Assembly (NCBI GenBank): GCA_003161255.1
Contig: PMOQ01000019.1
Location: 62,001-126,000, forward strand
Source of the DNA: Acidimicrobiaceae bacterium
Lineage (GTDB): Bacteria; Actinomycetota; Acidimicrobiia; Acidimicrobiales; RAAP-2
DNA length: 64,000 bases
Direction of reading: 5' to 3'
The notes beneath the pieces are model-generated. The model was not told where the DNA came from, made no database searches, and was given only the letters and a program-made list of their open reading frames with translations. A program made the position numbers and the translations under genes. The stretch's first letter is position 1. Each line of letters starts with the position of its first letter. Of the stretch, positions 1 to 64,000 are shown one piece after another.

Positions 1-239
1 CCATCGTGCTGCTTGAGGTCGATGGCCACGACGTGTCGACCGCGGGCCAGCAGATCGATCCGTCGGTGTCCGCTCAGATTCCGCTCCGTCGCCGACTCAT
101 CGTCCCCGGTTGCGATGTCTTCAAGCCGGGCGACCCGGAGGACCTCGGCGCCCAGATCGGCCAGGACCATGGCGCCGAACGGGCCCGGCCCCCGACCCTG
201 CAGTTCGACCACACGAATTCCGCGCAACGGACCCGCCAC
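1..239 (-). CDS. CaiB/BaiF CoA-transferase family protein, racemase-like (partial, 3' end outside window)
   Basis: Only the first 79 or so residues are present; the rest lies beyond the window edge. The visible part is the N-terminal Rossmann-like CoA-binding segment of type III CoA-transferases, beginning with GIRVVEL, then GRGPGPFGAM and ADLGAEVLRV. The GPGPF element is typical of the alpha-methylacyl-CoA racemase branch, so either racemisation of 2-methylacyl-CoA or CoA transfer is possible. The GTG start is chosen because GGAGG stands about 7 bases upstream. It follows the acyl-CoA dehydrogenase on the same strand after 84 bases, so both probably share a transcript for acyl-CoA breakdown. 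The catalytic Asp region is not visible. Confidence 0.85.
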   Translation of the reverse strand, partial: MAGPLRGIRVVELQGRGPGPFGAMVLADLGAEVLRVARLEDIATGDDESATERNLSGHRRIDLLARGRHVVAIDLKQHD

Positions 240-323
240 GCCCCGCCTCCAGTCCCCGAGCGCGCTCAGAAAGACGCCCTGGCCAGCAACCTGACCAAGC
301 CGAACGCGCGTGCTTCGGGTCGA

Positions 324-1469
324 TCAGACGATCGCCCGTCCGATGATCTCGCGCATGATCTCGTTCGTGCCTCCATAGATCCGCGTGATCCGGGCATCGA
401 CGTAGGCCCGGCTGATCGGAAATTCAGCGATGTACCCGTAGCCGCCATGGAGCTGCACTCCCAGGTCGACCGCTCTTCCCTGGAGCTCGGTGCACCAGTA
501 CTTCGCCATGGCAGCCTCCTCGACCGTGAGCTCGCCGTCGTTCAGCGCGATCGTGCATCGGTCGACGAACGTCTGCGCGATCTCGACCTCGGTGGCGAGT
601 TCGGCCAGACGAAAGCGCGTGTTCTGAAACGCCGATATCTGCTGTCCGAAGGCCCGGCGTTCCTTGCAGTAGCTGACCGTCATGTCGAGCGCGGCGCGAG
701 CAGCGGCGAATCCGGCCGCGGCCATAGCGAGACGCTCCTGGGCCAGGTTCTTCACCAGGTAGCGGTATCCCTCGCCTTCCTTTCCGAGACGGTTGGCCAC
801 GGGCACCCGCACGTCGGTGAAGAACAGCTCCGCCGTGTCCTGGGCGTGCATCCCGATCTTGGCCAGGTTGCGGCCCCGCTCGAAGCCCTCCATGCCTCGT
901 TCCACGACCAGCAGGGAGATCCCCCGATGCCGCTCGGTCGGATTCGTCTTCACGGCGACGATGACCAGATCGGCGTTGACGCCGTTCGTGATGAGCGTCT
1001 TCGAGCCGTTGACGACGTAGCTGTCCCCGTCGCGCAGCGCTGTCGTGCTGACGCCGGCCAGGTCGGACCCGGCGCCCGGTTCGGTCATGGCGATGGCGGT
1101 CACCAGTTCTCCCGATGCCACACCCGGTAGCCACCGAGCTTTTTGCTCCTCGTCTGTGAGGTCGAGCAGGTAGGGCAGGCAGATGTCGGTGTGCAGGGTG
1201 ATGCCCAGTCCCGGTCCGGCGACGACGGCCGCCTGGACCTCCTCGTTGAGGATCAGGTTGTAGCGGAAGTCCCGCACCCCCCCGCCGCCGTACTCGGTCG
1301 GGATGGCGAAGCCCAGGAAGCCCGCCCCGCCGGCCTCGGTGAACACGGCCCGGTCCATGACCCCGCATCGGTCCCAGGCCGCCCGGTGGGGGACCACGTG
1401 CTTGGCGAGGAACCGCCGGAAGGACTCCCGAAAGAGCTCGTGCTCCTCCGCGAACAACGTCCGGCGCAT
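324..1469 (-). CDS. Acyl-CoA dehydrogenase, long-chain-like
   Basis: FAD-dependent alpha,beta-dehydrogenation of an acyl-CoA thioester; 381 residues, the usual family length. Visible landmarks are the substrate/FAD loop AMTEPGAGSDLAG, the helix with CKERRAFGQ, the HGGYGYIAEFPISR segment and the C-terminal IYGGTNEIM. The Gly in IYGGT, where medium-chain enzymes carry the catalytic Glu, is the pattern of long-chain and isovaleryl-type enzymes whose base sits elsewhere. An in-frame ATG lies 16 codons upstream, but MRRTLFAEEHELF matches the family N-terminus, so that start is used. It is transcribed divergently from the luciferase-like gene and probably together with the CoA-transferase downstream. 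The substrate is unknown. Confidence 0.9.
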   Translation of the reverse strand: MRRTLFAEEHELFRESFRRFLAKHVVPHRAAWDRCGVMDRAVFTEAGGAGFLGFAIPTEYGGGGVRDFRYNLILNEEVQAAVVAGPGLGITLHTDICLPYLLDLTDEEQKARWLPGVASGELVTAIAMTEPGAGSDLAGVSTTALRDGDSYVVNGSKTLITNGVNADLVIVAVKTNPTERHRGISLLVVERGMEGFERGRNLAKIGMHAQDTAELFFTDVRVPVANRLGKEGEGYRYLVKNLAQERLAMAAAGFAAARAALDMTVSYCKERRAFGQQISAFQNTRFRLAELATEVEIAQTFVDRCTIALNDGELTVEEAAMAKYWCTELQGRAVDLGVQLHGGYGYIAEFPISRAYVDARITRIYGGTNEIMREIIGRAIV

Positions 1470-1502
1470 CTCAAAACCATATCTTCGAAGAGATGCCAGA
1501 AT

Positions 1503-1514
1503 GTGAGCGTTCAC
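1503..1514. promoter_or_regulatory. Candidate operator, GTGA-N4-TCAC
   Basis: GTGAGCGTTCAC lies between two divergent genes. With its left flank (GAATGTGAGCG) it is nearly identical to the site in front of the second P450 at 47413: 15 of 16 bases over GAATGTGAGCGNTCAC. The same GTGA-N4-TCAC pattern precedes the first P450 at 6491. A protein-binding role is inferred from recurrence only. Confidence 0.4.
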
Positions 1515-1576
1515 CATCTCCGCGCCCAGGACCTCAGATTGTCCTGCCCAAATCGGCGGTCTCGAGGAGACACACG

Positions 1577-2536
1577 TTGGCAGCTGACGATCGCATCGTC
1601 CTCGGCGCAGCAGCGCTTCCGGAACCCGACCGTGCCTGGTTAGCCGCGGTCGAGCGCCTCTCGATCGAATCGGTGTGGCAGGGCGGTCACCTGCTTCCGC
1701 CGGGACCGAGTGGCGAGGCCATCACTCGACTCGCCCTCATGACCGCCTGGACACAACGAGCCCGGGTCGGCACCGCGATCTTGTTGCTCCCCTTGTACCA
1801 CCCGGTGGTGATAGCCAAGCAGTTGCTCGATCTCGATGCCCGCTCCGGGGGGAGGGTCTCGGTGGGGGTCGGTGTCGGGGGCGAGTTTCGTCAGGAATTC
1901 GACGCCGTCGGGGTTCCGTTGGCCGAGCGAGGTGCGCGGACCGACGAGAGCATCGAGGTCCTTCGACAGTTGTGGAAGGGCGAGCCCGTGAGCCATCAGG
2001 GCAGGTTCTTCCACTTCGAGGACGTCCAAATGCGGGCCGTGGTGCCCCCGGGCGAGACGGTGTCACCGGTCCAGCCCGGTGGTCCACCCGTCCTCGTGTC
2101 CGGCCGCAAGGAACCGGCGATGCGTCGGGCGGCACGGCTGGGCGACGGTTGGATGCCCTATCTCATGTCGCCGACTGCCTATGAGCGCTCGGTGCAGACG
2201 ATTCGGCAGGAGGCCCAACGCGTCGGACGCAACCTCGACGGGTTCGAGTGGATGATCTACCTGTACACGTCGATCCGCCGCGACGGTGATCGAGCCCGCG
2301 ACGAGGTGGCGTCGTTCCTCGGTGGCGCCTACGGCGATCGACCCGGCGCCATGCTCGACAGGATCGCGCCATCGGGAACCCCCGAAGAGATGGTCGATCA
2401 CCTCCAGGCCTATGTCGACGCCGGTGTTCGCCACGTCATCATCTCGCCGGCGACGCCAGCCGACACCTTGGAGGTGATCACCCTCGCCGCCGAAGAGGTG
2501 CTACCGCGACTGACCCTCCCCAACCATGATGGCTGA
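1577..2536 (+). CDS. LLM-class (luciferase-like) flavin/F420-dependent oxidoreductase
   Basis: A TIM-barrel luciferase-like oxidoreductase using reduced flavin or F420; 319 residues from the TTG start. TTG is preferred because GAGGAGA sits 6-7 bases before it; a longer in-frame ATG at 1493 would add a low-complexity leader and reach into the divergent promoter region. Recognisable parts are the strand TAILLLPLYHPVVIAK, LDARSGGRVSVGVGVG, and the ELRQLWKGEPVSH-like segment (here EVLRQLWKGEPV). The C-terminal GTPEEMVDHLQAYVDAG is typical of the subgroup. Its stop overlaps the start of the double CoA-transferase by 11 bases, which suggests translational coupling. The oxidised substrate cannot be read from sequence. 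Confidence 0.88.
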   Translation: MAADDRIVLGAAALPEPDRAWLAAVERLSIESVWQGGHLLPPGPSGEAITRLALMTAWTQRARVGTAILLLPLYHPVVIAKQLLDLDARSGGRVSVGVGVGGEFRQEFDAVGVPLAERGARTDESIEVLRQLWKGEPVSHQGRFFHFEDVQMRAVVPPGETVSPVQPGGPPVLVSGRKEPAMRRAARLGDGWMPYLMSPTAYERSVQTIRQEAQRVGRNLDGFEWMIYLYTSIRRDGDRARDEVASFLGGAYGDRPGAMLDRIAPSGTPEEMVDHLQAYVDAGVRHVIISPATPADTLEVITLAAEEVLPRLTLPNHDG

Positions 2537-4865
2537 CGCGCCGGAGACCGCCCCGACCGGGCTGCCCTTGGCCGGGCTCTCGATCGTCGAGGTGGCCGTC
2601 GGATGCAGCACCCTTGGGTTGGGCATGGCCGGCGGGGTGCCGGGGATGATCCTGGCCGATCTCGGCGCGACGGTCGTCCGTGTCGTGGGGGGCCCCGAGC
2701 CGGCGATAGACCAAGGGCTCGCGTGGAGCCGGGCGTGGCACCGCGACAAGCGCGTCGTCGAGGCCGGTGACGCTTCGGCGATTCGGGGTTGGCTCTCCGA
2801 CGCCGATGTCGCGCTCGTATACGGGAGCGAGGCGCTCGTCGAGGGCCGGGGGCTCGGCTACACCGACATCGCGGTGCTCAACCCCTCCTTGGTCTACGCA
2901 CGGTGCAGGCCGAGCCGGATATCTACCGGCACCATCGAAGACTTCGGCCTCCTCGTGGAGGCGAGGGCCGGTTTCTGCACGCAGCTGGCGGGTCACCGCC
3001 CGGGCCCCATCTTCGTGGACGTCCGGGCGTCGGGCGGCGGGGCGGCGCTCCTCATCAGCACCTCGGTGCTGGCGCTGTTGCGCCGCCGGGCCCGGGGCGG
3101 GGGAGGGGGATGGGCGGAGACGTCCCTCTACGACGGGTTGCTCTCCACCCTCGGTTGCATGATCGGGCGCTCCGAGCGCGCACCGGTGGAGGTCGAGAGC
3201 TACTGGGAAAAGGGCTCCACCTTCCCGAATTTCCTCTACCGGTGCGCCGACGGCGAGCTCATCCAGGTGTGGTTCGGCGGGAAGGGTATGTACCCCAAGC
3301 TCATCGAGGTCCTGGGCGATGAGCCGAGCGTGGAGGGGTACTACCGAGACCAGGCGACCGGAGCCCTTGCCACGCGGGCGGCGCGGTGGCGTGCGGTGTT
3401 CGTTCGCCAGGCCCGGGACCTCTGGATCGACCAGCTGCGAGCGGTGGGAATTGCGTGCGAGCCCGTTCTCGGCCCCGGAGAGGCGCTCGCCGATCCCGAC
3501 TTGGCCGAGGCGGGGTTCGCGATCTCGCGCGAGGCGGCCTCTCACCGCGACGTCCTCGTGGCCACCGCCATCTCGGTCCTCCCGTCGACTGAGGCGCCTG
3601 GCGATGCCGGCACCGAGCCGCGTGCATCGACAGTCGGAACCGGCGGCGGTCTGCTGGACGGCGTTCGAGTGGTCGACTTCTCGGCGTTCGTGGCCGGCCC
3701 CCTGGCCGCCCAGGTGCTCGCTGATCTCGGAGCGGACGTCGTGAAGGTCGAACCGCTTGAGGGGGAGGCGATGCGGGCGGCCGCCTATGCCGTGGCGGCG
3801 GCACAACGCGGCAAGCGCAGCCTCGCCCTCGACATCACGGTACCCGCGGCCCGCGAGGTCGTGGAGCGCCTGATCCGGTGGGCCGACGTCGTGCTGCACA
3901 ACTTCCGGGTCGGGGTGGCCGAGCGTCTCGGCATCGGCGCGGCGGAGGTGGGAAGACTCAACCCGAGGGCCGTGTACTGCCACGCCAGTGCCTTCGGGGC
4001 GTCCGGTTCGCGCGCCGCCCTCCCGGGGAACGACGCCCTGATGCAGGCGTTGACCGGGTTCGAGCGGGCCGTCGGGGGCCCGGGAAACGATCCGATCGCG
4101 GCCACCTGGATCCCGATCGACATGTGCGGTGGCTGGGTGGCCGCGCTCGGGGTGCTCGCCGGGTTGTACCGAGCGGCCGCGACCGGTCGCGGGTACGAGG
4201 TGGCGACCAGCTTGCTCGGCGCCGGCATGCTGCTCCAGAGCGGCGTGTACCTGAGGGACGGCCGTTGCGTTCGCCAACCGGAGCTCGACGCCGACCAGAC
4301 CGGCTACGGACCCGGCTACCGCATCTACCGCTCGGGTGACGGCGACTGGTTTGCGATGGTGCTTCCCGATCAGGAGTGCTGGCGGCGCCTGCGGTCGGTT
4401 CCACAGCTCGCGTCACTGCCGGAGCGCTACGCCCCGCTGCGGGGCGGGCCACACGACGCCTTGGCCAAGGAGGCCGAGTCGGTGCTCGAGCACGCGTTCT
4501 CTTCGGCGCCGGCCATCGAGTGGGTCGCGATGCTGCGGGGGCTCGGTATTCCGGTCGAACCGGTCGAGTCGGTGGACCGGGACCGCTTCCGGCGGGGGAT
4601 CCTCGACGACCCGGTGAACCGGCAGCTCGGACGCGTGGTGACCTACTCGACGGCCGAGTGGGGTCGCTTCGAACAGATCGGTCCGCTGCTGCGGTGCGGC
4701 CCGTCAGCCGGCGGCGGGCCACCCCTGATGCTTCCGGGGGTCGGCGAGCACACCGGGTCCGTCCTCGCCGAACTCGGCTTCTCTGGCGACGACATCCAGT
4801 CTTTGCTGGCCGCCAAGGCGGTTCGCCAGCAGGTGGATAGCAGGTCGAGGGACTGCCAGGAGTGA
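2526..4865 (+). CDS. Tandem (two-domain) CaiB/BaiF CoA-transferase fusion
   Basis: Two complete type III CoA-transferase modules in one 779-residue chain, about twice the usual 380-410. Module 1 runs from about residue 14 (GLSIVEVAVG) to 360 and module 2 from about 375 (GVRVVDFSAFVAGPLAAQ) to 765. Family members normally form interlocked dimers, so a fusion could give a fixed heterodimer-like pair of active sites. The aspartate at the CoA-accepting position can be matched in both halves: Asp165 in FVDVRASG and Asp532 in WIPIDMCGG. Module 1 is more divergent and lacks a normal GPxxA loop (it reads VGCSTLGLGMAGG). It overlaps the preceding oxidoreductase gene by 11 bases and converges on the ferredoxin gene 4 bases away. 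Confidence 0.9.
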   Translation: MMADAPETAPTGLPLAGLSIVEVAVGCSTLGLGMAGGVPGMILADLGATVVRVVGGPEPAIDQGLAWSRAWHRDKRVVEAGDASAIRGWLSDADVALVYGSEALVEGRGLGYTDIAVLNPSLVYARCRPSRISTGTIEDFGLLVEARAGFCTQLAGHRPGPIFVDVRASGGGAALLISTSVLALLRRRARGGGGGWAETSLYDGLLSTLGCMIGRSERAPVEVESYWEKGSTFPNFLYRCADGELIQVWFGGKGMYPKLIEVLGDEPSVEGYYRDQATGALATRAARWRAVFVRQARDLWIDQLRAVGIACEPVLGPGEALADPDLAEAGFAISREAASHRDVLVATAISVLPSTEAPGDAGTEPRASTVGTGGGLLDGVRVVDFSAFVAGPLAAQVLADLGADVVKVEPLEGEAMRAAAYAVAAAQRGKRSLALDITVPAAREVVERLIRWADVVLHNFRVGVAERLGIGAAEVGRLNPRAVYCHASAFGASGSRAALPGNDALMQALTGFERAVGGPGNDPIAATWIPIDMCGGWVAALGVLAGLYRAAATGRGYEVATSLLGAGMLLQSGVYLRDGRCVRQPELDADQTGYGPGYRIYRSGDGDWFAMVLPDQECWRRLRSVPQLASLPERYAPLRGGPHDALAKEAESVLEHAFSSAPAIEWVAMLRGLGIPVEPVESVDRDRFRRGILDDPVNRQLGRVVTYSTAEWGRFEQIGPLLRCGPSAGGGPPLMLPGVGEHTGSVLAELGFSGDDIQSLLAAKAVRQQVDSRSRDCQE

Positions 4866-4869
4866 GCGG

Positions 4870-5058
4870 TCAGGTCAGCGTGATCGCTCGCTCCGGGCAG
4901 TTGTTGACCGCCTCGCGCACCTTGGCTTCCAGTTTGACCGGGACCTCGGGGGTGGCGACGTTGGAATGGCCTTCGTCGTCGAGGACGAAGACGTCGGGGC
5001 AGATCTGCCAGCAGCGGGCGTGACCCTGGCAGATCTCGGCGTCCACGGCGACCTTCAT
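4870..5058 (-). CDS. Small [3Fe-4S]/[4Fe-4S] ferredoxin, P450-type
   Basis: A 62-residue ferredoxin, the size and pattern of those that feed electrons to actinobacterial P450s. Ligands visible are Cys10, Cys16, Cys20 with Pro21, and Cys54 with Pro55. The residue in the second motif position is His13 (CxxHxxC), where ordinary 4Fe-4S proteins have Cys, which points to a 3Fe-4S cluster or an unusual ligand. Like other such ferredoxins it has acidic stretches and no tag or membrane segment. It is divergent from the Rieske oxygenase and lies about 1.5 kb from the P450 at 6.6 kb, either of which could be its partner; the ferredoxin reductase is not in the window. Confidence 0.92.
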   Translation of the reverse strand: MKVAVDAEICQGHARCWQICPDVFVLDDEGHSNVATPEVPVKLEAKVREAVNNCPERAITLT

Positions 5059-5184
5059 GGCTCTCGACGCTCGGAGCGGGGCCCGGGGCCGGGTGTTTGC
5101 GCTGGTCGGTTCGGGTTCAGTCGTCGCATCTCGGGTGCCGTCCCCCCCACCGCTCCAGGCTCGTGCAGCAGGGTATCCTGAGAG

Positions 5185-5198
5185 TGAGCATACGCTCA
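5185..5198. promoter_or_regulatory. Candidate operator, TGAGC-N4-GCTCA, at the Rieske oxygenase promoter
   Basis: TGAGCATACGCTCA is an inverted repeat with 5-base arms. With its flanks (AG before, GT after; 5183-5200) it matches the site upstream of the ABC transporter at 47620-47637 in 16 of 18 bases. A TATCCT hexamer at 5174-5179 could be the -10 element, which would place the palindrome at the transcription start, as for a repressor. Protein binding is inference. Confidence 0.5.
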
Positions 5199-5228
5199 GT
5201 ACACCATCGCACCGACGAAGGGGGTCCG

Positions 5229-6401
5229 ATGGACCGAGAAGCGCTCGAGCACAGCCTCGTTCGTCGCCTGCTCGACCACATCGAGAACCACACGACCGAC
5301 ATGGCCGATGCGGTGTACGAAGTTCCCGCCGCGGCCTACACCTCGCCGGCTCACCTCGAACGAGAGGTCGAGGTGCTCTTCAACGGTTCCCCGCTCGTGC
5401 TGTGCCTCTCCGGATCGCTGCCGCGGCCCGGGACGTACACGACCGTCGACCTGTGCGGCACGCCCGTGCTGGTGACCCGGGACTCCGAGGGCCGGGCGCA
5501 CGCCATGGTGAACATGTGCCGGCACCGAGGGGTCCGGGTGGCGGACGGCAGCGGGGAGACCCGCCGGCTCACCTGTCCCTTCCACGCGTGGTCCTATGAC
5601 ATCGAGGGCCGGCTCGTCGGCGTCCCGGTGGCCGCCGGCTTCGAGGGGATGCGCCGAGAGGACAAGGGCCTCGTGCAGTTGGAGGTCGCCGAGAAGTACG
5701 GCCTGATCGTGGGCCGGTTGCGGCCGGGGCCGCCGATCGACATGGACGAGTACCTGGGCCCCGGACTGACAGAAGAGTTGGCGGCGCTCGACTTCGGCGA
5801 CTGGGAGATCTGCGCGGAACCGCACATCCACCACGTGGGCGCCAACTGGAAGGTGACGCTCGACACCTTCCGGGAGAACTATCACTTCGACCACCTCCAC
5901 AGAACGACGCTTCGGGAGTATGCCTACGGTGGTGTGCTCACCTTCGACGTGTTCGGACGGCACCTGCGGAACTGCTCTGCGATCCGGACGATCGACGCGA
6001 TCCGTGACGTGCCCGAGGAGGAGTGGGCGGACGTCATGCCGTACTTCAGCTACCAGTACCAGTTGTTCCCCAACACGAGTCTCACCCTCGACGTGCGCCA
6101 CATCGAGCTCTGGCAGATTCTGCCGATCGACGAGCGCACCTCCGAGGTCGTCCACACGGCCTACCTGCGGCCGGGTATCTCCGACGAGGAGCGAGCCAAG
6201 GCCCTCGACATGGCTCCGTGGATCTGCGAGACGGTGGTCGACGGGGAGGACTTCTGGGTCGCCGGTCGGACGGAGCCCGGGATCCGCACCGGTCTGCTCG
6301 ACACGGTGGTGTTCGGAAGAAACGAGCCGGCGCCCCAGCACCTGCACCGCGGGTTCCTCTCGGCGCTGGCGGCCGCCGGAAACGGAAGCGGCGGCCGATA
6401 G
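5229..6401 (+). CDS. Rieske non-heme iron oxygenase, alpha subunit
   Basis: Terminal oxygenase of a Rieske system: an electron carrier reduces the 2Fe-2S cluster, and a mononuclear iron site then oxidises the substrate with O2. 390 residues. The Rieske ligands are Cys97-x-His99 and Cys116-x2-His119. The mononuclear site is in the NWKVTLDTFRENYHFDHLH segment with His219 and His224; the bridging acid position is Glu216 rather than the Asp of naphthalene dioxygenase-type enzymes. The ATG start is supported by GAAGGGGG just upstream and by a candidate operator before it. No beta subunit, reductase or 2Fe-2S ferredoxin gene is adjacent, so it may be an alpha-only enzyme sharing carriers. The substrate is unknown. 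Confidence 0.92.
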   Translation: MDREALEHSLVRRLLDHIENHTTDMADAVYEVPAAAYTSPAHLEREVEVLFNGSPLVLCLSGSLPRPGTYTTVDLCGTPVLVTRDSEGRAHAMVNMCRHRGVRVADGSGETRRLTCPFHAWSYDIEGRLVGVPVAAGFEGMRREDKGLVQLEVAEKYGLIVGRLRPGPPIDMDEYLGPGLTEELAALDFGDWEICAEPHIHHVGANWKVTLDTFRENYHFDHLHRTTLREYAYGGVLTFDVFGRHLRNCSAIRTIDAIRDVPEEEWADVMPYFSYQYQLFPNTSLTLDVRHIELWQILPIDERTSEVVHTAYLRPGISDEERAKALDMAPWICETVVDGEDFWVAGRTEPGIRTGLLDTVVFGRNEPAPQHLHRGFLSALAAAGNGSGGR

Positions 6402-6490
6402 CCGCCGTCGGGGTAGCGACCCGCCACGGTCGGCAAGGACGGGCTGTGAGCGGGGATTCCCCGCGCCACCTGCGGTTTCGGCCCAAGAGA

Positions 6491-6502
6491 GTGACTATTC
6501 AC
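6491..6502. promoter_or_regulatory. Candidate operator GTGA-N4-TCAC with -10 element, P450 promoter
   Basis: GTGACTATTCAC is followed after 5 bases by TACTCT (6508-6513), a TANNNT-type -10 hexamer. The paralogous P450 at 47.4 kb has the same arrangement: GTGA-N4-TCAC, 6 bases, then TAAACT. In both cases the coding start is about 40-50 bases further on. This looks like a conserved, regulated promoter. Confidence 0.45.
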
Positions 6503-6560
6503 CCTGCTACTCTGCGGACCGTGGCAATCCGCATGACCGCGTGTTCATGAGGACAACGTG

Positions 6561-7787
6561 ATGGAGACCTCATCGACGTCGGGCCCGATCACCGACGAGT
6601 GGTGCATCGAGCACTTCGACTACCTGGCGCCCGAATTTGCCCGGGAGCTCCACCCGACACTGGCCCGCATGCGCGCGCTGTGCCCGGTCGCGCACAGCGA
6701 CCAGCACCGCGGCTACTGGATCGCCACCAAGTACGAGGACGTCCTGCGGGTCGCCCAGGACTGGGAGACCTTCAGCTCGGAGCTCGGCGTCTCGGTCCCC
6801 GAGACCCAGATGACGGTGCAGGCAATTCCCGAGCACGTCGACCCGCCGCTGCACCGCGTGTACAAGCGACTGATCAACGCCTACTTCACCCCGGCCGCCG
6901 TCGCCCCCTACGAGCAGCCCACCCGTGCGCTCGTCACCCGTCTCATCGACGACTTCGTCGAGGCCGGGACGTGTGACTTTCTCACCGACTTCGCGCGCCC
7001 GTTCCCCGGCCTCGCGTTCTTCGACCTCGTGCTGAGCGCCCCGTCCGATCAGCTGGCGGAGCTGAATGACCTCGCGACCAAGGCGTCGATGCCGAACAAT
7101 CCCGACGCCAGGGAATGCTGGGCGGCGCTGCACAAGTGGATCCAGGACTTCGTCGACCTGCGCCGGAGCCAGCCGACGCGCGGCGACGTCGTCGACGCCA
7201 TCTTGCACGCCGAGATTGAGGGGCGCCCTGTCACCAACGCCGAGATCCTCGGCTTGATCCTGTTGCTGATCCTGGGCGGGCTCGAGACCACCGCGGGCGC
7301 CCTCGGGCATTTCATGATTCGTTTCTGTCAGGACCCGGAGATCCCGGCCCTGCTGCGGCGCCAACCCGAGCTGGTCCCGGCCGCCGTCGAGGAGCTTCTG
7401 CGGCTCGAGGGATCGTTCATCGCCATCGGTCGGACCGCGCGCCATGACGCCGAGATCGCCGGCCACCCGATTAAACGGGGTGACAAGGTGCTCATCTTCT
7501 GGGCCTCGGCCAATCGTGACGAGGCGGAGTTCCCCGCCGCCGCCGCCTTCGACCTCAACCGCGTCTCGAATCGGCACATCGCCTTCGGTGCGGGCCCGCA
7601 CCGGTGCGCCGGCTCGAATCTGGCCCGGCTGAACCTGCAGGTCGCCGTTCACGAGGTGGTGCAGCGGCTCACCGACCTCACGCTGACCGCACCGGTCGAG
7701 ACCCTTCCGTTCCACTCGGCGCTCAACCGGTCGCCGTTGAGCGTGCCCATCAGCTTCACGCCAGGCCCGCGGCTCGGCACCGCCTAG
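6561..7787 (+). CDS. Cytochrome P450
   Basis: Heme-thiolate monooxygenase, 408 residues, soluble bacterial class I type. The I-helix motif is LILGGLETTAGAL, the ExxR motif is in VEELLRLEG, and the heme loop is AFGAGPHRCAG with the axial Cys349. The ATG at 6561 follows GAGGA by about 7 bases; a GTG directly before it is equally in frame. It is strikingly similar to the P450 at 46113-47354: the two share TDEWC/TDDWC openings, LHRVYKRLINAYFTPAAVAP, LILGGLETTAGALG and the heme loop. Reducing equivalents could come from the small ferredoxin 1.5 kb away. Context with Rieske oxygenase, SDR and dehydrogenases suggests hydroxylation of a hydrophobic carbon skeleton. Confidence 0.95.
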   Translation: METSSTSGPITDEWCIEHFDYLAPEFARELHPTLARMRALCPVAHSDQHRGYWIATKYEDVLRVAQDWETFSSELGVSVPETQMTVQAIPEHVDPPLHRVYKRLINAYFTPAAVAPYEQPTRALVTRLIDDFVEAGTCDFLTDFARPFPGLAFFDLVLSAPSDQLAELNDLATKASMPNNPDARECWAALHKWIQDFVDLRRSQPTRGDVVDAILHAEIEGRPVTNAEILGLILLLILGGLETTAGALGHFMIRFCQDPEIPALLRRQPELVPAAVEELLRLEGSFIAIGRTARHDAEIAGHPIKRGDKVLIFWASANRDEAEFPAAAAFDLNRVSNRHIAFGAGPHRCAGSNLARLNLQVAVHEVVQRLTDLTLTAPVETLPFHSALNRSPLSVPISFTPGPRLGTA

Positions 7788-7813
7788 CCGCACCTCCTTG
7801 CGATCGGGCCCCG

Positions 7814-8590
7814 ATGCTTGCTGACCCCGACACGGGTCGCGACCTCTTCAGCATCGAGGGTCGCGTCGCTGTCGTCACCGGCGCGTCCTCGGGACTCGGG
7901 GAGGGCGTGGCCCGTGCCCTCGCCGCGGCGGGCGCCCGGGTGGCGGTGGTGGCCCGGCGCCACGAGCGGTTGGCGACGGTGGCCGAGGAGATCGGCGGCC
8001 ATCCGATCTCCTGTGACTTGCTGGACGTGGAGCACCTTGACCGGATCGTTCCCCAGGTGGTCGAGGCCCTCGGGCCGCCCGAGATCCTCGTGAACGCGGC
8101 GGGCGGCATGTTCACCCACGAGCGGGCCGAGACCGAGCCGCTCGACGCGATCTTGGACACGCTGAAGCTGCATGTGGTGACCCCCTTGCGGCTGTCCCAG
8201 GAGGTCTTCCCCCACATGGTGTCCGTGGGCCGCGGCGCGATCGTCAACATCTCCTCGATCAGCGGCCATGTGGGGATCCCGAGCATCCCGCAGGCCTCGT
8301 ATGCCGCCAGCAAGATGGGTCTGAGCGGCCTGGCGGCCGAGCTGGCCGTGCAGTGGGCGGCGATGTCGATCCGCGTGAACACGGTGGCGCCGGGATTCTT
8401 CCGGAGCGAGATCACCGAGGAGCTCTACGAGACCGACCGGGGGCGGGCCTGGCTGGAGCGGAACACGCCGCTGCCCTACCACGGTCGGGTGGAGGACTTC
8501 GTCGGGGCGGTGCTGTGGCTGGTCAGTGACGCCGGTCGCTACGTCACCGGCCAGACGATCATCGTCGACGGCGGGTGGACGGCTCGGTAG
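7814..8590 (+). CDS. SDR-family NAD(P)-dependent oxidoreductase
   Basis: Classical short-chain dehydrogenase, 258 residues. The nucleotide motif is T22-GASSGLG, the active-site pair is Tyr163 and Lys167 in YAASK, preceded by NISSISGHVG with the catalytic Ser. The C-terminal ends in TGQTIIVDGGW, the usual closing strand. It follows the P450 by 26 bases on the same strand and its stop is 2 bases before the likely GTG of the next dehydrogenase, so it belongs to the 6.5-13.1 kb unit. Oxidation of an alcohol made by the P450, or of a 3-hydroxyacyl-CoA, would fit the context. The ribosome site is weak. Confidence 0.92.
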   Translation: MLADPDTGRDLFSIEGRVAVVTGASSGLGEGVARALAAAGARVAVVARRHERLATVAEEIGGHPISCDLLDVEHLDRIVPQVVEALGPPEILVNAAGGMFTHERAETEPLDAILDTLKLHVVTPLRLSQEVFPHMVSVGRGAIVNISSISGHVGIPSIPQASYAASKMGLSGLAAELAVQWAAMSIRVNTVAPGFFRSEITEELYETDRGRAWLERNTPLPYHGRVEDFVGAVLWLVSDAGRYVTGQTIIVDGGWTAR

Positions 8591-8592
8591 CC

Positions 8593-9741
8593 GTGGACTT
8601 CGACATGGGCGACGGGGTGGCGGCGCTTCGCAGCGAGCTGCGGCGGCTGATCGAAGAGCACGTTCCCGCTGGGTTCCTCGGTGCCTTCACCAACGACCCC
8701 GCGGACTTGGCGGTGACCCAGCACTTCTGCCGTGTCCTGGCCGAGCGTGGCCTGCTGTGCATGGCCTGGCCCACAGAATGGGGTGGCCGAGGCGCGTCGC
8801 TGTGGGAGCAGACGGCGGTGCGCGAGGAGATGTGGGCCCACCACGAGCCTCGGGGCGCCCAGTACATGGGGGTCAACTGGGTCGGGCCGACCATCATGCG
8901 CCACGGGACCCCCGACCAGCAGCACCTGCACCTGCCCGCCATCTCGAGCGGCCAGGTGATCTGGTGTCAGGGCTTCAGCGAGCCCGACGCCGGCTCCGAC
9001 CTGGCCTCGTTGCGGACGGCGGCGGTCCGGGACGGCGACGGATGGCGGATCACCGGGCAGAAGATCTGGACCTCGTACGCGACCATGGCGCAGTGGTGCT
9101 TCCTGCTCGCCCGGACTGCGAGCGGGGAGCGCAAGCAGCATGGCCTCACCATCTTCTTGGTGCCGATGTCCCGGCCGGGCATCGAGGTGCGCCCCATCGC
9201 CAGCATGATCGGGCCGCACCATCTGAACGAGGTCTTCCTCGACGAAGTGTGGGTGACCGAGGCCGACGTGCTCGGCACCGTGGACGAGGGATGGACCGTG
9301 GTGCAAGAGGTCCTGGCCTTCGAACGAGTGGGCATCGCCCGCTACGCCCGTTGCGAGCGCCTGCTGCGGTGGGCCCCCTCGGCCCTCGGGGACGAATGGG
9401 ATCGCCTGCCCGACGAACTGGTCAGCCGGTGGGCTCGCATGCTCGTGCACACCCGGCGGGCCCGCTTGCTCGCCTACAAGGTGGTGGACACGCAGGGCAC
9501 GGGTCGGGTCCGGCCGGCCGACACGGCGTCCTATCGGATTGCCGTGACCCGGCTCGACCAGGAGAGCGCCTCGGTGCTCATGGAGATCATCGGGAGCGGC
9601 GCACTGCCGAGCCAGGACGCGGTGCGGTTCAAGCGGGCCGTCGAGGACCACTGGCGGTACTCGCACGCCTCCACCATGGCGGCCGGAAGCATCGAGATGC
9701 AGCGGATCTTGTTGGCCAGGTCCCTCCTCGCGTCGACATGA
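8593..9741 (+). CDS. Acyl-CoA dehydrogenase, large partner of a heteromeric pair (pair 1)
   Basis: Flavoenzyme of acyl-CoA alpha,beta-dehydrogenation, 382 residues. It has the loop GFSEPDAGSDLASLRT, KIWTSYATMAQWC and a C-terminal AAGSIEMQRILLAR in place of the usual GTSEIQ. GTG 8593 is chosen because MDFDMGDGVAALRSELRRLI matches the family N-terminus; a GTG six codons earlier would overlap the SDR. Its stop overlaps the next gene's ATG as ATGA. The neighbour is a short acyl-CoA dehydrogenase, an arrangement known from actinobacterial steroid degradation, where two different subunits form one alpha2beta2 enzyme. The substrate is inferred only as a bulky acyl-CoA. Confidence 0.92.
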   Translation: MDFDMGDGVAALRSELRRLIEEHVPAGFLGAFTNDPADLAVTQHFCRVLAERGLLCMAWPTEWGGRGASLWEQTAVREEMWAHHEPRGAQYMGVNWVGPTIMRHGTPDQQHLHLPAISSGQVIWCQGFSEPDAGSDLASLRTAAVRDGDGWRITGQKIWTSYATMAQWCFLLARTASGERKQHGLTIFLVPMSRPGIEVRPIASMIGPHHLNEVFLDEVWVTEADVLGTVDEGWTVVQEVLAFERVGIARYARCERLLRWAPSALGDEWDRLPDELVSRWARMLVHTRRARLLAYKVVDTQGTGRVRPADTASYRIAVTRLDQESASVLMEIIGSGALPSQDAVRFKRAVEDHWRYSHASTMAAGSIEMQRILLARSLLAST

Positions 9742-10682
9742 ACATCGATCTCAGCCCCGAGGCGCTCGAGTACGGCGGCCTGGTCAAAAGGGCGCTCGAG
9801 TCCGCCGGCGGAGACGGGTTGCTTCGGACCTTCGAGAGCGAGCCCGAGCGCCGCGACGGCGTGATCTCCCCCGTCCTCGGCGAGCTGGGCGCCTGGGATC
9901 TCGACCCCCGCGGCAGCGGCGACGAGCTCGAGGCGGCCGCCGCGCTGTGCCGGGCGGTGGGCTACTGGGCCGTCGCCTACCCGGTGGCCGAACGGCTGTG
10001 CCGCTCCGCCACGCTGGAGTCGGACGGCTTGGTGGTGGTCGCCGACGTGGCTCCGGCCGCCGCCATCGGCGGCTCGGATCTGCGCTGGGCCGCCGTGACG
10101 CTGGACGGTCGGCGCAGCCTGGTGACCGCCTGCCCGTTGGTGGAGTCGCCCCGGACCTCGGCGTTCGTCGCCCGCCTGATGCTCGAGCCTCTCGACGACG
10201 ATGGCGCCGACGACGTGGTCCTCGGGGTGCTCCTGCCGTGCTGGACGCTCCTCGGGATGCTCGACCGCGCGCTCGATCTCGTCCGCGCCTATGTGCTCGA
10301 ACGTCAGCAGTTCGGCCAGCCGCTGGCGGCCTTCCAGGGGGTGCAGTTCCAGCTGACCGATGCCGAGGTGGAACGGGCTGGGCTCGAGGAGCTGGCCAAG
10401 TACGCGCTGTGGAGCGTGGAATCGGCTCAGCCCGCGTCGCTGCGGGACGCGCTCGCGGTGCGAGTAGCGGCGATAGAAGCGGCCGACACCGTCTTTCGGG
10501 TCGCCCACCAGCTGCACGGCGCCATCGGCTTTTGCGACGAGACGACCCTGTCGTGGATCTCCCGTTACAGCGGGCCGCTGCGGCGCCTGCCCTTCGGGTT
10601 GTCAGAGACGCTCCACCAACTCTCCAACCGGACCCGACGTGACGGCCTGCCGGGCGTCTTCAGCGGGGGGCAGGGGCAGTGA
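9738..10682 (+). CDS. Acyl-CoA dehydrogenase-like protein, small partner (pair 1)
   Basis: A 314-residue acyl-CoA dehydrogenase relative, roughly 70 residues shorter than the standard enzyme. The C-terminal helical domain is recognisable (RQQFGQPLAAFQGVQFQLTD, then HQLHGAIGFCDETTLSW) while the N-terminal and middle domains are reduced and the SEPDAGSD-like loop is missing. Short proteins of this kind act as one half of heteromeric acyl-CoA dehydrogenases in steroid and related pathways. The start ATG overlaps the stop of the larger partner by 4 bases, which supports 1:1 coupled synthesis. The pair is followed by a second such pair. Confidence 0.9.
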   Translation: MNIDLSPEALEYGGLVKRALESAGGDGLLRTFESEPERRDGVISPVLGELGAWDLDPRGSGDELEAAAALCRAVGYWAVAYPVAERLCRSATLESDGLVVVADVAPAAAIGGSDLRWAAVTLDGRRSLVTACPLVESPRTSAFVARLMLEPLDDDGADDVVLGVLLPCWTLLGMLDRALDLVRAYVLERQQFGQPLAAFQGVQFQLTDAEVERAGLEELAKYALWSVESAQPASLRDALAVRVAAIEAADTVFRVAHQLHGAIGFCDETTLSWISRYSGPLRRLPFGLSETLHQLSNRTRRDGLPGVFSGGQGQ

Positions 10683-10761
10683 CCGGTCGGCTCGCCGGCG
10701 AGCAAGCCCCGATGGAGACCGGGGAGCACCGGCCGCTGTTGCATGCCCGATGTGAGGCCCG

Positions 10762-11955
10762 ATGACGTCGCCTCCTCCCCCCGACCCCGAGCCCTTCCGG
10801 GCCGAGGTGCGCGAGTGGTGCCGGACCCACGTGCCGACCGGTTGGCGGGACGCGCAGACGGGGGTCTCCGACGAGGAGTTCGTCAGCTTCCAAAAGCAGT
10901 GGTTCGGCGAACTCCGTGAGGCCGGCTACGCGGTGCCGCACTGGCCGCTCGCGTGGGGCGGTGGCCTGTCGGTCGGAGAGCAGATCGTGCTCTACCAGGA
11001 GCTGGCCGCCCACGACGCCCCGCGCCTCGTGCTGGCCTTCGTGGCCATCCATCACGCCGCCTCGACGCTGCTCGCGGCGGGAACGGACGAGCAGCGGGCC
11101 CGCCACCTGCCGGCCATCCTCGACGGGGAGATCTGGGTCCAGGGCTTCTCCGAGCCCGACGCCGGCTCCGACCTGGCCAGCCTCCGGACCGCCGCTCGGC
11201 GGGAAGGGGACGCGTACGTCGTGAACGGGCAGAAACTGTGGGCGAGCGGCGCGAAGTACGCCGGCTGGTGCCTCCTCCTCGCCCGAACCGACCCCGGCGC
11301 GCCCAAGCGGCACGGCATCTCGTACTTCTTGCTGGACATGCGGTCGCAGGGCGTCGAGGTGCGCCCCATCCGGCAGGCGACCGGGGAGTCGCACTTCAGC
11401 GAGATCTTCCTGAACGACGTGGAGATCCCGGCGACGCATCTGATCGGCCCCGAGAACGGCGGCTGGCAAGTGGCGCAGGCGACGTTGAGCGCCGAGCGCG
11501 GGATGACCATGCTCGAGCTGGCCGAGCGGCTGGGGCACGCCGGGTTCACCTGGCTCCTCGACGCCTGCCGGCGCCCGAACGCCGAGGGGCTCCGCCCCAT
11601 CGACGACTCGCTCGTCCTCGACCGGTTGGCTGGATTCGAGACGGAGATAGCCGGCCTGCGCGCGATGTGCCGAAGCCTCGCAGTGCGCCACGAGACCGGC
11701 CACGTCGGACCTGCCGACGCGTCGGTGGTCAAGCTCTATTACAGCGAGTTGCTGCAACGGATGACGAACTTCGGCGCCGACGTGGCCGGGCTCGCCGGGA
11801 GCACCCGGATCATCAAACCCATGTCGAGCGGCTGGGAGTCGGGCGCCTGGGTGCTCGACTTCATCGGCTCCTGGGAATGGACGATCCCGGGCGGGACGAG
11901 CGAGATCCAGCGCACGATCATCGCCGAGCGCGCCCTCCAGATGCCCCGGGCCTGA
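10762..11955 (+). CDS. Acyl-CoA dehydrogenase, large partner (pair 2)
   Basis: Acyl-CoA dehydrogenase of 397 residues with GFSEPDAGSDLASLRT, the segment QKLWASGAKYAGWC, and a C-terminal IPGGTSEIQRTIIAERAL. The ATG follows GAGG by about 7 bases. It resembles the pair-1 large partner in its loops, but keeps the ordinary GGTSEIQ ending that pair 1 has lost. The next gene begins 6 bases after its stop. A perfect 14-base palindrome at 10690-10703 lies in the 79-base gap before it, so this pair may be expressed somewhat separately from pair 1. Confidence 0.92.
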   Translation: MTSPPPPDPEPFRAEVREWCRTHVPTGWRDAQTGVSDEEFVSFQKQWFGELREAGYAVPHWPLAWGGGLSVGEQIVLYQELAAHDAPRLVLAFVAIHHAASTLLAAGTDEQRARHLPAILDGEIWVQGFSEPDAGSDLASLRTAARREGDAYVVNGQKLWASGAKYAGWCLLLARTDPGAPKRHGISYFLLDMRSQGVEVRPIRQATGESHFSEIFLNDVEIPATHLIGPENGGWQVAQATLSAERGMTMLELAERLGHAGFTWLLDACRRPNAEGLRPIDDSLVLDRLAGFETEIAGLRAMCRSLAVRHETGHVGPADASVVKLYYSELLQRMTNFGADVAGLAGSTRIIKPMSSGWESGAWVLDFIGSWEWTIPGGTSEIQRTIIAERALQMPRA

Positions 11956-11961
11956 GGGACC

Positions 11962-13089
11962 GTGAGCAGCGACCTCACCGAGCTCCACGACGAGCTCCGG
12001 GCGGTGGCGCGTGAGGTGCTGGCGGCGGCCCGACGCCGGGGTGCCGACGGGGAGCCGCCCTCGCTCGACCGCCAGACGCTCACCGCGTCGGGATGGCTGG
12101 GTCTCGAGGTGCCGGAGGCACTCGAGGGAGCCGGTGCGACGCTGGCCGAGGTTGCCGTCGTCTTGCACGAGATGGGTCGGGCGCCCCTGCGCTCGGGGTA
12201 CCTCGGTTCGGCCGTTCTGGGCGTCGGAGCCCTCAATCTGCTCGAGCCGACCGGTCGTCGCGACGACCTGCTCGGTCAGATTGCCTCGGGCGCGGTCCGG
12301 GTCGCCGTGGGCTTGCCCACCGGCGACGACGTCGTCGGCCCGGTGGCACCCTGCTACAGCCTCGAGGAGGACGGACGTCGGCTCCGGTTGCGGGGCCGCG
12401 CGGCCTTCGTGCCAGATGCGACCGACGCCGACCGTCTGCTCCTCTTGGCCCGAGATCCGGCGTCCACCCTCGTCGTGGTGGCGGCCCAGCCGACCGATGC
12501 GGGCCTGCGGGTCGCCGAGCAGCGGGTGCTCGACCTGACGCGCAATCTGGGCGAGATCGCCGCGGAGGGCGCCGAGGTGGCGGAGGGCTCGGTCTGGCGT
12601 TTCGCGGCCGACCCGGAGGCCTCGGCGCGCCGACTGATGGACCGGGCGGCCCTGGCGATCGCGTGCGACAGCCTGGGCCTGGCCGAGGCCATGATGGAGG
12701 CGACGGTGGCGTACGCAGGGGTGCGGCACCAGTTCGGGCGCCCGATCGGCTCGTTCCAGGCCGTGCAGCACGCGTGTGCCGACATGTTGGTGCAGGTCAT
12801 GGTGTCCCGGGAACTGGTGGGAACCGCGGTGGAGCTCCTCGGGTGCGAGACCCCCGGCAGCGGCCGAGCGGTGTCGATGGCCAAGTCGCACGCCTGCGCC
12901 ATGGCCGTCGACGTGGTGGGAAAGGCAATGCAGTTGCACGGAGGCATCGGCTATACGTGGGAGAGCGGGGTCCACGCCTACCTCAAACGGGCGGTCCTCA
13001 ACCGGTCCCTCTTCGGGTCGCCGACCGCCCACCGCAAGCGCCTTGGGCAGCGCTACCTGGACGGCGTTTCGGTTTTGAGCGAAGACTAA
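11962..13089 (+). CDS. Acyl-CoA dehydrogenase-like protein, small partner (pair 2)
   Basis: A 375-residue acyl-CoA dehydrogenase family protein with a degenerate middle region: no SEPDAGSD-like loop can be seen. The C-terminal domain is well kept: RHQFGRPIGSFQAVQHACADM and GKAMQLHGGIGYTWESG. The GTG start follows GAGGGA. The likely role is the partner subunit of the preceding dehydrogenase, giving a heteromeric enzyme. It is the last gene of the 6.5-13.1 kb unit; the next gene has its own promoter region with two inverted repeats. No terminator hairpin is evident directly behind it. Confidence 0.9.
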   Translation: MSSDLTELHDELRAVAREVLAAARRRGADGEPPSLDRQTLTASGWLGLEVPEALEGAGATLAEVAVVLHEMGRAPLRSGYLGSAVLGVGALNLLEPTGRRDDLLGQIASGAVRVAVGLPTGDDVVGPVAPCYSLEEDGRRLRLRGRAAFVPDATDADRLLLLARDPASTLVVVAAQPTDAGLRVAEQRVLDLTRNLGEIAAEGAEVAEGSVWRFAADPEASARRLMDRAALAIACDSLGLAEAMMEATVAYAGVRHQFGRPIGSFQAVQHACADMLVQVMVSRELVGTAVELLGCETPGSGRAVSMAKSHACAMAVDVVGKAMQLHGGIGYTWESGVHAYLKRAVLNRSLFGSPTAHRKRLGQRYLDGVSVLSED

Positions 13090-13100
13090 CATTGGCAAAG

Positions 13101-13114
13101 TAAGCACTCGCTTA
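13101..13114. promoter_or_regulatory. Candidate operator, TAAGC-N4-GCTTA
   Basis: TAAGCACTCGCTTA, extended by G and C to 6-base arms (13100-13115), resembles the TGAGC-N4-GCTCA sites at 5185, 47622 and 44309, with two symmetrical base changes (G to A in the left arm, C to T in the right). It stands 57 bases upstream of the amidohydrolase gene. A binding role is inferred from recurrence. Confidence 0.4.
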
Positions 13115-13118
13115 CCCA

Positions 13119-13147
13119 GTTGAGCAGGATCCGCTAGGGTGCTCAAC
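13119..13147. repeat. 8-base inverted repeat in the amidohydrolase promoter region
   Basis: GTTGAGCA (13119-13126) and TGCTCAAC (13140-13147) are perfect reverse complements 13 bases apart. The inner bases include TAGGGT (13135-13140), a plausible -10 hexamer. It could be a second operator or a 5' hairpin. It contains the TGAGC/GCTCA half-sites seen in the other sites, but at a different spacing. Confidence 0.4.
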
Positions 13148-13170
13148 GCCACGGCCGCTCGGGAGGACGC

Positions 13171-14421
13171 ATGGCCGACCGGACACTGCTGAGGAACGCC
13201 CGGGTGCTCACCTGCGCGGCGGGGACCGACGAGCAACCGCGAGATGGCGACGTGCTCATCGATGGAAACCGCATCGCCCTGGTCTCGCCGGGCCGACTCG
13301 ACGTGGATGAGGCGGCGACCCGCGTGGTCGACCTCGGTGGCGCCACGGTCCTACCGGGCTTGAGCGACGCCCACACCCACATCAGCTGGCCCCTCGACTT
13401 CGTCTTCGATCACGACGGGGTGGCTGCGTCGGCCCCGAACGCGCACATCCTCGATGTCGCTGCGGTGACCCGGACCTTCCTCGAGAGCGGGTACACGCTC
13501 GTCATCGGGGCCGGTGTCCTCCAGCACCAAGACGACGTGTTGGCCAAGGACTTCATCGATCGCGGCCTGATCGCGGGACCGCGCATCGTGCCCAGTGGCG
13601 CGATGGTCACCGAGCCGGGCGCGATCGGGGCCGATGGCGGCCTCATGGACGTCGCCGCCGATGCCAAGGCGATGCGTGAGGTGGTGGCTCGACAGTGCGA
13701 CGCGGGCGTCCGGGCCATCAAGCTGTTCATATCCGGGGACGGGATCATCCCCGAGTTCCCCTCGGAAGACACCTACATGAACGACGCCATGCTGGTGGCG
13801 GCCGTCGAGGAGGCCGGGAGATACGGAGCCATCGTCACGGCGCACGCCCGGAGCGCGGGGAGCGTGGCCATGGCCGCTCGAACCGGTGTGCAGCTCATCC
13901 ACCACGCGTGCTTCGTCGACGACCTCGCGTTGGCCGCCCTCGAAGCGCGGCGTGACGACGTCTGGGTCTGCCCGGGCCTGCACTACCTCTACGCGATGGT
14001 CAACGGCCATGCCGAGCCCTGGGGGATGACCTCGGACCGGTTGGAGCGATCCGGCTACGAACGAGAGCTCTTGGCCATGGTCGAGAGCTTGCAGAAGCTG
14101 CGCACGGTCGGCATCTCGATACTCGCGGGCGGCGACTTCGGCCACCAGTGGACCCACCATGGCACCTACGCCGCCGAGCTGCAGCGCTACGTCGAGCTCG
14201 TCGGCATGACGCCCGTCGAGGCGATCCACACGGCGACCCGCAACACCGGACCGCTGGTCGGGCTGGAGACTGGGCAGGTGAGGGAGGGCTACCTCGCCGA
14301 CCTCCTCATGGTGCGCGGTGACCCGACGACCGACGTCGGGGTGCTCATGGACCCGGCCCGTCGGCTCGCCGTCATGAAGGATGGCGTCTTCGCGTACGTC
14401 AACGCAGAGATCTACCCTTGA
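13171..14421 (+). CDS. Metal-dependent amidohydrolase, imidazolonepropionase-like
   Basis: Amidohydrolase-superfamily enzyme of 416 residues that would cut a C-N bond of a cyclic amide, urea or similar substrate. It starts with the composite beta-sandwich (NARVLTCAAG), then the metal-binding DAHTH near residue 66-70, a probable carbamylated Lys in IKLFISG, VTAHARS and LIHHACF for further metal ligands, and AGGDFG near the C-terminal with the catalytic Asp. The ATG follows GGAGG at ideal spacing. Its stop codon overlaps the TTG start of the large oxidoreductase as TTGA, so the two are coupled. The substrate could be an amide or hydantoin-like compound feeding 2-oxo acids to the next enzyme, which is inference. 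Confidence 0.9.
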   Translation: MADRTLLRNARVLTCAAGTDEQPRDGDVLIDGNRIALVSPGRLDVDEAATRVVDLGGATVLPGLSDAHTHISWPLDFVFDHDGVAASAPNAHILDVAAVTRTFLESGYTLVIGAGVLQHQDDVLAKDFIDRGLIAGPRIVPSGAMVTEPGAIGADGGLMDVAADAKAMREVVARQCDAGVRAIKLFISGDGIIPEFPSEDTYMNDAMLVAAVEEAGRYGAIVTAHARSAGSVAMAARTGVQLIHHACFVDDLALAALEARRDDVWVCPGLHYLYAMVNGHAEPWGMTSDRLERSGYERELLAMVESLQKLRTVGISILAGGDFGHQWTHHGTYAAELQRYVELVGMTPVEAIHTATRNTGPLVGLETGQVREGYLADLLMVRGDPTTDVGVLMDPARRLAVMKDGVFAYVNAEIYP

Positions 14422-17400
14422 GCGGCCTCGACACGAGGAAGCAAGCCACGACGGCTCTCTCGGGCGTCGACGCGCTCGTCGAGCTGCTGGTCGTCCGCCA
14501 CCAGCTGGACCAGCGGGACGGACTGAGCACGGCGACCATGGTCTCGGGGTACCCCGGGTCACCCCTCGGGACGTTCGACCTCGCGGTGGAGCGGGCCCAC
14601 GAACGGCTCGCCGACCACCGGGTGGTCCACCGCCCCGGCCTCAACGAGGAGCTGGCGGCGGCGGTCGTGTGGGGGAGCCAGATGGGTGCCACGGTGCCGT
14701 ACGCCGACGTCGACGGCGTGGCGGGCGTCTGGTACGGCAAGACCCCGGGCCTCGATCGCGCCGGGGACGCCCTGAAGCACGGCAACGCGATGGGTTCGGG
14801 GCCGAACGGCGGCGTGGTCTTGTTCTGCGGCGACGACCCGGCCGCCAAGTCGTCCACCCTGCCCTGCGACAGTCAGTACACCCTCGAGGACGCCGCCATA
14901 GCGGTGCTCTACCCCGGCGACCAACAGGACATCATCGACCTCGGCGTGCATGCGTTCCGGTTGTCTCGCTTCGCCGGGTGTTGGGTCGGCTTGAAGGTGG
15001 TGACGGCCGTGGCCGACGGCATCGCCAGCACCGCCCTCGACCTCGATCGGCACGCGCCGCGCGACCCGGTCGATCTCATGATCGGCGGTCGTCCATGGCA
15101 CCACCAGCCGCTCGCGACCGTCGGTGCCCACGCAGTGGCCAACCAAGAGATGCTGGTGGTGCACGATCGGCTCCTCGCCGCCCAGGCCTATGTCCGGCAC
15201 AACGGGCTCGACCGGGTGGTGGGCGCCCCCCACCGAGGGCGTCTCGGCGTTGTCTGTTCCGGCAAGTCCTACTTCGACGTGGTCCAGGCCTTCGCCGACC
15301 TCGGCGTGTCGCCGGACGGGCTGGCCGAGCGGGGGGTGCGGCTGCTCAAGCTGGCCATGACCTACCCGCTCGTCCCCGACACCGTCGTCGAGTTCGCGGC
15401 GTCGGTCGACGAGGTCGTGGTCATCGAGGAGAAGCGGCCCTTTATCGAGACCCAGCTGCGCAGCATCCTGCATGAGCACCGCAGCACCGTGCCGGTGTCG
15501 GGGAAGCGTGATCCCTCCGGTCAACCGCTGGTATCGGTGGTGGGCGAGTTGGACCCCGCCCTCGTGGCCGCGGCCCTCACCCGGCGCATGCCTGCGCTCG
15601 CTCCGGCGCCCTCGAACGGCGCGCGGAGGGCGCGGCTCCCGCTGGTCGAACCGCCGCCCCGGCCGCCCGGCTTCTGCAGTGGGTGTCCCCACAACCGCTC
15701 CACCATCTTCCCCGACGACGCCCTGGTGGGCGGGGGAGTGGGCTGCCACGGGATCATGTACTTCGAGGCGCGCCATGCGGACATGAAGAGCCTCCCGCCG
15801 ACCCCGATGGGGGCCGAGGGTGTCCCCTGGATCGGCCTGTCCCCCTTCGTCGACGAACCGCACCTGATCCAGAACCTGGGGGACGGGACGCTCAGCCACT
15901 CCGGGTCGCTCGCCATCCGGGCGAGCGTCGCCGCCGGGGTGAACGTGACCTTCAAGATCCTCTACAACCGGGCGGTGGCGATGACCGGTGGCCAGGACGT
16001 CACCGGGCTGATGGACGTCCCTGCGCTCACCCGGGCACTCGGGGCCGAGGGGGTCGCCAAGATCATCGTCTGCGCGGAGGATCCCCGGCGCTACGGCCGA
16101 CGGGCCCGCTTCGCCCCGGGCGTCGAAGTGCTCGGTCGTGACCGGCTTCCCGACGCCCAAGAGACGCTCCGGGGCGTGCCGGGTGTGACCGTGCTCGTCT
16201 ACGACCAACGCTGCGCGTTGGAGGCCCGTCGCCTACGCCGCCAGGGCCTCTTGGAGGAGCCGGCGGAGCGGGTCTTCATCAACGAGGCGGTTTGCGAAGG
16301 GTGCGGCGACTGCAACGTCAAGAGCAACTGCCTCTCGGTGCTGCCGCTCGACACCGAATTCGGCGAGAAGCGCCACATCCACGACTCCTCCTGCAACCGT
16401 GACTACACCTGCCTCGACGGCGACTGCCCCTCGTTCGTGACCCTGCGCCCGAGTCGGTGGCGGCGGGGGAGGGTCCCGACCGGTGCACGACTCCGCGATC
16501 AGGTGCCGCGGCTGCCGTCGGGCACCCTGCCAGCTCCGTCGCTTCAAACGCTCGACGGGCCGTTCGGCATCTACTTCACGGGCATCGGCGGCACCGGCGT
16601 CGTGACGGCGGCCCGGATCATCACCGCCGCGGCCGAGGAGGCGGGCTTCGTCGTCGGGGGCATGGACCAGACCGGGTTGTCCCAGAAGGCCGGCGCGGTC
16701 GTCTCGAACCTGCACCTCGCCCGGGACCGGGACGAGCTCGGCTCGGCCGCGGTGGGAGTCGGCGGCGCCGACCTCTACCTGTCCAGCGACATCCTCCAGG
16801 CAGCGGGTGAGCGACACCTCGAGCGGGTGCGGACGGGTCGGACGGTCGCGGTGGTCGACAACGGCATCACCCCGACGACCGCCATGATGCAATCGGACCT
16901 CGCGGCACCGGAGCGCTCCCTGCTCGAGCAGGCGATCATCGAGCGGGTCGGCGACGGACGCGTCGTCTTCGTCGACTCGAAGCGCATCGCCGAAGAGGTT
17001 TTGGCCAATCATCTTCTCGCCAACGTCGTCCTGCTCGGGGCCGCCTACCAGTCGGGCGGTTTGCCCCTTCCCCTCGCCGCCATCGAGGCCGCCATCGGGC
17101 GTCAAGACGGCGTGGCCACAGACAACCGGGAGGCGTTCGCCTGGGGCCGGTGGGCGGTGCACGACTGGGCCAGCGTCGCCGGCCGGTTGGCGGACGCGCC
17201 GCGTGGTGGGCCCGACCGGGCTCGCCACCCCTTCGAGCCCTCACCCGGCGCCCTGGCGGTGGCCGAGTCCGCCGTCGCCCGGCGGGGCGTCCCGGCCGAG
17301 CTCGGTGACCTCCTGCGGCGACGGACGGCCCAGGTCCTCGACTACCAGGACCGTCGTCTGGCCGAGCGGTTCCTCGACCTGGTGGAGAAGGCCGCCACGA

Positions 17401-17924
17401 TCGACGACGCGGCCCACGGCTGGGAGCTGACCGAGGCGGTGGCCGCGTCATGGTTCAAGCTCCTCACCTACAAGGACGAGTACGAGGTGGCCCGCCTCCA
17501 TCTCGGCGTCGACTACGACCACGTCGCCCGCGAGCTCGGAATCGAGGGGCGCTATTCGGTCAAGTACCACCTGCACCCGCCGATCCTCCGTCGGATGGGC
17601 CTCAAGAAGAAGCTGCCGCTGGGTAGGCCGTACCGCCTCGCGTTCGCCGTGCTCCGCCCCCTGAAGCGGCTGCGCGGGACTCGGTTCGACGTCTTCGGCT
17701 GGGACCGAGACCGACGCATGGAGCGGGCTCTCATCGAGGAGTACTGCGGGCTCATCGAACAGATGACCGGGGACTCCGGCGCGCTCTCGTACGAGACCGA
17801 GGTCGCGGTCGCTCGCTCTGCGATGTCCATCAAGGGTTACGGGTCCATCAAGGAAGCTTCCGTCGAACGCTGGAGCGACGGGATCCGAGAGATTCGACGG
17901 GGCGCGGTCAGCGCACCGGCATGA
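14418..17924 (+). CDS. Indolepyruvate ferredoxin oxidoreductase family protein (alpha-gamma fusion)
   Basis: A 1168-residue fused 2-oxoacid:ferredoxin oxidoreductase of the aerobic indolepyruvate type, converting aryl- or branched 2-oxo acids to acyl-CoA. Order of parts: N-terminal pyrimidine-binding domain with MVSGYPGSPLGTFD, transketolase C-like domain, TPP-binding domain with NLGDGTLSHSGSL and AVAMTGGQD, a cysteine-rich insert near residues 624-672 (CEGCGDCNVKSNC, then two further Cys groups) for Fe-S clusters, the gamma domain GIGGTGVVTA near 715, and a C-terminal DUF6537-type region. The TTG start lies inside the upstream stop (TTGA) and its own stop overlaps the next ATG, so three genes are coupled. 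Full family length with no sign of decay. Confidence 0.93.
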   Translation: MSGLDTRKQATTALSGVDALVELLVVRHQLDQRDGLSTATMVSGYPGSPLGTFDLAVERAHERLADHRVVHRPGLNEELAAAVVWGSQMGATVPYADVDGVAGVWYGKTPGLDRAGDALKHGNAMGSGPNGGVVLFCGDDPAAKSSTLPCDSQYTLEDAAIAVLYPGDQQDIIDLGVHAFRLSRFAGCWVGLKVVTAVADGIASTALDLDRHAPRDPVDLMIGGRPWHHQPLATVGAHAVANQEMLVVHDRLLAAQAYVRHNGLDRVVGAPHRGRLGVVCSGKSYFDVVQAFADLGVSPDGLAERGVRLLKLAMTYPLVPDTVVEFAASVDEVVVIEEKRPFIETQLRSILHEHRSTVPVSGKRDPSGQPLVSVVGELDPALVAAALTRRMPALAPAPSNGARRARLPLVEPPPRPPGFCSGCPHNRSTIFPDDALVGGGVGCHGIMYFEARHADMKSLPPTPMGAEGVPWIGLSPFVDEPHLIQNLGDGTLSHSGSLAIRASVAAGVNVTFKILYNRAVAMTGGQDVTGLMDVPALTRALGAEGVAKIIVCAEDPRRYGRRARFAPGVEVLGRDRLPDAQETLRGVPGVTVLVYDQRCALEARRLRRQGLLEEPAERVFINEAVCEGCGDCNVKSNCLSVLPLDTEFGEKRHIHDSSCNRDYTCLDGDCPSFVTLRPSRWRRGRVPTGARLRDQVPRLPSGTLPAPSLQTLDGPFGIYFTGIGGTGVVTAARIITAAAEEAGFVVGGMDQTGLSQKAGAVVSNLHLARDRDELGSAAVGVGGADLYLSSDILQAAGERHLERVRTGRTVAVVDNGITPTTAMMQSDLAAPERSLLEQAIIERVGDGRVVFVDSKRIAEEVLANHLLANVVLLGAAYQSGGLPLPLAAIEAAIGRQDGVATDNREAFAWGRWAVHDWASVAGRLADAPRGGPDRARHPFEPSPGALAVAESAVARRGVPAELGDLLRRRTAQVLDYQDRRLAERFLDLVEKAATIDDAAHGWELTEAVAASWFKLLTYKDEYEVARLHLGVDYDHVARELGIEGRYSVKYHLHPPILRRMGLKKKLPLGRPYRLAFAVLRPLKRLRGTRFDVFGWDRDRRMERALIEEYCGLIEQMTGDSGALSYETEVAVARSAMSIKGYGSIKEASVERWSDGIREIRRGAVSAPA

Positions 17925-18646
17925 TCAAGCGGGTCCGGTTCGCGACGAAGAGGGACGACGTGGAGCCGGCCGGCTTCGCGGCGGCTCTGCTGGAGGCGGC
18001 GTCCGCGGTCGCAGCCGATTGCCCGGAGGGGGTCAGGCCGTTGCGGGCCGCCCTCTGCACGAGTGTGCCCGGGGTCATCGATGTCCAAAAGCATGACGGG
18101 GTCGGACTCTCGTGGTTCAGCGACGTCGATCACCTCGAGCGGTTCGAGCGGTGGCAGGACACGGTGGCGCTCGAGCCTGCCGCCGACCGGCTTCGCCGGG
18201 TCCTGGACTGCGACGCCAGCCCCGTCATCGTGGTGGACGAGGCGATCCTGCGGGGCGAGGACTGGCTCGAGCGACGCTGGAGGCGGGGCGGAGAGAAGCT
18301 CAAGCATATGGCGATCGCCCGGCGGGCTGCGGGCCTTTCCCGGGCCGAGTTCTCCGAGCGCTGGCGCAGCCGGGCCGGGACGCTCGGGCGCCCCGGCAGC
18401 GCACAGGCCATTGCCATCCCAAAGGAGGCGCTCGGCAACGCGTACGTACAGAATCACCCGATCGCGCGGGCGGCGGGCGAATGGGCCTACGACGCCTTCA
18501 ACGAGGTCTATTTCGACGAGCTCGACGGCCTGCGTCGGCGATCGGACTGGTTTGCCGAGTCGCTCGGCATCGGGACCGAGGACGACCTGGTGAGCCAGAA
18601 CTGGTTCCTGGCGGCGTCCGAAGAGGTCCTGATCGGCGGCGCCTGA
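17921..18646 (+). CDS. EthD-domain (dimeric alpha/beta barrel) protein
   Basis: A 241-residue protein that appears to hold two ferredoxin-like alpha/beta barrel repeats. The second half has the EthD pattern: KHMAIARRAAGLSRAEFSER, then AYVQNHP and YFDELDG. The first half (MIKRVRFATKRDDVEPAGFAA) looks like a more divergent copy. EthD proteins accompany degradative oxygenases and their biochemical role is not settled; small-molecule binding or cyclisation/hydrolysis has been suggested for relatives. ATG overlaps the preceding stop by 4 bases, tying it to the oxidoreductase. Function here is not assignable. Confidence 0.85.
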   Translation: MIKRVRFATKRDDVEPAGFAAALLEAASAVAADCPEGVRPLRAALCTSVPGVIDVQKHDGVGLSWFSDVDHLERFERWQDTVALEPAADRLRRVLDCDASPVIVVDEAILRGEDWLERRWRRGGEKLKHMAIARRAAGLSRAEFSERWRSRAGTLGRPGSAQAIAIPKEALGNAYVQNHPIARAAGEWAYDAFNEVYFDELDGLRRRSDWFAESLGIGTEDDLVSQNWFLAASEEVLIGGA

Positions 18647-18772
18647 CGAGCAGCCGGCGCCGTGTCCCCGTGGGGCGGACCGGGCCGTCGGGTGCGCGTG
18701 GCATGGTGATCCCGAGCAGCCAGAAATGGAATTGGTGGCTACGAAGACGAAGCCGCGGCGGATAGGGGGACC

Positions 18773-19222
18773 ATGACGAAGTCAGCGTCTGAAATTGCAG
18801 AAGAGATGCGGGCCGTCGCTCACGACCGGACCAAATCGCGAGAGCTGCTGGCCAGTCTCTTTGCCGAGAACGTCGAGCTCCGACATGTGCCCGCCCGCCC
18901 CTCAGACGGTCCGATTGCGGGCAGCTTCCTGGCAGAAGTCTCTCGCCGGGAGGTTGAAGCGCTGCCCCGGGCACTCCATGATGCCGTCCACGACGAGGCC
19001 GAGATCACGGTCGAAGGTGATGCCGTTCGCGTCCGTGGCCGCACATCGGGGACGCTTCCTGACGGCACCACCATCGGCGTGCGGACGAACACGCTCCTCA
19101 CGATCGCCGACGGGGTGATCGTCGCACTGCAGTCGGACATGGATGCACCCAGCACGGAAGCGTGGCAGAAGGTGCTCGTCGTGGGCGGGTTTGAGGTCCC
19201 GCCGAGGACGGCCACAGGCTGA
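18773..19222 (+). CDS. SnoaL/NTF2-like fold protein
   Basis: A 149-residue protein with the helix-helix-strand pattern of NTF2-like (SnoaL-type) cone folds: an N-terminal helical stretch ending LFAENVELRHVP, an acidic middle, and C-terminal strands IGVRTNTLLTIADGVIVALQSDMD. Relatives include ketosteroid isomerase-like and polyketide cyclase-like enzymes as well as simple binding proteins. A catalytic Asp/Tyr set cannot be assigned with confidence. The start is supported by GGGGGA a few bases upstream. It stands 126 bases after the EthD gene with no further neighbour on its strand and converges on the molybdenum hydroxylase operon. Confidence 0.82.
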   Translation: MTKSASEIAEEMRAVAHDRTKSRELLASLFAENVELRHVPARPSDGPIAGSFLAEVSRREVEALPRALHDAVHDEAEITVEGDAVRVRGRTSGTLPDGTTIGVRTNTLLTIADGVIVALQSDMDAPSTEAWQKVLVVGGFEVPPRTATG

Positions 19223-19254
19223 TTCGGGCGGGTCGCCACTCGGTTCCATGACGG

Positions 19255-19280
19255 GCCCGAGTACCCGGCCAACCTCGGGC
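19255..19280. terminator. Hairpin between convergent genes, possible bidirectional terminator
   Basis: GCCCGAG (19255-19261) and CTCGGGC (19274-19280) pair perfectly around a 12-base loop, in the 95-base gap where two transcripts meet. Only a short T-rich stretch follows (GGGGTTTCTC), as is common in high-GC organisms. Confidence 0.4.
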
Positions 19281-19317
19281 TGCGGGGTTTCTCGAAGCTC
19301 CCGGTCCGTATCGGTGG

Positions 19318-21651
19318 CTACCCCCGGTTCCCCGCTATGAGGGCATGAATCTGGGTTGGTCCGAGAGGGAGTCGGGTGACGGTCACCCCGAAGGGTGCCA
19401 GGGCATCGGCCACCGCGTTGACCACCGCCGGCGGAGCCCCGATGGCACCGCCCTCGCCGACCCCCTTGTACCCGCCGGGGCCGGGGCTGGGGGTCTCGAT
19501 GTGGCCGTACTCGATGACCGGCACCTCGGTCGCGGTGGGCAGGAGGTAGTCCATGAACGTCGTGGTGATCGGGTTGCCGTCCTCGTCGTAGGCCAGGTGC
19601 TCGTAGAGCACCCCGCCAATGCCCTGTACGACGCCGCCCGCGATCTGCCCCTCGACCACGTTCGGGTTGATCATGGGCCCGCAATCCTCGCTCACGATGA
19701 AGCGCAGGAGCTTCACCGCCCCGGTGGCTACGTCGACCTCGCAGGTGCACAGGTGCGTGGCGTTGACCCACACGAAGCGGGTGTCGGCCGTGTAACGGGC
19801 GCTGGCCTCGAGGCCGGCTGGCACGCCGGGGGGGAGCGAGTACGGGTCGAAATAGGCAGCCCGGGCCAGCTCCCCGAGGGACATGCCGATGGTCGGGGTG
19901 CCCCGCACACTGGCCCGGCTGTTGCCCAGCTCGATGTCCTCAGGGGCCGCCTCGAGCTTGTGGGCGGCGATGGCCTTGATCCGCTCGCGCAGGATCGCCG
20001 CGGTCTCCCGTATGGCCCCCGCGGTCATCGAGGCGCTCCGGCTGCCCGCCGCGCCGGCCCCAAACCCGGTGACCGCGGTGTCTCCCTGGATGGTGGCGAC
20101 ATCCTCGATATCAACGCCAAGGGCGTCGGCGGCCAGTTGCACCACGGTGGTTTCGATGCTGTTGCCGGTCGAACCACCGGCGATGTACACGTTGACCTTG
20201 CCCGACGGCTCGACCCGGATGGTCGCCGCCTCGGTGGCGTAGTAGCCGAACCCGGGCGAGGACGGCTCCACATAGTTGGAGATTCCGACACCCAGGTAGC
20301 GCCCGGCTGCCCGGGCCTCGGCCTGCTCCTTTCGGAATGCCGGGTAGTCGAGCATGTCCAAGGCCTGTTCGAACGTCTCCATGGGTGAGATGTGGTCGAA
20401 GGGCATGCCGTTGGCGTTGGTGTATGGCAGCTCGTCGCGACGGAGCAGGTTGCGCCGGCGCAGCTCCATTGGGTCGATGCCCATCTGTCGGGCGGCGATG
20501 TCCAAGAGCATCTCGCGAGCCAGGGTCTCGAACTGCCAGGGCCCGCGGTAGGCAGTCCGGCCGACGGTGTTGGTGTACATCGTCTTGGTGGTGAAGCTGG
20601 CCCGGGGAACCCGGTAGGGGCCAGGGAACAACGCGCCCACCACCGACGAGGTCGAGACCGGCCATGGCGTCGGGTAGGCCCCGCAGTCCGAGACGAAATC
20701 GATCTGGGCGGCCTGGATGGTCCCCTCCGCGTCAAACGCCATCTTGACCGCCGCGTGCTCGTGGCGGGACTGGCCGGCGGCGATCAGATTTTCCCGCCTG
20801 TCCTCTATCCACTTGAGGGGCCCTGGCACCTTCCGTGCCGCCAGCATGATGCACATCTCGTCGCGCTGGACCATGATCTTCTGGCCGAAGCCGCCGCCGG
20901 TGTCGCGGGCGATGACACGCACCTTTTGCTCGGGCACGCCGAGCAGCCGGGAGCAGAAGAGGCGGACCTCGTGGGGCGCCTGGGTGGCGGAATAGATGGT
21001 CAGCTCGCCGGTCGGCGCCGAGTAGTCGACCGCGAGGGCGCGCCCCTCCATGGGCACCGGCACGTAAGCCTGCTGGTAGATGGTCTCGCCCACCACGTGG
21101 GCGGCCGAGTCGAACACTTCCTGCAAGGCGGAGGCGGGCAGGCCTGACATCTGACCGATCAGGTTGGAGCCGTGGCTCTCGTGCACCAGTGTGGCCGCCT
21201 GCTCGGCGGTGGTGTAATCGACCACCGCGGGCAGCGGGTCGTAGTCGACCTCAACCAGATCGACGGCGTCTTCGGCGAGGTAGCGGCTCTCGGCGACCAC
21301 CAGGGCCACCGCGTCGCCGACGAATCGCACCTCGCCCTCGGCCAGCGGGGGCCGGGGGGTCTCGGGGCCTTCTGGTCCCACTGACGTGTGCCACTGCTCG
21401 TTGACGTCGGGGTTGAGATCGGCCGCGGTAAAGACAGCGTGCACCCCGGGCATCGCCAGGGCTGCCTTCGTGTCGATGCTGCGGATGGTGGCGCGGGGCA
21501 GCGGGCTACGAACGAAACAGGCGTGCAACATGCCCGGCAGGGAGACGTCATCGACGAAGGTGCCGCGACCGCTGAGCAGGCGGGCATCCTCGACCCGATT
21601 GATCCGGGCCCCCGCATAGCGGGTCGAGCCTTCAGCGGTCGGCACCGTCAT
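19318..21651 (-). CDS. Xanthine dehydrogenase/CODH-family molybdopterin-binding large subunit (cluster 1)
   Basis: Large catalytic subunit of a molybdenum hydroxylase, 777 residues, the CoxL-like length. Seen: an N-terminal domain with GRGTFVDDV, the cofactor-binding TGGGFGQK, and the C-terminal KGVGEGGAIG loop with the catalytic Glu. The active-site loop reads A367-Y-R-G-P-W-Q, neither the AYxCSFR of form I CO dehydrogenase nor the AYRGAGR of form II, so CO is an unlikely substrate; oxidation of an aldehyde, purine or N-heterocycle is more likely. ATG follows GGAGGAG and overlaps the small-subunit stop by 4 bases. It is the last gene of an SDR-M-S-L operon. Confidence 0.92.
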   Translation of the reverse strand: MTVPTAEGSTRYAGARINRVEDARLLSGRGTFVDDVSLPGMLHACFVRSPLPRATIRSIDTKAALAMPGVHAVFTAADLNPDVNEQWHTSVGPEGPETPRPPLAEGEVRFVGDAVALVVAESRYLAEDAVDLVEVDYDPLPAVVDYTTAEQAATLVHESHGSNLIGQMSGLPASALQEVFDSAAHVVGETIYQQAYVPVPMEGRALAVDYSAPTGELTIYSATQAPHEVRLFCSRLLGVPEQKVRVIARDTGGGFGQKIMVQRDEMCIMLAARKVPGPLKWIEDRRENLIAAGQSRHEHAAVKMAFDAEGTIQAAQIDFVSDCGAYPTPWPVSTSSVVGALFPGPYRVPRASFTTKTMYTNTVGRTAYRGPWQFETLAREMLLDIAARQMGIDPMELRRRNLLRRDELPYTNANGMPFDHISPMETFEQALDMLDYPAFRKEQAEARAAGRYLGVGISNYVEPSSPGFGYYATEAATIRVEPSGKVNVYIAGGSTGNSIETTVVQLAADALGVDIEDVATIQGDTAVTGFGAGAAGSRSASMTAGAIRETAAILRERIKAIAAHKLEAAPEDIELGNSRASVRGTPTIGMSLGELARAAYFDPYSLPPGVPAGLEASARYTADTRFVWVNATHLCTCEVDVATGAVKLLRFIVSEDCGPMINPNVVEGQIAGGVVQGIGGVLYEHLAYDEDGNPITTTFMDYLLPTATEVPVIEYGHIETPSPGPGGYKGVGEGGAIGAPPAVVNAVADALAPFGVTVTRLPLGPTQIHALIAGNRG

Positions 21652-22136
21652 GCCGGCTCCTCCCCTCTGGCCGCTCCGGTCACTTGGTGGACCGCGTTCA
21701 AGATGCCCTGGTACCCGGTGCAGCGGCAGAGGTTGCCCGATAGCGCCTCGCGGATCTCCTGGTCGGTCGGGCTCGGGTTGTCCTCCAAGAAGGCGGTGAC
21801 CGACACGATGAAGCCTGGGGTGCAGTAGCCGCACTGCAGGCCGTGACAGTCGCGAAACGCCGCCTGCACGGTGGAAAGCTCCCCGTCGGGAGCCGCGATG
21901 CCCTCGATTGTCGTCACCTCGGTCCCGCCGGCCTGGACGGCGAACATGAGACACGAGCGGACAGCGGCGCCATCGACGAGCACGGTGCACGCCCCGCACA
22001 CGCCGTGCTCGCATCCGAGGTGGGTCCCCGTGAGGTGGCACGTCTCGCGTAGGAAGTCCGCCAAGGTCAGGCGGGCTTCGACCACCGCTTCGCAGGACCG
22101 GCCGTTCACCGTCACGTTGACCGTCGTTTCACCCAT
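21648..22136 (-). CDS. Molybdenum hydroxylase [2Fe-2S] small subunit (cluster 1)
   Basis: A 162-residue electron-transfer subunit of the CoxS type. The N-terminal plant-ferredoxin domain has Cys42, Cys47, Cys50 and Cys62; the C-terminal four-helix domain has Cys102, Cys105, Cys137 and Cys139 in QCGYCTPG and LCRCTGY. It passes electrons from the molybdenum site to the FAD subunit. The chosen ATG gives the normal short leader (MGETTVNVTVNG); it overlaps the stop of the FAD subunit gene by 8 bases, and its own stop overlaps the large-subunit ATG. All cluster ligands are intact. Confidence 0.95.
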   Translation of the reverse strand: MGETTVNVTVNGRSCEAVVEARLTLADFLRETCHLTGTHLGCEHGVCGACTVLVDGAAVRSCLMFAVQAGGTEVTTIEGIAAPDGELSTVQAAFRDCHGLQCGYCTPGFIVSVTAFLEDNPSPTDQEIREALSGNLCRCTGYQGILNAVHQVTGAARGEEPA

Positions 22137-23004
22137 GGCGCGCCTCCGCACTCGCCGTCCTCCACGCCCGCGCCACCATGGCCGCTCCAAGCTGGCGGCG
22201 GTAGTCGGCCGAGCCGTGCAGATCTGATGGCACCGCTTCCAGCCCGGCAACGGCCGAGCGCCCGACCTCTTCCGCGTCGACCTCGGTCACTGGTTGACCG
22301 GCGAGCTGCGCCTCGGTGGTCACCGCCCGTTCGGGCGTAGACCCCATCCCGATGAGCCCGAGGGCAGAGCGCCGGACCCGGTCGTCGCCGTCGAGCTCGA
22401 TGGCGACGGCCACGCCGGCCAGGGCGAAGTCGCCGTAGCGGCGGGCGAACTCCTCGACGGCGAACCCGCACCGGCCACCCCAGATCGGGAACGACACTCC
22501 GGCGAGCAGCTCGTCGGTCTCCATGCTCGTGCTCCACAGTCCGTCGAAGAAGTCTCTGGCCGCGATCGTCCGGCTGCCCCTGGAGGACACGACGTCCATG
22601 CTGGCGTCGAGGGCCAGGGCGACGGCCGGGTACTCGGCGGCCGGGTCGGCGTGGGCGATGGAGCCGCCCAGTGTGCCCCGGTTGCGGATCTGGAAGTGAC
22701 CGACGAACGGCGTCGCTTTGGCCAGCAGCGGCACCGAGGACGCGACCTCGACGCTTGCACCGACGGCCGCCTCTGTGGTGCCGGCGCCAACCCACAGGGC
22801 GTCGCCGCGCCGTTCGATGCCGTGCAGCTCGGCGATGCGGCCCACATCGACCAGGTGGTCGAACACGGCCAGACGCAGTGCCAACATGGGGATGAGGCTT
22901 TGGCCGCCCGCCAGGACCTTGGCTCCGTCGCCGAGATCGGCGAGAAGACCGGCCGCGTCGGCGATCGTCGTCGGAGCGTGGTATTCGAACGGGGCCGGCT
23001 TCAC
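22129..23004 (-). CDS. Molybdenum hydroxylase FAD-binding medium subunit (cluster 1)
   Basis: A 291-residue FAD subunit of the CoxM type. The two FAD-contact motifs are AGGQSLIPM (about residues 32-40) and RGTLGGSIAHADPAAE (about 107-122). It takes electrons from the iron-sulphur subunit and hands them to an acceptor that the sequence does not reveal. GTG is used as start because FEYHAPTTIADAAGLL begins where relatives begin, and a GAGGGCAGAGG stretch precedes it. It starts 25 bases after the SDR stop and overlaps the small-subunit gene, so the operon order is M-S-L. Confidence 0.93.
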   Translation of the reverse strand: MKPAPFEYHAPTTIADAAGLLADLGDGAKVLAGGQSLIPMLALRLAVFDHLVDVGRIAELHGIERRGDALWVGAGTTEAAVGASVEVASSVPLLAKATPFVGHFQIRNRGTLGGSIAHADPAAEYPAVALALDASMDVVSSRGSRTIAARDFFDGLWSTSMETDELLAGVSFPIWGGRCGFAVEEFARRYGDFALAGVAVAIELDGDDRVRRSALGLIGMGSTPERAVTTEAQLAGQPVTEVDAEEVGRSAVAGLEAVPSDLHGSADYRRQLGAAMVARAWRTASAEARHG

Positions 23005-23029
23005 TCCTCTGCCCTCTTGGGTGGTGGGC

Positions 23030-23773
23030 TCAAGCCAGCCTGGCCGACCACCCACCGTCCACCGGGATGATCGCCCCGGTGACGAAGGACGCACGGTCCG
23101 AGGCCAGGAAGGCGGCCACCTCGGCCACCTCCGGCGGCTCGCCCGCTCGACCCAACGCCGCCTTCTCGAACATCTCGGGGAAGTGCTCCCGACCGGCGGC
23201 GCCCATGATCTCAGTCAAGATGAAGCCGGGGCATATGGCGTTGACCCGTATGCTCTTGGCGCCGTACTCGACCGCGGCTGCCTTCGTCACGGCGATGACG
23301 CCGGCCTTACTGGCCGAGTAGGTGGCGGTGCCAAAGGTCGACGCATTGAGTCCGCCTACCGACGACCAGTTGATGATGGCGCCGCCGCCCGAGCCGAGCA
23401 TGGCCCGGATCCCGTACTTCATTCCGAGCAGAACGCCGCGCAGGTTGACGTTCATTGTCTTGTCGAAGTCATCCATGGTGAGTTCGTGGATTGGCTGAGG
23501 ACCGCCGATGCCCGCCACATTCAAAACGGCGTCCACCCGCCCGAACTCGTCGAGCGCAGCTTGGATCGCCGCCTCAACGTCGGCCTCGTTGGTGACGTCA
23601 CAGTGGACCGGGAACACGCCTTCACCGACCTCGGCCGCGGTGTCCTTCTCCGCGCCGCTGATGTCGGCGGCCACGACCTTGGCCCCCTCGCGTACGAAGA
23701 TCTTGGTGGACGCCTTCGCCATGCCCGATCCCGCACCAGTGATGACGGCCACCTTGTTGTCCAGCAGACCCAT
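23030..23773 (-). CDS. SDR-family NAD(P)-dependent oxidoreductase
   Basis: Short-chain dehydrogenase of 247 residues. Nucleotide motif TGAGSGMAKA near residues 12-21, NVAGIGG in the NNAG position, active-site YSASKAG, and the closing segment VTGAIIPVDGGW. The ATG lies 7-8 bases after GGTGGAAG. As the first gene of the operon that continues with the molybdenum hydroxylase M-S-L genes, it may oxidise an alcohol to the aldehyde or keto compound that the hydroxylase uses, or act on its product. It is divergent from the MoxR gene, which opens the maturation set, so both directions may be controlled together. Confidence 0.92.
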   Translation of the reverse strand: MGLLDNKVAVITGAGSGMAKASTKIFVREGAKVVAADISGAEKDTAAEVGEGVFPVHCDVTNEADVEAAIQAALDEFGRVDAVLNVAGIGGPQPIHELTMDDFDKTMNVNLRGVLLGMKYGIRAMLGSGGGAIINWSSVGGLNASTFGTATYSASKAGVIAVTKAAAVEYGAKSIRVNAICPGFILTEIMGAAGREHFPEMFEKAALGRAGEPPEVAEVAAFLASDRASFVTGAIIPVDGGWSARLA

Positions 23774-23897
23774 TACTTCCACCTGTCGGGCGAAATGTCT
23801 CGCAGCCAGAAGATTGGCCCAACTCACTTTGACACCGAATATCAGTGGGCGACAACCCTCGGTCGACGCCAGAAGGAAACGCCCGAAACGCCACCTG

Positions 23898-23917
23898 ATC
23901 CAGGGATTTCACTGGAT
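23898..23917. repeat. 6-base inverted repeat in the divergent SDR/MoxR promoter region
   Basis: ATCCAG and CTGGAT are perfect reverse complements separated by 8 bases, within the roughly 250-base region between the divergent operons. Nothing else recognisable lies there apart from a TTGACA hexamer at 23829-23834. Operator function is only a possibility. Confidence 0.25.
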
Positions 23918-24021
23918 ATGACGAGCGCTCAACCGTCACCGGACGCCTCGAGGCGCGCCGCCTGCTTAGAGGGGCATGCATGGGCCTCAGAAGGGTCGAC
24001 ATAGGCCTATACGCTTTGGGC

Positions 24022-24972
24022 ATGGCGGAGAACTCCGAAGATCCGGGCACGCCGAGCCTCAGGCAGCACTGGACGGCGCCTCGGTCTCCCGACGAGGTCG
24101 AAGGGGCGATGCGCGCTCAGGGATACCTCCCGGGGGAGGGCCTGGCCACGGCGCTCTTCCTCGCCATCGAGCTGCGACGGCCACTCTTTCTCGAGGGCGA
24201 GCCGGGTGTCGGCAAGACTGAGGTCGCCACGGTCGTCGCCCGGTGGTTCGGATCGCCGCTCCTGCGCTTGCAGTGCTACGAGGGGATCGACGCCCACCAG
24301 GCCATCTACGAGTGGGATTACCAGCGCCAGCTCCTGTACCTGCGGGCGCATGACCGGGGCCCCGGCACGCCGGCGGTGGCCGAAGACGAATTGTTCTCCG
24401 AGCGGTTCTTGATCCGGCGCCCTCTGCTCCAGGCCATTGCGGGGAGCGGGCGCCTGGGCCTAGCCCCGCCGGTGCTCTTGATCGACGAGATCGACCGCGC
24501 CGACGACGAGTTCGAGGCCTTCTTATTGGAGATCCTGGCCGACTTCACCATCACGGTTCCCGAGGTGGGCACGTTCCGTGCCGAGGTGGCGCCGGTGGTC
24601 ATCCTTACCTCCAACCGCACCCGTGACGTGCACGACGCCTTGAAGCGCCGGGCCTTCTACCACTGGATCGAGCACCCCGACTTCGACAGGGAGGTGGAGA
24701 TCGTCCTGTCGCGTGTGCCCGAAGCTGGCGCGCAGCTGGCGCGCCAGGTGACGGCGGCCGTACAGGCGCTGCGTTCGATGGGCCTCTACAAATCCCCGGG
24801 AGTAGCCGAGGCGATCGACTGGGCCCGAGCGTTGCACGCGCTGGGCCGCGACGTGCTCGATGAGACGAGCGCCAGCCGCACCCTCGGTGCGGTCTTGAAG
24901 TTTCGGGAGGACGCCGAACGGGCCCGGGCCGACATCCGGGCCCTCGTCGAAGTGGCCGTCGGCCGTGGCTGA
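24022..24972 (+). CDS. MoxR-type AAA ATPase, CoxD-like
   Basis: AAA+ ATPase of 316 residues thought, by analogy with CoxD, to help mature the molybdenum enzyme. Walker A is GEPGVGKTE, Walker B is LLIDEIDRADDEFEAF, followed by the sensor-1 region ILTSNRTRDVHDALKRR. The start is uncertain: this ATG lies 6 bases after TACGCT, which would suit a leaderless transcript, and gives a family-like N-terminus. An in-frame ATG 14 codons upstream (23980) has a better ribosome site, GAGGGG. Its stop overlaps the GTG of the VWA gene by 8 bases. MoxR ATPases typically pair with VWA proteins as here. Confidence 0.9.
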   Translation: MAENSEDPGTPSLRQHWTAPRSPDEVEGAMRAQGYLPGEGLATALFLAIELRRPLFLEGEPGVGKTEVATVVARWFGSPLLRLQCYEGIDAHQAIYEWDYQRQLLYLRAHDRGPGTPAVAEDELFSERFLIRRPLLQAIAGSGRLGLAPPVLLIDEIDRADDEFEAFLLEILADFTITVPEVGTFRAEVAPVVILTSNRTRDVHDALKRRAFYHWIEHPDFDREVEIVLSRVPEAGAQLARQVTAAVQALRSMGLYKSPGVAEAIDWARALHALGRDVLDETSASRTLGAVLKFREDAERARADIRALVEVAVGRG

Positions 24973-26083
24973 GCCGGTCGACCACGAGGCTCCGACGCGT
25001 TCGATCGTCGCGTTCTGCCGGGACCTGCGCCGCGAAGGCGTGAGTGTCCCGGTACCTGACGTGGCCACCTATGTGCAGGCGTTGGGGGTCCTCGGTGTTC
25101 GGCGTACCTCGGACGTCTACTGGGCGGGGCGTGCGGTGCTCATCCATCGGCCCGAGGATGTCGAGATCTTCGACCGGGTCTTCGGGTCGCACTTCGGCGA
25201 CCGAGGTGGCACGAGCACCGAGCCGGTGCCGCTGACACCGATCTCCCGGGTGCGGGTCACCATCGACGACGACGACACCGACGACGCGGACGGCGACGAC
25301 GACGACGCCGTCGGTGTCCTCCGGTACAGCCGGGCCGAGATCCTGCGGAACAAGGATTTCGCCCAGTGCACCGAGGCGGAACTGGCCGAGGCGATGGAGG
25401 CGATGCGCGCGCTGCCGGTGACAACGGTGGTCCGGGCGTCCCACCGGTGGCGGTCGCACCGCCGGGGCGACCGAGTCGACATCCGTTCGACCGTCCGGGC
25501 GTCCATGCGCCGGAGCGGCGAGGTGGTCACTCTCGAGCGGATGCGCCGCGCTCCGTGTGTGCGCAAGCTGGTCGTGCTTTGCGACGTGAGCGGATCCATG
25601 GATCCCTATGCCCGCGGGCTCCTCCGCTTTGCCCACGTGCTGGTGGCCGGCCGCGCCCGGGTCGAGGCCTTCGCCCTCGGCACCCGTCTCACCCGCCTCA
25701 CCCGCCAGCTCTCCTCGCACGACCCCGATGCGGCGATGGAGGCGGCCGCCGCCAGCGTGCGCGACTGGTCGGGCGGGACCCGTTTGGGCGACGGCCTCCG
25801 CGAGTTCAACGACCGCTTCGGGGTGCCCGGCATGGCCCGCGGCGCACAGATCGTGGTGCTCTCCGACGGCTGGGACCGTGGCGATCCCGAGGACCTCTCG
25901 GCGCAGATGGCGAGGCTGCACCGGATCGCTCACCAGGTGGTATGGGTCAACCCCCTCAAGGCGACTCCCGACTACCAGCCCCTCGCGCAGGGGATGGCCG
26001 CCGCCCTGCCCCATGTGGACCGGTTCCTGGCCGGCCACAACCTCGCCTCGCTGGCCGAACTCCTCGAGGTCCTGGCGGCGTGA
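24965..26083 (+). CDS. VWA-domain protein, CoxE-like
   Basis: A 372-residue von Willebrand A protein of the CoxE group. The metal-ion adhesion motif is DVSGSMDP at about residues 206-213 with the matching SGGTRLGDG and LSDGWDRGD further on. The N-terminal half is helical and carries a very acidic run of Asp residues near residues 100-116, perhaps an interaction surface or flexible spacer. With the MoxR ATPase it should form a chaperone-like pair for inserting or modifying the active site of a molybdenum hydroxylase. The GTG start overlaps the ATPase gene by 8 bases. Confidence 0.9.
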   Translation: MAEPVDHEAPTRSIVAFCRDLRREGVSVPVPDVATYVQALGVLGVRRTSDVYWAGRAVLIHRPEDVEIFDRVFGSHFGDRGGTSTEPVPLTPISRVRVTIDDDDTDDADGDDDDAVGVLRYSRAEILRNKDFAQCTEAELAEAMEAMRALPVTTVVRASHRWRSHRRGDRVDIRSTVRASMRRSGEVVTLERMRRAPCVRKLVVLCDVSGSMDPYARGLLRFAHVLVAGRARVEAFALGTRLTRLTRQLSSHDPDAAMEAAAASVRDWSGGTRLGDGLREFNDRFGVPGMARGAQIVVLSDGWDRGDPEDLSAQMARLHRIAHQVVWVNPLKATPDYQPLAQGMAAALPHVDRFLAGHNLASLAELLEVLAA

Positions 26084-26123
26084 GCGCGACCGCCGCCCAA
26101 GTCGAGACGGAAGGAGCGACAGG

Positions 26124-26438
26124 ATGAAGGACGTCCTCGACGACATCGAGCGGTGGCGGGCCCACGGGCGTCGGGTGGCGGTCGCCACTGTCGTCGATGT
26201 GCGCGGATCTTCACCCCGGGGTCTGGGCGCGACCATGGCGGTCAGCGAGGAGGGCGAGGTGGCCGGCTCGGTCTCGGGGGGCTGCGTCGAGGGGGCGGTG
26301 GTCACGGTGGCGCTCGAGGTGCTCGAGGGGGGCGCACCGCGGCTGTGCGAGTTCGGCTACTCCGACGACGAGGCGTTCTCGGTCGGGCTCACCTGCGGCG
26401 GGACCCTCACCCTGTTCGTGCAACCCCTGGACTGGTAG
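26124..26438 (+). CDS. XdhC/CoxI-family protein, short (N-terminal domain only)
   Basis: A 104-residue protein made only of the XdhC/CoxI N-terminal domain. Visible are RGSSPRGLGATMAV, SVSGGCVEGAV and the C-terminal LTCGGTLTLFVQP, with the two Cys residues typical of the family. XdhC proteins bind the molybdenum cofactor and support its sulphuration before insertion. A full-length XdhC has a Rossmann domain behind this one; here that is carried by the next gene, so the function is split over two polypeptides. AAGGAG stands before the ATG. Confidence 0.9.
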   Translation: MKDVLDDIERWRAHGRRVAVATVVDVRGSSPRGLGATMAVSEEGEVAGSVSGGCVEGAVVTVALEVLEGGAPRLCEFGYSDDEAFSVGLTCGGTLTLFVQPLDW

Positions 26439-26443
26439 CGGTG

Positions 26444-27268
26444 ATGCCGTCGGCCGACGGAACGCTCTACGAGGTCCTGCGGGACTGCCTGCGGCGCGAC
26501 GAGCCGGTCGCGCTGGCGACCGTGGTGGCGAGCGCCGAGGCAGCGCCGCTTGGCGCCAAGCTGCTCGTACGCCATGGCGGCGAGGTCCTGGGCACCCTCG
26601 GCACGACCGAGCTCGACGCGGTGGTCGGCCGGGAAGCCGGGGGCGCGCTGGTGTCGGGGCAGAGCGGTCTGCGTCACTACGGCCCCCATGGCGAGAACCT
26701 TCGGGACGAGGTGAGCGTTTTCGTGGAGGCGTTCATCCCGCCGCCTCGCATGGTGATCCTCGGCGCGGTCGACTTCAGCGCGGCTCTTTCGGCGGTGGCC
26801 AATGTGCTTGGCTACCGCGTGGTCGTGTGCGACGCCCGGGCGGTCTTCGCGACCAAAGCGCGCTTTCCGGCCGCCGACGAGGTGGTGGTCGAGTGGCCGG
26901 ACCGTTACCTGAACCGCCTCGGCTCTACGCTCGGCCCACGCGACGCTGTCTGCATTCTCACCCACGACGCTAAATTTGACGTCCCCGCCGTCGTCGCCGC
27001 GCTTGGCACCGAGGTGGGTTACATCGGGGCCATGGGCTCACGTCGCACCAAGGACCGTCGCGAGGCCAAGCTTCGTGAGGCGGGCGTGGACGACGCCGGG
27101 CTGGCCCGGGTTCGGGCCCCGATCGGGCTCGACTTGGGGGCTCGCACCCCAGAAGAGACCGCCATCTCGATCTGCGCCGAGATCATCGCCTGTCAGACCG
27201 GGACCGACACAGTGAGCTCACTCAGTCGGGGCACCGGCCCCATCCACCACAGTGCCCCGCCCTTATGA
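26444..27268 (+). CDS. XdhC-family protein with Rossmann C-terminal domain
   Basis: A 274-residue XdhC-type factor. The N-terminal 90 residues are a second, more divergent CoxI-like domain (VALATVVASAEAAPLGAKLL) without the GGCVEG motif. From about residue 100 a Rossmann-like XdhC C-terminal domain follows: PRMVILGAVDFSAAL, VVCDARAVF, and YIGAMGSRRTKDRR. The starting ATG has a GTG immediately upstream that is equally possible. Expected role: handling or sulphurating molybdenum cofactor together with the short XdhC. The ATGA overlap with the MobA-like gene behind it supports one maturation operon. Confidence 0.9.
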   Translation: MPSADGTLYEVLRDCLRRDEPVALATVVASAEAAPLGAKLLVRHGGEVLGTLGTTELDAVVGREAGGALVSGQSGLRHYGPHGENLRDEVSVFVEAFIPPPRMVILGAVDFSAALSAVANVLGYRVVVCDARAVFATKARFPAADEVVVEWPDRYLNRLGSTLGPRDAVCILTHDAKFDVPAVVAALGTEVGYIGAMGSRRTKDRREAKLREAGVDDAGLARVRAPIGLDLGARTPEETAISICAEIIACQTGTDTVSSLSRGTGPIHHSAPPL

Positions 27269-27822
27269 GGACGGCGGCCGTCGTGCTGGCGGCCGGCGCG
27301 GGGACCCGTTTCATTACGACCACGCACAAGCTGCTCGCTGACTTCCGGGGCCGCCCCCTCGTGACGTGGGCTCTCGAACACGCGCGAGCGGCCGAACTCG
27401 ACGAGACGCTTGTCGTGACCGGCGCCGTCGATCTGGGGTCGGCGATTCCAGAGGGCCTCGGGGAGGTACGCAACGACCGCTGGGCCGAGGGCCAAGCGAC
27501 CTCACTACAGGCCGGCATCGCGTGGGCGGAGGAGGCGGGCTTCGACGCGGTGGTGGTCGGGCTGGGTGACCAGCCGCTTATCCCTCCGGAGGCGTGGCGG
27601 ACCGTGGCCGCTTCGTCGAGCCCGATCGCGGTGGCGGTGTTCGACGGCCAACGGCGGCCGCCGACGCGTCTCGCAGCGGCCGTGTGGCCGCTGTTGCCGC
27701 GTCAGGGCGACGAAGGAGCGCGTGTGGTGATGGCCCAGCATCCCGAGCTGGTCGAGGCGGTAGCGTGTCTTGGTCAGCCGATCGACATCGACACTCTGGA
27801 GGACCTCGCTCAGTGGAGCTGA
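27265..27822 (+). CDS. MobA-like molybdenum cofactor nucleotidyltransferase
   Basis: Small NTP-transferase-fold enzyme of 185 residues. The N-terminal signature is VVLAAGAGTRF with Lys at HKLLADFRGRPLV, and the metal-binding segment is VVGLGDQPLI. Members of this branch attach CMP (or GMP) to molybdopterin; cytidylylation is expected where the cofactor serves CODH-type hydroxylases, but the nucleotide cannot be read from sequence. Starts on ATGA with the XdhC gene and overlaps the CoxG start by 10 bases. Its place among MoxR, VWA, XdhC and CoxG genes supports a dedicated cofactor supply. Confidence 0.9.
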   Translation: MRTAAVVLAAGAGTRFITTTHKLLADFRGRPLVTWALEHARAAELDETLVVTGAVDLGSAIPEGLGEVRNDRWAEGQATSLQAGIAWAEEAGFDAVVVGLGDQPLIPPEAWRTVAASSSPIAVAVFDGQRRPPTRLAAAVWPLLPRQGDEGARVVMAQHPELVEAVACLGQPIDIDTLEDLAQWS

Positions 27823-28478
27823 AGCACGACTTCTCGGTCTCGGTCCCGATCGAGCGCGCCTGGTCGGTACTCACCGACCTGGAGCAGATCGCGCCCTGCA
27901 TGCCCGGCGCGCAGCTCCTTGAGGTGGACGGGGATGAGTACCGGGGTGTCGTGAAGGTCAAGGTGGGACCGATAACCGCCCAGTACAAGGGGATCGCCAG
28001 GATCGTCGACATCGACCCCAACGAACATCGGGCCGTGCTTCGAGCCGAAGGTCGCGAGGCCCGAGGCCAAGGGAACGCCGCTGCGACCGTGACCGCCATC
28101 TTGGAGGAGGGACCCTCGGGGACCGATGTCCACATCACCACGGAGCTCGAGATCTCTGGCAAGGTCGCCCAGTTCGGACGGGGCGCGCTCGTCGAGGTGA
28201 GCAAAAAGCTCCTGGATCAGTTCGTCCGGGAGCTCGAAGCGAACGTGCTTCGGGCAGAGGCGGAGTCGGAAGGCGACACGCCGACCGAGGTGGCCGAGGC
28301 CGCCGAACCGCCAGCACCCGCGCCGGCTCCGACCGGTCCCCGGTTCATCGACAGTCCCGAGGCCAAACCCGTGGACCTGCTCGACGCCGCGGGGGGCTCA
28401 ATGCTGAAGCGAGTCGCCCCCTTCCTGTTCCTCGTGGCGATTCTGCTCGTGCTGGGGCGCCGTCGAAGGCGCGCTTGA
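27813..28478 (+). CDS. CoxG-family membrane-anchored SRPBCC protein
   Basis: A 221-residue CoxG-type protein. Residues 1-145 form the SRPBCC (START-like) domain with FSVSVPIERAWSVLTDLEQI and CMPGAQL. A Pro/Ala/Glu-rich linker follows, and the C-terminal has one transmembrane helix (VAPFLFLVAILLVLG) ending in an Arg-rich stop-transfer tail, so the domain faces the cytoplasm. In CO dehydrogenase systems CoxG anchors the enzyme at the membrane and links it to the quinone pool. GTG follows GGAGGA by about 9 bases and lies inside the preceding gene. Here it could serve either molybdenum hydroxylase of the window. Confidence 0.92.
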   Translation: MELKHDFSVSVPIERAWSVLTDLEQIAPCMPGAQLLEVDGDEYRGVVKVKVGPITAQYKGIARIVDIDPNEHRAVLRAEGREARGQGNAAATVTAILEEGPSGTDVHITTELEISGKVAQFGRGALVEVSKKLLDQFVRELEANVLRAEAESEGDTPTEVAEAAEPPAPAPAPTGPRFIDSPEAKPVDLLDAAGGSMLKRVAPFLFLVAILLVLGRRRRRA

Positions 28479-28633
28479 GGCTGGTCGCGGGCGGAGAGGC
28501 CAGCCAGTTCATCCTCGACGCCAGCCGGATTCTCGACCTCGGACATCGGACGATGCGGTCGACCTTGCCAGTGGTCGGGATCGAGCTCGCCCGCACAGGG
28601 CTGCAGCCGGTGCTCGACCGCCCGAAACAATAG
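28475..28633 (+). CDS. Possible small protein, 52 residues
   Basis: An open frame starting at a TTG that overlaps the CoxG stop as TTGA, the coupling seen elsewhere in the window, and ending in a TAG just before the ribosome site of the CoA ligase. Codon third positions are mostly G or C, like the genuine genes around it. The product would begin LRLVAGGEASQFILDASR and shows no known domain, signal peptide or membrane segment. It fills an otherwise empty 160-base gap. It could equally be noncoding spacer, so the call is tentative. Confidence 0.3.
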   Translation: MRLVAGGEASQFILDASRILDLGHRTMRSTLPVVGIELARTGLQPVLDRPKQ

Positions 28634-28638
28634 GACGG

Positions 28639-30270
28639 ATGTTACGACCTACCGTCCCCCGGTCGGTGGCCGAGGTCCTCGACCCGGTGCTGGAGCTGGA
28701 CCCGGACCGCCTGGTTCTCCTGACCCGTAGCGCCCGTTGGACGTACGCCGAGCTCGACCGGCAGGCGGACGCCGTTGCAGCAGCGTTGACCGCCGTCGGC
28801 GTGGTGGCCGGGGACCGTGTGGCCGCCGCCCTACCTAACGACGCCGATATCGTCGCGTCCTTTCACGGGGCCATGAGGATCGGCGCCGTCTGGGTGGGCC
28901 TCAATCGCGCCCTGGCGCCGCCGGAGAAGGCCTACATCTTGCATGACAGCGGCACGACGCTCCTGCTCTGTGACACCGACACGGCCACCCAGCTCGAGCA
29001 AGATGATCTGGGTCTCGGTGGACTGCGCCGAATGGTCGTTGGCGCCGGCCCGGAAGGCCAGGAGTGGCTCGCGATGCTGGAGGCCTCGGCCGGGCCACGA
29101 CGACCTCCCCTCGTCGACCCCGAGCGACCCGCGGCGCTGGCCTACACGAGTGGAACGACGGGTCATCCCAAGGGAGCGGTGCACTCGCAGCACAACCTTC
29201 TCGTCCCCGGCGCGGTGTTGGTGGCCAGCCGAGGCTATGGACCGGAATTGTGCAAGGGGGACTGCTTCCCGCTCACCATTCTCAATCTGCAGGTGCTGAC
29301 CACGCTCCTCGTGGCCCAGGCCGGCGGCTGCAGCGTGGTCATGGACCGCATTGATGCCGCTGGCGTTGCTGAGTGGATCCGCGACCACGGGGTGACGACG
29401 TGGAACGGGCCGCCCGCCCTTCTCCATAGCCTGGCCCACGACCCTTCCATCGACCGGGCCGATTTGGCCTCGTTGGACGAGGTGTGGGCGGGTGGGGCCG
29501 ATTGTCCCGAGTCGTTGCGCGCCGCCTTCACTGACCGGTTCGGCTTGCCGGTCCTGACCACGTACGGGCTGACCGAAGCGCCCACCGTGGTGTCGATAGA
29601 TCGGCGCGACGGCGAGCATCGTCGCGGCGCCAGCGGGCGGCCGCTACCGCACCTGCGGGTGATCATTCGCGACGACCATGGAAACGAGGTTTCGACCGCC
29701 GAGACTGGCGAGATTTGCCTGTGCGCCCGGGAGGACGGTCCCTGGGCCGGTGTCTACGGCCCCCCACTCGGTTACTGGGAGCGACGCGATGCCAGCGAGG
29801 ACTTGCTGCGCGGCGGAGTGGTGCACACCGGCGACCTCGGGTATGTCGACGCCGAGGGGTACCTCTATGTGCGGGACCGGCGCAACCAGATGATCATTCG
29901 CGGCGGAGCCAATGTGTATCCCGCCGAGGTCGAACGCGTGCTGCAGGCCGCGCCGGGAGTGCAAGCCTGCGCCGTATTCGGAACCCCGGACGAGCGCCTT
30001 GGAGAGCGCGTAACCGCCGCGGTGCAGGTGGCCGCGGATGCCCAGGTGTCGGTCGAGGATCTGACGAGGCACTGCATCGGCGAGCTGGCTCGCTACAAGG
30101 TGCCTGATCGGTTCATCTTCGTGGCGTCCTTTGTCCGCAACGCGATGGGCAAGATCGACCGGCGGCACCTGGGAGAACTTGTGGCCAGCGTGAGCGGATC
30201 GAGCGAAGCGTCCCCCGTCGACGACCCGTACGCTGTGGAGGGTCCGGCTAATGACCCGCCGCGGGCTTGA
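28639..30270 (+). CDS. AMP-dependent acyl-CoA synthetase/ligase
   Basis: ANL-superfamily ligase of 543 residues that adenylates a carboxylic acid and transfers the acyl group to CoA. The P-loop-like motif is AYTSGTTGHPKGAVHS, the A5 motif is TTYGLTEAP, the A7/A8 region reads HTGDLGYVDAEGYLYVRDR and NQMIIRGGANVYPAEVE, and the catalytic C-terminal Lys is in NAMGKIDRRHL. All essential motifs are present. ATG follows AGGACGG. It lies between the molybdenum maturation genes and an SDR; it would activate the acid formed from whatever compound this region degrades. Chain length or aromatic preference cannot be told. Confidence 0.93.
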   Translation: MLRPTVPRSVAEVLDPVLELDPDRLVLLTRSARWTYAELDRQADAVAAALTAVGVVAGDRVAAALPNDADIVASFHGAMRIGAVWVGLNRALAPPEKAYILHDSGTTLLLCDTDTATQLEQDDLGLGGLRRMVVGAGPEGQEWLAMLEASAGPRRPPLVDPERPAALAYTSGTTGHPKGAVHSQHNLLVPGAVLVASRGYGPELCKGDCFPLTILNLQVLTTLLVAQAGGCSVVMDRIDAAGVAEWIRDHGVTTWNGPPALLHSLAHDPSIDRADLASLDEVWAGGADCPESLRAAFTDRFGLPVLTTYGLTEAPTVVSIDRRDGEHRRGASGRPLPHLRVIIRDDHGNEVSTAETGEICLCAREDGPWAGVYGPPLGYWERRDASEDLLRGGVVHTGDLGYVDAEGYLYVRDRRNQMIIRGGANVYPAEVERVLQAAPGVQACAVFGTPDERLGERVTAAVQVAADAQVSVEDLTRHCIGELARYKVPDRFIFVASFVRNAMGKIDRRHLGELVASVSGSSEASPVDDPYAVEGPANDPPRA

Positions 30271-30481
30271 CCTGGTGAAGTCGGGCCCGGCTGCGACCGA
30301 CCGTTGGGATAGTCTCCGGCACTGCTTGGGTCCGCGGGTACAGCCAATCTGGGCAATGCGGGCACTGCCGTCGCAATCTCCCTCCTGGCAATCTGGTGAG
30401 CCGGCCGGGCTGTGCTTCGACACGACGGCCGCGGCTCTGCTCGGGCCGCTGCGTCCTGGGCCACTGGCGTCGGAGGAGTGA
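30271..30481. other. Intergenic gap without a convincing gene
   Basis: An open frame of 76 codons runs through this gap on the plus strand, beginning inside the CoA-ligase gene, but its product is Pro/Leu-rich with no domain and its third-position bias is weaker than its neighbours'. No clear hairpin or promoter could be found. Confidence 0.4.
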
Positions 30482-31297
30482 ATGATGGGGGTTCCCGATC
30501 TGAGCGACAGGCCGCTCGAGCAACTGATCTCGTTGCGGGAGAGACGGGCAGTCGTGACGGGCGGCGCCCGAGGACTTGGCCGGGCGATCGCTGACCGGTT
30601 GGCAGAGGCCGGGGCCTCGGTGCTGATCGGTGATATCGACCAGGTCGCGGGCAGGACGGCTGCGGAGGAACTGACGCGTACTTTCGGGGTCGACGCATCT
30701 TCGACCGCGCTCGATGTCGCCGAGTCGGCATCGGTCGGCGCCGCGGCGGATGCCGCCGTAACGAGGCTGGGCGGTATCGATATCTGGGTCAACAACGCAG
30801 GCGTCTACCCAACGATGCCGTTGCTCGAGATGACCGATGACGATTGGGACCGGGTGCTGACGGTGAACCTCCGCGGGACCTTCGTGGGTTGTCGGGAGGC
30901 GGCGCGTCGGATGATCTCCGCCGGCCGGGGTGGCGTCATCATCAACATATCCTCGGTCGCCGGCTTTCGGGGACGAAGCGCCGGAGTCGCGCACTACGTC
31001 GCGTCGAAGCACGGAGTAATCGGGCTGACCCGCCAGATCGCGGTCGAACTGGCGGAACACGGGATCAGGGTCCTCGCCGTCTCTCCGACCACGATCATCA
31101 CACCTGGAGTGGAATCGGCCATGAGTGGCGGCCCAACCGACTCGCCCGTTGACTTGGAAGGGGCCCTGGTCCGTCCCCTCGGGCGCGCTGGGCGTCCCGA
31201 CGACGTGGCGCGCGTCGTCCTCTTCTGCGCCAGCGACCTTTCGATGTTCATGACCGGGAGCAGCCTGCTGGTCGACGCCGGGGAGCTGGCCCGCTGA
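30482..31297 (+). CDS. SDR-family NAD(P)-dependent oxidoreductase
   Basis: Short-chain dehydrogenase, 271 residues. T26-GGARGLG is the nucleotide motif, NNAGVYP the structural motif, and Tyr172 in HYVASKHG the catalytic Tyr, with Ser in NISSVAGFRG. The C-terminal TGSSLLVDAGEL is a slight variant of the usual VDGG ending. Two adjacent ATG codons follow GGAGGAG; the first is used. It sits between a CoA ligase and a MoaB-like gene, so its hydroxylated or keto substrate may belong to the pathway of the second molybdenum hydroxylase. Confidence 0.92.
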   Translation: MMGVPDLSDRPLEQLISLRERRAVVTGGARGLGRAIADRLAEAGASVLIGDIDQVAGRTAAEELTRTFGVDASSTALDVAESASVGAAADAAVTRLGGIDIWVNNAGVYPTMPLLEMTDDDWDRVLTVNLRGTFVGCREAARRMISAGRGGVIINISSVAGFRGRSAGVAHYVASKHGVIGLTRQIAVELAEHGIRVLAVSPTTIITPGVESAMSGGPTDSPVDLEGALVRPLGRAGRPDDVARVVLFCASDLSMFMTGSSLLVDAGELAR

Positions 31298-31391
31298 GTC
31301 CCGCATGGTCGACGTCTCGCAGAGGCTCAGACTCAGTGGGTGGCCATCGCACGCTGCTCGATCGCGAGCCGGTCTGCAGGGGGTGCGCGGC

Positions 31392-31892
31392 GTGGCCCCG
31401 CTGAAGACGAAGGTCCTCACTGTTTCCGACGGCGTCATCGGGGGGACGCGCGAGGACCGGTCGGGCGCCGCGCTGGCCGAACTGCTCTCCAACGAAGGAT
31501 TCGAGGTCGTCGAACGCGCGGTGTGCCCCGATGGGATCGACCATGTCTCGACGGCAATCAGCAACATGGTCAAAGGTTTCTCGGGTCTGATCGTGACCAC
31601 CGGTGGCACGGGGTTCGGTCCCCGCGACCTCACGCCCGAGGGCACCCAGCGGGTGATCGAGCGGTCCGCCCCGGGGCTTGCCGAGGCGATTCGTGCGGCC
31701 AGTCCCCTCGGACGCCTGTCGCGGGGCGTGTGCGGCACGGTCGGGAGCTGCCTGATCCTTAACCTCCCGGGCTCACCGGGCGGGGCGATCGAGTGCATCG
31801 CGGCGGTGCTCGACGTGCTTCCGCACGCGCTGGAGCTTCTGGCCGGGAAACCCGATCCGCACCCCTCTGGGGCCGGGCCCCCGAAGCGGTAG
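31392..31892 (+). CDS. MoaB/MogA-family molybdopterin adenylyltransferase-like protein
   Basis: A 166-residue protein of the MoCF-binding fold. Conserved stretches are LTVSDGVIGGTREDRSG, the core TTGGTGFGPRDLTPEGT, and GSCLILNLPGSPGGA. These enzymes adenylylate molybdopterin before metal insertion. The GTG is chosen because it gives normal family length and is preceded by CAGGGGG; an in-frame ATG at 31305 would add 29 unrelated residues. It lies directly before the second molybdenum hydroxylase operon, matching a cofactor-supply role. Confidence 0.9.
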   Translation: MAPLKTKVLTVSDGVIGGTREDRSGAALAELLSNEGFEVVERAVCPDGIDHVSTAISNMVKGFSGLIVTTGGTGFGPRDLTPEGTQRVIERSAPGLAEAIRAASPLGRLSRGVCGTVGSCLILNLPGSPGGAIECIAAVLDVLPHALELLAGKPDPHPSGAGPPKR

Positions 31893-31928
31893 CCTCGCCG
31901 CGGTGATGACGAGTGGGGGGAACACACC

Positions 31929-34220
31929 ATGAGCATCCTGGGCAACCGCGTCCTTCGGAAAGAGGACCAAAAGTTCCTCACGACCGGCGGCACATACGTC
32001 GAGGACGTGCCCCTCGAGGGCGCGGTCCATATCGTCTACGTGCGCTCCCCAATGGCCCACGCGCGCATCCGGTCGATCGAGACGTCCGAGGCCCTCGAGT
32101 CTCCAGGGGTGGTGGCGGTCTTCACAGCGCAGGACATCGATCTTGATCCCATGCCTCCGGGAGCGCCGTTCGCCAATCGGGCGATGACGCGGCCCTGGCT
32201 GGCCGATGGAGTGGTCCGATTCGTCGGCGACATGGTCGCGGCGGTCGTGGCGGACACCCGGGAGCGGGCAGTTGACGGCGCGGAACTGGTCTTTGTGGAC
32301 TACGAGACCCTGACGCCGGTGGTTGACGCGAGCACAGCGGCCGACAACCCGACACTCGTCCACGAGGACGCCGGGACGAACGTGGTGCTGCGGCTCCCCG
32401 ACGACTTCGTGAGCGCCGGGATCGAGCAGGTCGCCGCCGAGGTGGACCTGTTCGAGGGCTGCGACGTGGTGATCAGGCAGCGAATGGTCAATCAGCGGGT
32501 GGCTCCGTGTCCCCTGGAGGTGCGGGCGTCCGCGGCAAAGTGGGAGGACGGCCACCTCACGCAGTGGTCGACGACCCAGGCCCCCCACAGCGTGAAGGAC
32601 ACGCTGGTCCAACTGTTCGAACTGCAGCCCGACCAGGTACGGGTGATTGCACCGGACGTCGGGGGAGGGTTCGGCGCCAAGATCGGCGGTTACCCCGAGG
32701 AGCTGTTCGTCGCCTGGGTTTCCCGCCGGATCGATCGGCCCGCTCGCTGGGTGGAGACCCGGAGCGAGAGCATGATGACGCTCGGGCATGGCCGAGGACA
32801 GATCCAAGAGGCCGAGCTCGGCGGGACACGGGACGGCAAGCTGCTGGGCTACAAGCTGACCATCACCCAGGATGCCGGCGCGTACCCGAACTTCGGCGCG
32901 TTCCTCCCGGTCATGACGCGCCTGATGTTGACCGGCGTCTACGACATCACCAAGACCGAGTTCTCTAGCTGCTCCGTCGCAACCAACACCAATCCCACCG
33001 TTGCGTACAGAGGTGCCGGGAGGCCGGAAGCGACTGCGGCGATCGAGCGAATGGTCGACATCTTCGCCGATGAGATCGGCATGGACCCCGCCGAGCTCCG
33101 CCGCAAGAACCTGATCGGCAAAGAGTGTTTCCCGTTCACGACGGCCGTGGGTACCACCTACGACATCGGGGACTATGAACAGGCGCTCGACCGGGTGCTC
33201 GAAGCGGCCGGCTACGCCGAACTGCGAGAGGAGCAAAGGCAGCGTCGCGACTCGGGGGATACCAAGCAGATGGGGATCGGGTTGTCGACCTACGTCGAGG
33301 TCACCAACGGCATTCCCGGATCTGAGTTCGGCGCAGTAGAGGTCCTGGCCGACGGCAAGGCACGGGTGCGCACTGGCACCTCACCGCACGGGCAGGGCCA
33401 CGTCACTGCGTGGGCCATGTTGGTCGCCGACCAGTTGGGGATCCCGGTCGAAGACGTCGAGGTCATCCACGGCGACACCGACGAGGTCCCGAGGGGCGTG
33501 GGCACCTTCGGGTCGAAATCGCTCCAGTCCGGCGGCGTGGCCGTCCACCAGGCCGCCGAACGGGTCGTCGAGAAGGCGAAAAAGCTCGTGGCCGACCTGC
33601 TCGAAGCCAACCCGAACGACATCGAGCTGGACAAGGAAAACCGTCGCTTCCACGTCGCCGGTACACCAAGCGTGACCAAGTCGTGGGCCGAGCTGGTCGA
33701 GGCGTCGGGGGATGCAGGCCTTTCCGCGGAGGTCGACTTCGCCGCGCCGGGTCCCACGTTTCCATTCGGCGCCCACATAGTGGTCGCCGAGGTCGACACC
33801 GAGACCGGGCACGTCAGTCTGGAAAGGATCATCGCCGTCGATGACGCCGGGCGTTTGATGAACCCGCTGATCGCGGAGGGCCAGGTCCACGGCGGCCTGG
33901 CCCAGGGTGTGGCCCAGGCCCTCATGGAAGAGATGTGCTACGACGACCAGGGCAACCCGATCACAGCGAACCTGGCCGACTATGCCTTTGTGTCGGCCGC
34001 CGAGCTACCCAGCTTCGAAACCCATCCGATGGAGACACCAACGCCGATCAACCCGCTCGGGGCGAAGGGCATAGGTGAGTCCGGGACCATCGGGTCGACA
34101 CCAGCGGTCCAGAACGCCGTCGTCGACGCGCTCAGCCACCTCGGCGTGCGACATGTCGACATGCCGACCACACCGATCCGGGTCTGGAGTGCGATCAAAG
34201 AGGCGAAGGGGGACCGATGA
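31929..34220 (+). CDS. Form II CODH-like molybdenum hydroxylase large subunit (cluster 2)
   Basis: Molybdopterin-binding catalytic subunit, 763 residues. The active-site loop is A359-Y-R-G-A-G-R, the signature of form II CoxL-like proteins; true CO oxidisers of form I carry a Cys loop that is absent here, so CO oxidation is not shown. Other landmarks are [24 protein letters not shown] and [11 protein letters not shown] with the catalytic Glu. The ATG follows a G-run (GGGGGGAA). The small-subunit ATG overlaps its stop as ATGA. Order is L-S-M, unlike cluster 1. The substrate may be an aldehyde or heterocycle. Confidence 0.93.
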
Positions 34221-34687
34221 AGGTGGAGGTCGGAGTAAACGGAGTCGCGTATGAGCGCGACGTAGAGCCACGGACGCTCCTCGTCTACTTCTTGCGCAAG
34301 CTCGGGCTGACCGGAACCAACGTCGGTTGCGACACCACCAGCTGCGGTGCATGCACGGTGCTGCTCGATGGCGAATCGGTAAAGTCGTGCACCGTCTTGG
34401 CGGTGCAGGTCGACGGTCGCTCCATCACGACAATCGAAGGTTTGGCCGACGGCGAGGAACTCCACCCTATGCAACGGGCGTTCCGAGAGCACCACGGACT
34501 TCAGTGCGGATACTGCACCCCCGGCATGGTGATGGCGGCCGTCTCGTTGGTGGCTGAGAACCCGGACCTCGACGAACACCAGGTGCGCGAAGGGCTCGAG
34601 GGCAACCTCTGCCGGTGCACGGGGTACCACAACATCGTGGCCGCGGTGCTCGACGCCGCCCAATCGAGCCGTGAGGGGGCCTGGTGA
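34217..34687 (+). CDS. Molybdenum hydroxylase [2Fe-2S] small subunit (cluster 2)
   Basis: A 156-residue CoxS-type subunit. First cluster: Cys38, Cys43, Cys46, Cys58. Second cluster: Cys97, Cys100, Cys132, Cys134 in QCGYCTPG and LCRCTGY. Every ligand is present. It joins the large and FAD subunits electrically. Start ATG overlaps the large-subunit stop; its stop TGA overlaps the GTG of the FAD subunit, so all three are translationally coupled. Compared with the cluster 1 subunit it lacks an N-terminal Gly-Glu-Thr-Thr leader and begins MKVEVGVNG. Confidence 0.95.
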
Positions 34688-35505
34688 TCCCGGTTGCATT
34701 CGACTACGTGCGGGCCGAGTCGCTCGACGAGGCGATCGCCGCGCTGTCCGAGCACGGCGACGAGGCCAAACTGCTCGCCGGCGGGCACTCGCTGCTGCCC
34801 CTGATGAAGCTCCGACTGGGCACGCCAAGCGTCCTGGTCGACATCGGTCGGCTGAGTGAGCTCTCCTTTGTACGCGACGAGGACACCTACATCGCCATCG
34901 GCGCCCTGACACGGCACCACGACGTCCAGCACGACACCATCGTGCTGCGTGAGGCCCCCCTGCTGGCAGCGGTCGCTGGGCGGATCGGGGATCCGCAGGT
35001 GCGCCACCGGGGAACCATCGGTGGGTCGTTGGCCCACGCCGATCCCGCGTCGGATCTTCCTGGGGCGGTCTTGGCGCTCGACGGGACCCTGGTTGCCCGC
35101 GGGCCGGCCGGCGACCGGGAGATCCCGGCCAGCGAGTTCTTCAAGGGGTTTTTGGAGACCACGCTCGCCCCCAGCGAGGTGCTGGTGGAGATCCGGGTGC
35201 CCAAGGGGACCACCGGCCACTCGTACCAGAAGTTCGTTCGCCGGTCCCAGGACTGGGCAATCGTCGGCGTCGCAGTCGCCCGCGTCAACGGTCACGTCGG
35301 TGTCTCACTGGTCAATGTCGCCTCGACGCCGGTCCGAGCGACAGCGGTCGAACAGGCGCTGGCGTCGGGGGCTTCGGCAGCCGACGCTGCCGAACAGGCA
35401 GCCGAGGGTCTGGAACCGACTGGAGACGCCAACGCGACCCCGGAGTTCCGGCGTCATCTGGCCCGGGTGCTCACGAGGCGGGGGCTGGTCGAAGCTGGGC
35501 TCTAA
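34684..35505 (+). CDS. Molybdenum hydroxylase FAD-binding medium subunit (cluster 2)
   Basis: A 273-residue CoxM-type FAD subunit. FAD motifs are [13 protein letters not shown] near residues 38-50 and [16 protein letters not shown] near 109-124. The GTG start overlaps the small-subunit stop by 4 bases. It ends the operon; a decayed transposase begins shortly after its stop, so any further genes of this operon may have been lost or displaced by the insertion. The C-terminal is complete, ending [13 protein letters not shown], as in relatives. Confidence 0.93.
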
Positions 35506-35519
35506 GCGGTACCAACCGC

Positions 35520-35870
35520 CGCGCCTCGATCCGTCTCGCATCCACCTTGGACGTCGCCCAGCGTGAACTGCTTTTCGACATCGAGACGCTGTGGCTCGAC
35601 CGCGGGTACGACTCCGACCTCACCCGGCACCGACTCGCCTATCGCTTGATCGACGACGCGGTCATCGCCAAGAAGTGCAACCGCGGTTCGACGGGGGGGT
35701 GAACAACTCGCCGAGGGGTCTGCGGTGGTCCGTCGAGCGGACCAACTCGTGGCTGTCCAACTACGGCCAGATGAGACGGAACACTGACCGCAAACCGGCC
35801 CACCGGCTTGCTCAGCTGGCTCTTGTCATCGCGCGCCTATCCGCTGTCGTTCTTATCCGGTTTGGCGACA
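35520..35870 (+). pseudogene. Decayed IS5-family-like transposase remnant
   Basis: Two reading frames carry pieces of a DDE transposase. The first encodes LWLDRGYDSDLTRHRL, around the second catalytic Asp, and stops at a TGA at 35699. The second, in another frame, encodes RWSVERTNSWLSNYGQMRRN and AHRLAQLALVIARLSAVV, the C-terminal region with the third catalytic residue (Glu in VERT). The N-terminal catalytic half is missing and there is a frameshift with a deletion between the pieces. No terminal inverted repeats or target duplication were found. It sits exactly between the molybdenum hydroxylase operon and the cupin island, a scar of past insertion. Confidence 0.75.
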
Positions 35871-35915
35871 TGTTCGCTCCACGTGACCTGCGGGGGTCGC
35901 CGTCGGAGTGTGTCG

Positions 35916-36464
35916 TCATTCGGTGTTTGCGCGATACAGGGGACCAGCGGTGATCTTCTTCCAAGCGTCGGCGTTTACGCGCACCGCCTCTTGCGCTTCC
36001 TCCAGTCGACCATCGCGGTTATCGGTGTAGATGACGGTGACGGTTTCGGCGTCGCGGAACATCTCGAGGACCTCGACACCCTCCGGCCCGGCTGTGTAGT
36101 AGTACGGCGTTCCGGCCGGCACGGCGAAGCAGTCTCCGGGACGTAACGTCTCGTCGCCCATGAAGCCCACGACCGATCCTGAGATGACGACATACAGGCT
36201 GTCAACGTCGTGCTTGTGCCGAAACAGCGGGAAGTTCGGCTTGAAGAAGAGATAGACGATCGACATGCCGCCTTCATCCGCGGTTTGATGCACCAACAGG
36301 CGGTTGATCGAACAATCGGTTCCGGCCAGCATGGTTGCAACCTCTCGAAGGTCCACGTTTGTCCCGAAATCGCTCGTGGCAACACCGCTCGCGTGAAGTT
36401 CAGGCGCCTCGTTCGCGCGATGGATTCGTATCCCACGCTTGGTGCCTTCGGAAGCAGGGGTCAT
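35916..36464 (-). CDS. Cupin-domain protein (copy 1)
   Basis: A 182-residue single-domain cupin. The metal-binding first motif is FRHKHDVDSLYVVISG, with two His, and the second is GDCFAVPAGTPYYYTAGPEG. Such proteins are small metal-dependent dioxygenases, isomerases or sensors; the exact role is unknown. It is closely similar in length and sequence to the cupin at 45575-46123 (shared LVYLFFKPNFPLFRHKH-type segment, ADAW and ITxGPL near the end). Each copy lies beside an ACMSD-like amidohydrolase, which argues for a shared pathway. AAAGGTG precedes its ATG. Confidence 0.9.
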   Translation of the reverse strand: MTPASEGTKRGIRIHRANEAPELHASGVATSDFGTNVDLREVATMLAGTDCSINRLLVHQTADEGGMSIVYLFFKPNFPLFRHKHDVDSLYVVISGSVVGFMGDETLRPGDCFAVPAGTPYYYTAGPEGVEVLEMFRDAETVTVIYTDNRDGRLEEAQEAVRVNADAWKKITAGPLYRANTE

Positions 36465-36975
36465 AGGTACACCTTTCTGATCTCCTCCCGCCCGGCAGAC
36501 GGCTGAGCGATCGCAAGATAGGTCCAGAGAGCAGCTGAGTCAACGGGTCGAGGGAGCTATCGGTCCGATCAACGATGCTTCGCAGAACGTGGTCCGGAAA
36601 CTCGGCTTCGCATTCCGGAACAGGCGATCGTGAGGTCTGCCCTGCAATACCGCGTCCTCGACTGAGCGTCACCGAGATGACGACCGCAGCGCGTCCGGCG
36701 GATACGTCATGGTCCGGTAGAGCGGATACATCATGGTCCGGTAGAGGCAGTGCCAGCGACAGGCGGACTCGCGTGCCGCCGGTGACCAACTTGCTCGCCC
36801 CACCTGTTTGGGTTGCCTCTGAATCGACTCCGCCAGAATGTGATCTATCGCAGGTCCTTCTCGTAGAGAGCGATCCGCGTGCCCGACATGGGAGAAATTG
36901 GAGATTGGGTAAGGTGGTCAAATAGCCTTTGCCGGAGCGGATGGTGCGGTGAGCGGATTCCATGGAGGTGACGTG
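36465..36975. other. Long intergenic region between divergent cupin and amidohydrolase genes
   Basis: About 510 bases without a believable gene; the open frames here give biased, domain-free products. It holds a 24-base tandem repeat at 36698-36745. Near the cupin start, TATCTT and GCGATCGCTCAG (read on the minus strand around 36502-36523) may be a -10 element followed by a degenerate half-site of the TGAGC-N4-GCTCA family. Confidence 0.5.
36698..36745. repeat. 24-base direct tandem repeat, two copies
   Basis: GCGGATACGTCATGGTCCGG followed by TAGA is repeated at once with a single base change (G to A in the ninth position). It lies about 230 bases upstream of the amidohydrolase start and may be a duplicated binding site or a simple slippage product. 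Confidence 0.6.
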
Positions 36976-38151
36976 ATGCTTCAGTTGGCTGATGGTCTAC
37001 GGGTGGTCGACGCAGACTCACACATGACCGAGCGGCACGATCTGTTCACCGAGCGGGCTCCGAAGGGATATGAGGACAAGGTCCCGCATGTCGAGCGGCT
37101 TGACGGCCAGGACATGTGGGTTATCGAGGGCAAGACGTTCGGCAAGGCTGGCTCCGGCGGCACTATCGACCACGAAGGGAAGAAGCACCCCTTCCGGGAC
37201 TCCCAGGGCGGGACGTGGGGCATCGGCGACGTTCACCCGGCGGCGTGGGACCCCAAGGAGCGCCTCGGCTTGATGGACACCTTCGGCATCGACACCCAGG
37301 TGCTCTACCCGAACTCCATCGGCATTGGCGGTCAGAACCTGCGCAACTCGATCAAGGACCCCACGATCCTCGAGCTCTGTGTCCAGCTCTACAACGACGC
37401 CATGGCGGAGGTGCAGGAAGAGTCTGGCAACCGATTGTTGCCCATGCCGATCATGCCTGCGTGGGACATCGCCGGATGCGTCCGTGAGGCCCAGCGCTGC
37501 GCCGAGATGGGCTACCGAGGGGTCAACATGACGGCCGACCCGCAGGACTCGGGGTCGCCCGACCTGGGTCACCGGGCGTGGGACCCGTTTTGGGAAGTCT
37601 GTGCCGATCTGAACCTGCCGGTGCACTTCCACATCGGCGCGAGCCAGACGGCCCTCTCGTATTACGGCACGACGTATTGGCCGAGCCAGGATGACTACAT
37701 AAAGCCGGCCATCGGTGGTGCGTCGCTGTTCCAGAACAACTCGCGTGTGCTGCTCAACAGCGCGTACTCGGGGATGTTCGACCGCCACCCGAACCTCAAG
37801 ATGGTGTCGGTCGAGAGTGGGATCGGATGGGTGCCGTTCATGCTCGAAGCCATGGACTACGAGCTCGAGGAGAACGCGCCGGAACACTTCCACAAGTTGC
37901 AGAAGCGTCCATCGGAGTACTTCCGGTCCAACTGGTACGCCACGTTCTGGTTCGAGAACGGCCGCGGCGACTTCCAGCACCTCATCGACAGCGTCGGTGA
38001 GGACACGATTATGTTCGAGACCGACTTCCCGCACCCGACCTGTCTGCACCCGAACCCGGTCGAGATGGTGAGCGAACAGGTCGCCTCCCTGCGACCGGAC
38101 ACCCAGCGCAAGGTGATGGGCGGGAACGCGGTCAAGCTCTACAGGCTGTAG
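36976..38151 (+). CDS. ACMSD-like amidohydrolase (copy 1)
   Basis: TIM-barrel amidohydrolase of the amidohydro_2 group (ACMSD, gamma-resorcylate decarboxylase and relatives), 391 residues; such enzymes hydrolyse or decarboxylate with one or two metal ions. The first metal motif, normally HxH, reads DADSHMTE; a central His is in PVHFHIGAS, and the C-terminal catalytic Asp is in FETDFPHPT. ATG 36976 follows GGAGGTG; an in-frame GTG nine codons upstream lacks that support. It is paralogous to the gene at 44369-45538 (shared VLYPN, VSVESGxGxxPF, FETDFPHPT and SLHP/CLHP). Both copies neighbour a cupin gene. Confidence 0.92.
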   Translation: MLQLADGLRVVDADSHMTERHDLFTERAPKGYEDKVPHVERLDGQDMWVIEGKTFGKAGSGGTIDHEGKKHPFRDSQGGTWGIGDVHPAAWDPKERLGLMDTFGIDTQVLYPNSIGIGGQNLRNSIKDPTILELCVQLYNDAMAEVQEESGNRLLPMPIMPAWDIAGCVREAQRCAEMGYRGVNMTADPQDSGSPDLGHRAWDPFWEVCADLNLPVHFHIGASQTALSYYGTTYWPSQDDYIKPAIGGASLFQNNSRVLLNSAYSGMFDRHPNLKMVSVESGIGWVPFMLEAMDYELEENAPEHFHKLQKRPSEYFRSNWYATFWFENGRGDFQHLIDSVGEDTIMFETDFPHPTCLHPNPVEMVSEQVASLRPDTQRKVMGGNAVKLYRL

Positions 38152-38349
38152 CACGCCTCGATGGCCCGCAGGGTCTTGCTCCGCCCGACCATGCCCTCTC
38201 CGAAGAGGCACTAGCCCCACATACTCGTGGTTGACGCTCGGCGGACCTCAAGAGAACGTGATGCCTGCGAAACGGATGCAACGACCTTGGCTGTGTGACC
38301 GCCGACAGATTGCACCGCTGGCATGGCGCATTTCGGCACGGCGGGACAC

Positions 38350-39522
38350 ATGAGCGGTCGTCCGCTCGACAAATTTGAGGACGATGTTGTCATCTCAGGC
38401 ATAGGGCAATCGGCCGTCGGCCGTCGTCTCGGCCGGTCTCCGCTCAGCCTCACGATCGATTCGATCACGGCCGCCGTCAACGACGCGGGCCTATCTTTCG
38501 ACGACGTCGACGGGCTGGCGAGCTATCCCGGAGGAGGGACCTCGCTCGGTCCAGGCTTCGCCGGACCATCGTTGGCCGACGTCTACGACGCCATTGGCCT
38601 CGAGCCCACGTTCCTCATGGGTAACTTTGAAGGGCCAGCGCAGCTTGGACCAATCGTGAACGGCTGCTTGGCGATCAGTGGACGCCTCGCCCGCCACGTG
38701 ATCGTCTACCGCACCGTGACCGAGGGGTCGGCACGAATAGCGGCCAGGGGGACCCATGCGGAGGCACCGGAGTGGATCACCGCGTTCGGCGGCGGCCCGG
38801 CACCGATCGGGTACGCCCTCTTGGCCCAGCGACACTTCCACGATTACGGCACCTCCCGCCAGGAGTTGGCACAGATCGCTCTCACGGCCCGTGCACACGC
38901 CCGGCTCAACCCGAGCGCGGTGCTCCGCGATCCGCTGACCCTGCAGGACTACCTGGATGCTCGCATGATCGCAGACCCGCTGTGCCTCTTTGACTGTGAT
39001 GTGCACTGTGACGGGTCGACGGCGATCGTCTTGTCCCGCGTCGAATATGCGGCCGATGCACCCCAGCGCGTCGTGCACTTCGAGGCGATGGGTCTTGCCC
39101 CCCCGCCTCGATCTCAATACGCCCAGCACGTCGATCTCCAACCAGGGCGACGAGCGGCCGAGGGAATGTGGCTGCGATCGGACCTCCGACCCGACGATGT
39201 CGACGTGGCCGGTCTCTACGACGGATTCAGCATCCTTGCCATGTTCTGGCTGGAGGCGCTCGGGTTCTGCGAGATAGGCGAGAGCGGAGCCTTCGTTGAG
39301 GGGGGAAGTCGGATCTCCCTCGGGGGACAGCTTCCGATCAACACGAATGGGGGCCAGCTGTCGGGCGGCCGTCTGCACGGTCTGGGGTTTGTCCACGAGA
39401 TGTGCCTCCAACTGCGTGGCCAAGCCGGAAACCGCCAGGTCCCGGACGCCCGGGTGGCCGCTATCGGACTTGGCGCACTGCCCTACGTGGGATGCATGCT
39501 CCTGCGAGCAGCCGACCGGTGA
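38350..39522 (+). CDS. Thiolase-fold protein, Ltp2/aldolase-like
   Basis: Thiolase-superfamily protein of 390 residues of the lipid-transfer (SCP2-thiolase-like) branch. The nucleophilic Cys of thiolases is absent: its position reads MGNFEGPAQLG. The segment AGLYDGFSILAMFWLEALGF keeps the YDxF motif of Ltp2-type retro-aldolases, which cleave side-chain C-C bonds together with a DUF35 partner, while the second Tyr motif (GYxHG) is replaced by GRLHG. ATG 38350 follows GGCGGGA; an in-frame ATG nine codons earlier is possible. Its stop overlaps the GTG of the DUF35 gene. Retro-aldol or acyl-binding role is inferred. Confidence 0.85.
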   Translation: MSGRPLDKFEDDVVISGIGQSAVGRRLGRSPLSLTIDSITAAVNDAGLSFDDVDGLASYPGGGTSLGPGFAGPSLADVYDAIGLEPTFLMGNFEGPAQLGPIVNGCLAISGRLARHVIVYRTVTEGSARIAARGTHAEAPEWITAFGGGPAPIGYALLAQRHFHDYGTSRQELAQIALTARAHARLNPSAVLRDPLTLQDYLDARMIADPLCLFDCDVHCDGSTAIVLSRVEYAADAPQRVVHFEAMGLAPPPRSQYAQHVDLQPGRRAAEGMWLRSDLRPDDVDVAGLYDGFSILAMFWLEALGFCEIGESGAFVEGGSRISLGGQLPINTNGGQLSGGRLHGLGFVHEMCLQLRGQAGNRQVPDARVAAIGLGALPYVGCMLLRAADR

Positions 39523-40505
39523 ACGGCGCGCTGCGGGCCCCACACGTCGTCGCCTTCTCATACCGGCGCAGTGTCGGAGGCGCCGATCGCCGCTTTCTCA
39601 GCGGCTTGGCCGAAGCTGAGATCTGGGGGAGCCGGGCAGCGGATGGGCGCGTCCTCGTGCCTCCACTCGATCACGACCCCGAGACTGGGGCAACGACGGA
39701 GGAGTTCGTCCGTCTCGGCGAGGTGGGCGTTGTTCGTGCCTGGACGTGGATGGCAGAGCCGGGCCCGGAGCACCCGAGGGAACGGGCGTTCGCCTACGCG
39801 CTGGTTGAGCTCGATGACGCCGATACCGCGTTGCTTCATGTCGTCGATGTCGACAACGAGAGCGAGATGTCGACAGGCATGCGCGTCAGGGCGGACTGGC
39901 GGTCGGTAAGGGTTGGAAGCATCCTGGACATCAGGGCCTTCGTGCCGTTGACGGCAGTGCGGCCAGTCTCGGGCACCGGACGGCGTGCTGGGCGGGGAAC
40001 CATCCCACGCGGCGAAGCCTCCGTATCGGTCGAGGTGGTCGCGGACATCCACCTGGAATACATGTACGAACCGGGGCTCGTGGCATCGGCGTTTCTCCGT
40101 TCGATCGCAGAGCGGAGGATCACGGGTGGGCGCTGTTCGTCGTGTGGTGGTGTCTACGTACCAGCTCGTTCGAGATGCCCGGCCTGCCGCGTGGGTCCGA
40201 TGGCCGAGGTCGAGCTTGACGACCGCGGCGTGATCACCTCCTACACCGTCGTGCATGTGCCGTTCGACGGGATGACCCTAGAGCTCCCGTTTGTGTCCGC
40301 CTGGGTCCGGTTGGACGGCGCGGATGTTTCCATCCCCCACCTCCTCGGCGAGGTGCCGCCCGAAGAGGTCCGAGTGGGCCAGCGGGTGGAGGCCGTCTGG
40401 ATGCCCAACGACGAGTTGGCCCCGACGTGGGAGAGCATCCGCTACTTCCGCCCAACCGGCTCCGCCCCGGAGCCCGAGGATACGGCAGCGACGTGCGACG
40501 GATAG
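39519..40505 (+). CDS. Double DUF35 (OB-fold, zinc-ribbon) protein
   Basis: A 328-residue protein that seems to contain two DUF35 modules. The C-terminal one (about residues 190-320) is complete, with zinc ligands Cys206, Cys209, Cys220 and Cys223 followed by an OB-fold (VITSYTVVHVPFDGM). The N-terminal one has the OB-fold features (GEVGVVRAWTWM, FAYALVELDDADTALLHVVD) but its ribbon position reads AADGRVLVPPLDHDPETG without any Cys. DUF35 proteins clamp acyl-CoA and bind thiolases, aldolases or HMG-CoA synthases. Overlaps: GTGA with the gene before, 13 bases with the one after. It is therefore the probable scaffold of the four-gene cluster. Confidence 0.88.
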   Translation: MNGALRAPHVVAFSYRRSVGGADRRFLSGLAEAEIWGSRAADGRVLVPPLDHDPETGATTEEFVRLGEVGVVRAWTWMAEPGPEHPRERAFAYALVELDDADTALLHVVDVDNESEMSTGMRVRADWRSVRVGSILDIRAFVPLTAVRPVSGTGRRAGRGTIPRGEASVSVEVVADIHLEYMYEPGLVASAFLRSIAERRITGGRCSSCGGVYVPARSRCPACRVGPMAEVELDDRGVITSYTVVHVPFDGMTLELPFVSAWVRLDGADVSIPHLLGEVPPEEVRVGQRVEAVWMPNDELAPTWESIRYFRPTGSAPEPEDTAATCDG

Positions 40506-41512
40506 CCATCGTCGGCTTCGCGAGCGAGGTGGTGCTCGAACCCGACGGACGCAACGAGGCCGAGCTGGTCGCGCCGGTCGTCGACCGGGCCCTTGCCGCG
40601 GCGAAGGTGTCAGCTGCAGACATCGGTGTCGTCGGCTCTGCCGGCTCCGAGTTCCTCAATGGCGTTGTCGGGACCGTCATGGGGGCATTCGATGGGCTCC
40701 CTTGTTGGCCGCCGCTCACCCATTCTCATCTCGAGGCCGATGGCGCGTTCGCGCTCTATGAGTCCTGGGTTCGCCTCATGGCCGGCGAAGCAGAGGTGGC
40801 GCTTGTCTGCGCTTTCAGCCGGCCGCTCGCAACCGACCGGGTAAGTGTGCTCGGTATGCAGTTCGATCCGTATCTCGTGGCGCCCCTTGCACCCGGCCCC
40901 CGCAGCATCGCCGCGTTGCAGGCGCGTGTCCTGATCGATTCCGGCCGCTACGGCGAGGCCGACTTGGCCCGGGTTGTAGGCGCTCGGCGGAACGACGCCC
41001 GGCCGGACGAGCTTGTCAGCCAGCCCTATGTCGCGTCCCCGCTCCGTGCCCTCGACTGCTCGACCGTCTGCGCCGGCGCCGCCGCCGTCGTGTTGGCCGC
41101 CGACGGCTGGGCGACCGCCTCGAGCGCGCACCCGGCGTGGATCACGGGAATCGATCAGCGGATTGAAACCGCTGGGTTGGGGAGGCGTGATCTTGCGATA
41201 TCCCCATCGACACATGCCGCGGCGAGCCGCCTCGGGCTCCCCGGGTCGGTCATCGATGTGGCGGAGGTGCATGCGCCGTTCAGCCATCAAGAGTTGATCG
41301 TGGTGGACGCCATCGGTGCGGCCGAGGTTGGATCGCTGAACCCCTCCGGAGGGGCCTTACCCGCCGATCCCATCATGGCGACTGGTCTCATCCGGATTGG
41401 AACGGCGGCGCAGACGATCCTGGACGGGCACGCCGAACGGACCGTCGGACACGCCACGAACGGACCGTGCCTGCAACACAACCTGCTTTGCCTGATGGAG
41501 CGAGACCGATGA
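40493..41512 (+). CDS. Thiolase-fold protein without catalytic Cys (subunit-like A)
   Basis: A 339-residue thiolase-like protein. The nucleophile position (THSHLEADGAFALYES) has no Cys, and the late loop reads NPSGGALPADPIMATGLIRI without the catalytic His of GHPxGATG. A His remains in VAEVHAPFSHQEL. It therefore cannot be an ordinary thiolase; it is likely a subunit or an aldolase-like enzyme. GTG is used because VRRIAIVGFASEV is the natural start of the fold, and it overlaps the DUF35 gene by 13 bases. Together with the next gene, which shares the NPSGG...GLIR pattern, it may form a heterodimer. Confidence 0.85.
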   Translation: MRRIAIVGFASEVVLEPDGRNEAELVAPVVDRALAAAKVSAADIGVVGSAGSEFLNGVVGTVMGAFDGLPCWPPLTHSHLEADGAFALYESWVRLMAGEAEVALVCAFSRPLATDRVSVLGMQFDPYLVAPLAPGPRSIAALQARVLIDSGRYGEADLARVVGARRNDARPDELVSQPYVASPLRALDCSTVCAGAAAVVLAADGWATASSAHPAWITGIDQRIETAGLGRRDLAISPSTHAAASRLGLPGSVIDVAEVHAPFSHQELIVVDAIGAAEVGSLNPSGGALPADPIMATGLIRIGTAAQTILDGHAERTVGHATNGPCLQHNLLCLMERDR

Positions 41513-42663
41513 ACGCGCGTTGTGCGGTCGTGGGTGTCGGACAGACCCACCACGCGGCTTCCCGTCGTGACGTAACGCTGGGTGGTCTCGTCAGGGAAGC
41601 GGCAGAACGGGCACTTCTCGATGCCGACCTTGGGTGGAATGAGATCGATGCCGTCGTACTTGGCAAGGGTCCGGACATCATGGAAGGGCTGATGTCCCCG
41701 GAGCTGTACCTTGCCGACGCGCTCGGTGCGGTAGGCAAGCCGATCCTGCGCGCGTACACCTCCGGGAACGCCGGAGGGGTGGCGGCAACCATGGGCGTCA
41801 GTCTCATCTCCGCCGGAATCCATGCGAGGGTCCTCGTTGTGGCCTTCGAGAAGCAGTCTGAGTCGAGCGCGGCCGGCTCCACCCTGCAGCACCTCCCCTT
41901 TGAGGCGCGCTGGCAGGGGGGCACCGGGAGCTTGTTTGGGGCGATCTGCCGCGAGTACATCCACCGTTCGGGGGCACCGGCCCACATCGGCGATGTGGCG
42001 GCCCTGAAGGACCGCCAGAACGCGGTGCGCAACCCCTTCGCGCAGGTCCGCAGGGGGGACATCACCCTGGAGGCAATCGCGGCCTCGAGGATGCTGTGGG
42101 ATCCGATCAGACTCCTGCATTCATCACCCTCCTCCGACGGTGCGTGTGCCGTCGTCCTGTCCGACGAGCGGACGGCAGCCCGATACGGCAGTCCGGCATG
42201 GATTCACGGGTGCGCGCTGAGGACGGAGCCACCGATTGCCCCAGAGCACGACAACGTTGACCCGCGCGCCGGACGCGAGTGCGCGAACGCCGTGTACCGG
42301 CAGGCGGGGATCGCCGACGCCCTCCGTGACCTCGATGTCGCCGAGTTGTTCGTTCCCTACAGCTGGATGGAGCCGATGCTGCTTGAGAACCTTGGCTTCG
42401 CGCCACCTGGGAGGGGTTGGCGGCTCGTCGAGGACGAGACGACAACGGCTCACGGGGACCTTCCGGTCAACCCCTCCGGAGGTCTCCTGGGCGCAAACCC
42501 AATCGGAGCAGCGGGCCTGATCCGTTTCGCCGAGGCGGCAATGCAAGTGAGCGGACGGGCAGGGCCGCACCAACTCGACGGCGTGCGGGTCGCGTTGGGC
42601 CATGCAGCCGGGGGCTACTCAAACTGCGTCGCGATGTGGGTAGTCGGAAGCGATCGACCGTGA
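41509..42663 (+). CDS. Thiolase-fold protein without catalytic Cys (subunit-like B)
   Basis: A 384-residue thiolase/lipid-transfer-family protein starting on an ATGA overlap. The active Cys region is RAYTSGNAGGVAATMG, with no Cys; the late loop is NPSGGLLGANPIGAAGLIRF, again lacking the His. ELFVPYSWMEPMLLENLGF corresponds to the ELHDCFA region of thiolases. The protein is full length. A heteromer with the preceding protein and the double DUF35 protein is the simplest reading. The gene converges on the CoA ligase 4 bases away, which may supply its acyl-CoA substrate. The reaction is unknown. Confidence 0.87.
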   Translation: MNARCAVVGVGQTHHAASRRDVTLGGLVREAAERALLDADLGWNEIDAVVLGKGPDIMEGLMSPELYLADALGAVGKPILRAYTSGNAGGVAATMGVSLISAGIHARVLVVAFEKQSESSAAGSTLQHLPFEARWQGGTGSLFGAICREYIHRSGAPAHIGDVAALKDRQNAVRNPFAQVRRGDITLEAIAASRMLWDPIRLLHSSPSSDGACAVVLSDERTAARYGSPAWIHGCALRTEPPIAPEHDNVDPRAGRECANAVYRQAGIADALRDLDVAELFVPYSWMEPMLLENLGFAPPGRGWRLVEDETTTAHGDLPVNPSGGLLGANPIGAAGLIRFAEAAMQVSGRAGPHQLDGVRVALGHAAGGYSNCVAMWVVGSDRP

Positions 42664-42667
42664 CGGA

Positions 42668-44278
42668 TCAGGCGGTGCGAACCGGCCGACCGAGTCGCGC
42701 ATCCCAGGTTCGAGCATTCAGAGGATCGACGCGCAACGCCGGCTTCTTGACCCGCTTCATTGCTTCGGTCCGTTCGGGGTCCACGACGAACTCGATGTAG
42801 CGCGGCACCATAAAGGCTGGCATACGTTCGATCAGGAACCGGTGCAGCTCCTCGGGGGTGACGGTCGTCTCGTCCAGGAGAACGACACATACCTTGACCT
42901 CGTCCTCACCCTCGTCGGAGGGCACGCCGATTGCCGCTGTCTCCGAGACGGCGGGGTGGTCGTTCACATAGGCCTCGACCTCGGCCGAGGAGATGTTCTC
43001 GCCGCGCCGACGCATCGAATCCTTGATCCGATCGACAAATTGATACCGGCCGTTCTTGTCCCGCACCACCCCATCGCCTGTATGGAACCATCCGTTGCGC
43101 CACGCCTCGGCAGTCTTGTCAGGCATCCCGAAGTAGCCGATCATCATGCGCCACGGATCGGTGGTTCGCACCAGCAGCTCACCGATCTGGCCCCTCGGAA
43201 CCTCGTAGTCGTTCTCGTCCGCCGCTCGGACCTCGTATCCCGGTGTCACCCACTTCGCCGTGGAAGCCGGATCGGCCGACACGTCGGGCCCTGCATAGAG
43301 CGCGGTACCTACTTCCGTGTTGCCAAACTGGGTCCGCATTTGTATCCCGAAGCGCTGTTTGAACTCGTCGATCCGGGCCACCACCGGCGCCCCGGCGACA
43401 TAGCGAAGAGGATTGTCGAGATCGTCAGGCCGGGGTGGTTGATCGAGCAGCCAGTTCATCATCGCCGGGATCAACGCAGTTACGGTGCAGCCGAACGCCC
43501 GGATGTCGTCCCAGAAATCCTGGGTCCTGAAGGCGTCGCGGAGTACGACCTGGCCCCCGGGAAAGCCGAACCAGGCCAGAGGCAGCATGCCCGAGAGATG
43601 GAACACGGGGAACGGGCAGTAGTAGATGTCGTCGCCGGTCATGTCGATCCACGTCTCGTTGGGCCACAGACGTCCCCACGGAACCAGCACGCCCTTGGAT
43701 GGACCGGTCGTTCCGGAGGTATAGCTGATGCAGGCCAGCTCATGGCGCTCCGGTACGGCGAGGTCGGTCGCCGGCCGAGCGCTCTCCCAGAGCTCCGTCG
43801 CCGCGACCAGCCGGATGGGGAAGTCCGAGGGGAGTTCGCCGTCAGCGGCATCGGGCACGATCACCAGCTTCAGCAGATCCAGGTCAGGTGCCAGCTCGGC
43901 GACGCGGTCAAGGAACTCCATCTCACAGATCATGTGCGTCGCCCGACAGTTGGCGAGGATGTAGGCGAGGGCCCGACCTCGGAAGTCGGTGTTGACTCCG
44001 GTGTGAACCGCCCGCAGCCACGCGAGGCCCAGCCAGTGCTCCTCTGCCGTAACCGATGTTCGCCCCATGGCGGGCACGTTGTCGCCGGCCACGATCCCGG
44101 CCCCGCGAAAGGCGTCGGCCCAACGCAGGGCGTCGTCGTGGAACTGCCCGTAGGACCGGGTGGTCCCGCCAACCTGGTGCAGGAAAGGCCGGTCGGGCTC
44201 CCGCTCCGCCCACGACCTGATCACCTGGGGAAGGGTCTCGGAGGGTTCGAATGTCGGCTGCGGACGCCCGGTCGGCAT
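42668..44278 (-). CDS. AMP-dependent acyl-CoA synthetase/ligase, CaiC-like
   Basis: ANL-family CoA ligase, 536 residues. Adenylation motif SYTSGTTGPSKGVLVPWG, A5-like TQFGNTEVGTALY, HTGDGVVRDKNGRYQFVDR, and RRRGENISSAEVEAYV. The A10 region is TEAMKRVKKPALR, where Lys is kept though the usual Gly before it is changed to Met. The pattern resembles crotonobetaine/carnitine-type ligases. Several in-frame ATGs lie upstream; 44278 is used since the further ones run into the palindrome at 44309. It is divergent from the second amidohydrolase with only 90 bases between, so the two are likely co-regulated. Confidence 0.92.
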   Translation of the reverse strand: MPTGRPQPTFEPSETLPQVIRSWAEREPDRPFLHQVGGTTRSYGQFHDDALRWADAFRGAGIVAGDNVPAMGRTSVTAEEHWLGLAWLRAVHTGVNTDFRGRALAYILANCRATHMICEMEFLDRVAELAPDLDLLKLVIVPDAADGELPSDFPIRLVAATELWESARPATDLAVPERHELACISYTSGTTGPSKGVLVPWGRLWPNETWIDMTGDDIYYCPFPVFHLSGMLPLAWFGFPGGQVVLRDAFRTQDFWDDIRAFGCTVTALIPAMMNWLLDQPPRPDDLDNPLRYVAGAPVVARIDEFKQRFGIQMRTQFGNTEVGTALYAGPDVSADPASTAKWVTPGYEVRAADENDYEVPRGQIGELLVRTTDPWRMMIGYFGMPDKTAEAWRNGWFHTGDGVVRDKNGRYQFVDRIKDSMRRRGENISSAEVEAYVNDHPAVSETAAIGVPSDEGEDEVKVCVVLLDETTVTPEELHRFLIERMPAFMVPRYIEFVVDPERTEAMKRVKKPALRVDPLNARTWDARLGRPVRTA

Positions 44279-44308
44279 GTCGCCACGGTACCCTGTCATC
44301 TGCCGTGG

Positions 44309-44322
44309 TGAGTGGGCGCTCA
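44309..44322. promoter_or_regulatory. Candidate operator, TGAGT-N4-GCTCA, between divergent ligase and amidohydrolase genes
   Basis: TGAGTGGGCGCTCA differs by one base in one arm from the sites at 5185 and 47622. TAGGCT at 44324-44329 directly after it could be the -10 element of the amidohydrolase promoter, so a bound protein would interfere with both divergent promoters. Confidence 0.4.
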
Positions 44323-44333
44323 TTAGGCTGGAT

Positions 44334-44353
44334 TCCGGTCTTCTCAAACCGGA
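44334..44353. repeat. Inverted repeat in the amidohydrolase 5' leader
   Basis: TCCGGT and ACCGGA are reverse complements around 8 bases, just before the GAGGGGAG ribosome site of the next gene. It could form a small leader hairpin or be a second protein site. Confidence 0.3.
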
Positions 44354-44368
44354 CGAGGGGAGCGAACG

Positions 44369-45538
44369 ATGGCCGGTGCAGGAACCGCGATCCGCGTGAT
44401 CGACGCCGACACGCACCTGACCGAGCCGGTCGATCTTTGGACGGCACGGATACCTGCTCGCTTCCGCGATGAGGCACCGAGCGTTCGTTTTCACGAGCCG
44501 AGCGGCATGTGGCGCTGGGTCATCGGCGGCCGCTGGTGCAGCCTGGTCGGCAACTACAGCATGGCCGGATGGCGGGAGTTCCCCCCCTCGTGCCCGCCGA
44601 CGTTGAGCGACGCCGATCCGGCTTGCTACGACGCCAAGGCCAGGCTCGCCCATATGGACGCCTTTGGTATCTACGCGCAGGTGCTGTACCCCAACATCAT
44701 TGCCTTCGAGGGCCATGCGTTCATGGCACTCAAGGACGACGCGCTCAAGTTGGCCTGTGTTCAGACCTACAACGACTACGTGGTGGAGTTTGCTTCGTTG
44801 GCCCCCGAGCGTTTCGTTCTTCTCACAACCCTGCCCTTCTGGGACCTCGACGCCTCAATTGCTGAGCTGCGGCGGTGCCATGCCATGGGTCATCGCGGCG
44901 TTCTTTGGGCGGCAACGTTCGAGAAGCATGGGCTGCCAGATTTCGTTGACTCGCACTGGGACCCCTTGTATGCAGAGGCGCAGGATCTCGGGATGTCCAT
45001 CAACTTTCACGTTGGCGTAGGAAATACTGCCGAGGAGATCGAACAGGCGATGAACCGTGAGGGGTACGACCCGGCGTTTCAAACGGCTCGGTCTTCGATG
45101 TCGTTCGTTGGGAACGTAAGGATGATCGGGACCTTGCTGACGAGCGGCTTGTGTGAGCGATTCCCCCGGCTCGACTTCGTGTCTGTCGAGAGCGGATTCG
45201 GTTATATCCCGTTCCTTCTCGACGCGCTCGACTGGCAGTGGTTCGGTACGGGGGCCCGTGATCGATATCCCGAGCGCCTGCTCCCGAGCGAGTACTTCCG
45301 CAGGCAGGTTTACGCGATGTTCTGGTTCGAGAAGGACTCTTTGGAGTTACTGCCGAAGTACGACGACAACGTCATGTTCGAAACTGATTTTCCGCACCCG
45401 ACGAGCCTGCATCCGGGGCCGGCAAGCTATTCGCCGGGGCCGGCTGAGATCATCCGACGGGACACCGACATCGTCGGCGAGGCGGTCATGCGGAAGGTGC
45501 TTCAGGAAAACGCCTGCCGGGTGTACCACATCGACTGA
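44369..45538 (+). CDS. ACMSD-like amidohydrolase (copy 2)
   Basis: Amidohydro_2-type TIM-barrel enzyme of 389 residues, paralogous to the gene at 36976-38151. Metal/catalytic motifs: DADTHLTE at residues 12-19, FHVGVG in the middle, and FETDFPHPTSLHP near the C-terminal. Compared with copy 1 the region after the first motif differs (RWVIGGRWCSLVGNYS), so substrate specificity has probably diverged. GAGGGGAG precedes the ATG. It is followed convergently by a cupin gene of the same type that adjoins copy 1, an association kept after duplication. Decarboxylation or hydrolysis of a ring-cleavage-like acid is the usual chemistry of the group. Confidence 0.92.
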   Translation: MAGAGTAIRVIDADTHLTEPVDLWTARIPARFRDEAPSVRFHEPSGMWRWVIGGRWCSLVGNYSMAGWREFPPSCPPTLSDADPACYDAKARLAHMDAFGIYAQVLYPNIIAFEGHAFMALKDDALKLACVQTYNDYVVEFASLAPERFVLLTTLPFWDLDASIAELRRCHAMGHRGVLWAATFEKHGLPDFVDSHWDPLYAEAQDLGMSINFHVGVGNTAEEIEQAMNREGYDPAFQTARSSMSFVGNVRMIGTLLTSGLCERFPRLDFVSVESGFGYIPFLLDALDWQWFGTGARDRYPERLLPSEYFRRQVYAMFWFEKDSLELLPKYDDNVMFETDFPHPTSLHPGPASYSPGPAEIIRRDTDIVGEAVMRKVLQENACRVYHID

Positions 45539-45551
45539 CGCACAACGTGCG
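45539..45551. terminator. Short hairpin between convergent genes
   Basis: CGCAC and GTGCG pair around a 3-base loop inside the 36-base gap between two converging genes. Without a T-run this is only a weak terminator candidate. Confidence 0.25.
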
Positions 45552-45574
45552 AGCGGTCGACCTTTCCCGACGGG

Positions 45575-46123
45575 TCAGTTCGGGCCGGCGTTCGCCCTGA
45601 GCAAGGGGCCAATGGTGATCTGTTGCCAGGCGTCGGCGTTGGCCTCGATGGCGGCGTTCGCATCCCTCAGCCTGCTGGGCGGATTGCTAGCGAAGATAGT
45701 GGTGAAGCTGTCGACGTTGTGGCGGACCTCGAGGACCTCGATGCCCTCGGGCCCAGCGGTGTAGGAGTACGGCGCCAACGCGGGCACGAAGAAGCAGTCG
45801 CCTGCGCGCAACGTCTGATTGCCCATCAGCGCAGCGCCAGAGATAACGACGTAGAGGCAATCGCTCTCGTGCTTGTGGCGGAACAACGGAAAGTTCGGTT
45901 TGAAGAACAGGTACACGAGTGAGAAGCCGCCCTCTCCAGGCGTTTGGCGGACGAGCAGTCGGCTCGCCGTCCTTGCGGACGCCGCCAGCGCGACGGCGAC
46001 GTCCTTCAACTCGGTGTGATCTCCAAAGTCGCTCTTCTCGCCAAAGTCCGTTTGCGTGAGATCCGGAGCTTCTGCAGCGCGGTAGATCCGTATGCCGGAG
46101 CGCTGCGAGTCTTCAGCGGCCAT
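45575..46123 (-). CDS. Cupin-domain protein (copy 2)
   Basis: A 182-residue cupin with FRHKHESDCLYVVISG and GDCFFVPALAPYSYTAGPEG as its two motifs. It equals copy 1 in length and shares the framework GIRIYRAAEAPDL/GIRIHRANEAPEL, LVYLFFKPNFPLF and NADAWQQITIGPL. ATG 46123 follows GAAGGAAG. It begins inside the end of the P450 gene (11-base overlap), so P450 and cupin are one transcript. A metal-dependent oxygenase, isomerase or ligand-sensing function is possible; its role in the pathway is unknown. Confidence 0.9.
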   Translation of the reverse strand: MAAEDSQRSGIRIYRAAEAPDLTQTDFGEKSDFGDHTELKDVAVALAASARTASRLLVRQTPGEGGFSLVYLFFKPNFPLFRHKHESDCLYVVISGAALMGNQTLRAGDCFFVPALAPYSYTAGPEGIEVLEVRHNVDSFTTIFASNPPSRLRDANAAIEANADAWQQITIGPLLRANAGPN

Positions 46124-47354
46124 GGCTTCCTTCGTTCCCGATCGTCGGGCCCGGCGTGAACGTGATCGGCACGTCCAGCGGAGCACGGGTGAACGTGGAG
46201 TGATAGTGGATCTCAGCGCTCTGCTCAAGCTTGAGATCGCCAAGACGTCCCAGAAGCTCAGCCAGACCGACTCGGAGGTTCATACGGGCCAGGTTGGAAC
46301 CTGCGCAACGGTGCGGCCCAATGCCGAAGCTTACGTGTCGGTTGCTACCGCGCTCGAGGCTAAACTCATCGGGGTCCGGGAATTCAGCTTCGTCTCGATT
46401 CGCGGAAGTCCAGTAGATGATTACCTTGTCGCCCTCCTTGATCTGCCGACCACCGAGCTCGGTGTCACGGGTGGCTGTTCGAGCAATGGCGATGAACGGG
46501 GGGTCGAGACGCAGAAGCTCCTCCACCGCCTCGGGCAGCAAATCGGGTCGACGGCGAAGCAGATCCGGAATCTTGGGATCGTTGCAGAGTCGGACCATCA
46601 TCATTCCGAGCGCACCGGCCGTGGTCTCGAGCCCACCCAGGATGAGCAATTGAATCGTGCCCACGATCTCCTCATCGGTGATCGGCCGACCCTCGATCTC
46701 AGCCTCGAGCACCCCGTCGACGACATCACCACGCCGCGGCTGCCTGCGCCTCTGGTCGAGGAAGTCGGAGATCCAGTTTGAGAGACCCAACCAGCACTCG
46801 GCAGCCTCCGGGTCGTTTGGGGCCGACGACTTCGATGCCATGTAGGCAACCTTGTCGACTTCATCCCGGGGGGCACCAAGGGCGAATTCGAAGAAGGCGA
46901 GAGCCGGGAGCGGCCGGGCGAACGCCTGCATGAACTCACAGCGTCCGCTCTCGATGAAGTCGTCGATGAGACGCGTGACCAACGTACGGGTTGCCGACTC
47001 CCAGGGGGCCACGGCGGCGGGGGTGAAGTACGCGTTGATCAGCCGTTTGTAGACCCGGTGCAGCGGGGGATCGACTTCCACCGGGATGTTCCGGACTGCG
47101 ATCGGGCTTGCCGGCACGGTGAGCCCGTGGGCCGAACTGAAGGTCGCCCAGTCCTGGGCGACGCGCACCACGTCTTCGTACGCTGTCACCACCCAAAAGC
47201 CGCCGTGCTCGTCGCTTCGAGCGACCGGACACAGTGACCGCATTCGAGCGAGCGTGTCCGGAAGCCGCTCTGGGAGCTCGGTGGAGAGATGATCGAAATG
47301 GTGCAGGCACCAGTCATCGGTGACAGGGCCTGCGGTCAAAGGCTCCGTGGCCAT
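46113..47354 (-). CDS. Cytochrome P450 (paralogue of the 6.6 kb P450)
   Basis: Heme-thiolate monooxygenase of 413 residues. I-helix LLILGGLETTAGALG, ExxR in VEELLRLDPPF, heme loop SFGIGPHRCAGSN with axial Cys350. Long stretches are the same as in the P450 at 6561-7787. ATG 47354 follows AAGGGGG at good spacing; an upstream in-frame ATG would add an Arg-rich leader. The promoter has a GTGA-N4-TCAC site and TAAACT arranged as in its paralogue. It is translated ahead of the cupin with an 11-base overlap. No ferredoxin or reductase is adjacent; the small ferredoxin at 4.9 kb could serve both P450s. Confidence 0.95.
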   Translation of the reverse strand: MATEPLTAGPVTDDWCLHHFDHLSTELPERLPDTLARMRSLCPVARSDEHGGFWVVTAYEDVVRVAQDWATFSSAHGLTVPASPIAVRNIPVEVDPPLHRVYKRLINAYFTPAAVAPWESATRTLVTRLIDDFIESGRCEFMQAFARPLPALAFFEFALGAPRDEVDKVAYMASKSSAPNDPEAAECWLGLSNWISDFLDQRRRQPRRGDVVDGVLEAEIEGRPITDEEIVGTIQLLILGGLETTAGALGMMMVRLCNDPKIPDLLRRRPDLLPEAVEELLRLDPPFIAIARTATRDTELGGRQIKEGDKVIIYWTSANRDEAEFPDPDEFSLERGSNRHVSFGIGPHRCAGSNLARMNLRVGLAELLGRLGDLKLEQSAEIHYHSTFTRAPLDVPITFTPGPTIGNEGSHGR

Positions 47355-47412
47355 CAGCCCCCTTGCGTTTGGGCGGCCTCTTCGCCGCGCCGGCACCAAA
47401 AGTTTAGCGAAT

Positions 47413-47424
47413 GTGAGCGATCAC
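47413..47424. promoter_or_regulatory. Candidate operator GTGA-N4-TCAC with -10 element, second P450 promoter
   Basis: GTGAGCGATCAC (GTGATCGCTCAC on the coding strand) is followed, in the direction of the P450, by 6 bases and TAAACT (47406 down to 47401). This mirrors the promoter of the first P450 and shares a 15-of-16 match with the site at 1499-1514. Confidence 0.45.
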
Positions 47425-47621
47425 TTCCTCGGGCACGTCATCGAAGGAGCACGCTTCGGGCCCGCCCGGGCACCGCCCACGGCGGCTGTGGAGCCAAGGC
47501 CCGGGTGACCACCCTCTGGGGGTCCACGGAGGGCTGGCCAGCGGGCCGGCCAGCGGTCACCAAGTGTCCACAAACCGGCCGAGTTGACCGCGAATCATCA
47601 TGGTAGTGTCCCTCAGGTCAG
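47425..47621. other. Intergenic region between P450 and transporter operons
   Basis: No gene is seen in the 330 bases between the two divergent starts. The stretch is GC-rich with short GGCC-type repeats (CCAGCGGGCCGGCCAGCGG). TTGACC at 47584 and TAGTGT at 47604 could be a promoter for the transporter, though their 14-base spacing is short. Confidence 0.5.
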
Positions 47622-47635
47622 TGAGCGTTCGCTCA
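47622..47635. promoter_or_regulatory. Candidate operator, TGAGC-N4-GCTCA, at the transporter promoter
   Basis: TGAGCGTTCGCTCA is an almost perfect palindrome. With flanks (47620-47637) it matches the site before the Rieske oxygenase in 16 of 18 bases, although the two lie 42 kb apart and precede unrelated genes. It lies about 50 bases upstream of the binding-protein start. Confidence 0.5.
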
Positions 47636-47686
47636 GTCCAGCCTTGGGGTGACAGGCCGGGTTCCGACGAAAAGGGGAGGGCGGAA

Positions 47687-48895
47687 GTGAGTCAAATGTC
47701 AAAGTTGTGGCGCGGCGCTGGGGTAGTGGCGCTGGTGGTCGGACTCGGTTCGTTCTATGCGATCAGTACGCAAGCCTCAGCCGGCGCTGCGACGGGGGCG
47801 CCGATCACGGTCGGTGTCGTGTGCACCTGTTCCGGATCGTTCGGAGCTGACATCATGGCCGCCGAGCAGACCTACGAGGCCTGGGTGGACACCACGAACA
47901 AGGCCGGCGGGATCGATGGGCACAAAATTAAGCTCACCCTCGAAGACGACGCCGGGAACCCCGGAACCTCCGTCTCCGATGCCCAGACCCTCGTTTCGGA
48001 CCATGTGGACGCGATCCTGGACTTTTCGATCGTCGATCAGGCGTGGGCCTCCACGGTCCAGGCATCGAAGATCCCCGTCGTTGGTGGGGACGAGACGGAG
48101 ACGCCGTACTACACGAGTCCAGACTTCTACCCGGAAGGTCAGACGAATGACTCGGTGACCTATGCGAACGTGCTGACGGCCAAAAAAGCTGGAGCCACCA
48201 ATCTCGGCGACCTCTATTGCGCCGAAGCGCCATCGTGTGCGGAGGGCGTCCCACCGATCGAAGCAGCTGGTCAGAAGCTGTCAGTACCGGTCGTCTACAA
48301 CGCGGAGATCGCCGCGACAGCGCCCAACTACACCGCCCAGTGCGTGGCGGCGCAACAGGCAAAAGTGAGCGCGATCTTCGTCGGCGATGCATCTGCCATC
48401 ATCTCGAGGGTGGCTGCGAACTGCGCGCAGCAGAGCTACACCCCGATCTGGATCACCGAAGGCGAGGGCTTCGGCTTACAGATGGCTGCTACCCCCGGGC
48501 TCAAAGACAAGTTGTGGTCTGACTACGGCACAGCGCCGTTCTTCGACCACATTCCAGCCATCTCGGCGATGAACAAGGCGGTGGACAAGTACTACCCTGG
48601 CCTGCGTAACAACCAGAATGCATGGACCCAAATCGCAGCAGAGGCCTGGGCGTCCGGAATCCTCCTCGGTGACGCCGTCACAGCCAGCCACATCGGAACC
48701 ACTGGCACTCCGGGCCCGGCAGAGATTGTGAAGGGGCTCCAATCGCTGAAGAACGACACCTTGCAGGGCATGGCACCGCCGCTGAACTTCAAGGCAGGCA
48801 AGGATCACTCCATCGACTGCTGGTTCACGGCACGTGTCCAGAACGGGGCGCCCACGGTGGTGAACGCTGGCCGCGTGACCTGCGAGAAGGGCTAG
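47687..48895 (+). CDS. ABC transporter substrate-binding protein, branched-chain amino acid type
   Basis: Extracytoplasmic binding protein of the LivJ/LivK (HAAT) type, 402 residues. An N-terminal signal peptide is evident: a short basic start (SKLWRG), a hydrophobic core (GVVALVVGLGSFYAI) and small residues before the likely cut near AGA. The mature part begins PITVGVVCTCSGSFGADI, the usual first strand, and AGGIDGHKIKLTLEDDAGNP matches the family. There is no lipobox Cys in the leader. Cysteines are unusually many in the mature domain. GTG follows GGGGAGGG. HAAT systems also import amides, urea and aromatic or cyclic acids, and the catabolic setting favours one of these over amino acids. 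Confidence 0.93.
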   Translation: MSQMSKLWRGAGVVALVVGLGSFYAISTQASAGAATGAPITVGVVCTCSGSFGADIMAAEQTYEAWVDTTNKAGGIDGHKIKLTLEDDAGNPGTSVSDAQTLVSDHVDAILDFSIVDQAWASTVQASKIPVVGGDETETPYYTSPDFYPEGQTNDSVTYANVLTAKKAGATNLGDLYCAEAPSCAEGVPPIEAAGQKLSVPVVYNAEIAATAPNYTAQCVAAQQAKVSAIFVGDASAIISRVAANCAQQSYTPIWITEGEGFGLQMAATPGLKDKLWSDYGTAPFFDHIPAISAMNKAVDKYYPGLRNNQNAWTQIAAEAWASGILLGDAVTASHIGTTGTPGPAEIVKGLQSLKNDTLQGMAPPLNFKAGKDHSIDCWFTARVQNGAPTVVNAGRVTCEKG

Positions 48896-48916
48896 TCCCA
48901 GCAGACCACCCCCGAT

Positions 48917-48957
48917 ACCGTGGAGGTCCGGCCGCCTGTGAGCCGGGCCTCCACGGT
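48917..48957 (+). terminator. Strong hairpin between binding-protein and permease genes
   Basis: ACCGTGGAGG-T-CCGGC pairs with GCCGG-G-CCTCCACGGT, a 16-base-pair stem including one G-T wobble around a 9-base loop, in the 101-base gap. No T-run follows. It can act as a partial terminator or a 3' stabiliser, so that more binding protein than membrane protein is made. Confidence 0.6.
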
Positions 48958-48996
48958 GCAGTACCCCATCCGCTGTGAGCGAGGGCCCGCGCCTGA

Positions 48997-51780
48997 GTGA
49001 ACCAGTTCCTTCCGTTCATTGTGATAGGGCTCGCGACTGGCGCGGTCTACGGGCTGGCCGGTATGGGCCTGGTGCTCACGTACAAGACCTCGGGCATCTT
49101 CAACTTCGGCTATGGCGCGGTCGCGGCGCTCGACGTCTTTCTGTTCTATTTCCTCTACGCCGAGCACGGAGTGCCCTGGCCAGCCGCGGCGGCGATCTGC
49201 CTGCTCGTGTTCGCCCCGGTGCTTGGGCTCGCCCTGGAGCTCCTGTCCAGATCGCTCGACGGGGCGACCGAGACGGTCAAAGTCGTCGCGACGGTGGGGT
49301 TGATCCTCATCGTCGAAGCCATTGGATCGTTGTGGAATCCCGCCAACCCACCGACGTTCCCGCACTTCCTTGCGCAGTCGACCGTCCGCATCCTGGGAGT
49401 GAACGTCACGTGGGAGCAGATCATCCTCTTCTTGTTCTCGTTGACCGCGTCTGCTGTCCTGTATTGGTTCTTCCGATCGCTGCGCCTCGGCGTCCTCATG
49501 CGAGGCGTGGTGGACAACAACGACCTGGTGTCGATGAGCGGCGACGATCCCGTGCGCGTGCGGCGGTGGGCGTGGGTGATCGGGACCGTGTTCGCCTCGA
49601 TTGCCGGTCTGATGCTTGCGCCGACTCAGTCTCTCGACGGCGTGACGCTGACGACGGCCGTCTTTGCCGCCTTCGGGGCTGCCGCCATCGGCTACTTCAC
49701 CAACCTGCCTCTGACCTTCGCCGGGGGACTGCTGATCGGCGTCGCCGGCGCGCTGGTGGACAAGTACTCGGCCACCATCTCGTGGATCGGCGGAATACCG
49801 CCGAGTCTGCCGTTCCTCATCCTGTTTGTGGTGCTCATCGTGACGCCCCGTCGCCGGCTGGTGCAGAGACACGTGGCAGTTCAGGCACACGCACGCCGCG
49901 CCTATCAAGCGCCCGTTCGGGTGCGGTTGTCGGTTGGAGCGGTGGCGATCGGTCTCTTGGCGATCGTGCCACTGGTGCAGATCAATCATCTCTCCGTGTG
50001 GTCGGCCGCCCTGATCGACATCATCCTGTTTCAGTCCCTCGGCCTGCTGGTTCGACGATCCGGCCAGATCTCTCTGTGCCATTTCGCCTTCGCCGCTGTG
50101 GGTGCGGCGGCGTTCGGGCACTTTGCCGGGGACGGCATGCCGTGGCTGCTGGCCCTCGTGCTGGCGACGCTGGTCGCTGTGCCTGTCGGTGCGTTGGTCT
50201 CGATACCGGCCGTGCGGGTCTCGGGCGTCTTTCTCGCGCTCGCGACGCTGGGATTCGGCATTGTGATGGAGCAGGTGTTCTACACCCGCCAGTTCATGTT
50301 CGGCGCATCCTCGCTCGGCATCGCCGACCCCCGGCCGAATGTCTCGATCGGAGCATGGAACCTCTCGACGGACTCGGGGTTCTACTACCTGCTGTTAATT
50401 GTGACGGTGCTCGTGGTCATCACCGTGACCGCGATCAGCAACGGGCGTCTCGGTCGGCTCCTCGAGGCCATGGCCGACTCGCCGCTCGCCTTGGAGACGC
50501 ATGGGGCTACCTCGAGCGTCCTCAAGGTGATCGTGTTCTGCATCGCGGCCGCGATGGCTTCCCTGGCTGGAGCGCTCTCGGGCATGCTGTTCCACTTCAG
50601 CATCGGCAGCGATTTCGAGTCGTTCAACTCGTTGACACTTGTGGCGCTGGTGGTGATCATCACGATCGGCGACCCCTGGTATGCCGTTCTTGGCGCCATC
50701 GGCTACACCGTCATTCCCGGGTACGTCTCGGGCGAGACCACTAGCACCGTGTTGCTGTTGCTCTTTGGGCTGGCCGCGGCCACGGCTGCCTACGGCACTC
50801 GAGGCGGTACCACTCCGGCAGCGGTGCGGGCGTTTCTGGACCGCCTCGGCGGCCGGAGAGCCGGGCCACCGGGCTCGGTCGAGCTCTCCTCGGCGGCGCC
50901 CCATGCACCCCCGAGTAGGCATCCCGTGAGGCGGGGAGGCGAGCCAGCGGAGCGGGAAGGGTTGGTCGTCCGCCACCTCTCTGTCCAATTCGGTGGTGTG
51001 AGAGCGGTGGACGACGTCACGCTCAAGGCATCGACCGGTGTCATCACGGGCTTGATCGGGCCGAACGGTGCCGGGAAGACGACCACCTTCAACGCGTGTA
51101 GCGGCATCAACCGTCCGACCTCCGGTCAGATACTCCTGCACGGTGTGGACGTCAGTCGTCAGGGCTCCGCGCACCGAGCGAGGCAGGGTCTCGGACGCAC
51201 CTTCCAGCGGCCGGAGCTCTTCAATAGCCTGACGGTGAGGCAGAACATCGCCATGGGGCGGGAGGCGGCCATCGCAGGCCGCAATCCGCTCGCCCAGGTG
51301 TTTGGGTCGCGTCCCGCCAGCCGGCTGGTCACCGCCGTCACGGACGAGGCGCTTGTCCTCACCGGAACCAGCCGCATCGCTGACACCCAGGTGGGGCTGC
51401 TCCCGATTGGCCAGAGGCGCCTGGTCGAGCTGGCCCGGGCACTGGCCGGCCCTTTCGATCTTCTGCTACTCGACGAACCCTCATCCGGGCTCGATGTTCA
51501 TGAGACCGAGGAGTTCGGACGGGTGCTCAAGACCGTCGTACGCGAGAGGGGATGCGGTGTCCTGCTGGTCGAGCACGACATGACGCTGGTGCGTGAGATC
51601 TGTGACTACGTCTACGTGCTGGACTTCGGGTCGCTGATCTTCGAAGGATCCCCCGGGGAGATGCAGGAGTCCGACCAGGTTCGGGCTGCCTACCTTGGGA
51701 ATGCGCTTCCCATGGAGGTGGGCCTTCGCGACGAGCGTGCAGCCAAAGATGAGCGTGATCCGCTCACCCCGGGCTCATGA
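48997..51780 (+). CDS. LivH-LivM-LivG fusion: two permeases and an ATPase in one chain
   Basis: A 927-residue fusion for a branched-chain-type ABC importer. Residues 1-290 are LivH-like permease (GLATGAVYGLAGMGLVLTY, FNFGYGAVAAL). Residues about 310-600 are LivM-like (GQISLCHFAFAAVGAAAFG, VFLALATLGFGIVMEQVF). A Pro/Arg-rich linker covers about 610-650. The LivG ATPase follows, with Walker A at 688-695 (GPNGAGKT), a signature region reading LLPIGQRRLVELA and Walker B/D-loop LLLLDEPSSGLD near 820. In most bacteria these are three genes. GTG is used as start, with GAGGG about 12 bases upstream. The separate LivF gene follows immediately. Confidence 0.94.
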   Translation: MNQFLPFIVIGLATGAVYGLAGMGLVLTYKTSGIFNFGYGAVAALDVFLFYFLYAEHGVPWPAAAAICLLVFAPVLGLALELLSRSLDGATETVKVVATVGLILIVEAIGSLWNPANPPTFPHFLAQSTVRILGVNVTWEQIILFLFSLTASAVLYWFFRSLRLGVLMRGVVDNNDLVSMSGDDPVRVRRWAWVIGTVFASIAGLMLAPTQSLDGVTLTTAVFAAFGAAAIGYFTNLPLTFAGGLLIGVAGALVDKYSATISWIGGIPPSLPFLILFVVLIVTPRRRLVQRHVAVQAHARRAYQAPVRVRLSVGAVAIGLLAIVPLVQINHLSVWSAALIDIILFQSLGLLVRRSGQISLCHFAFAAVGAAAFGHFAGDGMPWLLALVLATLVAVPVGALVSIPAVRVSGVFLALATLGFGIVMEQVFYTRQFMFGASSLGIADPRPNVSIGAWNLSTDSGFYYLLLIVTVLVVITVTAISNGRLGRLLEAMADSPLALETHGATSSVLKVIVFCIAAAMASLAGALSGMLFHFSIGSDFESFNSLTLVALVVIITIGDPWYAVLGAIGYTVIPGYVSGETTSTVLLLLFGLAAATAAYGTRGGTTPAAVRAFLDRLGGRRAGPPGSVELSSAAPHAPPSRHPVRRGGEPAEREGLVVRHLSVQFGGVRAVDDVTLKASTGVITGLIGPNGAGKTTTFNACSGINRPTSGQILLHGVDVSRQGSAHRARQGLGRTFQRPELFNSLTVRQNIAMGREAAIAGRNPLAQVFGSRPASRLVTAVTDEALVLTGTSRIADTQVGLLPIGQRRLVELARALAGPFDLLLLDEPSSGLDVHETEEFGRVLKTVVRERGCGVLLVEHDMTLVREICDYVYVLDFGSLIFEGSPGEMQESDQVRAAYLGNALPMEVGLRDERAAKDERDPLTPGS

Positions 51781-51787
51781 CCTCGAC

Positions 51788-52483
51788 ATGCTGACCCTGC
51801 ATTCGGTGACGGCCGGGTATGGCGAGACCACCGTGCTGCGCGACGTGAACTTCACCGTTGGTGACGGCGAGGTCGTTGCCCTGCTTGGGCCGAACGGCGC
51901 CGGCAAGTCGACGCTGCTGCGGACAGCCACGGGGTTCGTGAAACCTCGGTCCGGACGCATTGAGTTCGGCGGGGCGGACCTGACCGGTCACCGGCCCCAC
52001 GCCTTCGTGAGACGTGGCATTTGCCACCTGCCGGAAGGTCGGGGGATCTTTCCGTCGCTCACCGTTCGGGAGAATCTGAGGATTCAGGCTCGCTCACGCG
52101 ACATGAACGAAGTGGTCGCGGAGGTGGCCGAGCTGTTTCCCGCCCTTGGTAGCCGGTTACGTCAGACCGCCGGAAGCCTTTCGGGGGGCGAGCAACAGAT
52201 GCTCGCCCTGTCCAGGGCGTACCTCACCCGGCCCAAGCTGGTCCTCATCGACGAGGCGTCACTCGGCTTAGCGCCGCTGCTCGTCGACAGAATCTACGAC
52301 GCCCTCCGCCAGCTCGTCGAGCGTGGCCTCTCCCTGGTCATCGTCGAACAGTACGTGCAAAAGGCGCTCGATCTCGCCAGCACCGTCTACATTCTGAATC
52401 GGGGCGAAGTCATCCATGTCGGCAAGGCGAACGAACTCAACAGCGACGAGATTTACCAGAGATACCTCGGGCTCTCGTCCTGA
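51788..52483 (+). CDS. livF: Branched-chain-type ABC transporter ATPase, LivF-like
   Basis: Second ATPase of the importer, 231 residues. Walker A G34-PNGAGKST, Q-loop region, signature LSGGEQQMLALSRA, Walker B VLIDEASLGLAPLLV with the LivF-typical LGLAP, and the H-loop replaced by VEQ (VIVEQYVQ), as is normal for LivF. It pairs with the LivG half of the fused protein. The ATG lies 8 bases after the fusion's stop but has no clear ribosome site; another in-frame ATG at 51749 would overlap the fusion by 32 bases. Coupled translation is likely either way. Confidence 0.92.
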   Translation: MLTLHSVTAGYGETTVLRDVNFTVGDGEVVALLGPNGAGKSTLLRTATGFVKPRSGRIEFGGADLTGHRPHAFVRRGICHLPEGRGIFPSLTVRENLRIQARSRDMNEVVAEVAELFPALGSRLRQTAGSLSGGEQQMLALSRAYLTRPKLVLIDEASLGLAPLLVDRIYDALRQLVERGLSLVIVEQYVQKALDLASTVYILNRGEVIHVGKANELNSDEIYQRYLGLSS

Positions 52484-52546
52484 GAGGGTGACTCGACATC
52501 GAAGCGGACGCTCGTTCTTGATCGATTCAAAGTTCGTGCCGGAAAG

Positions 52547-53635
52547 ATGAGGGAGGCGTTCCAGACGAAGGCACGGCGTTTTCCGAAGCAATGGGAGGAT
52601 TGCTCTCCCGAGTGGATGACCTCGGTCATCGCCAACCATCACCCGGGCGCTCAGGTCCAAGACGTCACGGTGATCGGGCGGGATGACGGTACCAACCGTC
52701 GGGCTCGACTTGGTCTCACCTACGCGTCCGGCTCGGGGCCACCCACGGTCTTCTTGAAGGCCAGCGACGCTGCCCATCGCCTTGTCCATCTCCGCAACGG
52801 CAACCTCTTCGGAGAAGCCCGACTCTTCGCAACGAGGGTTCCGTTGGCCGTCGAACACCCGCTCGCATACAGGGCGATCGTCCGTCGAGCCCACATGGAC
52901 TTCCTCATCGTCATGGAGGATCTGACCCATCGCGGTGCGGATCCCCGCGATGCCACACGGCCGATGACCGTTGACCAGGTGGCGCGCGGACTGCGAGGAT
53001 TGGCAAGCTTGCACAACCAGTACCGGGGCTTGTCAGGAAAGACTCATCCGAAGCTCGGTTGGGTGAAGACCTGGAAGCCGACGGAAGGATGGCAGGTGGG
53101 GTTGAAGAAGCGCATCCCCACCGGCCTGGAGCGCGGCGCCGCGGAGCTTCCCGAGGAGGTGACGAAGCGGTCGGCCGAGGAAATCGTCCGCATCTGGGCG
53201 CAATACGTGACCACGCTCAGCAGGGGGCCGATGACGTTGCTGCACGGAGACGCCCATATCGGCAACACCTACGTCCTGCCGGACGACAACGTCGGGTTCC
53301 TCGATTGGCAGGTCGTCCGGAGAGGGGAGTGGTCCCAAGATGTCGGGTACTTCTTGATCAGTGCGCTGAAGGAGGATGATCGACGCAGCAGCGAAGCCGA
53401 CCTCGTCGAGGAGTATCGGAAGGCGCTCGACGGTCCGAGCGACCAAATTCCGTCGGCGTCAGAGGCGTGGTTGCGCTATCGAGCGACGCCGGCCTACGGG
53501 CTGGCGATCTGGCTCTCGACCCTCGGAACCGACGGCTGGCAACCGCGAGAGGTTTCGATGGTCCTCGCGCAACGATACGCGAGCGCCTTTGTTGAGCTCG
53601 AGACCATGTCCGCCCTCGAGGCTCTTGACGCTTGA
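52547..53635 (+). CDS. APH-family phosphotransferase (kinase-like)
   Basis: A 362-residue member of the aminoglycoside phosphotransferase/choline kinase fold. The catalytic loop is LLHGDAHIGNTYV (Asp as base, Asn for metal) and the second metal motif is VGFLDWQVVRRG. The N-lobe is recognisable (TVFLKAS, FGEARLF, FLIVMEDL). It is not flanked by resistance genes; it follows the transporter ATPase by 63 bases, so it may phosphorylate the imported compound or a CoA intermediate. APH-like domains are known to phosphorylate hydroxyacyl-CoA in ACAD10/11-type pathways, a possible parallel. GGAAAG precedes the ATG. Antibiotic resistance is not supported. Confidence 0.88.
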   Translation: MREAFQTKARRFPKQWEDCSPEWMTSVIANHHPGAQVQDVTVIGRDDGTNRRARLGLTYASGSGPPTVFLKASDAAHRLVHLRNGNLFGEARLFATRVPLAVEHPLAYRAIVRRAHMDFLIVMEDLTHRGADPRDATRPMTVDQVARGLRGLASLHNQYRGLSGKTHPKLGWVKTWKPTEGWQVGLKKRIPTGLERGAAELPEEVTKRSAEEIVRIWAQYVTTLSRGPMTLLHGDAHIGNTYVLPDDNVGFLDWQVVRRGEWSQDVGYFLISALKEDDRRSSEADLVEEYRKALDGPSDQIPSASEAWLRYRATPAYGLAIWLSTLGTDGWQPREVSMVLAQRYASAFVELETMSALEALDA

Positions 53636-53759
53636 GCGGTGAAAGCGCTGGGGCGTGCTTTCCCCGAATGGTGCGCCACACACTGTGCCCGGGCCGCGGA
53701 CCCGAGGAGAGCGTGGCCGCCGCACCCGGAGAACCGCACTAGCGCCCTCGCCGCCGAAC

Positions 53760-53791
53760 GGACCGGTCGACCGGGGATGTGTGACCGGTCC
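53760..53791. terminator. Inverted repeat between convergent genes, probable bidirectional terminator
   Basis: GGACCGGTC (53760-53768) and GACCGGTCC (53783-53791) are perfect reverse complements with a 14-base loop. They lie in the 175-base gap where the kinase gene and the luciferase-like gene meet tail to tail. Nothing else is seen in the gap. Confidence 0.55.
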
Positions 53792-53810
53792 AGCAGCTCG
53801 ACCTGGCGCT

Positions 53811-54935
53811 CTACCCCTCGGCAAGCGCTCCCTGGAGCGTGGCGCCATAGGTCACCCCGATGTCTCCGCCGGCGTCGTGGCGCTGGAGTTCGGGAAGCAC
53901 CTCGGAGACGAACAGGTCGAAGCAGGCCTTCGTCTCTTCGGGTGGCATGCCACCGAAGGAGAGAGGGACCACCAGGGCCCCGGCGTCGGTCCGCCGGACG
54001 TAGTCCAGCAGTTTTTCGGTTACCTGCTCGGGCGTGCCCCACACCTGCAGGTCGGCGAGGAAGCTGTTGAACCGCTCCAGCCCGTGCTTGGCGATGTTGT
54101 TGGCTAGCGCGCCGTAGTACTCGTAGCCCTCGATCTCCGCGAACCCGACATTGTCGAATTCGTAGTGCTCGACCGTCGAGCGAGCCCAGCGCTGCAGATA
54201 GACGTCCCGAAGCCGCTGGGCCGCTTCCTGGTCGCGGCTCACGCCGGCGACCACGACCAGGACCGGCTTGGGCGCCTCCACCCCGTTGATCTCCAAGAAG
54301 CGCTTGCGATACGCGGCCAGCTCCGCCTCCGCGGTCTCCCACGGCTTTTGGGCGATCACCATTAACCCGACCCCCAGGCGGGCCATCAGCTCCATCGACT
54401 CGGGCGAGACGGCTGACGCGAACGTCCGGCCCTTGAAGCTGCCGCACGGGCGCGGTCGGATCGGGGTGCGTGCCTGCTGGTACAGCTCGCCGTCGGACTC
54501 GATGTAGCCAGTCTCAAGCGCCTCGAGGATCGCCTCGGTGTACTCGGTGAACCGCCGACGCGACTCACCCATCTCGACCCCGAAGCCGTTGAACTCGACC
54601 CGGCCGAGACCCCGGCCGATCCCGAGGATCGCCCGCCCTTCGGAGAGTTGATCGAGCACCGAGAAACTCTCCACCACCCGCACCGGGTCGTGCCACGGAA
54701 GGACCGTCACCATCGTGCCGAGCTTGACCCGCCGCGTCTGCCCCGCAACCCACGCGAGGAACATCGGAGTCTGCGAAGTGAGCTGGTAGTCCGAGAAGTG
54801 GTGTTCTGACGCCCACACCGAGTCGAAGCCGGCGTCCTCGGCCCGAGCGGCCAGGGCCAGCTCCCGGTGGTACGCCTCACCGTCGGTGACCTGGCCATCC
54901 AGGTTCGCGAACTGTAGACCTAGTCCAATGTGCAT
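53811..54935 (-). CDS. LLM-class (luciferase-like) flavin-dependent monooxygenase
   Basis: Luciferase-like TIM-barrel enzyme of 374 residues. The N-terminal MHIGLGLQFANL, then GFDSVWASEHHFSDY with the EHH motif common to alkanal-type monooxygenases, LGTMVTVLPWHDPVRVVE, and GRAILGIGRGLGRVEFNGFG. The C-terminal GTPEQVTEKLLDYV closes the barrel. It is longer and quite different from the luciferase-like gene at 1.6 kb. A monooxygenase using FMNH2 or an F420 enzyme are both possible. It is the last gene of the minus-strand unit 53.8-61.2 kb. The start has GAGG and a GTAAGCGCTC half-site directly upstream. Confidence 0.92.
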   Translation of the reverse strand: MHIGLGLQFANLDGQVTDGEAYHRELALAARAEDAGFDSVWASEHHFSDYQLTSQTPMFLAWVAGQTRRVKLGTMVTVLPWHDPVRVVESFSVLDQLSEGRAILGIGRGLGRVEFNGFGVEMGESRRRFTEYTEAILEALETGYIESDGELYQQARTPIRPRPCGSFKGRTFASAVSPESMELMARLGVGLMVIAQKPWETAEAELAAYRKRFLEINGVEAPKPVLVVVAGVSRDQEAAQRLRDVYLQRWARSTVEHYEFDNVGFAEIEGYEYYGALANNIAKHGLERFNSFLADLQVWGTPEQVTEKLLDYVRRTDAGALVVPLSFGGMPPEETKACFDLFVSEVLPELQRHDAGGDIGVTYGATLQGALAEG

Positions 54936-55075
54936 GAGCGCTTACTCTACTACTACCTCGAGGCCCGTGCTGGCGCCGCTGGCTGAGGCGCCGACGCCGC
55001 GCCGTGGTCGGATTTCGGGGGAATGTGCCGGCCAGCTCGTCGCCCGAGAGCGCGCCGTCGGGGGACCGTGAATGC

Positions 55076-56230
55076 CTATCGGATCGCCTCGGCGGCCCGA
55101 AGCCTGGCGATGTCCTCACCGGAGAACGCCCAGTCCGAGAGCGCCTCGTCCGTGTGCTGGCCCGGCCGGGTCGGCGGTCCCGTGACCGTTGGGACGGTCC
55201 GGCTGAAGCGCGGGGCCGGAGCCGGTTGGACGACGCCAGCGAGCTCGATGAACGTCCTTCGCTCGCGGATGTGCGGATGCTGCGGAGCCTCGTCGGGACC
55301 GAGTACCGGCGCGAAGCAGGCGTCGGTGCCCTCAAGCAGCCCGCACCACTCGTCCCGGGACCTCGTCTTGATCACGGCGGCCAGACGCCGCTTCATCGAT
55401 GGCCACGAGTCCCTGTCCGACGGATCGGGAACCGGGCCGCCGCCGTCGACATCGTCGGCCAGCCCCGTGATCCGCAGCATCTCCTCGCAGGACGTCGGAT
55501 CAATGGGCCCAAGCGAGATGTAGCCGCCGTCTGCCGTTTCGTAGACCTCGTAGAACCAGGCCCCAGTGTCGAGCAGATTGGTGCCCCTCTCGCCCCATTG
55601 CCCCGACGCTCGAAGGCCGTGCATCATCCCGGCCAGCAGCGCCGCGCCATCGACCATGGCCGCGTCGATCACCTGGCCCTTCCCGGACCGGGAGGCCTCG
55701 ACAATCCCGCAAACGATCCCGAAGGCCAGCAGCATGCCGCCGCCTCCAAAGTCCCCCACGAGGTTGAGCGGTGGTACCGGCGGCCCCCCGATCCTCCCGA
55801 TCATGGACAGGGTGCCCGAGAGGGCTATGTAGTTGATGTCCCGGCCGGCCGCGGCGGCATACGGCCCGGTTTGACCCCAGCCCGTCATGCGCCCGTAGAT
55901 GAGCTTCGGCTGCCGAGCCAGACACTCGTCGGGGCCGACGCCCAGCCGTTCGGTCACTCCGGGGCGAAATCCCTCAATCAGTGCGTCCGCCTGTTCGACC
56001 AGGCGCAGCACCGCCTCCCGACCCTCCGGACGCTTAAGATCGACACCAACCGACCGGCGACCCCGGCCGCCGACGTCCCAAAACGGTGGGGCCGCGCCGT
56101 CACGAACAGCATCGGCCCGGTCGACACGAAGCACCTCGGCGCCCATGTCCGACAGCATCATGGCGGCGAACGGACCGGGACCGATGCCGGCCAATTCGAT
56201 GATCCGATAGCCCGTGAGCGGACCAGCCAC
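55076..56230 (-). CDS. CaiB/BaiF family protein, alpha-methylacyl-CoA racemase-like with altered active site
   Basis: A 384-residue member of the racemase branch: [22 protein letters not shown] at the N-terminal, [13 protein letters not shown], and VGDFGGGGM holding the conserved Asp. In the known racemase (MCR/AMACR) the His of AGHDINY and the Glu of AIEPQF form the second base; here they read AGRDINY and PIDPTS, so His is Arg and Glu is Asp. Simple epimerisation by the known mechanism is therefore doubtful, and CoA transfer or another reaction is open. GTG follows GGGAGGAG. It lies 52 bases behind the SDR gene in the same unit. Confidence 0.9.
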
Positions 56231-56282
56231 AGCGGCTCCTCCCGTTATCGCCGACCTTGCGCCCTCGGTCGATCGACCGGAG

Positions 56283-57041
56283 CTATTTGGGTGCGAACCG
56301 TTGACCGGCGTCGAGGCGGATGGTGGACCCGTTGAGCATTGGGTTCTCGACGATGGCGACAACCAGTCGGCCGTACTCCTCCGGCCTGCCCATCCGCTTC
56401 GGGAATGCGGCGTCCTTGGTCAGGACCTCTGCGAACTCCGAAGTAATGCCACTCGTGATGCCGGTGCTGAAGAGGCTGGGAGCGATGGTCACGACGCGGA
56501 TGCCGAGCGAACCCAGGTCCCGGGCCATCGTGAGCGTCATGCCTGCGATGCCGGCCTTGGAGGCCGAGTAGGCAACCTGCCCGATCTGGCCTTCGAATGC
56601 CGCGATCGAGGAGGTGTCGATGATGACGCCGCGTTCACCATCGTCGGGCTCGTTCTTCGACATGTGGTGCGCCTCTAGTCGATTGAGGTTGAAGGTGGCG
56701 ATGAGATTGAGCTCGATCACGCTGCGGAAGTCGGCCAACGGATGCGGCCCGTCCCTACCCAGAGTGCGTTTGCCGATGCCCCCGCCGGCCGTGTTCACAG
56801 CGATGTGCAGGCTCCCGAGGGCCTGAACGGCGTCGGCCAACGCTGTCTCAACCGCTGCCTCGTCGGTCACGTCGACCGGATGGAACGACCCGCCCAGACC
56901 CGTCGCAACCTCTTCGCCAGCGGAGGTCGGCAGGTCCAAGATCGCGATCGACGCGCCGTGCGCGCGCAGCAGCTCCGCCGACGCTCGCGCCATTCCCGAC
57001 GCGCCGCCCACGATGACCGCACCCCTTCCATCGATCTGCAC
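56283..57041 (-). CDS. SDR-family oxidoreductase, 3-hydroxyacyl-CoA dehydrogenase type 2-like
   Basis: Short-chain dehydrogenase of 252 residues. Nucleotide motif [20 protein letters not shown] in the NNAG place, the sequence [25 protein letters not shown] with Ser and Tyr of the active site, and a C-terminal [13 protein letters not shown]. The long loop after NNAG and the LDAG ending resemble type 2 3-hydroxyacyl-CoA dehydrogenases (HSD10 group). GTG follows AAAGGGGGG. It precedes the racemase-like gene and follows an amidohydrolase on the same strand after about 195 bases. Beta-oxidation of a branched or cyclic acyl-CoA is a reasonable setting. Confidence 0.92.
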
Positions 57042-57236
57042 AGCGCCCCCCTTTATCGTTGCTCGCCGTTGGCCGCCCGGGTACGGGCTAGCACCGGTTG
57101 CACTACCTGGCCAAGTCGCGGGTCTCTGCCGGCCCGCGCGGCTTGCCGAACGACTCGTCTCGTTGCGGTCGAAGGTGCGGTCGTTCAACCCGTTTCGGTG
57201 CGATGGTCCCCGTCGCCCAACGCGAGCGAAACTGCT

Positions 57237-58433
57237 CTAGGCGAGGCTCGGGACGAGCAAGTCTTCCAATTCGAAGCCGACCCGGTCGATGTGCGGCTGG
57301 AGGACGGCCCGGTCGAAGCCGTAGAGCTGGGCGGCATTGTCGAAGAGGATCTTGCGCGCATCCTGTTCGGTGACGCTCGGATCCCTCGTCAAGGCGGCGA
57401 CCTTGTCCATGGTGCCGGGGAAGATCGACTCGAAGTGCGGGTAGTCGACCCCGAACATGGCCGCCTCCGCGCCGATGTGGAAACCCTGCAGCGGACGCTG
57501 GTCGGCGTCCTTGCCCACCAGCTGTTCGATCGGGATTTGCCTGGGATCGAAGGGCGAGACACCGATGAAGCAGTTGGTGCCGATGTACTCGCTGGCCGGC
57601 CGGCTGACCGTCCGCTCCCGCTTCAAGGACCGGGCGAAGGCCATCCAGTCATCCGTCCCGGCCAAGGTCTGGTCCATGTGGGCGATCGCCGCCGTCAAGA
57701 AGAACACCTGGGTCTCGATGAACGACACCTTCAGATCCGAGAACCGGTCGAACACCCCGCCGGCGATCAGCTGCCACAAAGAGCGCGACGAGAAGAACGC
57801 GTTTTCCACCGAGATCGTGATGATCGACGCAAAGCCGGGCGGGCTGTAGGCCGGAAGGCCGGCCCCGCCGTGCTGGCTGATCGGCAGTCCGACGTCTTGG
57901 ATGGCGGCCCAGATCGGGTCGAGTGCCGGATCGAAGAAGAACGTCCCTCCCGGGTTGAGCGGGGGCATCATGATCCCACCGAGGCCGTGCTCTTTGGCCC
58001 ACACGATGTCGGCGACCGCCTGGTCGATGTCGTCGAAGGAGACCACCGCCTGACCGGCCCGGCGTCCCGGGGCCTCGGCGCAGAAGTCAACCAGCCAGCG
58101 GTTGTAGGCCCGGCGGCCCGCCGCGGCCAGCTCGGCGTCCATCGCCCGTCCGGCATCCTCGAGCCGATTCACCTGGAACGGCTGGCCGTTGGGAAAGAGC
58201 ACCTCGGCCACCACCCCCTGGCCCTCCAAGGACTCCAGTCGGCGGCCCGAGTCCCACTGGGCGTCGAACCCGAACTCCGGATTCAAGTTGCCGGCGTCGG
58301 GCACCCCTGCGTCCTCGGCCGCCTGCACCGATGCGTCGTACTGCTCGAGGTACTTCTGCTCGATGTACTGGCGATAGCCAGCCCGAGAAGCCTTGACGTG
58401 GCCATCGACCGAGATGATCGCTGTTCGTCCCAT
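57237..58433 (-). CDS. ACMSD-like amidohydrolase (third, divergent)
   Basis: Amidohydro_2 TIM-barrel enzyme, 398 residues. First motif SVDGHVKA, a central PISQHGGAG that supplies a His, and the C-terminal MFGVDYPHFESIFP carrying the catalytic Asp. It is clearly of the same superfamily as the copies at 37 and 44 kb, but the FETDFPHPT block is replaced by FGVDYPHFES, so it forms a separate branch. ATG 58433 follows GAGGGAGGG; two upstream in-frame ATGs have no such site. It is the first gene of the SDR/racemase-like/luciferase-like run, with 138 bases before it. Confidence 0.9.
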   Translation of the reverse strand: MGRTAIISVDGHVKASRAGYRQYIEQKYLEQYDASVQAAEDAGVPDAGNLNPEFGFDAQWDSGRRLESLEGQGVVAEVLFPNGQPFQVNRLEDAGRAMDAELAAAGRRAYNRWLVDFCAEAPGRRAGQAVVSFDDIDQAVADIVWAKEHGLGGIMMPPLNPGGTFFFDPALDPIWAAIQDVGLPISQHGGAGLPAYSPPGFASIITISVENAFFSSRSLWQLIAGGVFDRFSDLKVSFIETQVFFLTAAIAHMDQTLAGTDDWMAFARSLKRERTVSRPASEYIGTNCFIGVSPFDPRQIPIEQLVGKDADQRPLQGFHIGAEAAMFGVDYPHFESIFPGTMDKVAALTRDPSVTEQDARKILFDNAAQLYGFDRAVLQPHIDRVGFELEDLLVPSLA

Positions 58434-58571
58434 GGGTCCCTCCCTCGCCGTCATCAGGTTGCCGATACGTTCACGCAGCGTGCGGCGGGTCTTGGCAGAC
58501 CCTGCCATCGTCGGCCTCCCCTGTCAACAATAGGCGCGCCGGCTGCGAGGTCGAACTCGGAGCCCCACGAT

Positions 58572-60083
58572 TCAACCGGGGTCTGCGCGGTGCACGACCG
58601 CCCCCGCCGCGACCGTGGCGAGCACCGTCGGTGATCCGCTGGCCAATGAGTCGTCCAGCGGCTCGGCCAGGACCACGAGGTCGGCCGGCCCACCACATGT
58701 GACGACCCGCCGGCGGCCCGGTCGTTCGGGTTCGCCGCAAAACAGCGCGAACGCCCGTCGCGGCGCAATCCGCTCGGCCGGCCCAATCCGCTGCCCCGCC
58801 GCCGTCCGCCGGGAGGCGGCGACCCCGATGACGGACCAGGGATCGTCGGGTCCGAACGGGGCATCGGTACTGAGCGCGAGTGGGATCCCGGCGTCGAGCA
58901 ACGACCCCAGCCGCCACAGGTCGGGCACATCCTGGCTGGCCACGTCGGCGAGGTAGCGGTCACCGCGTGCGTGGAGGAACCCGGGCTGGGTGACCACGAT
59001 GAGGCCGAGATGCCGCAACGCAGGGATCAGGTCCACGCCGATGACGGACCCGTGCTCCATTCGATCGCCCGGCACCGCCCCCGCTTCCGAGAAAGCTGCC
59101 ACCGCGAGGGCCGCCTGCGTCCGCGTCACGCAGTGGATCGCGACCGGGCTGCCCGAAGAGTGGGCACGGCCAATGCGGGTGACCAGCTCGTCGAAGGTCG
59201 GCAGGCGGTCGTCGTCGAGCACGACCTTGACCGGTCCTGAGGTGATAGTCGCGGGCCACACTGGATAAGCCGGCGAATCGGGGTCCGGTCTCGGCATCGT
59301 GGTGCCGGAGGCCCCGGAACCGTCGGCCGGACGAGGACCGAGTGTGTCCGGGCCGACCATGAGATGCAGGCGTTGGAGGATCACCCCGCTGGTGCGGGCG
59401 TCGATAAGGGCATCGAGCGAAGCGTGATCCTGGTCGGGCGTCGCGTCGGTCAAGCCGGTGACCCCGAATGAGGCAGCTCTCCGGCTGATCGCGCCGAGGT
59501 CGGGGGGCGGAGCACACCCGAGGGCGGCGAGACGCTTCCGCAACCAAGCATCGGCGCGCCAGAGCCGCCCGGTCGAACGGCCCGCAGCGTCGAGTTCGAG
59601 GGGCGCGCCGGCAGGAGGCGGGTCCAGCCCCAGGGTTTCCAAGGCCCGGGAGTTCAAGATCCACAGCGCCCCGCTGCGATGCTGGATCCGAGCCGGGCGG
59701 TCCGGAACGAGCCGATCGAGCGCGGCGCGATCAAGGTGGCCGGCGACCGATTCGTGGTAGCCGATCGCACGGATCCAGGTGCCGGGGGCAGCCCGGAGGC
59801 GCCTCGCCAGGCCGTCGAGCGAGTTGACCGCCGGTGGCCCGACATCGACCGACCCCGCGGCGGCCGCCCATGCCCACAGGTGCACGTGGTGGTCGTGAAG
59901 ACCCGGGAGGATCGGCCCGCCCCGGCCGTCGACCGTCTCGTCGCCCGGCCGTTGCGCGATGCGCGGCCCGATCTCGTCAATGCGCTCGCCGACGATCCGC
60001 ACGTCGACGATCTCCCCGTTCGCGGCTGGCTGCCCCTCGTCCGAAACGGGGTCCACCACGACCCCACGGATCAGGACGGCCAC
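58572..60083 (-). CDS. Amidohydrolase family protein, YtcJ-like
   Basis: A 503-residue amidohydrolase_3 (YtcJ/exoenzyme-regulatory-protein-like) enzyme. The composite sandwich starts VLIRGVVVDP; the metal motif is GLHDHHVHLWAW; later ligands are seen in VAIHCVTRT and DRMEHGSVI, with LSTDAPFGP near the end for the catalytic Asp. These enzymes hydrolyse amides or formamides of varied, often aromatic compounds. It begins inside the stop region of the CoA-transferase gene (13-base overlap), so both are one operon. The C-terminal returns to the sandwich (PADLVVLAEPLDDSLA). The substrate is unknown. Confidence 0.9.
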   Translation of the reverse strand: MAVLIRGVVVDPVSDEGQPAANGEIVDVRIVGERIDEIGPRIAQRPGDETVDGRGGPILPGLHDHHVHLWAWAAAAGSVDVGPPAVNSLDGLARRLRAAPGTWIRAIGYHESVAGHLDRAALDRLVPDRPARIQHRSGALWILNSRALETLGLDPPPAGAPLELDAAGRSTGRLWRADAWLRKRLAALGCAPPPDLGAISRRAASFGVTGLTDATPDQDHASLDALIDARTSGVILQRLHLMVGPDTLGPRPADGSGASGTTMPRPDPDSPAYPVWPATITSGPVKVVLDDDRLPTFDELVTRIGRAHSSGSPVAIHCVTRTQAALAVAAFSEAGAVPGDRMEHGSVIGVDLIPALRHLGLIVVTQPGFLHARGDRYLADVASQDVPDLWRLGSLLDAGIPLALSTDAPFGPDDPWSVIGVAASRRTAAGQRIGPAERIAPRRAFALFCGEPERPGRRRVVTCGGPADLVVLAEPLDDSLASGSPTVLATVAAGAVVHRADPG

Positions 60084-61174
60084 ATCGGTCCCAGGGGTTC
60101 AATCGATTCTGATGTCCCGGCACGGGCGACCGCCGCCGCGGCGCCGGCAAGTGCCAGATCGATCAGATGACCGCCGCCGGCCGCGAGCGAACGAAGCACC
60201 GCCGCCGCTCCGAACAACCCGGTCACGGGATCGGCGACGGCGTCGGCGCAGAAGACGGGCTCTCCGGTATCGTTCTTCGCCGTGAGCCCGCCGGCCACCG
60301 CTGCGTCGTCCCCGAAGGCGATCCAGTTGGCCCCCGGTCCCCGGCGCCCGTACCCGGTGATGCTCAACCAGACCCGCCCGGACTTCGGTCGAACCTGTTC
60401 CGGACCCGAACCGAGTTGCTCGAGGGCTCGGGGGCGGGATGCCTCGATCACCACATCGGCCGCCTCGACCAGTTCGTGCAGCTGGGCTCTGCCGCGTGCC
60501 GAGGACAAGTCGACGACGACGTTGGACTGTTCGTCCGGGTGGAGGTGGCGATAGAAGTCGGGTGTGCCCCGGGCTCCATCCGGCCGCGCAGCCGACTCGA
60601 CCTTGGTGACCGGGGCGCCGGCGTCCGACAGGACCCGTGCGCTCAGCGGTCCCGCCCACAGCGACGAGAGGTCGACCACCTGTAGTTCTGACAGGTCGGG
60701 CACGTCGCGCGATGGCCATCGTCGGGTGGCCGACAGCGGGACCGGCGTGTCCGGTGCCATCGAATCGAACTGGGCTGCGGCCATGTCCAAGAGGCGGGCC
60801 CGCCGCACCGCGTTGGCTCCCGGCCGAGCCCCGACCCAGCAGCCCAAGGCCGCCCAGGGATCCTCGGCAACGGGGCCCTCCACGAGTGCCGGCAGCGCTT
60901 CGAGGTCCCAAGGTCGGGCCAAGCTGATGGCGATCCAACCGTCACCGCTGCGGAGGATCCGGCAGGCGCCGCTTGCCGAGCAACGCCCGCTCGGCCACCC
61001 TCCGAGGAGTCGGCCACGGACCGTCAGTTCGTGGTGCCAGTCGAGATGCCCTGCTCGGCGGGCCGACACCGTTCGGCCGTTGATCTCGTCGGTGACTGTC
61101 TGTAGAAGGCGAGCCTGCGGGTGGGCCAATATGGGTTCGCCCGCGGAACCGGCATCGTTCGGTCCAATGGGCAT
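60071..61174 (-). CDS. CaiB/BaiF CoA-transferase-like protein with rearranged domain order
   Basis: A 367-residue family member in which the usual opening of the fold, LQVVDLSSLWAGPLSARVLSDAGAP, occurs only at about residue 172. The following part (SNVVVDLSSARGR, WLSITGYGRRGPGANW, and CADAVADPVTGL holding the Asp) is the normal first half. Residues 1-165 instead resemble the small, normally central-to-C-terminal part (GACRILRSGDGWIAISLARPW). The order is thus the reverse of the common one, as in a circular permutation. The ATG has no strong ribosome site. It is divergent from the hydratase gene with 86 bases between. Confidence 0.82.
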   Translation of the reverse strand: MPIGPNDAGSAGEPILAHPQARLLQTVTDEINGRTVSARRAGHLDWHHELTVRGRLLGGWPSGRCSASGACRILRSGDGWIAISLARPWDLEALPALVEGPVAEDPWAALGCWVGARPGANAVRRARLLDMAAAQFDSMAPDTPVPLSATRRWPSRDVPDLSELQVVDLSSLWAGPLSARVLSDAGAPVTKVESAARPDGARGTPDFYRHLHPDEQSNVVVDLSSARGRAQLHELVEAADVVIEASRPRALEQLGSGPEQVRPKSGRVWLSITGYGRRGPGANWIAFGDDAAVAGGLTAKNDTGEPVFCADAVADPVTGLFGAAAVLRSLAAGGGHLIDLALAGAAAAVARAGTSESIEPLGPMWPS

Positions 61175-61230
61175 GGCGGCGACGCTAATGGCCGGCTCGG
61201 AAGAGCGACCGCAGACGGACTGGGCGGTTC

Positions 61231-61255
61231 GTCGAGCCCTCGCCGTAGGCTCGAC
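61231..61255. promoter_or_regulatory. 8-base inverted repeat just before the hydratase start
   Basis: GTCGAGCC (61231-61238) and GGCTCGAC (61248-61255) are perfect reverse complements 9 bases apart, ending 5 bases before the ATG of the hydratase. TAGGCT (61246-61251) within it looks like a -10 hexamer of a nearly leaderless promoter, so a repressor site is plausible. Confidence 0.4.
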
Positions 61256-61260
61256 AAGCC

Positions 61261-62316
61261 ATGAACGAGGGGTTCACCGGTGATCCCGGATCGAACGAGC
61301 CACCCTCCCTGGGCCTCGCGCGGTTGCCTGTCGATGAGCCCGCCCTGGTTGTCATCGACCTGGACGGTCCACGATCGATGTCGTTGGAGCCTCTGCCGGT
61401 CGCCTTCGCCGGAGTGGCGGTCGGTATATCGCGCTCCGGGTCCACGGCGTCGAGATCCGATGTATCGGCTGGTGTCGACTTTGTGCTCGTGCCCGAAGAC
61501 GTGACCCGGCTCGGGCCAAGTCACCGGGTTGGGGTGGCTGTCGCCGATCTCGATGCCGAGCTATCGCGGGTCGACGAGGCGCTGAAGAGGTCGCCGACCG
61601 CGGCCGTCACGCTGATGCAGGTCCTGCGGGCCGGGTCCGCGGGGTCCGTCGAGCGCGACCTGTTCGTTGAGTCACTCGCCTACAGCGCGCTTCAGGCGGG
61701 AGTCGAGCACCTCAGTTGGCTGGGTGGCAGGCCGACCCGCCGCGACCACGGGGGGCAGGTCGGCCCACCGGTCATGCTTGAGCGCGACGGTGCGGTGCTG
61801 ACCGTCACCTTGAATCGTCCGCAGGTCCGCAACGCCTTCGATGTCGGGGTGCGTGACGGGTTGCAGGAGGCCCTTGAGCTTGTCGCTCTGGACCCGAGCA
61901 TCGAGTACGCGAGGCTCGTCGGCGCCGGCTCGGACTTCTGCAGTGGCGGTGACCTCGACGAGTTCGGGACGGGGCCTGGGCCGACTGTGTCTCATTTGAT
62001 CCGGACCTCCCGCAGCCCGGCGCTCTTGCTCTCCCAGGTCGCGTCCCGGGTCACCGTCGAGGTCCATGGAGCGTGTGTCGGCGCCGGTATCGAGATCGCC
62101 GCGCTGGCCGGACGCGTCGTCGCGACGACCGACACCAGAGTTCGGCTTCCCGAGGTTGGGATGGGCCTTATCCCCGGGGCCGGGGGAACGGCCAGCCTGC
62201 CGCGCCGGATCGGACGACATCGGACGGCATGGCTGGGTCTCGGAGGTGGGTGGCTCGACGCGGCGACAGCATTCGCGTGGGGTCTGGTTGATGAGGTGCA
62301 CGAGCCGGACTCTTGA
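61261..62316 (+). CDS. Enoyl-CoA hydratase/isomerase family protein with N-terminal extension
   Basis: Crotonase-fold protein, 351 residues, about 90 more than a simple hydratase. Residues about 170-345 are the conserved core: VTLNRPQVRNAFD, the oxyanion loop GSDFCSGGDLDEF, VEVHGACVGAGIEIAALAG, and LPEVGMGLIPGAGGTASLPR with the Glu positions of a hydratase. The first 165 residues are a weaker, crotonase-like stretch (ALVVIDLDGPRSMSLEPLP, VDFVLVPEDV), perhaps a degenerate second domain. The core ends early after LVDEVHEP, so the usual C-terminal helical tail is short. It likely hydrates a 2-enoyl-CoA and opens the plus-strand unit with DUF35 and thiolase. Confidence 0.88.
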   Translation: MNEGFTGDPGSNEPPSLGLARLPVDEPALVVIDLDGPRSMSLEPLPVAFAGVAVGISRSGSTASRSDVSAGVDFVLVPEDVTRLGPSHRVGVAVADLDAELSRVDEALKRSPTAAVTLMQVLRAGSAGSVERDLFVESLAYSALQAGVEHLSWLGGRPTRRDHGGQVGPPVMLERDGAVLTVTLNRPQVRNAFDVGVRDGLQEALELVALDPSIEYARLVGAGSDFCSGGDLDEFGTGPGPTVSHLIRTSRSPALLLSQVASRVTVEVHGACVGAGIEIAALAGRVVATTDTRVRLPEVGMGLIPGAGGTASLPRRIGRHRTAWLGLGGGWLDAATAFAWGLVDEVHEPDS

Positions 62317-62480
62317 GCCATCGGCAGGGTCCGATGACCGGGAACGGCTCGACGCCCCCAGAATCGTGCATCGTCCAAGTCGGTATAGTTCCGACCGGAG
62401 TCAGGGTTCCTCACGGGAGTGTCCCGGTGAGCGGCAGAGCCGGGTTCGACTTGCGTCGGCGAAGGACCAGGAGCGTGTGC

Positions 62481-62876
62481 ATGGCGGATCAGATCCCGCT
62501 GGTCGACTATCTGGTGTTGGGCGACAGCCCGCATCTCGTGGCGCGGGAGTGCGAGCAGTGTGGATCCCGCTACTTCGGTCGCCGCAACGCGTGCGCCGCC
62601 TGCTTCGGCACCGAGTTCAAGACGGTGCGGATTCCCGACGAGGGAACCCTGGAAACCTTCACCATCGTTGCCCAGGCCGCGCCGGGCGTCCCGGTCCCGT
62701 TCGTTTCGGGAGTCGTCGACGTTGACGGCACAGCCGTGCGGGCCAACGTGGTGAACGTCGAACCGAGTCCCGACAAGGTCACCATGGGCATGAAGCTTCG
62801 ACTGACCACGTTTCCGATCGGGGTCGACGAGGCCGGGGTGGAGGCCATCAGTTTCGGATACGAGCCGGTCGGCTGA
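62481..62876 (+). CDS. DUF35 (OB-fold, zinc-ribbon) protein
   Basis: A 131-residue acyl-CoA-associated OB-fold protein. The zinc ribbon CEQCGSRYFGRRNACAAC has four Cys in the CxxC-x10-CxxC pattern, followed by OB strands GTLETFTIVAQAAPGVPVPF and GMKLRLTTFPIG. Unlike the double protein at 39.5 kb this is a single, complete module. It is followed by the true thiolase 22 bases on; DUF35 proteins typically bind such thiolases and bring in acyl-CoA. ATG is preceded by GGAG with about 9 bases of spacing. The 164 bases before it hold no other gene. Confidence 0.93.
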   Translation: MADQIPLVDYLVLGDSPHLVARECEQCGSRYFGRRNACAACFGTEFKTVRIPDEGTLETFTIVAQAAPGVPVPFVSGVVDVDGTAVRANVVNVEPSPDKVTMGMKLRLTTFPIGVDEAGVEAISFGYEPVG

Positions 62877-62898
62877 GTCCCGACCCGAGAGGAATGCG

Positions 62899-64000
62899 AT
62901 GAGTGAGGACATCTGGATACTGGGCATCCACATGACCAAGTTCGGCAAGCACCCGGACAAGGACACCTTGGACCTGGCCTCCGAGGCCGTGATGGGCGCA
63001 CTGGCTGACGGCGGCGTGACGATGAAGGACATCGGCGTGATGGGGGCCGGGAACCTCATGGGAGGGGCCGGGGGGATCGGCCAGATGCTCCAGAAGCAGG
63101 TCGGACAGACCGGGATCCCCGTCTACAACGTGGCCAATGCCTGCGCCACCGGCGCCACCGCGCTGCGGGTCGCAGCGATGGCGGTGAAGGCGGGAGAGGT
63201 CGACTGCGGCCTCGCGGTGGGCGTCGAGAAGCTGGCCGGAGCCGGGCTGTTGGCCGGCGGAAGCCGGGCGGACGACGCCAAGACCTGGACGCCCAAGGGC
63301 CGCCAGGGGGCGGTCGCGCCCCTGGATGGACGTGTCGGGACCGACACGATGCCCGGGGTCTTCGCCCAGATCGGCATGGAGTACGGGCACCGGTACGGCG
63401 GCACGTCCTTCGAGCTCTTCGCGCGGATCAGCGAGAAGAACCACTCACATTCGACTCTCAATCCGTTGGCCTCCTACCAGAAGAAGATGAGCCTGGAGGA
63501 GATCATGAACGACGTCATGATCGCCTACCCGAACACCCGGCCGATGTGCTCGGCGAACTGCGACGGGGCGGCGGCGGCGGTGGTGGTGAGCGACTCGAAG
63601 CTGAAGAAGCTCTCTGCCGAGCAACGGCGCCGGGCCGTCAAGATCTCGGCGTCGATCCTCACCACGGACCCGTGGGAAGACGCCTGCCAGGTCTTGCCCA
63701 ACGTCAACACGCTGACCCGCAACGCGGCCCGCCAGGCCTACGAGCAGGCGTCGGTCGGTCCCGAGGACCTCGACCTGGTCGAGCTGCACGACTGCTTCGC
63801 CACGGCAGAACTGGTTCACTACGACAACCTGATGCTGTGCGAAGAGGGTGGCGCGGTGGATTTCTTCAACAGCGGCGCGCCGTGGCGTGACGGCAAGACG
63901 CCGGTGAACGTCTCCGGTGGGCTCGAGTCCAAGGGTCATCCAATCTCGGCAACCGGGATCGCCAATATCTGGGAGGTGTGTACCCACCTGCGTGGTGAGG
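62899..64000 (+). CDS. Thiolase/lipid-transfer-family acyltransferase (partial, runs off window)
   Basis: Open from the ATG at 62899 (GAGAGGA upstream) to the window edge, at least 367 residues; the end is missing. Unlike the three thiolase-fold proteins at 38-43 kb, it keeps the nucleophile Cys in NVANACATGATAL and the late His in GGLESKGHPISATG, with VELHDCFATAEL between, so it should be a working thiolase of the SCP2 type, cleaving 3-ketoacyl-CoA. Together with the DUF35 protein just upstream and the hydratase it forms a beta-oxidation set. The start codon begins MSEDIWILGIHMTKFGKHP, typical of the group. Confidence 0.93.
   Translation, partial: MSEDIWILGIHMTKFGKHPDKDTLDLASEAVMGALADGGVTMKDIGVMGAGNLMGGAGGIGQMLQKQVGQTGIPVYNVANACATGATALRVAAMAVKAGEVDCGLAVGVEKLAGAGLLAGGSRADDAKTWTPKGRQGAVAPLDGRVGTDTMPGVFAQIGMEYGHRYGGTSFELFARISEKNHSHSTLNPLASYQKKMSLEEIMNDVMIAYPNTRPMCSANCDGAAAAVVVSDSKLKKLSAEQRRRAVKISASILTTDPWEDACQVLPNVNTLTRNAARQAYEQASVGPEDLDLVELHDCFATAELVHYDNLMLCEEGGAVDFFNSGAPWRDGKTPVNVSGGLESKGHPISATGIANIWEVCTHLRGE

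Follow-up and report, generated by a model that had tools for sequence, protein, structure and literature searches.

What reaction could be carried out by three thiolase-fold proteins that lack the thiolase nucleophile and are encoded together with a double DUF35 protein, and do the four proteins represent a new system? This question is raised by a cluster of four overlapping genes, P1-P2-P3-P4, on the plus strand at 38350-42663 (38323-42663 from the earlier start of P1) of the window, the whole 64,000-nucleotide stretch of an Acidimicrobiaceae genome that we analysed. The cluster is real, conserved, and mostly known, and the added P1 together with changed active-site residues makes it a small, distinct new branch. 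Its genes are as follows:

38323..39522, plus strand: P1, Ltp2-like thiolase-fold protein (PRK06158/PRK07855-like; Pfam Thiolase_C_1, E 7.9e-31)
39519..40505, plus strand: P2, double DUF35 in one chain (start GTG; two OB_ChsH2_C matches)
40493..41512, plus strand: P3, short Ltp4-like thiolase-fold protein (PRK07937 relative; start GTG)
41509..42663, plus strand: P4, Ltp3-like thiolase-fold protein (PRK08313; start ATG)

The genes overlap by 4 bases (GTGA) between P1 and P2, by 13 bases between P2 and P3, and by 4 bases (ATGA) between P3 and P4. Reading the sequence thus bears out the overlap at every junction described in an earlier note on this DNA, as well as the placement of a double DUF35 protein between thiolase-fold genes: P2 contains two OB_ChsH2_C domains, with P1 before it and P3 and P4 after it. 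An in-frame ATG at 38350 offers a second possible start for P1. With 43.6 and 62.8 bits for OB_ChsH2_C (DUF35, PF01796), P2 passes the Pfam cut-off of 27.1 twice. Its predicted model (pLDDT 86, pTM 0.54) displays two confident domains and a disordered linker (residues 146-168). The second domain carries a zinc ribbon (CxxC...CxxC), and the first is devoid of zinc cysteines. Degeneration of the first DUF35 was considered and ruled out, because the commonest first-DUF35 patterns (130 loci) have no zinc cysteines either; their absence is thus not a defect of P2.

The top fold match of the P2 model is 6ok1_B, the DUF35 partner of Ltp2, and the nearest solved structure to P1 is the Ltp2 aldolase itself (6ok1_A, E 3.5e-44), which substantiates the comparison with Ltp2-ChsH2 drawn in the earlier note. 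On NCBIfam, the top matches of P1 stay far under the cut-offs. P3 adopts a thiolase fold in its AlphaFold model (pLDDT 87.9), with the archaeal acetoacetyl-CoA thiolase 6et9_C as top fold match (Z 39.8). The archaeal complex resembles the cluster also in its DUF35 bridge; however, its thiolase has the Cys and the HDCF motif, and no HMG-CoA synthase is seen in the cluster. On PRK07937, its nearest NCBIfam model, P3 reaches 364.2 bits, under the cut-off of 419, and is hence a relative of the Ltp4 family rather than a counted member. P4 scores 526.5 bits on PRK08313 (Ltp3), over the NCBIfam cut-off of 514.

The arrangement of P2-P3-P4 recurs far beyond this genome. We scanned GTDB genomes with an Ltp4 alignment and retained the best 80 loci, 78 of which show the complete order DUF35, DUF35, Ltp4, Ltp3, the remaining two ending at contig ends. 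In these 78 loci, the two DUF35 domains are encoded by one gene or by two, always before Ltp4, and Ltp3 follows. The loci include Rhodococcus, Mycobacterium sp. E796, Streptomyces, Kibdelosporangium, Chloroflexi, and Myxococcota, and P2-P3-P4 follows the same order. In Rhodococcus tukisamuensis and Mycobacterium sp. E796, the Ltp4/Ltp3 pair reaches 642-756 bits on PRK07937 and PRK08313. The double DUF35 of Mycobacterium sp. E796 is in the fused form, and Rv3521 of M. tuberculosis is presumably a double DUF35. In the M. tuberculosis genome, Rv3521 is described as a conserved hypothetical protein, Rv3522 as ltp4, and Rv3523 as ltp3 (PMC6429209). Wilbrink 2012, as cited in PMC8708139 and PMC4761994, characterised ltp3 and ltp4 of Rhodococcus genetically as aldol-lyases acting on C24-branched sterol side chains, whose degradation is published to require them there, and Ltp3/Ltp4 has been described as a proposed heteromeric aldol-lyase (PMC6678751). 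The module is widespread in Actinobacteria, Chloroflexi, and Myxococcota; in the literature found, it is known from genetics, not from structure or enzyme assay, and no activity is shown there for any Ltp3/Ltp4-DUF35 complex.

Since the module is widespread and ltp3/ltp4 have been published genetically, P2-P3-P4 is not an unknown system, and its assignment to a new four-gene system is ruled out by the same order in GTDB loci. Judged by its sequence, P2-P3-P4 is a diverged copy of the DUF35-Ltp4-Ltp3 module. The earlier statement that the arrangement fits no known system must be corrected accordingly, as the addition of P1 is its only unusual part. With Rv3521-Rv3522-Rv3523 and ltp3/ltp4 of R. 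rhodochrous, the cluster shares two DUF35 domains, a short Ltp4, and Ltp3 in the same order and on the same strand, as well as the lack of the thiolase Cys and an Asn at the GHP His position of Ltp3. In contrast, P1 lies upstream, P3 falls under the family cut-off, and P4 has FVPY for YVPF and YTSGNAGG for HTAGSVGG.

P1 stands immediately upstream of the module in only four genomes found, all belonging to the taxonomic order of the window genome, probably Acidimicrobiales: the window genome (G000), G018 (record JAJPJV010000003), G197 (JAKBAM010000002), and G736. The four-gene order, for which the earlier note had proposed to look in other genomes, thus recurs in three of them and is not due to chance. 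Among 397 genomes of the order searched with P4, an identity of at least 75% is confined to G000, G197, and G736, with the next best match at 60%; G018, the fourth genome of the quartet, came from a sample of relatives and not from this order set. Apart from G000 itself, no P4 match above 58% occurs in a phylum sample of 396 genomes. The quartet forms a clade with a support of 1.0 in both the Ltp3 tree and the P1 tree, and its stem in the Ltp3 tree is long (0.57). Identities within the quartet amount to 67-76% for P1, 63-68% for P3, and 75-81% for P4.

Active-site positions were read from one alignment that combined P1, P3, and P4 with Ltp2 and two thiolases of solved structure. Where thiolases carry the nucleophilic Cys, P4 has Gly, P3 has Glu, and P1 has a Cys-free insertion loop (EGPAQLG). 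The HDCF motif corresponds to YDGF in P1, HAPF in P3, and FVPY in P4, placing Tyr in P1 and Phe in P4 at the His position, with His retained in P3. The GHP His is replaced by Arg in P1, Asp in P3, and Asn in P4. The alignment thereby confirms that all three folds lack the catalytic Cys and extends the previous observation of a late His missing in two of them, since P1 has lost the GHP His as well. P3 may lack an active site altogether.

Acyl-enzyme chemistry of thiolases needs the nucleophilic Cys and the GHP His. As both are replaced in P1, P3, and P4 alike, thiolase chemistry appears unlikely for any of the three. The same replacements weigh on a model in which the complex performs acyl transfer or Claisen-type chemistry, like PhlABC or the benzoylsuccinyl-CoA thiolase BbsAB, instead of retro-aldol cleavage. 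Relatives of P4 with known structure include PhlC and BbsB, and PhlB and BbsA turn up as fold matches of P2; nevertheless, the loss of both residues from all three proteins makes this chemistry very unlikely in our estimation. The missing thiolase residues and the relatedness to Ltp2 rather lend support to the view, raised as a possibility in the earlier note, of Cys-less, aldolase-type carbon-carbon lyases.

In the alignment, P1 retains the base Tyr of the YDxF/YDxY motif of Ltp2/Sal-type aldolases. Its YDGF is invariant in 32 of 32 relatives and aligns with YDHF of Ltp2, whose catalytic base is Tyr294 according to the aldolase report (PMC12329534). The same paper gives Tyr344 of Ltp2 and Cys304 of Sal as the second catalytic residue of characterised aldolases. 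This second residue is missing in P1, which has Arg at the Tyr344 position of Ltp2 and Gly at the Cys304 position of Sal; moreover, Gly takes the position of Ltp2 His296, as numbered in that paper. Consequently, we do not claim membership of P1 in the Ltp2/Sal group and retain the reading that it works like these enzymes. The cluster thus resembles the steroid side-chain aldolases Ltp2-ChsH2 (6ok1) and Sal-Shy (9myr) in the thiolase fold of P1 with its YDxF base Tyr and in the P2 domains, which match the fold of the DUF35 partner. Where they have one DUF35 domain, the cluster has two unlike ones fused in a single chain. Ltp2 and Sal usually work with a MaoC hydratase joined to their DUF35 protein; no such hydratase was seen in the Pfam scan, which covered part of the window genes.

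P4 reads FVPYSW where 117 of 122 aligned Ltp3 rows have YVPFSW, and FVPY is common to all four quartet genomes. Without the near-invariant YVPF, P4 is a variant of Ltp3 (PRK08313) rather than a plain member. Since YVPF has its Tyr at the position of the base Tyr294 of Ltp2, the Ltp3 of the quartet has either lost the base Tyr or shifted it by three residues; P4 has Phe at the base position and a Tyr three residues further.

The DUF35 partner of P1 is a second point in which the quartet stands apart. Of the 28 P1-type loci examined in genomes other than the quartet (L025-L052), 18 have a DUF35-like ORF overlapping or next to the P1-type gene; the queries used detected none at the others. Each of the other four P1-type genes of the window genome adjoins a DUF35 domain, in one case across opposite strands. 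Unlike these, the P1 of the quartet has no DUF35 gene of its own and only P2 alongside. A separate DUF35 gene was not found beside P1 in L013 and L083, where the ORFs, assessed by eye, correspond to an amidohydrolase-type protein and a short-chain dehydrogenase. With P2 as the sole DUF35 protein beside the quartet P1, a sharing of P2 is possible. However, the second domain of P2 is closer to the second DUF35 of the ordinary module (mostly ~40-50%) than to the DUF35 of P1 partners (~25-43%).

These features could be explained if P1 were the only active lyase, with P3 and P4 as non-catalytic partners and the module rebuilt around P1 in the quartet. In each of the four genomes, the change from YVPF to FVPY has removed from P4 the Tyr that corresponds to the Ltp2 base, and P1 retains its Tyr, which would agree with such a takeover, as would the lack of a DUF35 gene belonging to P1. 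However, P3 and P4 are about as conserved within the quartet as P1, and P4 retains a Tyr nearby, so that we consider P1 as sole lyase improbable. Similarly doubtful is a single assembly in which the three Cys-less thiolase folds would share the two DUF35 domains of P2 and divide a multi-step side-chain cleavage between the Tyr of P1, the His of P3, and the shifted Tyr of P4.

We rather think it probable that the products of the cluster are retro-aldol carbon-carbon lyases of the Ltp2/Ltp3-Ltp4 type, with P3 and P4 as an unequal pair capped by P2, P1 as a second aldolase, and, as substrate, a bulky acyl-CoA that is probably no intact 3-ketosteroid. Sal and Ltp2 have been solved as symmetric DUF35-aldolase-aldolase-DUF35 tetramers (PMC12329534). 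By analogy, the two unlike DUF35 domains and two unlike thiolase folds of the module suggest an aldolase pair of unequal subunits, each bearing a DUF35 cap. We infer that P3 and P4 would form this Ltp4-Ltp3 pair as the counterpart of the symmetric aldolase dimer, and that the fusion in P2 would hold the two caps together. After activation of the substrate by the adjacent acyl-CoA ligase or a CoA-transferase, the lyases would cut away part of the side chain of a bulky 3-hydroxyacyl-CoA, giving a short acyl-CoA and a carbonyl product. P1 would be an Ltp2-like aldolase using the Tyr of YDxF as base, and might serve an adjacent round of this pathway or make use of a DUF35 domain of P2. With its shifted Tyr and added P1, the quartet constitutes a natural test of the residues needed for the reaction and of what sets the substrate.

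Several genes around the cluster, with syntenic counterparts in G018 for a number of them, bear on the substrate:

36949..38151, plus strand: amidohydrolase (Amidohydro_2; PF04909, E 9.2e-35); a 55% identical protein lies near the cluster in G018
42668..44299, minus strand: AMP-forming acyl-CoA ligase (PF00501); beside the cluster in G018 (76%) and G736 (78%)
44369..45538, plus strand: second amidohydrolase (PF04909); near the cluster in G018 (83%) and G736 (78%)
53811..54935, minus strand: luciferase-like oxidoreductase (PF00296); near the cluster in G018 (76%) and G197 (74%)
55076..56230, minus strand: family III CoA-transferase (PF02515); near the cluster in G018 (80%), G197 (69%), and G736 (61-71%)

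Acyl-CoA dehydrogenases are also among the neighbours. This gene content fits an acid that would be activated to its CoA ester and then shortened. In G038, G055, and G058, the ketosteroid ring hydroxylase KshA is encoded no more than a few kb from the ordinary module. In a further difference from the DUF35-Ltp4-Ltp3 module, a search for KshA gave no match in G000, G018, and G197, the three of the four quartet genomes examined, an absence that is weakened for G000 by a genome completeness of only 87%. Several genomes with the ordinary module likewise have no KshA match; the module itself may thus not be limited to sterols. For the quartet, the substrate is probably not an intact steroid. These data also bear on whether the cluster is simply an ordinary sterol module for the degradation of C24-branched side chains, as in Rhodococcus. 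The gene order is the same, the genes are homologous, and a role of ltp3/ltp4 has been published. However, besides the missing KshA, P3 lies under the PRK07937 cut-off, whereas 25 of 61 genomes hold a match over it, and the quartet has its own FVPY motif and long stem in the Ltp3 tree, which renders an ordinary sterol module unlikely.

Assignment of the luciferase-like protein to the Rv3520c family was rejected as weak (52.8 bits versus 335). Between the luciferase-like gene and a set of transporter genes, a kinase-like protein with EcKL and APH family matches is encoded on the plus strand (52547-53635). The transporter set comprises a single 927-aa ORF (48997-51780, plus strand) that combines branched-chain amino acid permease domains with an ABC ATPase, with a periplasmic binding protein on one side (47726-48895) and another ATPase on the other (51701-52483). 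The plus strand further encodes, at 2526-4865, a protein of 779 aa containing two stretches of CoA_transf_3 and, at 14418-17924, an oxidoreductase of 1168 aa in which POR and DUF6537 domains are combined. Two gene sets for molybdenum hydroxylases of the xanthine dehydrogenase type are located at 19318-23004 (minus strand) and 31929-35505 (plus strand), with the accessory genes CoxE, AAA ATPase, XdhC, MobA-like, and CoxG at 24022-28478; an 82% identical large subunit of a molybdenum hydroxylase is encoded near the quartet cluster of G736. At the right edge of the window, another pair of DUF35 (62481-62876) and thiolase-like (62899-64000) genes is found on the plus strand. The thiolase-like ORF is nearest to PRK08256, and the DUF35 gives a domain match at G000:C28:124625-124807.
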